From Coriobacteriia bacterium (GTDB taxonomy: Bacteria > Actinomycetota > Coriobacteriia > WRKU01 > WQUG01): 33,115 nucleotides of DNA. Below, one piece after another: positions 1-33,115 of this stretch (its first letter is position 1; every line of letters starts with the position of its first letter). Below the pieces are notes generated by a model, which worked only from the letters and a program-made list of their open reading frames with translations, was not told where the DNA came from and ran no database searches. Position numbers and translations under genes: made by a program. The stretch covers positions 1 to 33,115 of the forward strand of contig WRBW01000008.1 in NCBI GenBank assembly GCA_009784345.1. Direction: 5' to 3'.

Positions 1-699
1 AAAACAGCGACCTTCATGATTATGGGCACCAGGTGCACGCGCAATTGCCGCTTTTGCAATGTCACGAGCGCTGTTCCGCGTGATCTCGACCCGAGCGAGC
101 CTGAAAAGGTTGCCACCGCCGTCGCACGCCTGCAGTTAAGCTACGTCGTTGTCACATCGGTCACGCGTGATGACCTGCCAGACGGCGGGGCAGCGCACTT
201 TGCTGCAACGGTTCGTGCGATTCGCGCAGCGTCGCCACAGACCGTCATCGAGATTCTCATCCCAGACTTCAAGGGCAGCAGCTCGTCGCTGCAAAGCGTC
301 TGTGATTCTGCCCCTGATGTGATCAGTCACAACATCGAAACCGTCCCCGAGCTCTACCGCCAGGTCAGAAAGGGCGCCAGCTATCAGCGTTCGCTCGATC
401 TTATTGCGACGATCAAAGAGCTTAACCCGCAGATCCGCCGAAAATCAGGCATCATGCTGGGCATGGGGGAGACGACCAGCCAGCTCGAAGCTGTCTTCGA
501 TGACCTCCTGCAAGCTGGATGCGAGCTTTTGACCATAGGTCAGTACCTTGCACCCAGCCTTGAGCACTATCCCGTGCAGGAATTCATCGCGCCTGAGGCC
601 TTCGAGCAGCTGGGCAATCTCGCCCGCTCAAAGGGCTTTGCCTTTGTGGCCTCTGCCCCCTTGGTGCGCAGCTCTTACCACGCCCAAGACGCGCTTTAA
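1..699 (+). CDS. lipA: Lipoyl synthase LipA, 5'-truncated by the window edge
   Basis: Radical-SAM enzyme that inserts two sulfurs into protein-bound octanoyl chains to make lipoyl cofactors. The reading frame is open from base 1 (KTATFMIMG...), so the true start lies outside the window. The N-terminal part with the auxiliary-cluster cysteines is therefore missing here. Visible hallmarks are the radical-SAM cluster motif CTRNCRFC at bases 34-57, the GMGET motif around 461-475, and the C-terminal RSSYHA near 670, whose serine is the family's auxiliary-cluster ligand. The gene ends just after this motif, as LipA normally does. About 100 bp separate it from glyQ, which has its own promoter-like sequence. 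Identification is secure; the only oddity is the truncation by the window edge. Confidence 0.96.
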
Positions 700-746
700 A
701 CGCCAACAAGGGCAGGGTCAAGCACACGACTACCTGCTATACACCT

Positions 747-754
747 GTTATACT
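747..754 (+). promoter_or_regulatory. Extended -10 promoter candidate for glyQ-glyS
   Basis: TATACT at 749-754 is preceded by TG one base upstream (TG-t-TATACT), an extended -10. No convincing -35 is seen 17 bp upstream. It lies about 45 bp before the glyQ start and would place transcription start near 761. The ~100-bp leader is too short for a T-box and shows no T-box antiterminator sequence. Confidence 0.5.
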
Positions 755-796
755 AAAGGGAGAAATTATCCCATATTTCAAGGAGCTCACCACCTT

Positions 797-1795
797 ATGA
801 CGCCAGCCAGTCCTGCACTTAGTTCTGCGACCAGCGCCGCCAGCACAGCCCCTTCTGTGAAGCCGCGCAGCAAACGTGAACTACTGACCTTCCAAAATGC
901 CATCCTTGCCCTGCAAAATTACTGGGCACAGTATGGCTGCGTCATCTTGCAGCCCTACGACACCGAGGTCGGTGCCGGAACCTTCCACCCCGCAACGGTT
1001 TTGCGATCCCTGGGTCCAGACAGCTGGAACACAGCCTACGTCCAGCCCTCGCGCAGACCCACTGATGGTCGCTACGGCGAAAACCCTAACCGCCTGCAGC
1101 ACTACTACCAGTTCCAGGTAATCTTGAAGCCCAGTCCTGATGACGTCGTTGACCTTTATTTCAACTCGCTCAAGGCCATTGGCATCGATCCGGCACAGCA
1201 CGACATGCGTCTGGTCGAAGATGACTGGGAATCACCCACCCTCGGCGCCTGGGGTCTAGGATGGGAAGTCTGGCTCAACGGCATGGAGGTCACGCAGTTC
1301 ACCTATTTCCAACAGGTCGGCGGCTTTGAATGCCGCCCGGTTCCTGCCGAAATCACCTACGGCATCGAGCGCCTGATGATGATTATTCAGGGCGTCGAAA
1401 ACGTCTACGACCTCGTCTGGACCATCGGCCCTGACGGTAATGAGGTTAGCTACGGAGACGTCTTCCAGCTCAATGAGCGCGAGTATTCGACCTATAACTA
1501 TGAAGTCGCAGACGTGCCCATGCTCCTTGATCTTTTCGGTAAATATGAGGCGGAGTGCGTCCATACCCTGGAGGCTCAACTGCCAATTCCTGCCTATGAC
1601 TATGTTTTGAAATGTAGCCATGTCTTCAACTTGCTTGATGCTCGTGGTGCGATTTCTGCCACCGAGCGTCAGGCCTACATCCTGCGCGTACGCGATTTGG
1701 CAAAGCGCTGCTGTGCGACCTATCTTGACGAGCAAAGGTCTCAGAAAGAAGATGCGCCATGTGACGAAGCAGTGCAGGAAGGAGGGGATGCATAA
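797..1795 (+). CDS. glyQ: Glycyl-tRNA synthetase alpha subunit
   Basis: Catalytic subunit of the heterotetrameric (alpha2beta2) bacterial glycyl-tRNA synthetase, which charges tRNA-Gly in the cytosol. The family signature begins at about residue 34 ([14 protein letters not shown]) and continues with [37 protein letters not shown] and the YGIERLMMI block. I chose ATG 797 because AAGGAG lies at 780-785, about 11 nt upstream; the frame stays open back to 548 but has no ribosome site there. The product is 332 aa, slightly longer than the usual ~300 because of an Ala/Ser-rich N-terminal stretch of about 30 residues. The stop overlaps the glyS start (TAATG), implying translational coupling. Confidence 0.97.
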
Positions 1796-3906
1796 TGGAA
1801 GTTAAGCCTTATACATCAGACCTTCTTTTTGAAATCGGCGTAGAAGAAATGCCTTCAGCACCTCTTAACGCTGCGCACCTCCAATTAGAGGAGCTCGCAG
1901 AAAAAGCCTTCGAACAAGCACGCATTGGCTACGCAGACATGACGGTGTATTCGACGCCGCGCAGACTGGCGCTACTGATTAAGGGTGTCGAAGAACGCAG
2001 CGCCGACATGGTTCAGGAATACAAGGGACCTTCGAAAAATATTGCCTACGCTGATGATGGAACACCCACCAAGGCGCTTGAGGGCTTTGCACGCGGTAAG
2101 GGCGTCGAGCTTGCAGACTGCGAACTGAGAGAGCTTGACGGCGTCGAATATATCTATGCTGTCAAGCAGGTCAAGGGTCAGAAAGTGCAAGAAGTCTTGC
2201 CGGGCATCCTTGAGGGTCTTATCACGGGACTCGACTGGCCAAAGAAGCAGCGCTGGGGTCGTGGTGATGAATCCTTTATCAGACCAGTGCGCTGGATACT
2301 GGCCATGCTGGGGGCAGATGTAATTGCGCTCAAGTTTGGACAGGTCGAATCAGGCGACCATACTTATGGACACCGCTTCCTGTCGCCTAAGGCTATCCCC
2401 ATTGCTGCCATGCGCGAGTACAAAAACGTCTTGCGGGGTAATAAAGTTATCGTTGACCAAGATAAGCGCAAAGAGCTCATTTTGGCAGAAGTAGAGCGTC
2501 TGTCGCAAGATTACGGCAGCGCACAGATACCCGAAAAGATGCTTGCCGAGGTTGTGAACCTGGTCGAGTATCCCAATGGGCTGCTGTGTAGCTTTGACGA
2601 GGACTTCCTGCGTGTCCCGCGCGAAATCCTCGAATACGCCATGAACTCGCATCAGCGTTATTTTGCCATAGAGCGTGCTGACGGGACGCTTGACAATCAC
2701 TTTGTCGTTATTTCAAACGGAGATCCTGCCTTTGATAAGCAGATCAGCGCTGGCCATGAAAGCGTTATACGTGCACGACTGGCAGATGCTGCCTTCTTTT
2801 ACGACGAAGACCTTAAGGCTGGTCTAGACGGCTGGAAGACAAAGCTCGACAGTCTGCTTTTCCAGAAAAAACTGGGCACACTTGCAGATAAGACCGCACG
2901 CATCGAGAGGCTTGTTGACTACCTCTCAAGTGTGCTTGACGTTCCTAAAGAAGATGCGGCAAACGGCCTGCGTGCTGCGGCGCTGGCAAAAGCAGACCTG
3001 ACCAGCCACACGGTCGTAGAGTTCACCGAGCTCCAGGGAGTCATGGGCAGCTACTATGCCTTGGCTCAGGGCGAGTCTCAAGAGGTTGCTGATGCTATAG
3101 CAGGGCACTACTTGCCGCGGTTCTCTGGCGACGACTTGCCAGGTAGCTTGCCTGCCCAGTTAGTTTCGATTGCTGATAAGACTGACACCATTGTGGGCAT
3201 CATCGCCGCAGGCTTTGCCCCCAAGGGCACCAGTGACCCTTACGGTCTGCGACGCTGCGCCATCGGCGTCTTGCGTATTGTAATGGACGTACTCCCCTTA
3301 GATATTTCAAAGCTGATTGATGCAAGTATCGCTACGATGCCTGCAGAACTTATGGCGAACCTCGATTCAGGCGAGCTCAAGACTAGTGTTGAGGCCTACT
3401 TCAAATCGCGCACGGAAAGCATGTTGCGCGAACGGGGAGCCTCGTCCGAGGTTGTATCTGCTGTGCTGGCTGTTGCTGCAGCTCTTCCGGCCGATGCCGC
3501 CCTGCGCGCAAAGGCGCTACAAGACTTCCTGGACACGGGGGATGCCTGGATAAACCTGTCGACGGCCTATGTTCGTGCGAAAAACCTGAGTGACCGGGAG
3601 GTCGGAGTGGCCGTTGATGCCTCCCTTTTGGGAGTTGACGAGCAGGCCTTTTATGATGCCCTCACGGCCTCTGAGCCTCGCATGCATGAGTATTTGGCGC
3701 AGGCGACTTTGGTGTCGTACCAAGATTACCTCAATACTTTGGCGTCGATGCGTGCTGCGGTCGACAGCTTCTTTGAAAAGGTTATGATCATGGATGAAGA
3801 CCCTGCCTTGCGCAAAAACAGGCTGGCTTTGCTCAATGTGTTTATAGCCCTCATCGAGCCTTTTGCGGATTTCCGTCGTTTGCCAAAGCAAAAGGATCAG
3901 AAGTAG
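1795..3906 (+). CDS. glyS: Glycyl-tRNA synthetase beta subunit
   Basis: Beta subunit of the alpha2beta2 glycyl-tRNA synthetase, needed for tRNA recognition together with GlyQ. It is 703 aa, typical for the family. The N-terminal LLFEIGVEEMPS motif, the MNSHQRYFAI block and the ADLTSHTVVEFTELQGVMGSYYA region (HD-like core) are characteristic. The C-terminal ~100 residues form the anticodon-binding helical region, ending KNRLALLNVFIALIEPFADF. The start ATG overlaps the glyQ stop by one base, with GGAGGGG at 1781-1787 as ribosome site. It is followed after 3 bp by the PPDK-regulator gene, so glyQ, glyS and that gene likely form one transcript. Confidence 0.97.
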   Translation: MEVKPYTSDLLFEIGVEEMPSAPLNAAHLQLEELAEKAFEQARIGYADMTVYSTPRRLALLIKGVEERSADMVQEYKGPSKNIAYADDGTPTKALEGFARGKGVELADCELRELDGVEYIYAVKQVKGQKVQEVLPGILEGLITGLDWPKKQRWGRGDESFIRPVRWILAMLGADVIALKFGQVESGDHTYGHRFLSPKAIPIAAMREYKNVLRGNKVIVDQDKRKELILAEVERLSQDYGSAQIPEKMLAEVVNLVEYPNGLLCSFDEDFLRVPREILEYAMNSHQRYFAIERADGTLDNHFVVISNGDPAFDKQISAGHESVIRARLADAAFFYDEDLKAGLDGWKTKLDSLLFQKKLGTLADKTARIERLVDYLSSVLDVPKEDAANGLRAAALAKADLTSHTVVEFTELQGVMGSYYALAQGESQEVADAIAGHYLPRFSGDDLPGSLPAQLVSIADKTDTIVGIIAAGFAPKGTSDPYGLRRCAIGVLRIVMDVLPLDISKLIDASIATMPAELMANLDSGELKTSVEAYFKSRTESMLRERGASSEVVSAVLAVAAALPADAALRAKALQDFLDTGDAWINLSTAYVRAKNLSDREVGVAVDASLLGVDEQAFYDALTASEPRMHEYLAQATLVSYQDYLNTLASMRAAVDSFFEKVMIMDEDPALRKNRLALLNVFIALIEPFADFRRLPKQKDQK

Positions 3907-3909
3907 CCG

Positions 3910-4791
3910 ATGATAGCAGCGATGATGCCGGGAGGTGGCGAAAAGAGCGGCAATAAGCGTGAGTTGACCCTCCATGTTTTGAGTGACTCGGTGGGTGAAA
4001 CTGCAGATACCGTGGGTCACATTATTGCCATTCAGTTTCCGCAGTTTCACTGGAATTATGTTCTGACGACCATGATTGACAGCGTGCAGATGCTGCATGA
4101 TACGGTCATGGCGCATCGGGGCGACAGCTCACACCTCTTTATTTACACCTTTACGAATCCCGCCCTGCGCGAAGAAATGATTACGATGCGCTACCCCGAC
4201 TGCGAGGAAAACCGCATCTATTCCATTGATGTGCTGGGCAGTGGTCTTGACATGGTGGCTGACCTGACGGGTGAGTCTCCATCTGGCATGGTTGGGATGC
4301 TGCACAAGGTCGATTCGGTCTACTTTAATCGCATCGAGGCCATGGAGTTTGCCGTCAATCATGACGACGGGCAACTGCCCGATGGCTTGGCAGAAGCAGA
4401 TGTTGTCTTGATTGGAGTGTCACGGACGTCCAAAACACCTCTTTCCATGTATTTGGCCCATCGCGGTCTGAAGACGGCCAACATTCCTCTTACCCTCGAG
4501 ACAGAGCCACCCGAGCAGCTCTTCGAGCTCGAGTCGAGCAAGGTCTTTGGTCTGATGACAGGTATGGACACACTCCTTAAAGTGCGCCAAGAGCGCATGG
4601 CAGAGTTTGGAGCCTATGTGCCCAACTATGCCGAGCCAGAGTATGTGGCGGCAGAGTTTGAATACGCGCGATCGCTGATGCGCAAGCTGGGTGCTCTTAT
4701 TATTAATACCGAGAATCGAGCAATTGAAAGCGTTGCACAAGAAATCTTGTCGCATTTACGCCCGACACTGCGAAACACCCTCAATCGTTAA
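3910..4791 (+). CDS. PPDK / PEP-synthase regulatory kinase-pyrophosphorylase (DUF299 family)
   Basis: Bifunctional ADP-dependent serine/threonine kinase and Pi-dependent pyrophosphorylase of the PDRP/PpsR family. It switches pyruvate phosphate dikinase or PEP synthase off and on by threonine phosphorylation. The 293-aa product starts with LHVLSDSVGETADTVG, the family's N-terminal signature, and has the P-loop-like GVSRTSKTP at about residues 169-177. ATG 3910 is used, with AAAGGA about 13 nt upstream; ATG 3922 and 3925 are alternatives. It sits 3 bp after glyS. The target dikinase gene is not in the window. Immediately after its stop codon the recA control region begins; the first box of the array there overlaps the stop. 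Confidence 0.9.
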   Translation: MIAAMMPGGGEKSGNKRELTLHVLSDSVGETADTVGHIIAIQFPQFHWNYVLTTMIDSVQMLHDTVMAHRGDSSHLFIYTFTNPALREEMITMRYPDCEENRIYSIDVLGSGLDMVADLTGESPSGMVGMLHKVDSVYFNRIEAMEFAVNHDDGQLPDGLAEADVVLIGVSRTSKTPLSMYLAHRGLKTANIPLTLETEPPEQLFELESSKVFGLMTGMDTLLKVRQERMAEFGAYVPNYAEPEYVAAEFEYARSLMRKLGALIINTENRAIESVAQEILSHLRPTLRNTLNR

Positions 4792-4859
4792 GGAATTTTT
4801 CATCTTTCTTTCAGGAATTTTTAATCTTTCTTTCATCTTGAGTTAATCTCGCTTTAATG
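4787..4859 (+). promoter_or_regulatory. Array of seven 7-bp direct repeats with 11-bp period upstream of recA
   Basis: Seven 7-mers start exactly every 11 bp: GTTAAGG at 4787, TTTCATC at 4798, TTTCAGG at 4809, TTTAATC at 4820, TTTCATC at 4831, GTTAATC at 4842, TTTAATG at 4853. Spacers are all 4 nt. A longer 22-bp direct repeat (4791-4812 and 4813-4834, one mismatch) reflects the same periodicity. Seven-base repeats on an 11-bp period are the known architecture of PhoB/OmpR-family response-regulator sites. The last box ends 9 nt before the TATGAT -10. The array touches the stop codon of the upstream gene and lacks a terminator-like hairpin. A closely similar array precedes comEA. Confidence 0.75.
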
Positions 4860-4868
4860 TCTGCGGGG

Positions 4869-4874
4869 TATGAT
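4869..4874 (+). promoter_or_regulatory. -10 hexamer of the recA promoter
   Basis: TATGAT at 4869-4874, 9 nt after the last box of the direct-repeat array, which occupies the place of a -35. This layout is typical of an activator-dependent promoter. Transcription would start near 4881, leaving a ~190-nt leader before recA. Confidence 0.55.
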
Positions 4875-4880
4875 GGCGGT

Positions 4881-5068
4881 GATTGCTGGTGTTTCTTTGT
4901 GGTGAGGCAACAAATTAGCGAACAGGTGGACGCATGCACGGATGTTTGTTATTCTTGTCCGTGATGAATGCTAAGTTATTCCAGAAGTGAAGGCCAGCAG
5001 CAGCTAGAACAGGCACATCGAAGGCTTTGATATGACGATAGAGTTACGTGGAGGGAATGAGGTAGGAC
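4881..5068 (+). other. Long recA leader with a possible 18-codon leader ORF
   Basis: About 190 nt separate the predicted transcription start from the recA ATG. The leader contains an ORF at 4934-4990 (ATG to TGA, MHGCLLFLSVMNAKLFQK) preceded by AGGTGG 4 nt upstream, and a weak inverted repeat (CACGGA about 4937, TCCGTG about 4958). Nothing resembles a known riboswitch. The small ORF may be chance; no homology can be claimed. Confidence 0.25.
4919..4932 (+). promoter_or_regulatory. Degenerate LexA/SOS-box-like sequence
   Basis: CGAACAGGTGGACG has one intact half (CGAAC) of the Gram-positive/actinobacterial SOS box and a poor second half (GGACG instead of GTTCG). It lies downstream of the predicted start site. 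It is the only sequence in the region resembling a LexA site, so SOS control of recA is not well supported here. Confidence 0.2.
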
Positions 5069-6130
5069 ATGGATGCTCAAAAAGAACAAATGCTAGAGTT
5101 AACCCGCGAGCAGATTGAAAAGAAATACGGCACGGGTTCGATTATGAAATATGGTGATGGTGCACAGCTCACTATCGAGGTCATACCTACCGGCTCGCTT
5201 GCCATTGATGCAGCCCTTGGGGTAGGAGGCGTTCCGCGCGGACGTGTCGTTGAAATATTTGGTCCGGAGTCCTGTGGTAAGACGACGCTTGCGCTGTCGA
5301 TTCTTGCAGAGTGTCAGGCCGCCGGGGGAGTAGCTGCCTTCATCGATGCAGAACACGCTCTTGACCCCAGTTATGCTGCCCGTCTGGGTGTGGATCTTGA
5401 TGAAATTCTGGTTTCACAACCTGACACGGGTGAGCAGGCCCTCGAGATTTGTGACATGTTGGTTCGTAGTGGGGCGATTGACATTGTCGTCGTTGACTCG
5501 GTTGCTGCCCTGGTGCCGCGCGCCGAAATCGAAGGAGAGATGGGCGACGCGACGGTTGGTGCCCAGGCGCGTTTGATGAGCCAGGCATTGCGTAAGCTCA
5601 CCGGTTCTTTGTCTAAGTCTAATACAACCTGTATTTTCATCAACCAGATTCGTGAGAAAATCGGTGTTATCTACGGCAGCCCAGAAACGACAACGGGTGG
5701 TCGAGCCCTCAAATTCTTTTCTACGGTACGCATTGATTTGCGCCGCGGTGAGGCCATCAAGCAAGGTACTGAGATTTTGGGTAATCGTACCAAGGCAAAG
5801 ATTGTCAAAAACAAAGTGGCACCCCCCTTTAGAATCGCTGAGTTCGACATCATGTACGGTGAGGGTATCAGCAAAGAGGGCTCGATTCTTGACCTTGGTG
5901 TTCAGCAAGGCATTCTGAAGCGTTCTGGTGCCTGGTATACCTATGGCGAGACGCGCCTGGGGCAGGGCAGGGAGGCGTCTAAAGAGACGCTGCGCACAAA
6001 CCCAGAAATGTGCCTTGAAGTCGAAACGGCCATTCGTGAGAAGCTGGGTATGACGGCACCGGCAGACCTTCGTGATGAGGCAGCAGCTGCAATCGCGAAG
6101 CCAGCGCCAAAAGGCAAGAAGACCAAATAG
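5069..6130 (+). CDS. recA: Recombinase RecA
   Basis: ATP-dependent DNA strand-exchange protein for homologous recombination and SOS co-protease activity. The 353-aa product has Walker [10 protein letters not shown] at residues 65-73, Walker B IDIVVVDS at about 138-145, the strand-exchange block [15 protein letters not shown], and a basic Lys-rich tail ending KGKKTK. It shows no intein or insertion and is of normal length. ATG 5069 is preceded by GGAGGGAATGAGG at 5050-5062. recX follows after 5 bp. The upstream direct-repeat array shared with comEA suggests regulation together with DNA uptake genes (inference). Confidence 0.98.
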
Positions 6131-6135
6131 CGGCT

Positions 6136-6735
6136 TTGAAGAAGCTCAGCATTCAGAATTTTGATGAGCTCGTTGCGGGCAGTGTCGCGTCTGCGTCCGC
6201 CGTTGTGGAACCTGATGAAGCTCAGGGTCGTGAGGATGAGCTCTATGAGGCAGCACGTCTTTGCGCCCACCGCATTATCAGGCGACGTGAGAAAACCGAA
6301 CATGAGCTTTTCAAAAGGTTGCGCGAAAAGGGACATGACCCGACCTCTTCACGTCAGGTCGTCGAGCGTTTTGTAGAGGTGGGGCTTGTTGATAACCGCC
6401 GCTATGTTGAGCTCTATCTGCGTGAAGCCCAAGGCTCGAAAAAAGGTTGGTATCGCATTGTGCGGGAACTCAAGCAGCGCGGCATAAGCTCTGAACTTCT
6501 GGAGGAGTTTGAAGTACCTACCGATGATGAAGAGCTGCAGCGTGCCGCTTTGGTGATAGAGCGCCTGAGTGTCGAAACCATTAAAGAACGTGAAAAAGCT
6601 TTGCGCAAACTGGTCGCAAGAGGCTTTAGTTATGGGGTCGCAAAGACAGCGATTGCTGCAAAGACCGATCGCTGGTCTGGGCGCACTCCGCAAAATCTAC
6701 ATGAAGATGGGGCTCCCTTTGATATAGACTTCTAA
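6136..6735 (+). CDS. recX: RecA regulator RecX
   Basis: Small helical protein that binds RecA filaments and modulates their activity; it is commonly encoded directly after recA, as here (5 bp after). The 199-aa product carries the three-helix RecX repeats: RIIRRREKTEHELFKRLREKGH, then RYVELYLREAQGSKKGWYRIVRELKQRGI, then KALRKLVARGFSYGVAKTAI. The likely start is TTG 6136 (LKKLSIQNF). No strong ribosome site precedes it, so translation may be coupled to recA; GTG near 6205 is a less likely alternative. The N-terminal ~35 residues are poorly conserved in style. It ends just upstream of the tRNA gene. Confidence 0.9.
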   Translation: MKKLSIQNFDELVAGSVASASAVVEPDEAQGREDELYEAARLCAHRIIRRREKTEHELFKRLREKGHDPTSSRQVVERFVEVGLVDNRRYVELYLREAQGSKKGWYRIVRELKQRGISSELLEEFEVPTDDEELQRAALVIERLSVETIKEREKALRKLVARGFSYGVAKTAIAAKTDRWSGRTPQNLHEDGAPFDIDF

Positions 6736-6750
6736 TCTGTGATACACTTT

Positions 6751-6791
6751 GTCACTGTGTTTTACGTGACGAAGTCACCGTGTTAAACGTG
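6751..6791 (+). repeat. Imperfect 18-bp tandem repeat abutting tRNA-Ala
   Basis: Positions 6751-6768 and 6774-6791 match at 15 of 18 bases (GTCAC-GTGTT-ACGTG pattern), with a 23-bp period. The second copy ends on the first base of the tRNA. Within it, GTGAC/GTCAC at 6766-6778 is a small inverted repeat. It occupies the tRNA promoter position, but no clear -35/-10 pair could be assigned. Confidence 0.5.
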
Positions 6792-6866
6792 GGGCCTTAG
6801 CTCAGCTGGGAGAGCGCATGGCTGGCAGCCATGAGGTCAGGGGTTCGATCCCCCTAGGCTCCACCA
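6791..6866 (+). tRNA. tRNA-Ala (anticodon GGC) with encoded CCA
   Basis: The cloverleaf is complete: acceptor GGGGCCT pairs with AGGCTCC (one G-U), the D arm is TAGCTCAGCTGGGAGAGC, and the anticodon stem CATGG/CCATG encloses CTGGCAG, giving anticodon GGC. The T arm contains GGTTCGATCC. The 3' end ACCA is encoded. It reads GCC/GCU alanine codons. It stands alone between recX and a membrane-protein gene. Confidence 0.97.
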
Positions 6867-6898
6867 AAGTAGTCCTGTAGCACACTCCTAAGTCTCCC

Positions 6899-6939
6899 GT
6901 TTTGATGTTCGCGTATGTTACTACGCGTCACATCAAAAC
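6899..6939. other. Long inverted repeat (hairpin) downstream of tRNA-Ala
   Basis: GTTTTGATGT (6899-6908) pairs with ACATCAAAAC (6930-6939), and inside it CGCGTA (6910-6915) pairs with TACGCG (6922-6927), giving about 16 bp of stem with a small asymmetric bulge and a 6-nt loop. There is no T-run on the plus strand (ACAGAAG follows), so it is not a classical intrinsic terminator. It may stabilise or process the tRNA transcript 3' end, or be a protein-binding palindrome. Confidence 0.6.
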
Positions 6940-6989
6940 AGAAGCCTTATCAGCGCACTACAGAACCACTTAATAATTTGGGGAAGATA

Positions 6990-7061
6990 ATGACTTCTTG
7001 CACTGCAGAAACGCTGGAACTTGTGCCTTCTGCAGTGTTTTCAAAAACCATGATGACTTAA
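6990..7061 (+). CDS. Possible 23-aa leader peptide upstream of the membrane-protein gene
   Basis: ATG 6990 to TAA 7061 encodes a 23-residue peptide beginning MTSCTAETLELVPSAV. A purine-rich ribosome-site-like GGGGAAG lies 4 nt upstream at 6980-6986. The following real gene has the same GGGGAAG upstream of its ATG. The ORF overlaps a hairpin with a T-tail at 7001-7041, the layout expected of a transcription attenuator. No homology is recognised, and short ORFs arise easily by chance; treat as a candidate only. Confidence 0.25.
   Translation: MTSCTAETLELVPSAVFSKTMMT
7001..7041 (+). terminator. Terminator-like hairpin with T-tail (possible attenuator)
   Basis: CACTGCAGAA (7001-7010) pairs perfectly with TTCTGCAGTG (7028-7037) and is followed directly by TTTT (7038-7041). 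The loop is 17 nt, longer than usual, and the T-run is short. It would stop read-through from the tRNA region before the membrane-protein gene at 7078, or act as an attenuator with the overlapping small ORF. Confidence 0.5.
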
Positions 7062-7077
7062 ATAGGGGAAGAATTCC

Positions 7078-7602
7078 ATGAGTCAAGAATCTTCAGAAAA
7101 GCAACTGCAGACAGAAGAGCCGTTGACGGCGATTGAAGCCTTGGTGCGTAGTGAGAAGATTGCTCGCTATAATCGCTACTGGGCAGCCAGCTTCATGTTT
7201 GCCGTTTTTGTTACCCTTCTCGGCCCCGAGCGCATTTGGGTGCTCATAACAGTTCCGCTCTTCCTGCTCTTTGTTAATGCCTACCTCATTTTCTTATTTC
7301 ATATGCAGGCAAAGAAGGAAATCATGGACCAAAAATCACTGTCTGTGCCGAAATTCTTTGTCCATGGCTTCAATGCCTTTCTGACTTTCTGTCTGTTGCC
7401 CTTGGGAGCCCTGGTCTTTATTCCGGGCGCCATGACAGAGCTCGGTATGCATTTGGTTGAACCTCTCACCCTCGCTTCTGGTCTTATGAGTGCTGCACTG
7501 TATCTGGCCACGCTCTTTTTTACTGCCTTAGGTGCCGTCCTTGCGGTCTCTGCAGCACGAGCACTGTGGCTGCGTATCGAAGAGGGTACGCACAAGTCCT
7601 AG
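7078..7602 (+). CDS. Unknown membrane protein, four predicted helices
   Basis: The 174-aa protein is not recognised as a named family. A hydrophilic N-terminal ~32 residues rich in Glu/Gln precede four hydrophobic segments at about residues 36-52 (AASFMFAVFVTLLG), 54-75 (IWVLITVPLFLLFVNAYLIF), 97-116 (AFLTFCLLPLGALVFIPG) and 128-157 (TLASGLMSAALYLATLFFTALGAVLAV). A charged loop (QAKKEIMDQKS) lies in the middle and a short charged tail ends the protein. ATG 7078 follows GGGGAAG at 7064-7070. It has no signal peptide cleavage site and no catalytic motif. It precedes the DUF218 membrane protein in the same orientation and could share its envelope role, but this is only context. Confidence 0.75.
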   Translation: MSQESSEKQLQTEEPLTAIEALVRSEKIARYNRYWAASFMFAVFVTLLGPERIWVLITVPLFLLFVNAYLIFLFHMQAKKEIMDQKSLSVPKFFVHGFNAFLTFCLLPLGALVFIPGAMTELGMHLVEPLTLASGLMSAALYLATLFFTALGAVLAVSAARALWLRIEEGTHKS

Positions 7603-7673
7603 CTACGCGCAACAGTCGCGTGACATTTGCCCATTTTTAGCAGCTCTTATTCCAGATGGCTTGCGCAGTATTC

Positions 7674-7679
7674 TACAAT
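7674..7679 (+). promoter_or_regulatory. -10 hexamer suggesting a leaderless transcript
   Basis: TACAAT at 7674-7679 lies 7 nt before ATG 7687. That spacing would start transcription at the A of the start codon, giving a leaderless mRNA, common in Actinomycetota. The -35 (TTCCAG, 18 bp upstream) is weak, and no good ribosome site precedes the gene. Confidence 0.4.
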
Positions 7680-7686
7680 GGGTGAC

Positions 7687-8691
7687 ATGGTAACCAGCCT
7701 TTTCAAAGGACTCGTGCGCGGTTTCGCGCTCTTTTTTGGTGTCTTTTCGGCGCTTAACATCATCGTGTCGCGCTTTGGCGCCGCCCGCGCCGAAGACATT
7801 TGGTGGATTCAATTTGACTACCTGCCCTCCTGGGCCGTAGCGATTCTTTCAGCTCTTTTGGCGCTTGCTCTGATTTGCTATGCTCTGGTTCCACATATGG
7901 GACTTGTGCGCAAAGTGCTCACTACGGGCATGTGCCTCATGTATGCCGTTTTTGCTCTTGTGAACGTCTTTGGCTACTATAGTTTTTTAAGCTCGGGCGT
8001 CTTCACCTCAGCCTTTCCCGTACCTTTTTCACTTTTCATAGTCGTAGGTTTTCTGCTAACAGGTATTGCTGCCTGGACACTTAATAATCGCCGGAATACC
8101 ACCTTTGAAACTTCATCGATGGTGGTCTTTGCCTTGCTGGGAGTCCTTCTGTTCCCCTTGGCTCAAATCTACACCTTTGGCTTTACCGACTACACCAGAC
8201 AGGCAGATGTGGCCGTGGTCTTTGGGGCACGTGCCTTTCCTGATGGTCGTCTATCTTCGACCTTGCGCTCGCGAGTAGACCGCTCGATAGAGCTCTACCA
8301 AGAAGGTTATGTGCCAAAGCTCCTCTTTACCGGTGGTATCGATGCAGATGGTGTCAATGAACCCGAAATGATGAAGCGCTACGCCGTCGAGCAAGGTGTG
8401 AATCCGGCAAATATTATCATCGATGATCAGGGTTCTAATACCGATTTGTCTGCCCGCAATACCGTGCCCATTTTTCGCGAAATGGGAGCAAGCCGCGTGC
8501 TTGCCGTCAGCCAAAACTATCACTTGCCGCGCATCAAAATGACCTATCGAGCCGAAGGCTTCAATGTTTTGACCGTACCTGCAGAGCCTGATTATTTCAT
8601 CCCTGCGACTTATCGCAATTTGACGCGCGAGACGACGGCTTTTTGGGCCTACTGGCTCCGAAGCGGAGTACGCGACTTGAGAGCCCCCTAG
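7687..8691 (+). CDS. SanA/YdcF-like DUF218 membrane protein
   Basis: The N-terminal ~160 residues contain about five hydrophobic helices, followed by a DUF218 (YdcF/SanA/ElyC-type) domain. That domain starts at DVAVVFGARAFPDGRLSSTLRSRVDRSIELY, continues with LLFTGG and SNTDLSARNTVPIFREMG, and ends with SQNYHLPRIKMTYRAEGF. DUF218 proteins sit at the cell envelope and have been linked to barrier function and cell-wall carbohydrate metabolism, but the biochemical activity is unsettled. The start is uncertain: ATG 7687 (334 aa) fits the -10 at 7674, ATG 7678 is possible, and the frame is open to a TTG at 7627. No ribosome site supports any of them strongly. The following gene, leuS, has its own promoter. 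Confidence 0.85.
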   Translation: MVTSLFKGLVRGFALFFGVFSALNIIVSRFGAARAEDIWWIQFDYLPSWAVAILSALLALALICYALVPHMGLVRKVLTTGMCLMYAVFALVNVFGYYSFLSSGVFTSAFPVPFSLFIVVGFLLTGIAAWTLNNRRNTTFETSSMVVFALLGVLLFPLAQIYTFGFTDYTRQADVAVVFGARAFPDGRLSSTLRSRVDRSIELYQEGYVPKLLFTGGIDADGVNEPEMMKRYAVEQGVNPANIIIDDQGSNTDLSARNTVPIFREMGASRVLAVSQNYHLPRIKMTYRAEGFNVLTVPAEPDYFIPATYRNLTRETTAFWAYWLRSGVRDLRAP

Positions 8692-8808
8692 GAACGCCTC
8701 AGGCGTCCAGACTCGGTGTCGCAGGTCCTTAAGTAAGCTCCCTCGATGCGAACCCCATTCTCCTTCGCAGGAAACATCAGTGAGCCCTCAAGAATACTTT
8801 CAAAATTT

Positions 8809-8817
8809 TGTTAGAAT
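8809..8817 (+). promoter_or_regulatory. Extended -10 promoter candidate for leuS
   Basis: TAGAAT at 8812-8817 is preceded by TG at 8809-8810 (TG-t-TAGAAT). No clear -35 is seen. The rest of the gap 8692-8808 holds only a small palindrome (ACGCC/GGCGT at about 8694-8706); no T-box features were seen. Confidence 0.45.
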
Positions 8818-8853
8818 TGGAAAGTTGTTTCCACATTCAGAAAGGTGTGTGTT

Positions 8854-11415
8854 TTGGCGCGCGACTATAACCCTCAAGACATAGAGTTAAAATGGCAGGA
8901 ATTCTGGGCTGCCAACGACGTGTGTCACAGCGACATCGATGAAACAAAAGAGAAAAAATACGTCCTCGAGATGTTTCCCTATCCTTCGGGTAGCCCTCAC
9001 ATGGGACATGTCCGCAACTACACCATAGGCGATGTTGTCGCCCGTCTTGCACGCATGCGCGGCTACAATGTCATTCATCCCATGGGTTGGGATGCCTTTG
9101 GGCTGCCTGCAGAAAATGCGGCCATCCAAAAAGGCTCACATCCTGCCGCCTGGACCTATCACAACATTGACGTACAAGAAGAGTCTTTCAAACGCATGGG
9201 CTTTAGCTTCGATTGGAAGCGCAAGGTCGTCACCTGCGATCCTGAATACTATCACTGGGGTCAGTGGCTCTTTGTCAAAATGTTCGAGCGCGGCCTCGTC
9301 GAGCGCAGAAAGAGCCCTGTAAACTGGTGTCCCAGCTGTGAAACGGTTTTGGCAAATGAACAGGTTGAAGGCGATGGCGTCTGCTGGCGCTGTTCGAGCC
9401 GCGTCGAAAAGCGCGACCTTTCACAGTGGTACTTTAAGATTACCGACTACGCTCAAGAGCTCCTTGATGACCTTGACCAGCTCAGCGCCTGGCCAGAGCG
9501 CGTCAAGGCCATGCAGGCAAACTGGATCGGACGCAGCACGGGGGCAAATGTCACCTTTACCATTTGTGATGCAGACGACCAGCCGACAGAAGAGACTATT
9601 ACCGTTTATACAACACGCCCTGACACGCTCTTTGGAGCCAGCTTCTTTTTGCTGGCACCAGAACATCCTCTGGTCGAAGAGTTCACGGCTAACACCCCCT
9701 ATGAAGCTGCTTGCAAGGCCGTCATTGCAGAATGCGAGCGCGAAACGGCCGTCGAGCGCGAAAGCGGTATTGCTGAAAAAATTGGCGCCTTCACCGGTCG
9801 CTATGTTGTGAACCCCATCAACAATCAAAAAATCCCGGTGTGGATTGCAAACTACGTTCTGATGGACTATGGTACCGGTGCGGTCATGGCCGTACCATCA
9901 GGTGATGAACGTGACTTCGAGTTCGCCCGCATCTATGACCTAAACATCCCACCGGTTGTCATCGCAGAAGATGACCCCTTGATGGACGCACTCCGCCACG
10001 AAAAAGAACTCAAGCATACAAATGTCGACTGGCAGCAGGCCTACACCGGTCCTGGACTCATGGTGCAGTCAGGTGACTTTACGGGGCTTGTAGGTGGCAA
10101 GGACAGTGAAGGTGCGCGCGCTGTCATCGAGGCGCTTGCGGCCAAAGATAAGGGCGAGGCGACCATCAATTTTCGCCTGCGCGACTGGCTGATTTCGCGC
10201 CAACGCTACTGGGGCAACCCCATTCCCATGGTGCACTGCGAAAGCTGTGGGCTGGTGCCCGTGCCTGAAGACCAACTGCCCGTGATTTTGCCGCTTGACA
10301 TCGACATTGCTGCTGGCGAGACGCTTCACAACACTGCCAGCTTCTATGAAACGACCTGCCCCAGCTGCGGAAAACCCGCCCGTCGCGAGACCGACACCAT
10401 GGATACCTTCACCTGCAGCAGTTGGTATTTCCTGCGCTATGCAGACCCTCACAATGACCAGCTGCCCTTTAGCAGCCAGGCCGCGAACTACTGGATGCCC
10501 GTCGACAACTACATCGGCGGCATCGAACATGCGATTCTGCATCTGCTTTATGCACGCTTTTTCATCAAGGTGCTGCGCGACATGGGCATGCTGAACTTTG
10601 ACGAGCCCTTCGTCCACCTGCTAACCCAGGGGATGGTCAAGCTCGACGGCACTAAAATGAGCAAATCAAAGGGCAACGTGATTTCTCCCGACGAGGTCGT
10701 CGCCCGTTACGGCGCAGACACGGTGCGCGGCTACATCATGTTCATGGGCCCGCCCGACAAAGACATCGACTGGTCGCAAGACGGCGTCGAAGGTATGTTC
10801 CGCTTCCTGAACCGCGTCTGGCGCCTGGTTGGGGAGTACCTCGATATCCGTGCATTAAACAAGACGGCGGAGTGCGTCCAAACCTCCAGTGCCGCTGCTG
10901 ACTTGGCGCCCGCAGAGGTCGACTTGCGCCACCAGACACATCGACTGATCAAGAAGGCCAGTGATGACCTTGAGCGTCAGCAGTTTAACACGGCTATCGC
11001 GGCTTTGATGGAGCTCACCAATGCCCTGTATGACTTCAAGCGCACGGCAGACTGGGCAACTTCAGAGATTGCTGATCATGCCATCCAGAGCCTGCTGAAG
11101 ATGCTTGCCCCCATTGTTCCCCATATTGCAGAAGAGCTTTGGGCGGACCTGCGCGATGGCGGTGCTGCAGATCTTGCAGACAGTGTTCACCTGCAATCCT
11201 GGCCGAGCTATGACCCAGAATTTGTGACAGCAGATACTATTGAGCTGCCGATACAAATTAATGGCAAGATTCGTGCACGGGTTAGTGTTGCAGCAGACGC
11301 TTCTGAAGAAGAAGTTGCAGATGCTGCAAAGCAGGCGAGTGCAAGCTACATCGAAGGGAAGGAAATCAAGAAGCTCATTGTGGTGCCAGGGCGCATTATT
11401 ACGATAGTTATTTAA
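8854..11415 (+). CDS. leuS: Leucyl-tRNA synthetase
   Basis: Class I aminoacyl-tRNA synthetase charging tRNA-Leu. The 853-aa product has the HIGH-type motif in PYPSGSPHMGHVRNYTIGD (about residues 41-59) and a zinc-site-like CPSCETVLANEQV followed by CWRC. The connective-peptide editing domain contains TTRPDTLFGASF and YGTGAVMAVP. The KMSKS motif occurs in LDGTKMSKSKGNV at about residues 597-609. The C-terminal anticodon-binding region ends in the usual QINGKIRARVSVAADASEEEV. I prefer TTG 8854 as start because AAAGGTG at 8842-8848 is correctly spaced; GTG 8845 overlaps that site. The gene ends 6 nt before the second TTTCATC box of the comEA control array, with no terminator between. Confidence 0.97.
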   Translation: MARDYNPQDIELKWQEFWAANDVCHSDIDETKEKKYVLEMFPYPSGSPHMGHVRNYTIGDVVARLARMRGYNVIHPMGWDAFGLPAENAAIQKGSHPAAWTYHNIDVQEESFKRMGFSFDWKRKVVTCDPEYYHWGQWLFVKMFERGLVERRKSPVNWCPSCETVLANEQVEGDGVCWRCSSRVEKRDLSQWYFKITDYAQELLDDLDQLSAWPERVKAMQANWIGRSTGANVTFTICDADDQPTEETITVYTTRPDTLFGASFFLLAPEHPLVEEFTANTPYEAACKAVIAECERETAVERESGIAEKIGAFTGRYVVNPINNQKIPVWIANYVLMDYGTGAVMAVPSGDERDFEFARIYDLNIPPVVIAEDDPLMDALRHEKELKHTNVDWQQAYTGPGLMVQSGDFTGLVGGKDSEGARAVIEALAAKDKGEATINFRLRDWLISRQRYWGNPIPMVHCESCGLVPVPEDQLPVILPLDIDIAAGETLHNTASFYETTCPSCGKPARRETDTMDTFTCSSWYFLRYADPHNDQLPFSSQAANYWMPVDNYIGGIEHAILHLLYARFFIKVLRDMGMLNFDEPFVHLLTQGMVKLDGTKMSKSKGNVISPDEVVARYGADTVRGYIMFMGPPDKDIDWSQDGVEGMFRFLNRVWRLVGEYLDIRALNKTAECVQTSSAAADLAPAEVDLRHQTHRLIKKASDDLERQQFNTAIAALMELTNALYDFKRTADWATSEIADHAIQSLLKMLAPIVPHIAEELWADLRDGGAADLADSVHLQSWPSYDPEFVTADTIELPIQINGKIRARVSVAADASEEEVADAAKQASASYIEGKEIKKLIVVPGRIITIVI

Positions 11416-11491
11416 GCTTCTTTCATCTTGCTTTAAACTGCTTTCATCTATCTTTCATCTTTCTTTCAGCTTCGATTAAGATGCGATAAAA
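11411..11491 (+). promoter_or_regulatory. Array of eight 7-bp direct repeats upstream of comEA
   Basis: Boxes start at 11411 (TTTAAGC), 11421 (TTTCATC), 11432 (TTTAAAC), 11442 (TTTCATC), 11453 (TTTCATC), 11464 (TTTCAGC), 11475 (ATTAAGA) and 11485 (GATAAAA, degenerate). Steps are 10 or 11 bp. The central pair (11441-11458) matches the E. coli Pho box (CTGTCAT-N4-CTGTCAT plus its AT spacer) at about 14 of 18 positions. The last box ends 9 nt before TATACT at 11501, the identical spacing found upstream of recA. The first box overlaps the leuS stop codon, as the first recA box overlaps the stop of its upstream gene. Confidence 0.75.
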
Positions 11492-11500
11492 GTCCACCCC

Positions 11501-11506
11501 TATACT
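11501..11506 (+). promoter_or_regulatory. -10 hexamer of the comEA-comEC-holA promoter
   Basis: TATACT at 11501-11506, 9 nt after the last repeat box. There is no -35 consensus, consistent with an activator-dependent promoter. Predicted transcription start is about 11513, which rules out the TTG at 11508 as comEA start. Confidence 0.6.
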
Positions 11507-11546
11507 GTTGCTCACAGACCTTAGTGACCAGTATGGGGGTGTTTTC

Positions 11547-12302
11547 GTGGATGATGAAAGATATGAACGCTACGGCACAGAGGCAGAGTCTCGTTTTGAA
11601 GAGGTCAAGGCAAAGTTAGGTATCACTGGCCTCTCGAAGCGTGCGTCCCTTGTGGTGGCTGCACTTGTTGTTGGCCTTTTACTGCTTGCCCTGTGGGATT
11701 ATTCGCCAGGCTTTCGTGAAATGATAGGTGGTCGCGCTTCAAGAGGCGATCTGAGTCTCATAAAAGCAGAAGATGATTCTGACACCTTGCCGGCAGGGGC
11801 AGATTCGGGTCAAAGCGAGGAAGATCAGGCTCAAGCACCTCAGAGCATCTATGTCTACCTGAGCGGTGAAGTGCGAAATCCGCAGGTCTATGAGCTGCCA
11901 GCTGGTTCGCGTGCCATTGATGCGCTCAATGCTGCGGGCGGCTTTCTGGAAACGGCCGCGCAGGAATCTTTGAATTGGGCGCTGCCTCTTGAAGATGGCA
12001 TGCACTTGCATGTTCCAACTGCAGAAGAGTTCGAGCTGCAGGGAGGGCAGAGTGCAGCTGCTAGCTCCTCCGGTGGACTCGCGCAGGGCGATTCTGGGTC
12101 GAGTTCACTCATAAACCTCAATACCGCAGATAGCGCAACGCTGCAGCAGCTGCCGGGCGTAGGACCAGTGACGGCAGATAAGATAGTTGCTGACCGTGAA
12201 AAAAACGGCAATTACAACAGTCTTGAGGATTTGACCAGAGTCTCTGGTATCGGGCCCAAGCGTGTTGAGGGGCTCGAAGGACTTGCCCATGTCGGGCCAT
12301 AG
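11547..12302 (+). CDS. comEA: Competence protein ComEA (SLBB + helix-hairpin-helix DNA receptor)
   Basis: Membrane-anchored DNA-binding receptor that holds incoming double-stranded DNA for ComEC. After a short acidic cytoplasmic N-terminus comes one transmembrane helix at about residues 34-50 (LVVAALVVGLLLLALW). An acidic/Gln linker follows, then an SLBB domain (IYVYLSGEVRNPQVYELPAG...LHVPT). The C-terminal tandem helix-hairpin-helix region is LINLNTADSATLQQLPGVGPVTADKI...LEDLTRVSGIGPKRVEGL. I chose GTG 11547 (251 aa) because GGGGGTG lies 6 nt upstream and because the promoter -10 at 11501 starts RNA after the upstream TTG 11508. comEC overlaps its 3' end by 14 nt. Confidence 0.93.
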   Translation: MDDERYERYGTEAESRFEEVKAKLGITGLSKRASLVVAALVVGLLLLALWDYSPGFREMIGGRASRGDLSLIKAEDDSDTLPAGADSGQSEEDQAQAPQSIYVYLSGEVRNPQVYELPAGSRAIDALNAAGGFLETAAQESLNWALPLEDGMHLHVPTAEEFELQGGQSAAASSSGGLAQGDSGSSSLINLNTADSATLQQLPGVGPVTADKIVADREKNGNYNSLEDLTRVSGIGPKRVEGLEGLAHVGP

Positions 12303-14574
12303 ACAGGTCATTGATAAGCGCGAACGTGTTGAGCCGCCGCCTCGTCCGCAGATACCTTTCATCGTGTGGATCATGCTTGCCTTTTTGCTGGGAGCGCTGC
12401 TCATGTATCTGCGGATGACGAACCTCTATCTCGATGCTGCAGAAGTGGTGCGTAGTTCTGAATCATTGCAGGTTCGTGCCCGCGATGATCCGCGTGAGGG
12501 CAGCTTTGGCGTCAGTGGGGAAGTCACCGTAATAGATGCCAGTAGCAGCTACCGGGGTAAGAGAATCGAGCTGCGCTACGGTCGTGATACAGAGCCGCTG
12601 CAGTTAGGTCAAGTGGCGACGGTGTCAGGGATTATTGAAGGTCTGCCTTTGGAGGGCAAGCAAGCGTTTCGCTTCAAAAAGGGTGTCTTTGCCACACTGA
12701 ACGTGCAAGCGCTTGAGCATCGTCATTATCAAAACACTCTGACGGGCATTTTGTGGAAACAGCGAGACGCAATGCAAAGCCGTCTGCAGGAGCGCTCGCT
12801 GGCACGTGCTGAACGGACAGCGAGCCCGCAGAGCAATCAAGATGCTTTTGGGCTGGTGTCAGGTCTTACCTACGGAGACAGAAGGTGGCTATCTGGCAGC
12901 ATTTTGGAATCTGCTCTCCAACATACCGGGCTTGCTCACTACCTGGCGGTCAGTGGCACTCATATGGCACTTTTGGCAGGACTTGCCTTTCTGGTCTTAA
13001 GCCGCACACCCCTGAGCAAGCCTGTGGTCTCCGCCATAACGCTTTCGCTTTGTATCAGCTTTGTCTTTTTCACAGGCTTTGCAGCTGGCAGTATCAGATC
13101 GGTCATCATGCTTGCCGTGGCATTATTGGCTTATGTTCTCTCTCGCAGGGTCTGTGTCATGAGCTCACTTGCCTGTGCGGGCCTGGGCATGCTGATGATA
13201 GAGCCGCTCCTCGCTGTTTCCTTGGGATTCCTCTTGTCCTTTGCTTCGGTCGCTGCAATCGTGCTCTTTGCGCGCTACGTGCAGCAATGGATTACCCTTG
13301 CGGTTCCGCTGCGCCTGCGCTACCGTGCCCGTCCGGCGTGCAATGCTCTTGCGATAGCGCTCGTTGCATCGCTATCAACCCTTCCCTTAACACTTGATGC
13401 CTTTGGGATTCTCCCCCTTATTGGACCTCTGGCAAATCTGCTGGTAGCCCCCGTGCTCGGGCTACTGCTCAGCCTCAGCTTTGTGGCACATTTTTTCTCA
13501 ATCATAGTCCCACCACTTGGCGCTTTACTGCTTGACCTCTGCCTCAGCCTCGCTGATGTCATTGCTACCATTATCACCTTTCTTGCCCGTATTCCCTGGT
13601 CAAGCCTTCCTGCAAGCGGCTTTTCAGCCTTTTCTATCGCTCTCTTTGTCTTTTCCATTGTGGGTCTTTGGTTCTGGTGGCCGCGACCCAGCACAAAGCT
13701 CGCTCTGCGATTTGCGGGGATTCTAGCCAGTGTGCTTATCATAGTGGCGGCTTCACATACCCTCGCCTCACGGGGTCACCAGCTCGGTCCACATGCACGT
13801 TCTGATAAGCTTGTGACCATTCTTGATGTCGGGCAGGGTGACGCACTTATCATTCGGGAAGGCTCGCATGTTGTCCTTGTGGACACAGGCCCTAGTCCTC
13901 AGGTCCTGCGCGAACAGCTCCTGTCTCATAAGGTGCGTCGTATCGATACGCTTGTCTTGTCCCACGATCACGCAGACCATGCCGAAGGCGCTAAAGCACT
14001 CAGCGCCTCATATGGCATCAAGCAGATAGTCGTCGCTGCAGGCTCCGAAAGCTCGCCTGTCTATCAAGAACTTGCACAAAGGCTGGGCGCGCCGCTTAGA
14101 GGAGCCCTAGCGGGGGACAAAATCATACTTGACTGGATAGAGCTTCGCTTCATTTGGCCGCAAGCCCCTGTCCGTGACCCCAGTGCTAATGAGTCCTGCC
14201 TCATTAAGCTCATCGTCGATACCGAACCCGCAGAAACAGATTCCAATCCCATAGATATAGTCCTGAGCAGTGGGGACGCAGAAGCCCCAGAACTAAGGCG
14301 AGCTCTTAACAGCCCTGCAGCAGATGAGGCTCTCAGCATACAGGGAAGGCAGCAGGAGGTCGATGTGCTCAAGGTTCCGCATCACGGTAGTAAGAACTCG
14401 CTTGACCAGTCGCTCTCGCAAGAGCTTTCAAGGGGGGCAGGCATAGCCATTATTTCATCAGGGGCTGATAACTCCTATGGACATCCTCGCCCAGAGCCGC
14501 TCGAGCTTATCGAACGCTACTTTCAAAAACTCTACCGCACTGATATGGTCGGCAGCGTTACAATAGAACTATGA
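12289..14574 (+). CDS. comEC: DNA uptake channel ComEC/Rec2
   Basis: Polytopic membrane protein that forms the channel passing single-stranded DNA into the cell. Two N-terminal helices flank the start of an OB-like soluble domain. The Competence domain follows with many helices from about residue 200 (GLAHYLAVSGTHMALLAGLAFLV) to 490. The C-terminal metallo-beta-lactamase-like domain begins TILDVGQGDALIIREGSHVVLVDTG, contains LSHDHADHAEG, and later VPHHGSKNSLD and SYGHPRPE. The metal-binding residues appear intact, so a nuclease role for degrading the non-transported strand is possible. ATG 12289 (761 aa) is preferred, with GAAGGA upstream; GTG 12262 is an alternative. It overlaps comEA by 14 nt and holA by 4 nt (ATGA). 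Confidence 0.95.
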   Translation: MSGHRQVIDKRERVEPPPRPQIPFIVWIMLAFLLGALLMYLRMTNLYLDAAEVVRSSESLQVRARDDPREGSFGVSGEVTVIDASSSYRGKRIELRYGRDTEPLQLGQVATVSGIIEGLPLEGKQAFRFKKGVFATLNVQALEHRHYQNTLTGILWKQRDAMQSRLQERSLARAERTASPQSNQDAFGLVSGLTYGDRRWLSGSILESALQHTGLAHYLAVSGTHMALLAGLAFLVLSRTPLSKPVVSAITLSLCISFVFFTGFAAGSIRSVIMLAVALLAYVLSRRVCVMSSLACAGLGMLMIEPLLAVSLGFLLSFASVAAIVLFARYVQQWITLAVPLRLRYRARPACNALAIALVASLSTLPLTLDAFGILPLIGPLANLLVAPVLGLLLSLSFVAHFFSIIVPPLGALLLDLCLSLADVIATIITFLARIPWSSLPASGFSAFSIALFVFSIVGLWFWWPRPSTKLALRFAGILASVLIIVAASHTLASRGHQLGPHARSDKLVTILDVGQGDALIIREGSHVVLVDTGPSPQVLREQLLSHKVRRIDTLVLSHDHADHAEGAKALSASYGIKQIVVAAGSESSPVYQELAQRLGAPLRGALAGDKIILDWIELRFIWPQAPVRDPSANESCLIKLIVDTEPAETDSNPIDIVLSSGDAEAPELRRALNSPAADEALSIQGRQQEVDVLKVPHHGSKNSLDQSLSQELSRGAGIAIISSGADNSYGHPRPEPLELIERYFQKLYRTDMVGSVTIEL

Positions 14575-15620
14575 GTACAGCTACAGCTTCAAAACCAAAA
14601 CTTCAACCAGTCAACATCATCATCTCAGAGCAAGACCTCTTGCGCGCAGAGGCCTTAAAGCTCCTGCGAAAACGCATGGAAGATGACGGCGTAGACCTCA
14701 GCTTTGACATGACGGTGCTTGATGCAGACAGTATGGATGTCGCAGAATTCTACGGCTCTGTTGGGACCATACCCTTCATGTCGCCCCTGCGCCTGGTCAT
14801 TGTGAACAATATCGACAAGCTGACCGTAGCAGACGAGCGCACGCAGGCTGTCCTCAACTACTGCAGCAACCCTAATCCCACAACCGTTCTTGCGCTAACG
14901 GCTCACAAGCTTGCCAAAACGACCAAGCTCTACAAGGCCATCGCGCAGGTCGGCCACATCATCGACCGCAAGGCACCCACTAAGCGTGACCTGCCAGAAC
15001 GCGTCATTTTGATGTTTGCAAAGGCCGGCATTCATGTCTCACTGCGCGAGGCAGACGTGCTCATAAACCTCGTAGGTGATGATCTCGCAAGCATCAATTC
15101 GGCCATCGAGCAGCTGGCGGCCTACAAAAATGTGGCGCAAAGACGCATGAACGGCGATGACACCCTGGTGCTCATAACGGTTCAAGAAATATCTGAACTG
15201 ATAGGCGAGACCAGTGAGGTCAAAGCCTGGGAGCTTACTGATGCGCTTGCGACGCGCAATGGCGAGAAGGTCATGGACATACTCTCCCGACTGACAAGGA
15301 CCGAAGGGGAGAAGATTGACCATTTCGTGGTCTTTTTGGCGGCAGGCAAAATCAGGGAACTGCTGACGGCACGCGTGCTAGCCTCGCGCGGTACTGCGAG
15401 CAAGGAAGCCCTGATGGCAGAGATGAAAAGTCAGTCAAAGACGGGTCGTGCCCCGCAGCCCTGGCTGGCAGAGCGCATCATCAGGCAATCACGTAATTTC
15501 TCGGTTGTCGAGCTGCGCGAGGGCCTGCGCGAATTGGCTGCGGTCGAGGACACACTAAAAACGAGCCCACCCGCATTGGGTAGGCTCGCCTTGGTACGTT
15601 GTTTACTAGCGCTGTGCTAG
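14571..15620 (+). CDS. holA: DNA polymerase III delta subunit
   Basis: Clamp-loader subunit that opens the sliding clamp during replication. The 349-aa product has the delta N-terminal fold (QDLLRAEALKLLRKR... VGTIPFMSPLRLVIVNNIDKL), the ALTAHKLAKTTKLYKAI segment, and the helical collar at the C-terminus (FSVVELREGLRELAAVEDTLKTSPPALGRLALVRCLLALC). ATG 14571 overlaps the comEC stop (ATGA). holA after comEC is a widespread arrangement. Its last ~60 bases contain the intrinsic terminator of the convergent rpsT gene, so the LKTSPPALGRLAL codons also encode an RNA hairpin on the other strand. Confidence 0.92.
   Translation: MSTATASKPKLQPVNIIISEQDLLRAEALKLLRKRMEDDGVDLSFDMTVLDADSMDVAEFYGSVGTIPFMSPLRLVIVNNIDKLTVADERTQAVLNYCSNPNPTTVLALTAHKLAKTTKLYKAIAQVGHIIDRKAPTKRDLPERVILMFAKAGIHVSLREADVLINLVGDDLASINSAIEQLAAYKNVAQRRMNGDDTLVLITVQEISELIGETSEVKAWELTDALATRNGEKVMDILSRLTRTEGEKIDHFVVFLAAGKIRELLTARVLASRGTASKEALMAEMKSQSKTGRAPQPWLAERIIRQSRNFSVVELREGLRELAAVEDTLKTSPPALGRLALVRCLLALC
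15557..15588 (-). terminator. Intrinsic terminator of rpsT, located inside the holA coding end
   Basis: Read on the minus strand, CGAGCC plus ACCC pair with GGGT plus GGCTCG (15562-15588) around a 5-nt loop, with one mismatch in the stem, and are followed by TTTTT (15557-15561). It lies about 57 nt beyond the rpsT stop. It is inside holA, whose stop is at 15620. On the plus strand there is no T-run, so it acts for rpsT only. Confidence 0.85.
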
Positions 15621-15644
15621 TGTCAGTGCTGCGGCAGTACGCGC

Positions 15645-15908
15645 TTATTTGACGGCGTTAGCTGCTTTCATCAGACCTGACTTGCGGTTTGCAGCCTGGT
15701 TCTTGTGTACAACACCTTTGCTCACTGCCTTGTCCAGCAGTTTGCTCACATTTTGAGCTGCAGCAACAGCTTCATCGCGGTTTTCGGCCTCGATAGCTGC
15801 ATGAACTCTCTTTGTTGCCGTCTTCAGTTCTGACTTTACGGCACGATTGCGCTGACGAGCTTTCTCGTTGGTCAAAATGCGTTTCTTTTGGCTTTTAATG
15901 TTCGCCAC
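15645..15908 (-). CDS. rpsT: 30S ribosomal protein S20
   Basis: Small-subunit primary 16S rRNA-binding protein. The 87-aa product begins VANIKSQKKRILTNEKARQRNRAVKSEL and ends KNQAANRKSGLMKAANAVK, the S20 signature throughout. The start is GTG at 15908, with AGAGGAA upstream on the minus strand. The frame is open to 16019, but the normal S20 length and start fit 15908. It is the only clear minus-strand gene in the window, convergent with holA and divergent from nrdR. A possible minus-strand promoter (TATTAT near 15985) lies about 75 nt upstream. Confidence 0.97.
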   Translation of the reverse strand: MANIKSQKKRILTNEKARQRNRAVKSELKTATKRVHAAIEAENRDEAVAAAQNVSKLLDKAVSKGVVHKNQAANRKSGLMKAANAVK

Positions 15909-16039
15909 GGTTTCTGTTCCTCTCAAATCTTGATCACGGCACTCGACTCCCAGTGGGGACCAAAAGTCAAGCCTTAGAATAATACCACAATTCCCCCTGA
16001 ACAGGTAATCCACCGGCACTCACCCCTTCTCTGTACATT

Positions 16040-16048
16040 TGTTACACT
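16040..16048 (+). promoter_or_regulatory. Extended -10 promoter candidate for nrdR-dut-rimO
   Basis: TACACT at 16043-16048 is preceded by TG at 16040-16041 (TG-t-TACACT), about 38 nt before the nrdR GTG start. There is no strong -35. No NrdR-box palindrome is evident in this 178-bp divergent gap. Confidence 0.45.
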
Positions 16049-16085
16049 CTTAGGGGTAATGAGTGACAATGTAGAGGAGCATTAG

Positions 16086-16532
16086 GTGAACTGCCCCAAG
16101 TGTGGAAGTGTTGACAACAAAGTAATCGATTCGCGCAGCAGTGAGGCGCAAGACGCCATTCGCCGCCGCCGCGAGTGCCTCGAATGCGGCACCCGCTTTA
16201 CCACCTATGAGCGTCGTGAAGAGCAGCCACTGGTTGTGATAAAGCGCGACGGTACCCGTGAACAATTTGAATTCCAGAAGCTGCGTCGCGGCCTGATGGT
16301 TGCTGCTGCAAAGCGCCCCATTTCAGGTGACGACATCGACGCGCTCATTAATGACATACGCGACAACCTGCAAAGCTCCTTTCGCTTTGAAGTGGACTCT
16401 GCCACGCTGGGCGACATGGTGCTGCTACGTCTGAAAAACCTCGACGCCGTTGCCTACGTGCGCTTTGCCAGCGTCTACAAAGACTTTCGCACCGTCGAAG
16501 AGTTCACCGGCGAGCTCGAAGGACTGTCCTAA
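16086..16532 (+). CDS. nrdR: Transcriptional repressor NrdR
   Basis: Zinc-finger plus ATP-cone repressor that senses ATP/dATP and controls ribonucleotide reductase genes. The 148-aa product has the zinc ribbon MNCPKCG ... RRRECLECGTRFTTYERRE (two CxxC pairs) and an ATP-cone from about residue 49 (VVIKRDGTREQFEFQKLRRGL). GTG 16086 is the start, with GAGGAG at 16074-16079. Its stop is directly followed by the dut ATG (TAAATG). With dut downstream, the pair links control of dNTP supply and dUTP removal. Confidence 0.97.
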   Translation: MNCPKCGSVDNKVIDSRSSEAQDAIRRRRECLECGTRFTTYERREEQPLVVIKRDGTREQFEFQKLRRGLMVAAAKRPISGDDIDALINDIRDNLQSSFRFEVDSATLGDMVLLRLKNLDAVAYVRFASVYKDFRTVEEFTGELEGLS

Positions 16533-16982
16533 ATGCCGCAAGCCATCGACCTAAAAGTTGCGCGTACTGACACGCGCGCCGTAGTACCTGCCTATTCCCG
16601 CGAAGGTGACGCGGGTCTTGACCTCTGTGCGCTTGATACACATACGATTGAGCCCTTTCAGCGCACCCTTATTGCCACGGGTATTCGCATGGCGATTCCT
16701 GCAGGATATGCCGGCCTTGTTTTGCCGCGTAGTGGGCACGCCCTGAAAAAGGGGCTGACCCTCGTCAATGCGCCCGGACTGATCGACGCCAATTATCGCG
16801 GTGACATTGGGATTATCGCCTACAACTCTGACCCAGAACATGCCATAGAAATTGCAGCGGGGGAGAGAGTGGCCCAGCTGCTGATACAGGAAGTGCCGCA
16901 GGTACAGGTCAGTGAATGTGAGATTTCGCAGCTCGATGATACCGTGCGTGGCGACGCAGGCTTTGGTTCAAGTGGTGCTTAG
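16533..16982 (+). CDS. dut: Deoxyuridine 5'-triphosphate nucleotidohydrolase (dUTPase)
   Basis: Trimeric dUTPase hydrolysing dUTP to dUMP and pyrophosphate, keeping uracil out of DNA. The 149-aa product shows the five family motifs in order: GDAGLDLCA (1), LPRSGHALKKG (2), NAPGLIDANYRGDIGIIAYN (3), GERVAQLLI (4) and the C-terminal Gly-rich DAGFGSSG (5), which closes over the active site. It begins on the base after the nrdR stop and ends on the base before rimO, so all three genes form one transcript with coupled translation. Confidence 0.96.
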   Translation: MPQAIDLKVARTDTRAVVPAYSREGDAGLDLCALDTHTIEPFQRTLIATGIRMAIPAGYAGLVLPRSGHALKKGLTLVNAPGLIDANYRGDIGIIAYNSDPEHAIEIAAGERVAQLLIQEVPQVQVSECEISQLDDTVRGDAGFGSSGA

Positions 16983-18485
16983 ATGATTTCAACCGTTGCC
17001 TTTACGACCTTGGGTTGTCCCAAAAACGAAGTAGATACCGACCTGATGCGGGCTGCTGTAGAGCGCGCAGGTTACTATACGCAGATCTATGATCCAGCTG
17101 ACGCGTCTCAGCTTGAGGGCGAGCTACCCGCTGCGATTGTGGTCAACACCTGCAGTTTTATTCAAGAGGCGACTGAAGCATCAATTGAAGCCATTTTCGA
17201 TGCTTTGAACATTGTCACCCCGCGTTCCGACGCGGGGTCTCTGCACCCTGCAGTGACTGACGGGCGAGCGGGGACGCTCGCCCTTACAAAGGTCGGGGTC
17301 AAGGGGGCGGGATCGCGTCCGGTGGTGATTGTGGCGGGCTGTATCGTGAATCGCTATGCAGATGAGCTCGCAGAAGAAATGCCCGAAGTTGCAGCCTTCA
17401 TAAGAGTAGGAGATTGCGACACCCTGGTCACGACGCTGACAACGCACCTGCCTCATCATGCAGAAGGTCCGCTCCAGCGTGTGGGCGAATCCGCACGCAG
17501 CTACCAGTATCTGCGTATTGCAGACGGCTGTGACCGCAAATGCACCTTCTGTACCATCCCTGCTATTCGCGGACCTTACACCTCCCGCAGCCCTGAGGAC
17601 ATATTGGATCAAGCGCGCAGACTCGTTGCGGCGGGCACGCGTGAACTGGTAGTCATCGCGCAAGACATTGGACGCTACGGCAGCGACTTCACCGCTGATT
17701 CTACCCTCGGCACTCCGCGCTCTGACGCGGGGTCGGGCGAGCGGGGACGCTCGCCCCTACATGAACTGCTGGAGCAGTTGGCGGTGATACCGGGTCTGGT
17801 CAGACTCCGCCTGATGTATCTGCAACCAGAAGGCCTGACCGATGAGCTGCTCGATGTCATGGCACGCCATGAAGCCATCGTCAACTACCTCGAGATTCCG
17901 CTGCAGCACGCATCCCCGCGCATCCTGAAGGCCATGGGCAGGCATCCGCGTGATGTCGCGGCCTTCCCGCAGCAACTGGAAAAGGCACGCGCCTTGCTGC
18001 CGGGCCTCACGGTCCGCACGACGCTTATCGCGGGCTTTCCTGCAGAAACACAGGAGGAGTTTGACCAGCTCTGCACCTTTGTCGAGGACTGCCAGTTCGA
18101 TTATGTGGGGGTCTTTCCCTATTCGCCCGAAGAGGGCACGCGGGCAGCGCAGCTGCCAGACCAGCTTGATGATGCCACCAGGCTCGAGCGCGCGCAGATT
18201 GTGCGCGACATTGCTGATGGCATCGGCTGGATACGCAGCTCAGAGCGGGTAGGGCAGACAGCGCAGGTTCTGGTAGAAGGCTACAGTGCAGACGAAGGGG
18301 TGCTCATCGCGCGCGCGGCCTTCCAGACGCCAGACATCGACGGCATCGTCCGCATCGACCTCGGTGACGAGGCAGAAAAGCTCAGCACTGAAGACTATCT
18401 GCAGAACTGGCACAATCGCTATCATGAGGTGCAGTTCACCGATACGATACTCTATGACATGGACGCAGTCCTGGTAGAGGTATAA
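16983..18485 (+). CDS. rimO: Ribosomal protein S12 methylthiotransferase RimO, with two in-frame repeat insertions
   Basis: Radical-SAM methylthiotransferase that modifies an aspartate of ribosomal protein S12. It has the N-terminal UPF0004 domain (TLGCPKNEVDTD, NTCSFIQEA, VAGCIVNRY: three cluster cysteines), the radical-SAM motif at C183, C187 and C190 (DGCDRKCTFCTIPAIRG), and a C-terminal TRAM domain. At 500 aa it is about 50-60 longer than usual. The excess lies at about residues 78-111, between the second and third UPF0004 cysteines, and about 235-258, after AQDIGRYGSDF. Both segments are encoded by palindromic repeats and both contain TPRSDAGS. All catalytic motifs survive, so the enzyme may still work, but folding tolerance of the inserts is unproven. 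Confidence 0.93.
   Translation: MISTVAFTTLGCPKNEVDTDLMRAAVERAGYYTQIYDPADASQLEGELPAAIVVNTCSFIQEATEASIEAIFDALNIVTPRSDAGSLHPAVTDGRAGTLALTKVGVKGAGSRPVVIVAGCIVNRYADELAEEMPEVAAFIRVGDCDTLVTTLTTHLPHHAEGPLQRVGESARSYQYLRIADGCDRKCTFCTIPAIRGPYTSRSPEDILDQARRLVAAGTRELVVIAQDIGRYGSDFTADSTLGTPRSDAGSGERGRSPLHELLEQLAVIPGLVRLRLMYLQPEGLTDELLDVMARHEAIVNYLEIPLQHASPRILKAMGRHPRDVAAFPQQLEKARALLPGLTVRTTLIAGFPAETQEEFDQLCTFVEDCQFDYVGVFPYSPEEGTRAAQLPDQLDDATRLERAQIVRDIADGIGWIRSSERVGQTAQVLVEGYSADEGVLIARAAFQTPDIDGIVRIDLGDEAEKLSTEDYLQNWHNRYHEVQFTDTILYDMDAVLVEV
17218..17287 (+). repeat. Palindromic repeat element, copy 1, in frame inside rimO
   Basis: There are two hairpins: CCCCGCGT (17218-17225) pairs with ACGCGGGG (17230-17237) around TCCG. 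GGGCGAGCG (17262-17270) pairs with CGCTCGCCC (17275-17283) around a GGGA tetraloop. Copy 2 at 17713-17760 carries both modules with the second core identical. It is translated in frame as part of a ~33-residue RimO insert. The look is that of dispersed REP-like intergenic palindromes. Confidence 0.8.
17713..17760 (+). repeat. Palindromic repeat element, copy 2, in frame inside rimO
   Basis: It has the same two modules as copy 1 but without the ~24-nt spacer: a CCGCG...CGCGG hairpin (about 17714-17731) and the identical 22-nt core at 17735-17756 with 9-bp stem and GGGA loop. The first module is read in the same frame as in copy 1 (TPRSDAGS). The core is read in a different frame (GERGRSP here, GRAGTLA in copy 1). 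Confidence 0.8.
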
Positions 18486-18496
18486 AATAGCTCATC

Positions 18497-19219
18497 ATGC
18501 CAGAAAAAAATCCCACAAAAAGCGCGGCACAGAGCGCAGAAAACCACACCAAAGAGGTCAGCGAAAAAGTCTTTCTAAAGCTGAGTCTCGCCAGCAAAAT
18601 CACGCTGGCACGGGTGCTCTTGATACCGCTCTTCCTGGCGGTCCTGCTGACCAGCTGGCCGCTGCTTTTTAGTGATTCGCAACTGGTTTTCTCGCTACAG
18701 CCCTGGATAGCAGCACTGGTCTTTATCTTGATTGCATCAACCGATGCTGTCGACGGCTACGTGGCTCGCAAACGTCGCGAGGTCACCACCTTTGGCAAGT
18801 TCATCGATCCACTCGCAGATAAGCTGCTGGTCACCGCGGCCCTCATGGCGCTGGTGCAAATGGGCGTGCTGCCTGCCTGGATTGCCTTTATCATCGTCGC
18901 CCGCGAGTTCATCGTCAGCGGGCTGCGTATGGTCGCATCAGCAAACGGCGCGGTTATCGACGCCTCGATGTTTGGCAAGGTAAAAACCTGGCTACAGTCG
19001 GTCGCCATTGTCATGTTCATCGTCAAAAATCACACTCAAGTCCTGGGCCTGCCCTTTGCCAGCGCCTTCGAGCAAGTCATTATGCTGCTTGCCTGGCTGG
19101 TCATGATTGCCGCGGTCGTTGCAACCGTGGGGTCCTTGTGGGACTACTATCGCAGGGTCAGTGAGTATCTAAATGGTCCTTGGGAAGGCGATGGGGAAGA
19201 AGAGGAGGGCGTCCAATAA
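18497..19219 (+). CDS. pgsA: CDP-diacylglycerol-glycerol-3-phosphate 3-phosphatidyltransferase
   Basis: Membrane enzyme making phosphatidylglycerophosphate, the precursor of phosphatidylglycerol and cardiolipin. The CDP-alcohol phosphatidyltransferase signature DX2DGX2ARX8GX3DX3D is complete from D83 to D108 (DAVDGYVARK...FGKFIDPLAD). About five hydrophobic helices surround it. The first ~30 residues are hydrophilic and charged, an extension relative to short PgsA proteins; the acidic tail ends GEEEEGVQ. ATG 18497 lies 11 bp after rimO. The ribosome site is poor, suggesting coupling to rimO. Its stop overlaps the next start (TAATG). Confidence 0.93.
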   Translation: MPEKNPTKSAAQSAENHTKEVSEKVFLKLSLASKITLARVLLIPLFLAVLLTSWPLLFSDSQLVFSLQPWIAALVFILIASTDAVDGYVARKRREVTTFGKFIDPLADKLLVTAALMALVQMGVLPAWIAFIIVAREFIVSGLRMVASANGAVIDASMFGKVKTWLQSVAIVMFIVKNHTQVLGLPFASAFEQVIMLLAWLVMIAAVVATVGSLWDYYRRVSEYLNGPWEGDGEEEEGVQ

Positions 19220-19464
19220 TGATGACTGAACTCTTAAATGACCTGCATCCCTTTATTATTGGTGGTGCCAGTGCCGGTGTCGTTATTTATCTAATATCGA
19301 ATGCCGTTCAAATCGCCGGGGTGCTGCGACTGTGCGACAAGATGGGCTTTTCGCGCACAAAGAAGTGGCTGCTTGCCGCACTGGTAATTATTCCCTTTGG
19401 TATGACCATTGCTCTGGCCGTCATTGCCTTTGATAAAGAGCACGCGCGCCGAGCAGCGCGTTAA
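19219..19464 (+). CDS. Small two-helix membrane protein, unknown
   Basis: The 81-aa protein starts at ATG 19219, overlapping the pgsA stop, with AGAGGAGGG at 19200-19208. ATG 19222 is equally possible; the frame is open further upstream but without support. Two hydrophobic segments (about residues 12-32, IIGGASAGVVIYLISNAVQIA, and 48-66, WLLAALVIIPFGMTIALAVIA) flank a basic loop (LCDKMGFSRTKK), and the tail is basic (EHARRAAR). No family is recognised. The tight coupling to pgsA suggests a membrane-associated role. It is the last gene of the housekeeping block. Confidence 0.75.
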   Translation: MMTELLNDLHPFIIGGASAGVVIYLISNAVQIAGVLRLCDKMGFSRTKKWLLAALVIIPFGMTIALAVIAFDKEHARRAAR

Positions 19465-19509
19465 GACCTAAGATCCTTCGCTGACGCTCAGGAAGTTGGG
19501 GGCGCGCCG
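19464..19509 (+). repeat. 46-bp direct repeat, copy 1
   Basis: It starts at the last base of the upstream stop codon. It matches 19522-19567 at 45 of 46 bases (T/C difference at 19496/19554), giving a 58-bp period. The centre (TCCT...AGGA around TGAC) can fold into an imperfect hairpin; the end is GC-rich (GGGGGCGCGCC). Similar CCTTCGCTGACGCTCAGG-type repeats are scattered between genes in many bacterial genomes (from memory). Confidence 0.85.
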
Positions 19510-19521
19510 CGCCGCGTGCTT

Positions 19522-19567
19522 AGACCTAAGATCCTTCGCTGACGCTCAGGAAGCTGGGGGCGCGCCG
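19522..19567 (+). repeat. 46-bp direct repeat, copy 2
   Basis: Second copy, one mismatch to copy 1. It lies between the end of the housekeeping block and the AT-rich control region of the first Fn3 protein. No transposase is present nearby. Confidence 0.85.
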
Positions 19568-19850
19568 AGCGCTAATTCGGGGCGCGGACCTGCGGGCAAG
19601 CGCATCACAATTGATTTTTTCATAAAATCTTCAAATCAGTAAACCTATGCTGGGTTCTATAGCAAGTGAATAGAAATTTTCACAATTGCATATTTTCCAT
19701 CCTTTCTAGCTGAATATCTCTTCATAAATCAATATTTCGTAAAATTCATGTCAAAATATTGTTGCCTTTCTATAAAAATTTTGTGATAATACTGTGGAGA
19801 CTTTCCCCTTAGTCTCATTTTCCCTATTGTAAGAGTAGTAAGGAATCGCC
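19568..19850 (+). promoter_or_regulatory. AT-rich control region and promoter of the first Fn3 surface protein
   Basis: After a short GC-rich stretch, bases about 19609-19800 are strikingly AT-rich compared with everything to the left. A good promoter is visible: TTGCCT (19762-19767), 17-bp spacer, GATAAT (19785-19790) with TG one base upstream. Transcription would start near 19797. AAGGAA at 19840-19845 is the ribosome site for ATG 19851. Several short inverted and A/T tracts upstream could bind regulators; none is recognised. Confidence 0.65.
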
Positions 19851-22800
19851 ATGCAACGCCATAAGCGCCTCATTGCCGCAATCACTCTGATTGCACTCCT
19901 TCCCATTTGGACGCTGTTACCCGCTACCGCCTACGCTGGTAGCAATGTCAGCTATATTGACGAAACAGGGACGACGCAAACAGTATCGACAACCACAGAC
20001 ATTACGACGGCTTCAACAGCCCTGGGTACTACGGGTACTACTACCTGGTATTCTGTACCTGCTGGCACCAGCGTCACGGTATCAAGCCGTATCGTCGTAT
20101 CAGGTGACGTTCGCCTGATTCTGATGGACGGCTCGACCTTTGATGCCTCGCAGGGTATTACGGTCTCTAACCCTGACAGCCTGACGGTCTATGCGCAGCA
20201 GGGGTCAGCAGGTAGCCCCGCGAATCTGGGCGCACTCACCACTGACCAGGGCTCCACGCCAGCCAGCATGGCAGGTATCGGTGGCGACGGATCAGCAAGC
20301 GCTGGTGACCCCCAGTCGATGGCAGGCACGATAACGCTCGTCGGTGGACGTATTACGGCCTACGGTGGTGACATGGGTGCGGGCATTGGTGGTGGCCGTG
20401 ATGGTAACGGCGGCACAACGACGATTTATGACGCCATTGTTAATGCCAGTGGCGCAAATGACAGTACCCTGCCAGGTGCCTATCGCGGTGCCGGTATCGG
20501 CGGCGGCGGCAACGGATCGGGCGGTACCATCGCCATTCATGGCGGTATCGTAAACGCCACAGGTGGCGGCTACGGTGGTGCCGGTATCGGTTCTGGTGGT
20601 TCATACTACAATCAAACAGGCGTGGCTGCTTCGGGTGGCACCATCCTGATTGACGGCGGTACTGTCACAGCTCGCGGTAATGACAGCGGCAACGGTGGTG
20701 GCGCCGGTATCGGTTCTGGTGGTGGAGACAGCTCAATCACGGGAACAGGTCCTTCGGGCGAGATCACCATTACGGCTTCGGCCAATGTCACCGCCTACGG
20801 TGGTAGCTGTCCTGCCAGCTATCCCAATAGTGCCGGCGGTGGTGCAGCTATCGGTTCTGGTGGTACGCTTGCTAATAATCAGCCTACCGGCGACGCCAGC
20901 ACGATCTTTATTGACATTCCTACCGCTAACCTCTCTGTCACGGCAGGCAGCGGTTATAGTAATGGACAAAACGGAGCACAGGTCGGTACGGGTGGCGGCA
21001 ACGACCCCAGCCTGCCCGGCATGCCAACCCTACCTACGGTTCCTACTGACATTACCGTCATTTCCAACAATACGACCGTGTGGGTCAAGTGGGATCCTAC
21101 CCAGTACACGGGTAAACCCATTACGGCTTACTTGGTTTCCTATGATGATGCGAACTGGCTTTCTGTCGGTCTGACCCAAATGGGTAACATCTTTACGGGT
21201 CTGACCAATGGCAGCACGGGTACTATCTGGGTGCGCGCAGAAAACGCCGACGGCATGGGTGCTATTCAGGCGGTCAACATAACCGCGGAAGCTCAGGTGC
21301 CAAACTACCCCGCAAACCTTGCCGCGACCGGTGGTACGCAAGAAGTAACCGTCAGCTGGGATGCGCCTAATACGATTTCAAATGTGCCCTATTATCCACC
21401 CAGCTCCAGTGATGGTTCTCCTGACGGTGGTAGCCCCATCACGGGATACAATGTCTACTATTCTACGGTTGACTGGGCTCCCTGGACTTTGGCAGGTACA
21501 ACTGACGCCAGCACCACCAGCTTTGACGTCACCGGTCTTGCCAACGACACAGAATACTATTTCTATGTAACCGCTGAAAACGCTGTGGGCGAGGGTCAAG
21601 TGCCTTATCCCACCGTATCAGCAATGACCTTCGATGTACCCGGGGCTGTTGCCACTTTTGATGTACACTCAGGTTCTGGCGGTCAAGACATAAAGGTCAG
21701 TTGGACGCCACCTGCCACCGATGGCGGAACTCCTGTGACCGATTATGTCATTTACTGGGGTACGGACATCTACAGCTGGACTTCTTCAGCCACGGTAGAT
21801 GCCTCGACCTTGTCCTATGATGTCAGCGGCTTAACAGAAGGACAGCCTTACTTTTTCAGTGTTGCTGCTGTCAATGCTGCTGGCTCAGGACCCCTATTCA
21901 CACCCGCGCTCGGTGCGACACCTGTAACGGTACCTTCAGCCCCGCAAAACCTTGCAGCCTCGCCCAGTGATAGCGCAGTCACGCTGACCTGGCATGCTCC
22001 TGCAGATGATGGCGGCACGGCAATTTTGTACTATGACCTGTCTTCTGATGGCGGTCAGTCCTGGACGGCCTCTGCGACAGCTGACACTATGAACTACACC
22101 TTCACGGGTCTGACCAACGGCAGCAGCTATGACCTTGCTGTGCGTGCAGTCAACGCGCAAGGACCATCTGCGGCAGCGCCCATCAGCGCAACACCGCTGT
22201 CCGTACCATCAATGGTCCAAAACTTTGTCGCACAGCCAGATCCACCTACGAGCTTTGACCTGAGCTGGGCAGCCCCCGCATCTGACGGTGGCAGTGCCAT
22301 CACGGGCTATGTCATATCTTGGTCTGATGACGGTGGCAGCACTTGGTCGGCACCTGTTAACCTCGATGCCAGCACGACCAGCTACACAGCGACCGGTCTG
22401 ACAGATGGGGTAGACTACACTTTCCAGATTTCAGCTACCAATGCCCTCGGGTCAAGTCCCGTTGCGCAGTCATCTGCAACAGATGCGACAGCTCCTGGTG
22501 CCGTGCAGGCCCTGACAGCAACACCTGCCGATTCTAGCGTTGCTCTGACCTGGCAGACTCCCGCTGATGACGGCGGCAGCCCCATTTTGTATTACGACAT
22601 CTCTACTGATGGTGGACTGTCTTGGACAGCTACGACTACGGCTACGAACTACACGGCAACTGGTCTGACCAACGGTACGAGCTATGACCTTTCCGTTCGT
22701 GCAGAGAATGCGGTTGAGGCAGGTCTTATATCTACGGTCACCACAACCCCCGCTACGGTACCATCAAGAGTCATGTCAGCCATTTGGTGGGATAGCGACT

Positions 22801-25394
22801 ATACGCTCACACCTCACTGGACACCTCCTGCAGATGGTGGTTCTCCTATTTTGTACTACACAGTGGATGTGAAAACCGAAGCTGGGGTAGAGGTTGCCGG
22901 AAGTCCTTACACCATTCCATCAACGGGCGACACGACTTATATCTTGCCTATAACACCTCTTAACAACGGTCAATTCTATGAGGTCAATATCACGGCAACT
23001 AATGCAATGGGTACTTCACTCCCAGCTGACTATACCGTGCAATGTATTGGCAACGCTCCTGAGCCACTCTCGGCAACCGCTACCGTCATTTCTGCAAACC
23101 AAGTTACCTTGACCTGGGTACCTGGTGTAAACACCAGTGGTGTAGGAATAATAGGTTACTATTACCAAGAGTCGTCTGATGGTGGAATTACCTGGGGTAA
23201 CACTGTTTCTGCTGGAGGCAGCACTGCAACGACTGACACGATTACCGTACCCACAGGTCAAGAGCTGATTTTCAAAGTTGGTTCACGCAATTCTGCTACT
23301 TATAGCGCAGCAGCTTTAACTAATTCTGTGTTTATTGCGGTGCCTCCCACGGCTCCTACTGGAGTAACGGCGACAGTAGGACCTGATGCGGGTGCCGTGA
23401 CGGTCGACTGGACAGCACTCACGACTAACTTTGGCTCACCTCTTACCGACTATACGGTCTACTGGTCAACCGACGGCAGCAGCTGGGATGCGTCCCAAAC
23501 CGTACCCTCGACCGCTACCAGTGATGAAATCACCGGCCTGACTCCTGGCCAGGAGTATTACTTTGCCGTTACTGCCAGCAATGCCCTGGGGGAGGGCGTC
23601 CAATCTACCCCCGCGGTTACGGCGACAACGCTCGCCACGGCAGCGCAACCAACCGGTCTTTCGGGTACTCTGGGCAACAATCAGGTAGCCCTGACTTGGA
23701 ATGCGCCTGCCAGTGATGGTGGATCGACGATAACGGGCTATGATGTCTACATGTCAACTGACGGTACCAACTACAGCTTGGTTCCTGCAAGCCAGCTATC
23801 ACAGCCCTCTGCCTCGAGTCCTTCGGCAACCGTGACAGGTCTCACTAACGGCACGCCCTATTACTTCCAGGTAGTACCGGTTACTGCAGCGGGTGAAGGC
23901 GCGAGCTCTGACCCTATTAGTGTCACACCAGCTGCCGTGGCAAGCAGTGTGTCAAGCTTTGAAGCTACGGCGACCTCGCCAACAAGCATGGACTTAAGCT
24001 GGACAGCCCCTACAGATAACGGTGCGGCCATCACGTCCTACACCATTACTTATTCAAGCGATGGGGGGCTGACTTTCAGCGCACCCGTTACCGTTGCTGC
24101 CCCCGCGACCAGCACGAGCCTTACGGGGCTGACACCCGGTGCGAACTATATCATTGGTATTGTTGCCCAAAATGCAGCTGGTGGTAGTGTTGCATCGACG
24201 GTGAATGCCTCTACCTGGGCCACGCCAGCTGTGCCTGCAAACTTCTCTGCCCTCAGTGGTGACGGTCAAGTTACCCTAAACTGGCAGCCACCTACTGATA
24301 GCGGCGGTACGCCCATCACGGGTTATGAGGTCTCTGATGATGGTGGAGTCACCTGGATAGACATCCCTAGCGCTGAAGCAACGAGTTACACCTTCACGGG
24401 TTTGACCAATGGCACCAGCTACAACTTTGTCATGCGGGCCCTAAACGCTGCAGGCACCGGTGCTGAATCGACGCTTTCTGCTGCACCCAGTGCAACACCT
24501 TCAGCCCCAGGAAACGTGGGTAACTTGACGGTGACACCTGGCGACGGCGACGCGACCATTAACTGGAGCAATCCTTCTGATACTGGTGGCAGTGCCATCA
24601 CGGGCTATGTCATTACCTGGGAGCCCGGTTCTGGTCAGACAACCGTGACCGCACCTACAAATACCTACACCATACCAGGGCTTAATAATGGTACTGACTA
24701 CACCATTACGATTAGTCCCATCAACAACACGGGTGTGGGGGACTCGACAACCATTGGCGTTACCCCACAAACCAGCTATTCTGTACTGGCAGACTACGGC
24801 ACCTGGACGGGCACCGGAACTGCTTTTGCAGAGGTCGACGGACCAATCAGCGACTTCATACGTCTGGAAACCGCAGCTGGCGTGGTTGTGCCTGCGACCA
24901 ACTATGTTGTGACCGAAGGTTCGACCATCACTACCTTTAGCATTGCTTACTTGAATACTCTTGCCAACGGTACCTACCACTACAAGATGATCTTTAGTGG
25001 CGGAGCTTCCGACCTGCTGACCCTCATCATTGCCCGTCCCGCAAGCGGCGGCGGTGGTGGCAGCAACACGGGTAATGGCGGTGCCGGTGGCGGCAACAGC
25101 CGCAATGCTAACAATACGAACAATGGCACGAACAATGGCAGCAACGGCGGCAGCGGCAGCAACAGTGGGTCTGGCAGCAATAATGGCAGCATCAATACGG
25201 GTAATAACACCCACCGTACTGCTACCCGTCAGCCAGCTCAACACCCCAGTAGAATGCCAAAGACGGGCGACGACCTGTTTAACTACCTGCCCTTCATGCT
25301 GATGTCATTGGTGATTCTGGCCATCACGGCAGAAAGTATCCGCAGGACGAAGAAGCGTAACGAGCTCGAGCCACTGCCAGACGACTCTGAATAG
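19851..25394 (+). CDS. Giant cell-wall-anchored Fn3-repeat surface protein
   Basis: The 1847-aa exported protein has a signal peptide at about 1-30 (basic start, hydrophobic core, cleavage near AYAGS). A beta-rich domain occupies about 31-135. A Gly-rich repeat region at about 140-350 carries at least four GAGIGxGG/GAAIGSGG turns alternating with TI-I-GG-V/I-A strands, probably a beta-helix. Thirteen fibronectin type III domains run from about 394 to 1641, joined by VPxAP linkers with W...AP, GGSxITGY and TGLTNGTSY motifs. An X2-like module follows (about 1642-1732: TNYVVTEG...AYLNTLANGTYHYKMIFSGGAS), then a Gly/Asn/Ser linker. The end is MPKTG (1802-1806), a hydrophobic helix and RRTKKR: a sortase sorting signal with Met in place of Leu. 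An adhesin or polysaccharide-binding role is inference. It has a paralogue directly downstream. Confidence 0.88.
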   Translation: MQRHKRLIAAITLIALLPIWTLLPATAYAGSNVSYIDETGTTQTVSTTTDITTASTALGTTGTTTWYSVPAGTSVTVSSRIVVSGDVRLILMDGSTFDASQGITVSNPDSLTVYAQQGSAGSPANLGALTTDQGSTPASMAGIGGDGSASAGDPQSMAGTITLVGGRITAYGGDMGAGIGGGRDGNGGTTTIYDAIVNASGANDSTLPGAYRGAGIGGGGNGSGGTIAIHGGIVNATGGGYGGAGIGSGGSYYNQTGVAASGGTILIDGGTVTARGNDSGNGGGAGIGSGGGDSSITGTGPSGEITITASANVTAYGGSCPASYPNSAGGGAAIGSGGTLANNQPTGDASTIFIDIPTANLSVTAGSGYSNGQNGAQVGTGGGNDPSLPGMPTLPTVPTDITVISNNTTVWVKWDPTQYTGKPITAYLVSYDDANWLSVGLTQMGNIFTGLTNGSTGTIWVRAENADGMGAIQAVNITAEAQVPNYPANLAATGGTQEVTVSWDAPNTISNVPYYPPSSSDGSPDGGSPITGYNVYYSTVDWAPWTLAGTTDASTTSFDVTGLANDTEYYFYVTAENAVGEGQVPYPTVSAMTFDVPGAVATFDVHSGSGGQDIKVSWTPPATDGGTPVTDYVIYWGTDIYSWTSSATVDASTLSYDVSGLTEGQPYFFSVAAVNAAGSGPLFTPALGATPVTVPSAPQNLAASPSDSAVTLTWHAPADDGGTAILYYDLSSDGGQSWTASATADTMNYTFTGLTNGSSYDLAVRAVNAQGPSAAAPISATPLSVPSMVQNFVAQPDPPTSFDLSWAAPASDGGSAITGYVISWSDDGGSTWSAPVNLDASTTSYTATGLTDGVDYTFQISATNALGSSPVAQSSATDATAPGAVQALTATPADSSVALTWQTPADDGGSPILYYDISTDGGLSWTATTTATNYTATGLTNGTSYDLSVRAENAVEAGLISTVTTTPATVPSRVMSAIWWDSDYTLTPHWTPPADGGSPILYYTVDVKTEAGVEVAGSPYTIPSTGDTTYILPITPLNNGQFYEVNITATNAMGTSLPADYTVQCIGNAPEPLSATATVISANQVTLTWVPGVNTSGVGIIGYYYQESSDGGITWGNTVSAGGSTATTDTITVPTGQELIFKVGSRNSATYSAAALTNSVFIAVPPTAPTGVTATVGPDAGAVTVDWTALTTNFGSPLTDYTVYWSTDGSSWDASQTVPSTATSDEITGLTPGQEYYFAVTASNALGEGVQSTPAVTATTLATAAQPTGLSGTLGNNQVALTWNAPASDGGSTITGYDVYMSTDGTNYSLVPASQLSQPSASSPSATVTGLTNGTPYYFQVVPVTAAGEGASSDPISVTPAAVASSVSSFEATATSPTSMDLSWTAPTDNGAAITSYTITYSSDGGLTFSAPVTVAAPATSTSLTGLTPGANYIIGIVAQNAAGGSVASTVNASTWATPAVPANFSALSGDGQVTLNWQPPTDSGGTPITGYEVSDDGGVTWIDIPSAEATSYTFTGLTNGTSYNFVMRALNAAGTGAESTLSAAPSATPSAPGNVGNLTVTPGDGDATINWSNPSDTGGSAITGYVITWEPGSGQTTVTAPTNTYTIPGLNNGTDYTITISPINNTGVGDSTTIGVTPQTSYSVLADYGTWTGTGTAFAEVDGPISDFIRLETAAGVVVPATNYVVTEGSTITTFSIAYLNTLANGTYHYKMIFSGGASDLLTLIIARPASGGGGGSNTGNGGAGGGNSRNANNTNNGTNNGSNGGSGSNSGSGSNNGSINTGNNTHRTATRQPAQHPSRMPKTGDDLFNYLPFMLMSLVILAITAESIRRTKKRNELEPLPDDSE
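20269..20880 (+). repeat. Gly-rich beta-helix-like repeat coding region, first protein
   Basis: Repeated coding units contain GAGIGGG or GAGIGSGG, spaced roughly 30-45 residues, each followed by a strand of the TITL-GG-ITAYGG type. The matching region in the second gene lies at 25988-26590, and some stretches are nearly identical at DNA level (around 20380 and 26100). The family is not firmly recognised; a pectate-lyase-like or carbohydrate-binding beta-helix is the best guess. Confidence 0.6.
21030..24773 (+). repeat. Thirteen tandem Fn3-domain coding repeats, first protein
   Basis: About 285-bp units each encode VPxAP...V-L-W-AP--DGG--I--Y...TGLTNGT-Y-F-V-A-NA-G. Unit 2 has a Pro/Ser-rich loop expansion near 21375-21430. 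Units 7 and 8 are the most divergent: unit 7 has an unusual strand-B motif and ends in QCI, one of the protein's very few cysteines. Confidence 0.85.
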
Positions 25395-25404
25395 AGAGAT
25401 GTAC

Positions 25405-25450
25405 TTGAACACCCTCGGGTTTGGACGCACTCCGCCCGAGGGTGTTTCAA
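25405..25450 (+). terminator. Strong hairpin terminating the first Fn3 gene
   Basis: AACACCCTCGGG (25408-25419) pairs perfectly with CCCGAGGGTGTT (25435-25446) around a 15-nt loop, 14 nt after the stop codon. The tail is TTTCAAATTGTT, a weak T-run, so termination may be partial. Confidence 0.7.
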
Positions 25451-25489
25451 ATTGTTGGCACTCAGCATTTAGTCAATTTATGAAGTAAA

Positions 25490-25495
25490 TATGAT
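25490..25495 (+). promoter_or_regulatory. -10 candidate for the second Fn3 gene
   Basis: TATGAT at 25490-25495 in an AT-rich stretch, with no good -35. A small hairpin GCTATC/GATAGC (25508-25523) lies in the would-be leader. GGGGGGAT at 25550-25557 is the ribosome site for ATG 25562. The sequence GATACTGTGG near 25542 echoes the GATAATACTGTGG at the first gene's promoter. Confidence 0.35.
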
Positions 25496-25561
25496 AAAAT
25501 TATGAATGCTATCTTGGGATAGCTTATACCATCATGGGACTGATACTGTGGGGGGATCACC

Positions 25562-28500
25562 ATGAAGCGTTACCGCCAATTAATTGCACGCCTTGTCATA
25601 CTAGCCATGCTGCCCTTTTGGGGGCTGTTGCCCGTGCCTCTTGCGGCGGCGGCGACCAATGTCAACTACATAGACTATGATGGCACGACAAAGACGGCTG
25701 CGACGACGACTGATGTCACATCATCCATGAATACTTTGGGTACTTCGGGTCAGACGACCTGGTACTCGGTCACGGGTACGGTTACTAATACCAACCGCGT
25801 CACGGTGTCGGGTGACGTGCGTTTGATTCTTTTAGATAACTCGAACTATCAGCCCCAGGCTGGTATTACCGTTGCGGGTTCTGACAGTTTGACGATCTAC
25901 GCCCAGCAGTCTTCTGCGGGCAGTCCGTCTACGCTGGGTCAGATTAACATTCCGGCGGCAGGTTCAAGCACGAGCCCTCCAACGGCGATGGCAGGTATTG
26001 GTGGGGCAGGTGTGACTTCTGGTTCGACACCCACTGCCACGGGCGGAACCATCACCATTAATGGTGGACGTATTACGACCAATGGTGGCGACATGGGTGC
26101 TGGTATCGGTGGTGGCCGTGATGGTAACGGCGGAAATACAACGATTAATGACGGCATCATTAATGCTTCAGGCGCGAACTACACTCCCATGCTAGGAGGC
26201 GGTTCTTATCGCGGTGCGGGTATTGGCGGCGGCGGTAATGGAACCGGTGGCACTATTACCATCAATGGCGGAACGGTTAACGCTACGGGTGGTGGCTACG
26301 GTGGTGCGGGTATTGGTTCTGGTGGTTCATACTATTCGCCTTCGACCACACCTCCCAGTGGTGGCACGATTACTATTACGGGCGGTACGGTTAACGCCAA
26401 AGGTAACGGCAGCAGCGGTGGTGGCGGTGCCGGTATTGGTAGTGGCGGTGGCGATGCCTCTATCACGGGCACGGGTGTCAGCGGCATTATTACCATCATG
26501 GGAACGGCCAATGTGACGGCTTCTGGCGGTTCTGCTCCTTCAGGAAATGCCGGCGGTGGCGCGGCCATCGGTTCTGGTGGTAATAGTACGCAAAACCAGG
26601 CTTCTGGTTCTGCTGCGACCATTTATATGAGCATCCCAACCGCTAACCTCAGTGTGACGGCAGGTAGCGGTTCTGGAGGCGGTACGGCAGGAGCCCAGGT
26701 TGGTGCTGGTGGTATCTACCAAAGTGGTGCCCCCGCAGGCGCTTCGACCTTGCCAACGGTCCCCCAAAGCTTGCGAGCAACGCCAGGTAACGCCAGCGCA
26801 ACCTTAAGCTGGTACATCCCGCAGTATACGGGCAAGCCGATAACCAGTTATCAGGTGTCACGCGACGGGACGAACTGGACGACCGTTTCCTCTGGCCGCA
26901 GTTTTTCTTTTACCGGGCTTACCAACGGTACGACCTACACCTTACAGGTGCGCGCGGTTAATGCTGACGGCACGGGAGCTATTGCATCTACGACGGTAAC
27001 GCCGGCACCTGTTGTGCCCAGCATGCCGCAAAACCCGGCCGTAGCACCAGGACCTGGGCATGTCACGGTTAGCTGGACGGCTCCTGCTAACAATGGTGGC
27101 AGTAGCATCACGTCCTATCAGGTTTATATGTCGACTGATAATGGGGCGACCTTCACCCTTGCGGCAACCGTCAATGGTGGACAGACTAGTGCAAATATTA
27201 ATAATTTGGTCAACGGGCAGAACTATACCTTCCAGATAACAGCTTCAAATGCCGTGGGTGAAAGCATGCCGTCTTTTACCGTCACGGGTCAGCCGCAGTC
27301 TCAGCCCGGCGCGCCACAGAATCTTTCTGTGATAGCGGCAAACCAGGCCTTGCAGTTGTCGTGGACAGCTCCCTCATCTAATGGTGGCGCAGTCATCACG
27401 AGTTATCAGGTGTCCCTCGACGGCGGCACAACCTGGACTAACACCGGTTCGACTTCGACCAGTTATACCTGGACGGGGCTTACCAACGGGCAGACCTATC
27501 AGCTGACGGTTTTGGCCGTCAATACGCATGGAAATTCTCAGGCTGCGACACCCATTCCAGGGACGCCTATGACTTTCCCGACGGCACCTCAGAACTTGCA
27601 GGCGACCCTTTCGACGGCACAGACCAACATGAACTTGACCTGGACAAACCCGCTCGACAATGGGGGCAGTGCTATTACGCAGTTCTACATTCAGGTGATG
27701 GACCAAAACGGAAACATCTTGCATCAGTTTGATGCAAGTGTTCCTGCTAATCAGCTGTCGTATACGGTGACGGGGCTCACCCCAGGAACCAGCTACATCT
27801 TTAGCGTCGCAGCCATTAACCAAATAGGTACCGGACCTGCAGCAAAGACGCAACAAACGCCCATTGGCAACCCCGGACCAGTACAGAATCTGCAAACGAC
27901 CCCAGGTGATAGTCAGATGACCTTGAATTGGGGGCAACCAGCAGAAGATGGTGGCGCTGCGATACAAAACTATGTCATTTCAGTCTTTGACAGTAGCAAC
28001 ACAGCCATAGAGACCAGTATTACGCTTGATGCAAATACCTTCACCTACACCGTCACAGGACTTGCCAACGGCCAGACCTACACCTTTGATGTCTTGAGCT
28101 ACAACGGCTCCTACTACGGTAGCAATCAAATCACGGCCGTCCCTGCGACCGTTCCTGGTGCGCCCAGTAGCTTTACTGCTACCCCCAGCACAAATCAAAT
28201 CTCCCTGTCCTGGGGGGCGCCTGTAGATGGACCCACTCCGCCCGATGGTGGGTCACCGATTCTGTCTTACGAGGTTTCAGATGATGGTTGGCAGACCATC
28301 CAGACGGTACCTGCCAGCAATCCCAGCTATATTTTTAGCAACCTCGTGAATGGCACCACCTACACCTTCAAGGTGCGCGCGGTCAATGCCGTTGGTGCCG
28401 GTCCTTCGTCTACTATCACCGCAGTTCCAGCCAGTGTGCCGTCGGCTCCCCAGTATCCCAGTTATGTGCCAGGAGACGGTCAGATTACCGTTTCGTGGAC

Positions 28501-31500
28501 AACGCCGTCTGATGACGGTGGTAGCGCCATTGCCGGCTATGACTATTCTTTGGACGGCGGAGTCAGCTGGACGCAGATGACCAGCCCAACACCGCCTTTG
28601 CAGCCAACACAGCCGCCCTTTACTATTACGGGCCTGTCAAACGGCACGACCTACACCGTCGAGCTGCGTGCTTTTAATGCCAACGGGCCAGGTACTCCTT
28701 CAAGCAGCTTTGCTGCGGTGCCGCGCACGACGCCTTCTGCGCCTCAAAACCTGACGGCGACGACCAATCAGGGACCGACCATTACCTTGACCTGGGACGC
28801 ACCTGCAAGCGACGGCGGTAGCCCGATTACCGACTATGCCATCTACCAGTCGACCGACAGCGGTCAAACCTGGACGCTCAATGGCAACACGGGCAGCGGG
28901 ACCTCGACCTCTTATGACCCGACGAATCTAGACAGTGGTTCGACCTATATGTTTGCGGTCAACGCCATTAATGCACAGGGTAATGGCACGGCGGCCTACA
29001 CCGACACGATAGTGAACCCCATTCCTGCGACCGCGCCGCAAAACCTGAAAGCGACGGCGGGTAACAGTCAGATTAGTCTGAACTGGACAGCACCTGCCAG
29101 TGATGGCGGCAGCGCGATTAGTGACTATCAGTATTCTGTTGACGGAGGCAACAACTGGATCAGCATGGATACAACGGCGACGACTTTTGTCCTGACGGGG
29201 CTGACGAACGGCCTTTACCAAAACGTCATGGTGCGTGCCTACACCCTTGCAGGAGGAGGAGCCCCATCTGCTGTAGCAGGTGCCGTGCCTGCGACCGCAC
29301 CGAGTGCGGCAGTCGGCCTTGAGGCCGCGCCAGGAAATACGACGGTAACTATTAATTGGGATCCGCCCGCAAGCACGGGGGGAAACATCATCAATTGGGT
29401 TCAGGTATCTGATGACGGTGGTCAAACCTGGACTTCGGTGGCATCGGTGTATTACAACAGCTACACCTTTACAGGTCTGACCAATGGGCAGACCTATTTG
29501 TTCACGGTGCGTATGGGTAATAGTATGGGCTTCGGTCCCCAGGCCATGGCAGTTGCAGCGACTCCTGCCACGGTGCCTGATGCACCTGCGGACCTGACAG
29601 CTGTTGGCGGCGACTCTTCTGCTGCCTTGAGCTGGTCTGCTCCTGCTGATGACGGTGGGGCAGTAATTACGCAGTATACGGTCATGCAGTCTTCTGATGA
29701 AGCCAGCTGGACGGCGGTTGCGACGCTTGCAGGATCGGTGCTGAATACTACTATCACGGGTCTTAGCAACGGTTCGACCTATTACTATCAGGTGATTGCC
29801 ACCAATAGTGCTGGAAACAGCGATCCTTCAGATACCGCCAGTGTGACACCTATGACGGTGCCGACGGCACCGCAGAATCTGCTCATCAATTCTAGTAATG
29901 CCAATGTCACCTTGACCTGGGCTGCCCCTGCCAGTAATGGTGGCAGCGCCATTACCGCCTATGAAGTCTCTTTTGACGGTGGCGCCAATTGGGATACCGT
30001 TCCTAATGTGGGCGACTTTAGCTACACCTATACAGCACCGCCGCTCAACGTGGGTCAGCTTTACGCCTACACGGTGCGTGCTATCAATGTTGTAGGCGCG
30101 GGCCCTGAGGCCACACCACAAAATGCAGAAATGGTAGCGCTACCGACAGCGCCTACTAATCTGCAGGCTAGCTTTGGGGACACGACCGCAGACTTAAGCT
30201 GGTCAGCCCCTGACAGTGATGGATTCTCTCCCATAAGTGAATACCTCATCACCATGTCTTCTGACGACGGTCAGACCTGGTCTTTCGAGGCGACGGTGGC
30301 AGCAGATGCCATGAGCTATCAGGCCACGGGCCTCACGACAGGCACGAACTATGTATTTGCCGTAGCAGCCGTTAACGCCGTGGGTACTGGACCTGCAGCG
30401 CAGACTTCGGTCACGCCGGCGACGACCCCCAGTGTGCCCCAAAATGTTACGCTGATGCCGGGCAATGGGACAGTAACCCTTAGCTGGACAGCCCCAGCCA
30501 CCAATGGTGGGGCAGACATTAGTGATTATCAAGTGTCGGTTAACGGCGGCCCCTGGATGAGCCTTGAAACGACGGCAACGCAGGCGACCGTTTCGACAGA
30601 AACCACAACGGGACCTGCGCTGCAAAATGGTACGTCCTACAGCTTCTCGCTGCGTGCGATCAACAGCGTGGGTGCAGGGGCTGCGAGTGACCCCCTTTCG
30701 GCCACGCCGCGCACGGTGCCTGATGCACCTACTAATCTGAGTGCCTCCATTGGGGACTCGACCATCACCTTGACCTGGTCTGCTCCAGACAGTGATGGTG
30801 GTAGTGCGATTACTGACTATCAAGTCTCATCAGACGGTGGTTCTACCTGGACTGACGTACCCATGCCCGGAGCCTTAAGTTACAGCTTCACGGGACTGAA
30901 TAACGGACAAAACTATAATCTGGCCGTACGCGCCGTCAATGCCGCAGGCTCTGGTGCTGCTGCCACAACTTCAGCAACACCTGCGACCGTGCCAGCTGCG
31001 GTGCAATCGCTTACCCTGACCCCAGGCGACAGCCAAGTCATCGTCAGCTGGACAGCACCTGCTAGTGACGGCGGGTCAGCTATTACTTCCTACATCGTTT
31101 CCTACCGCGTTGCGGGCACGTCAACGTGGCTTGATTGGACGCCCTCCGCCAGCGCTGCTACTTTCAGTCAGACGGTCACAGGGCTGGACAACGGCACGAG
31201 CTATGAGTTCACCGTTGTCGCCTTTAACGCTCAAGGGCCCGGCGCGATGTTCTTGCCGCCGCGCGCGGCTACGCCGGCTGCCGTGCCAGATGCACCCGTC
31301 GCACTGACTTCTGCGCCGTCAAACCAGGCGGTCACCTTGACTTGGGAAACACCGGCAAGTAACGGTGCGACCATCACGGCCTACCAGATATCGAACAACA
31401 ACGGGACTTCATGGACGACCATCGACGCCACCTCGACGCCGAGCTTTGTTTTCACCGGGCTGACCAACGGCACCAGCTACACCTTTGACGTCCGCGCCGT

Positions 31501-33115
31501 GAATATCATGGGCGCAGGAGCCGCGGCGACGGTGACTGATTCGCCGGGTATGGCTCCGTCGGCGCCGCTGAATGTGCGCGCCACGGCGGGCGATATGCAG
31601 GTTACCGTCACCTGGTCGACACCCGCTGACAGCGGTGGGCGCCCCATCACGGCCTACGATGTTTATTACATGCTGTCGACCGACACGACCTGGACCGAGT
31701 TCGAGCGTTTTGACACGCTTGCAACATCTGAAGTCGTGACAGGGCTAACTAATGGCGTGGATTATCTGTTTGCCGTGCGCGCCGTTAATGAGCCCTTCGA
31801 CGAGGGAGAGATATCCAATTCTGCTGCAGCTACGCCGCGGGGCGTCACGACTGCACCGACGGACCTTGCTGCTATCGCTGGTAACGAACAGGTGGCCCTA
31901 AGCTGGACGGCACCTGCTGATGACAATGGTTCACCTATTGACAGCTACTTGATTACCTACTGGCCTGTTGACGATCCGGGTTCTGTGGTCGATGTTTCGA
32001 CAGCTACAACCGCTACAGCCTTTACGGTCACCGGTCTGACCAATGGCGTTCAGTACGCCTTTACGGTTGCCGCATCAAATGCAGCAGGGGACAGCGCTGC
32101 ATCTGCTGAGGTAACCGCAACCCCGATGACTCTGCCTGATGCGCCCACTGATGTGATGGCTGAACAAACGCAGCCTGGTGTCGTTGAGCTCACTTGGACG
32201 GATGGGGCAGACAATGGATCTGCTATCACGGGATATGAGATAGCTTACTCATCTGATGGTGGCGCTTCGTGGTCTGCCACCCAAACAGCCTCCTCGCAAC
32301 CGGCAAGCGTCTCAGGTCTTGTAGCAGGAGGCAGCTATATCTTCCGTGTAGCTGCCACCAACGCTGTCGGCACCGGTGGCAGTGCGCAGTCTAACACGCT
32401 CACCTTATGGAACGTACCCGATGCGCCAACAGGTGTCACAGCGCTAGCTGGTCCTGCAGGTGGTCAAGTAGAACTGTCATGGACAGCTCCTGACTTTAAT
32501 GGCGGATCTACTATTACGACCTATACGGTTTATGCATCAACGACGGGTAGCATTCCGTGGACAACGGTCGGGACTACAAATGGAAGCACCTTCAGTTATC
32601 TCGTATCAGGCTTGAATGCTGGATCTACACTGTACTTCACGGTCGCAGCGCAAAATATCGTAGGTTTCAGTAACTACGCAACCCCAGCAGCGCAAGCTAC
32701 GACCTGGTCAGTCCCTGATGCGCCTACTGATGTCACAGCTACACAAACTGACCCAGGTGTCGTAGAACTCACCTGGACGGATGGGGCAGATAACGAATCT
32801 GCTATTACGGGATATGAGATAGCTTGCTCATCTGATGGTGGCGCTTCGTGGTCTGCCACTCAAACAGCCTCTTCACAACCAGCAAGCGTCTCAGGTCTGG
32901 TAGCAGGAGGCAGCTACATCTTCCGTGTCGCTGCCACTAATAGTGTCGGCACTGGTGACAGTGCGCAGTCTAACACGATTACTTTATGGAGCGTACCTGA
33001 CGCCCCAACATCAGTAAGTGCAAGTGTCGAATCTTCAACGAGTGTGCAGGTCAGCTGGACGGCTCCTGCAAACAATGGCGGCGCTGATATAAGCGGCTAT
33101 GAAGTCGCATGGTCA
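25562..33115 (+). CDS. Second giant Fn3-repeat surface protein, 3'-truncated by the window edge
   Basis: Open from ATG 25562 to the last base, 2518 codons without a stop; I checked the frame at several points and found no shift. It has a signal peptide (basic MKRYRQ, hydrophobic core, cleavage near LAAAATN), then the same N-terminal layout as its upstream paralogue: NVNYIDYDGTT..., then GAGIGGG repeats at about residues 143-343. Fn3 domains begin at about residue 397. I count 22 complete Fn3 domains and the start of a 23rd. The C-terminus, where an anchor would be expected, lies outside the window. Export and wall attachment are inferred from the paralogue. It probably arose by tandem duplication followed by unequal growth of the Fn3 array. 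Confidence 0.85.
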   Translation, partial: MKRYRQLIARLVILAMLPFWGLLPVPLAAAATNVNYIDYDGTTKTAATTTDVTSSMNTLGTSGQTTWYSVTGTVTNTNRVTVSGDVRLILLDNSNYQPQAGITVAGSDSLTIYAQQSSAGSPSTLGQINIPAAGSSTSPPTAMAGIGGAGVTSGSTPTATGGTITINGGRITTNGGDMGAGIGGGRDGNGGNTTINDGIINASGANYTPMLGGGSYRGAGIGGGGNGTGGTITINGGTVNATGGGYGGAGIGSGGSYYSPSTTPPSGGTITITGGTVNAKGNGSSGGGGAGIGSGGGDASITGTGVSGIITIMGTANVTASGGSAPSGNAGGGAAIGSGGNSTQNQASGSAATIYMSIPTANLSVTAGSGSGGGTAGAQVGAGGIYQSGAPAGASTLPTVPQSLRATPGNASATLSWYIPQYTGKPITSYQVSRDGTNWTTVSSGRSFSFTGLTNGTTYTLQVRAVNADGTGAIASTTVTPAPVVPSMPQNPAVAPGPGHVTVSWTAPANNGGSSITSYQVYMSTDNGATFTLAATVNGGQTSANINNLVNGQNYTFQITASNAVGESMPSFTVTGQPQSQPGAPQNLSVIAANQALQLSWTAPSSNGGAVITSYQVSLDGGTTWTNTGSTSTSYTWTGLTNGQTYQLTVLAVNTHGNSQAATPIPGTPMTFPTAPQNLQATLSTAQTNMNLTWTNPLDNGGSAITQFYIQVMDQNGNILHQFDASVPANQLSYTVTGLTPGTSYIFSVAAINQIGTGPAAKTQQTPIGNPGPVQNLQTTPGDSQMTLNWGQPAEDGGAAIQNYVISVFDSSNTAIETSITLDANTFTYTVTGLANGQTYTFDVLSYNGSYYGSNQITAVPATVPGAPSSFTATPSTNQISLSWGAPVDGPTPPDGGSPILSYEVSDDGWQTIQTVPASNPSYIFSNLVNGTTYTFKVRAVNAVGAGPSSTITAVPASVPSAPQYPSYVPGDGQITVSWTTPSDDGGSAIAGYDYSLDGGVSWTQMTSPTPPLQPTQPPFTITGLSNGTTYTVELRAFNANGPGTPSSSFAAVPRTTPSAPQNLTATTNQGPTITLTWDAPASDGGSPITDYAIYQSTDSGQTWTLNGNTGSGTSTSYDPTNLDSGSTYMFAVNAINAQGNGTAAYTDTIVNPIPATAPQNLKATAGNSQISLNWTAPASDGGSAISDYQYSVDGGNNWISMDTTATTFVLTGLTNGLYQNVMVRAYTLAGGGAPSAVAGAVPATAPSAAVGLEAAPGNTTVTINWDPPASTGGNIINWVQVSDDGGQTWTSVASVYYNSYTFTGLTNGQTYLFTVRMGNSMGFGPQAMAVAATPATVPDAPADLTAVGGDSSAALSWSAPADDGGAVITQYTVMQSSDEASWTAVATLAGSVLNTTITGLSNGSTYYYQVIATNSAGNSDPSDTASVTPMTVPTAPQNLLINSSNANVTLTWAAPASNGGSAITAYEVSFDGGANWDTVPNVGDFSYTYTAPPLNVGQLYAYTVRAINVVGAGPEATPQNAEMVALPTAPTNLQASFGDTTADLSWSAPDSDGFSPISEYLITMSSDDGQTWSFEATVAADAMSYQATGLTTGTNYVFAVAAVNAVGTGPAAQTSVTPATTPSVPQNVTLMPGNGTVTLSWTAPATNGGADISDYQVSVNGGPWMSLETTATQATVSTETTTGPALQNGTSYSFSLRAINSVGAGAASDPLSATPRTVPDAPTNLSASIGDSTITLTWSAPDSDGGSAITDYQVSSDGGSTWTDVPMPGALSYSFTGLNNGQNYNLAVRAVNAAGSGAAATTSATPATVPAAVQSLTLTPGDSQVIVSWTAPASDGGSAITSYIVSYRVAGTSTWLDWTPSASAATFSQTVTGLDNGTSYEFTVVAFNAQGPGAMFLPPRAATPAAVPDAPVALTSAPSNQAVTLTWETPASNGATITAYQISNNNGTSWTTIDATSTPSFVFTGLTNGTSYTFDVRAVNIMGAGAAATVTDSPGMAPSAPLNVRATAGDMQVTVTWSTPADSGGRPITAYDVYYMLSTDTTWTEFERFDTLATSEVVTGLTNGVDYLFAVRAVNEPFDEGEISNSAAATPRGVTTAPTDLAAIAGNEQVALSWTAPADDNGSPIDSYLITYWPVDDPGSVVDVSTATTATAFTVTGLTNGVQYAFTVAASNAAGDSAASAEVTATPMTLPDAPTDVMAEQTQPGVVELTWTDGADNGSAITGYEIAYSSDGGASWSATQTASSQPASVSGLVAGGSYIFRVAATNAVGTGGSAQSNTLTLWNVPDAPTGVTALAGPAGGQVELSWTAPDFNGGSTITTYTVYASTTGSIPWTTVGTTNGSTFSYLVSGLNAGSTLYFTVAAQNIVGFSNYATPAAQATTWSVPDAPTDVTATQTDPGVVELTWTDGADNESAITGYEIACSSDGGASWSATQTASSQPASVSGLVAGGSYIFRVAATNSVGTGDSAQSNTITLWSVPDAPTSVSASVESSTSVQVSWTAPANNGGADISGYEVAWS
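25988..26590 (+). repeat. Gly-rich beta-helix-like repeat coding region, second protein
   Basis: It corresponds to 20269-20880 of the first gene: MAGIGGAG, GGDMGAGIGGGRDGNGG, YRGAGIGGGGNG, GGAGIGSGG, GGAGIGSGGG and GGAAIGSGG follow in the same order. The conserved order and spacing show the two genes share this domain as a unit. Confidence 0.6.
32132..32413 (+). repeat. Fn3 unit 20, near-identical to unit 22
   Basis: It encodes LPDAPTDV...VVELTWTDGADNGSAITGYEIAYSSDGGASW and is nearly identical, including silent positions, to 32711-32992, exactly 579 bp downstream. This marks a recent duplication or gene conversion. Confidence 0.85.
32711..32992 (+). repeat. Fn3 unit 22, near-identical to unit 20
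   Basis: Second copy; differences from unit 20 include Gly to Glu (DNES) and Tyr to Cys (IACSSDGG), the latter placing a cysteine in a protein that otherwise almost lacks them. The unit between them (21) is unrelated at this level. Confidence 0.85.

Follow-up and report, generated by a model that had tools for sequence, protein, structure and literature searches.

The recA promoter of this uncultured Coriobacteriia bacterium raises the question of which signal controls the gene when a regular repeat array stands upstream of it and a good SOS box is missing. Analysis of the window (the whole stretch of 33,115 nt) showed that seven 7-bp boxes lie upstream of recA on the forward strand, with exactly the sequences given in an earlier sequence-only reading (GTTAAGG, TTTCATC, TTTCAGG, TTTAATC, TTTCATC, GTTAATC and TTTAATG). 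The boxes start every 11 bp, at 4787, 4798, 4809, 4820, 4831, 4842 and 4853, and the array extends from 4787 to 4859. The -10 element TATGAT (4869–4874, forward strand) was confirmed 9 nt beyond the end of the last box, a gap that recurred in nearly all of the other arrays described below. Transcription of recA would start near 4881.

A scan of the 33-kb window for boxes with at least 6 of 7 matching positions found a seven-box run at a period of 11 only. The best runs at other periods reached 2–3 boxes for periods 7 to 21 and 4 boxes for period 22, and the minus strand had at most a three-box run. The recA array matched itself by 57% at a lag of 11 (p = 0.0002 against shuffles) and by 73% at a lag of 22, and this additional 22-bp super-period suggests dimer sites of 22 bp. 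The window contained 7 matches to the three-box pattern, where 0.05 were expected, and none of 100 shuffles reached 7. Five of these matches belonged to the recA array, and the other two to a second array located before comEA (11442–11481).

PHO boxes are defined by 11-nt direct-repeat units of 7 conserved and 4 less conserved positions (PMC4415409). The units of the present arrays had the same 7+4 composition, so the proposal that they represent a PhoB/OmpR-type footprint matches the published anatomy. The PHO boxes of PhoB and PhoP in E. coli, Bacillus and Streptomyces also share the strict spacing to the core promoter, with the -35 region covered (PMC4415409, PMC10294691), and both features were found here. 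The sequence supports reading the array as an activator site in the -35 position, as had been suggested. The arrays differed from PHO boxes in their targets, which concern DNA uptake and not phosphate, and in their boxes, which were TTTCATC, TTTAAGC or GGTAAGG instead of CTGTCAT or GTTCACC.

The recA gene (5069–6130, forward strand; Pfam RecA, E 8e-136) was followed directly by recX (6136–6735, forward strand; Pfam RecX domains), which by its position is probably on the same transcript. The recA leader (4875–5068) showed no significant RNA structure; its predicted fold was no better than those of shuffled sequences (z +1.09), and a structured leader was dropped as a candidate. The upstream neighbor of recA was a ppsR-like gene of the Kinase-PPPase family, and the upstream coding end at recA was kept in the nearest relatives (G001, G002 and G006).

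The LexA/SOS regulon of actinobacteria normally governs recA. Scored as the 10 positions of CGAACN4GTTCG, an SOS-type operator was present at recA in all 14 relatives compared, with 8–10 positions matching, so that by sequence recA is under this control in the relatives. Nearly all of these operators lay between TTGACA and a -10 element, which was degenerate in G002. In the genome studied here, the operator has been lost from the recA promoter, and the arrays bear no resemblance to CGAACN4GTTCG. The absence of a good SOS box reported earlier was thus borne out: the best match was CGAACaggtGgACG (4919–4932, forward strand) within the leader, which had 8 of 10 positions and no -35 or -10 elements around it. 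It is possibly a remnant of the ancestral LexA-type promoter, or it could be a chance match (p about 0.08). Exact SOS boxes were so few across the genome that no SOS regulon could be delimited from them.

The second array of the window, absent from the sequence-only reading, extended from 11411 to 11492 on the forward strand, with boxes at 11411, 11421, 11432, 11442, 11453, 11464, 11475 and 11486. The steps from 11411 to 11421 and from 11432 to 11442 were 10 bp, while the step from 11421 to 11432 and all later steps were 11 bp. The -10 element TATACT (11501–11506) was located 8 nt beyond the last box. The gene downstream was comEA (11547–12302, forward strand), encoding SLBB and helix-hairpin-helix domains. 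The GTG at 11547 was preferred as its start over the listed TTG at 11508, because the latter would be located at or before the transcription start; alignment by eye with relatives placed VDDERYERYG against MDDERYARSV and MDNPRYERYL. It was followed in the same direction by comEC (12262–14574; Pfam Competence, E 1.6e-44) and a holA-like gene for DNA polymerase III delta (14571–15620), the latter named by reading of its sequence.

The genome (1.48 Mb in 128 contigs, 85% complete) was examined through 175 kb of stretches and through pattern searches of the whole assembly. The whole-genome search returned 57 array matches, compared with 1 for the reversed pattern, and these collapsed to 13 arrays, so that the genome has at least 13. 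Targets were taken as the genes directly downstream and were named by ORF reading and Pfam. Besides recA and comEA-comEC-holA, the arrays preceded a Tad/Flp pilus operon (CpaB, a TadZ-like protein, the TadA ATPase, two T2SSF proteins and further small genes), the type IV prepilin peptidase gene, comF, and yraN-comM-dprA with two further genes of no known family. The remaining targets were an adhesin-like surface protein with thioester/SpaA domains, three genes of the YhcG/DUF1016 nuclease family, and three toxin-antitoxin-like modules (Gp49/HTH_3, a BrnA/CopG-type antitoxin, and an unclassified pair). The arrays thus preceded nearly all of the recognized DNA-uptake genes of this genome, and about half of them preceded YhcG genes, toxin-antitoxin-like modules or the surface protein, not classical competence genes.

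Each array was an uninterrupted 11-bp series of 5–8 boxes. By script, the -10 element lay 9 nt beyond the last box in 11 of the 13 arrays; the exceptions were comEA, with its 8 nt, and comF, which was missed by the script and had 9 nt by eye with CATACT. With the arrays aligned on the -10 element, the columns of 74 box units read T T T (C/A) A (T/G) (C/G), with a weak preference for TTTC in the bases after the box. A search of leaders and array loci for known RNA families of the Rfam type found only a tRNA.

The YhcG proteins corresponded to the PADLOC candidate defense family PDC-S02. Array loci with YhcG or toxin-antitoxin-like genes were L035 (contig C1), L041 (C43), L042 (C94) and L038 (C5), and L191, L193 and L194 in the sister-genus genome G003; some of their promoter regions were near-identical, as if promoter and module had been duplicated together. 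The two proteins without a Pfam match after dprA (L039: 7326–7967 and 7985–9142), one of which is MinD/ParA-like in look, have sister-genus orthologues in L147, and their place in an array-driven operon makes them possible new competence genes.

Conservation was examined in relatives, whose comEA loci were located by tblastn. G003 had arrays of drifted boxes (TTTAAGC/TTTAATC), again with an 11-bp period, before comEA, the tad operon, comF, yraN-comM-dprA and a gene for a large secreted protein. Further G003 arrays stood before a HicB-like module, before a HigA-like module with recJ behind it, and before the leaders of topA and of a seryl-tRNA-synthetase-like gene. Shorter versions were found at comEA and comF of G006, and the genus g3 had GGTAAGG-type arrays at comEA (GGTAAGGctctGGTAAGAgttcGGTAAGGggtctttgcTAAGCT). 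One four-box array of G003 (L089; G003:C97:3674–3713) was oriented opposite to the gene downstream and had no clear -10 element; it may be inert or may serve an unrecognized transcript.

At recA, no array was found in any relative examined. Conservation of the repeat upstream of recA in close relatives, on which the sequence-only reading had staked its proposal, was therefore not observed, while the geometry itself was kept in the sister genus at comEA, dprA, tad and comF.

The region upstream of comEA was tested across the class for three boxes followed by N9 and TANNNT, against 500 shuffles for each genome, so that p = 0.002 is the floor. Genomes of other families fitted the pattern at this floor (G010, G015, G017, G019, G023, G025 and G027; p = 0.002 each), with G015, G017 and G019 representing one genus. 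About ten genomes did not fit at all, and the comEA promoters without a fit included those of f4, f6 and f7. The combined value over 17 genomes outside the family was p = 6e-8, which is somewhat optimistic because the box consensus and gap had been settled on promoters of the family and some outside promoters had been seen before the test.

A scan of 120 genomes of the class gave 31 matches, compared with 0 for the reversed pattern. Matches outside the family were located before recQ, dcd and a SipW-like gene and, in two families, upstream of a leader before secA, so that in the class as a whole genes other than com genes carry the signal too. The secA-type arrays (L327, L329 and L334 in G033, G071 and G109) lay between the same two genes in these two families, and the leader downstream of them was some 200–300 nt and matched no Rfam family. 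Outside the class, a phylum-wide scan gave scattered matches at a few times the control rate, several of which were simple tandem repeats, and the array loci inspected there had no com genes. In a pattern scan of all GTDB genomes, the matches listed came mostly from scattered, unrelated taxa. One Saccharibacteria genome (RGIG5850) had several intergenic TTTAAGG/TTTAAGC arrays of 11-bp period beside unrelated genes (L107, L133, L136 and L149).

Because the arrays stand at com, tad and dprA genes, in the sister genus as well, and fitting comEA promoters occur in the class, the arrays are likely the shared promoter design of a predicted competence regulon, and the recA array would be its copy at recA. 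A shared promoter signal on the uptake pilus, comEA/comEC, comF and dprA, as found here, is what marks such a regulon. The earlier proposal that recA answers to a two-component signal was upheld in part: the anatomy is PhoB/OmpR-like, but the array is not specific to recA. Since it is shared by the predicted competence regulon, competence is a more probable signal than some unspecified two-component cue. With the LexA-type promoter lost and an array promoter located where transcription should start, recA seems to have changed masters in this lineage, from DNA-damage control to competence control. By this comparison of promoters, recA is a lineage-specific recruit to the predicted regulon.

In the proposed mechanism, a putative activator would bind head-to-tail with one subunit per 11-bp unit, each unit being a 7-bp box, [G/T][G/T]T[A/C]A[G/T][G/C], plus 4 bp, and probably as dimers on 22 bp. 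With the -10 element at -12 to -7, the last box would occupy about -28 to -22 and its neighbor the -35 region, so that the activator would stand in for the -35 element and recruit RNA polymerase to the -10 element, which follows at a distance of about 9 nt; PhoB works in this way at Pho promoters. Once switched on, the regulon would co-express the Tad/Flp pilus with the prepilin peptidase, ComEA/ComEC, ComF and YraN-ComM-DprA. RecA would join this set in this lineage only, its ancestral LexA-type promoter having been lost, and the same promoter design would also drive the YhcG-type nucleases and the toxin-antitoxin-like modules. We infer that the arrays are activator sites and that the cells are transformable.

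The genome encoded four OmpR-type regulators (on contigs C28, C76, C12 and C5). Almost every genome compared within the order had orthologues of the C28 and C76 groups. The C12 gene adjoined pst genes, and its group was not found in the array-bearing genus g3; the C5 group was patchy among the genomes compared. None of the 18 OmpR-type genes inspected had an array upstream, so that autoregulation points to none of them. Taking anatomy, distribution and operator spacing together, an OmpR/PhoB-type response regulator is the best fit and is favored somewhat better than evenly, with the C28 and C76 groups as the first candidates; a LytTR regulator receives a small share, and the rest falls to something else. 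A BldC-like activator was rejected. BldC operators of Streptomyces are likewise direct repeats of variable number bound head-to-tail, but their units are 9 bp (PMC5859096), compared with 11 bp here, and no HTH_17 protein was found in this 85%-complete genome.

The main rival keeps the same competence regulon and assigns it to a LytTR-type regulator like ComE of streptococci. The LytTR half-site is GTTN[AG][TG], which the box core GTTNA[G/T] resembles. This genome had one LytTR gene (contig C106), and almost every relative had one or more. Competence in streptococci, for instance in S. mutans, is under LytTR control, but known LytTR operators are spaced pairs, mostly 12 bp apart with a minority at 11 or 13 bp (PMC6193735), and not the long, uninterrupted 11-bp arrays found in this genome. 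In addition, a LytTR gene was not found in two incomplete genomes that bear the geometry, G010 and G109 (86% and 90% complete), and this assignment is considered unlikely. Alternatively, the arrays could serve a wider response to stress or nutrient supply, such as one to phosphate limitation through the PhoB-like regulator C12, with the competence genes and recA as only one part of it. The boxes do resemble the actinobacterial PHO boxes (GTTCACC in Streptomyces; PMC4415409), and toxin-antitoxin-like modules, the surface protein and YhcG genes are among the targets. The putative pst promoter of this genome (L045, about 8160–8420, in the pst intergenic region of C12) had by eye an 11-bp TTTAAYA repeat, similar to the competence boxes but distinct from them. 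However, the genome scan found no array before phosphate genes, no phosphate-acquisition gene was among the 13 array targets, genus g3 has arrays although the C12 group was not found in it, and the core competence genes are covered nearly completely. A broader response of this kind is thus considered unlikely.

It could also be that the arrays are no operators at all: they may be AT-rich tracts in helical phase, forming curved DNA or UP elements, or copies of a promoter cassette that was duplicated along with toxin-antitoxin modules. The boxes are AT-rich and one helical turn apart, and several arrays at toxin-antitoxin-like and YhcG genes are near-identical to one another. Yet GC-rich relatives have GGTAAGG or GTTCAGG boxes while the period and the gap persist, the base preferences of the box (A/C at position 4, T/G at 6, C/G at 7) are unlike those of A-tracts, and the targets are functionally coherent, which leaves this explanation very improbable. 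The operator of a competence regulon, bound by an OmpR/PhoB-type regulator, remains the preferred reading of the arrays.

A dispersed word was also detected. The most over-represented word in the 175 kb, arrays aside, was TGGACGCACTCC, with 19 exact copies against about 0.03 expected. The 15-mer TGGACGCACTCCNCC had 52 sites within one mismatch in the same 175 kb, compared with 1.1 for shuffled cores, and alignment gave the motif TGGACGCACTCC-N-CC with sharp edges. Of the 52 sites, 38 fell within genes, where both strands and several frames were represented, although the density was higher between genes. In the window, TGGACGYVCTCC had eight copies against 0.01 expected, and motif sites were located at 1552, 10869, 19204 and 23591 on the minus strand and at 3284, 9983, 25422 and 31136 on the plus strand. 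The 15-mer was enriched in G003 as well, and no enrichment was found in g3 or in the samples from other families. Being short, over-represented, mostly genic, present on both strands and sharp-edged, TGGACGCACTCCNCC looks by its distribution like a candidate DNA-uptake sequence, as in Neisseria and Haemophilus, and such a sequence would fit a genome with an active predicted competence regulon. To our knowledge, DNA-uptake sequences have been described only from Neisseriaceae and Pasteurellaceae.

In Firmicutes, the competence regulons of ComK in Bacillus and ComX/SigX in streptococci place one signal on comEA-comEC, comF, dprA, pilus genes and recA, and the same gene set carries one shared promoter signal here. 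The Firmicutes signals are a K-box or a sigma-factor box, whereas here the signal is an 11-bp array, the pilus is of the Tad/Flp type, and toxin-antitoxin-like and YhcG modules are included. Among actinobacteria, the closest comparison is Micrococcus luteus, which has comEA/comEC and a Tad/Flp pilus and in which transformation depends on the Flp pilus (PMC4322843, PMC6370729); no shared operator has been described there, and the regulatory cascade of competence in this actinobacterial model was still unidentified in January 2026 (PMC12849477). Within the literature library searched, no paper named both "Coriobacteriia" and "comEC", and none was found on natural transformation in Coriobacteria by title and abstract. 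The kind of system is therefore known, while the operator, the host class, the capture of recA and the toxin-antitoxin and YhcG members are new to us.

Tentatively, these observations can be combined in a wider picture, in which Coriobacteriia would possess their own competence regulon, controlled through a PhoB-like 11-bp array, with Tad-type uptake coupled to toxin-antitoxin and YhcG modules, recA captured from SOS control in this lineage, and DNA marked by the 15-mer. A visible shared operator makes the switching of actinobacterial competence testable, as it names the targets, predicts the transcription starts and provides bait DNA for the regulator. Transformability of some gut Coriobacteriia is a further prediction. 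At recA, a core repair gene would plainly have passed from one regulon to another, and the presence of toxin-antitoxin and YhcG modules on the same promoter suggests a link between DNA uptake and either growth arrest or defense against incoming DNA.

Beyond the com genes, the window contained a gene for an 1847-aa fibronectin-III-like surface protein (19851–25394), which adjoined an open frame of at least 2518 aa (25562–33115) that runs past the window end.
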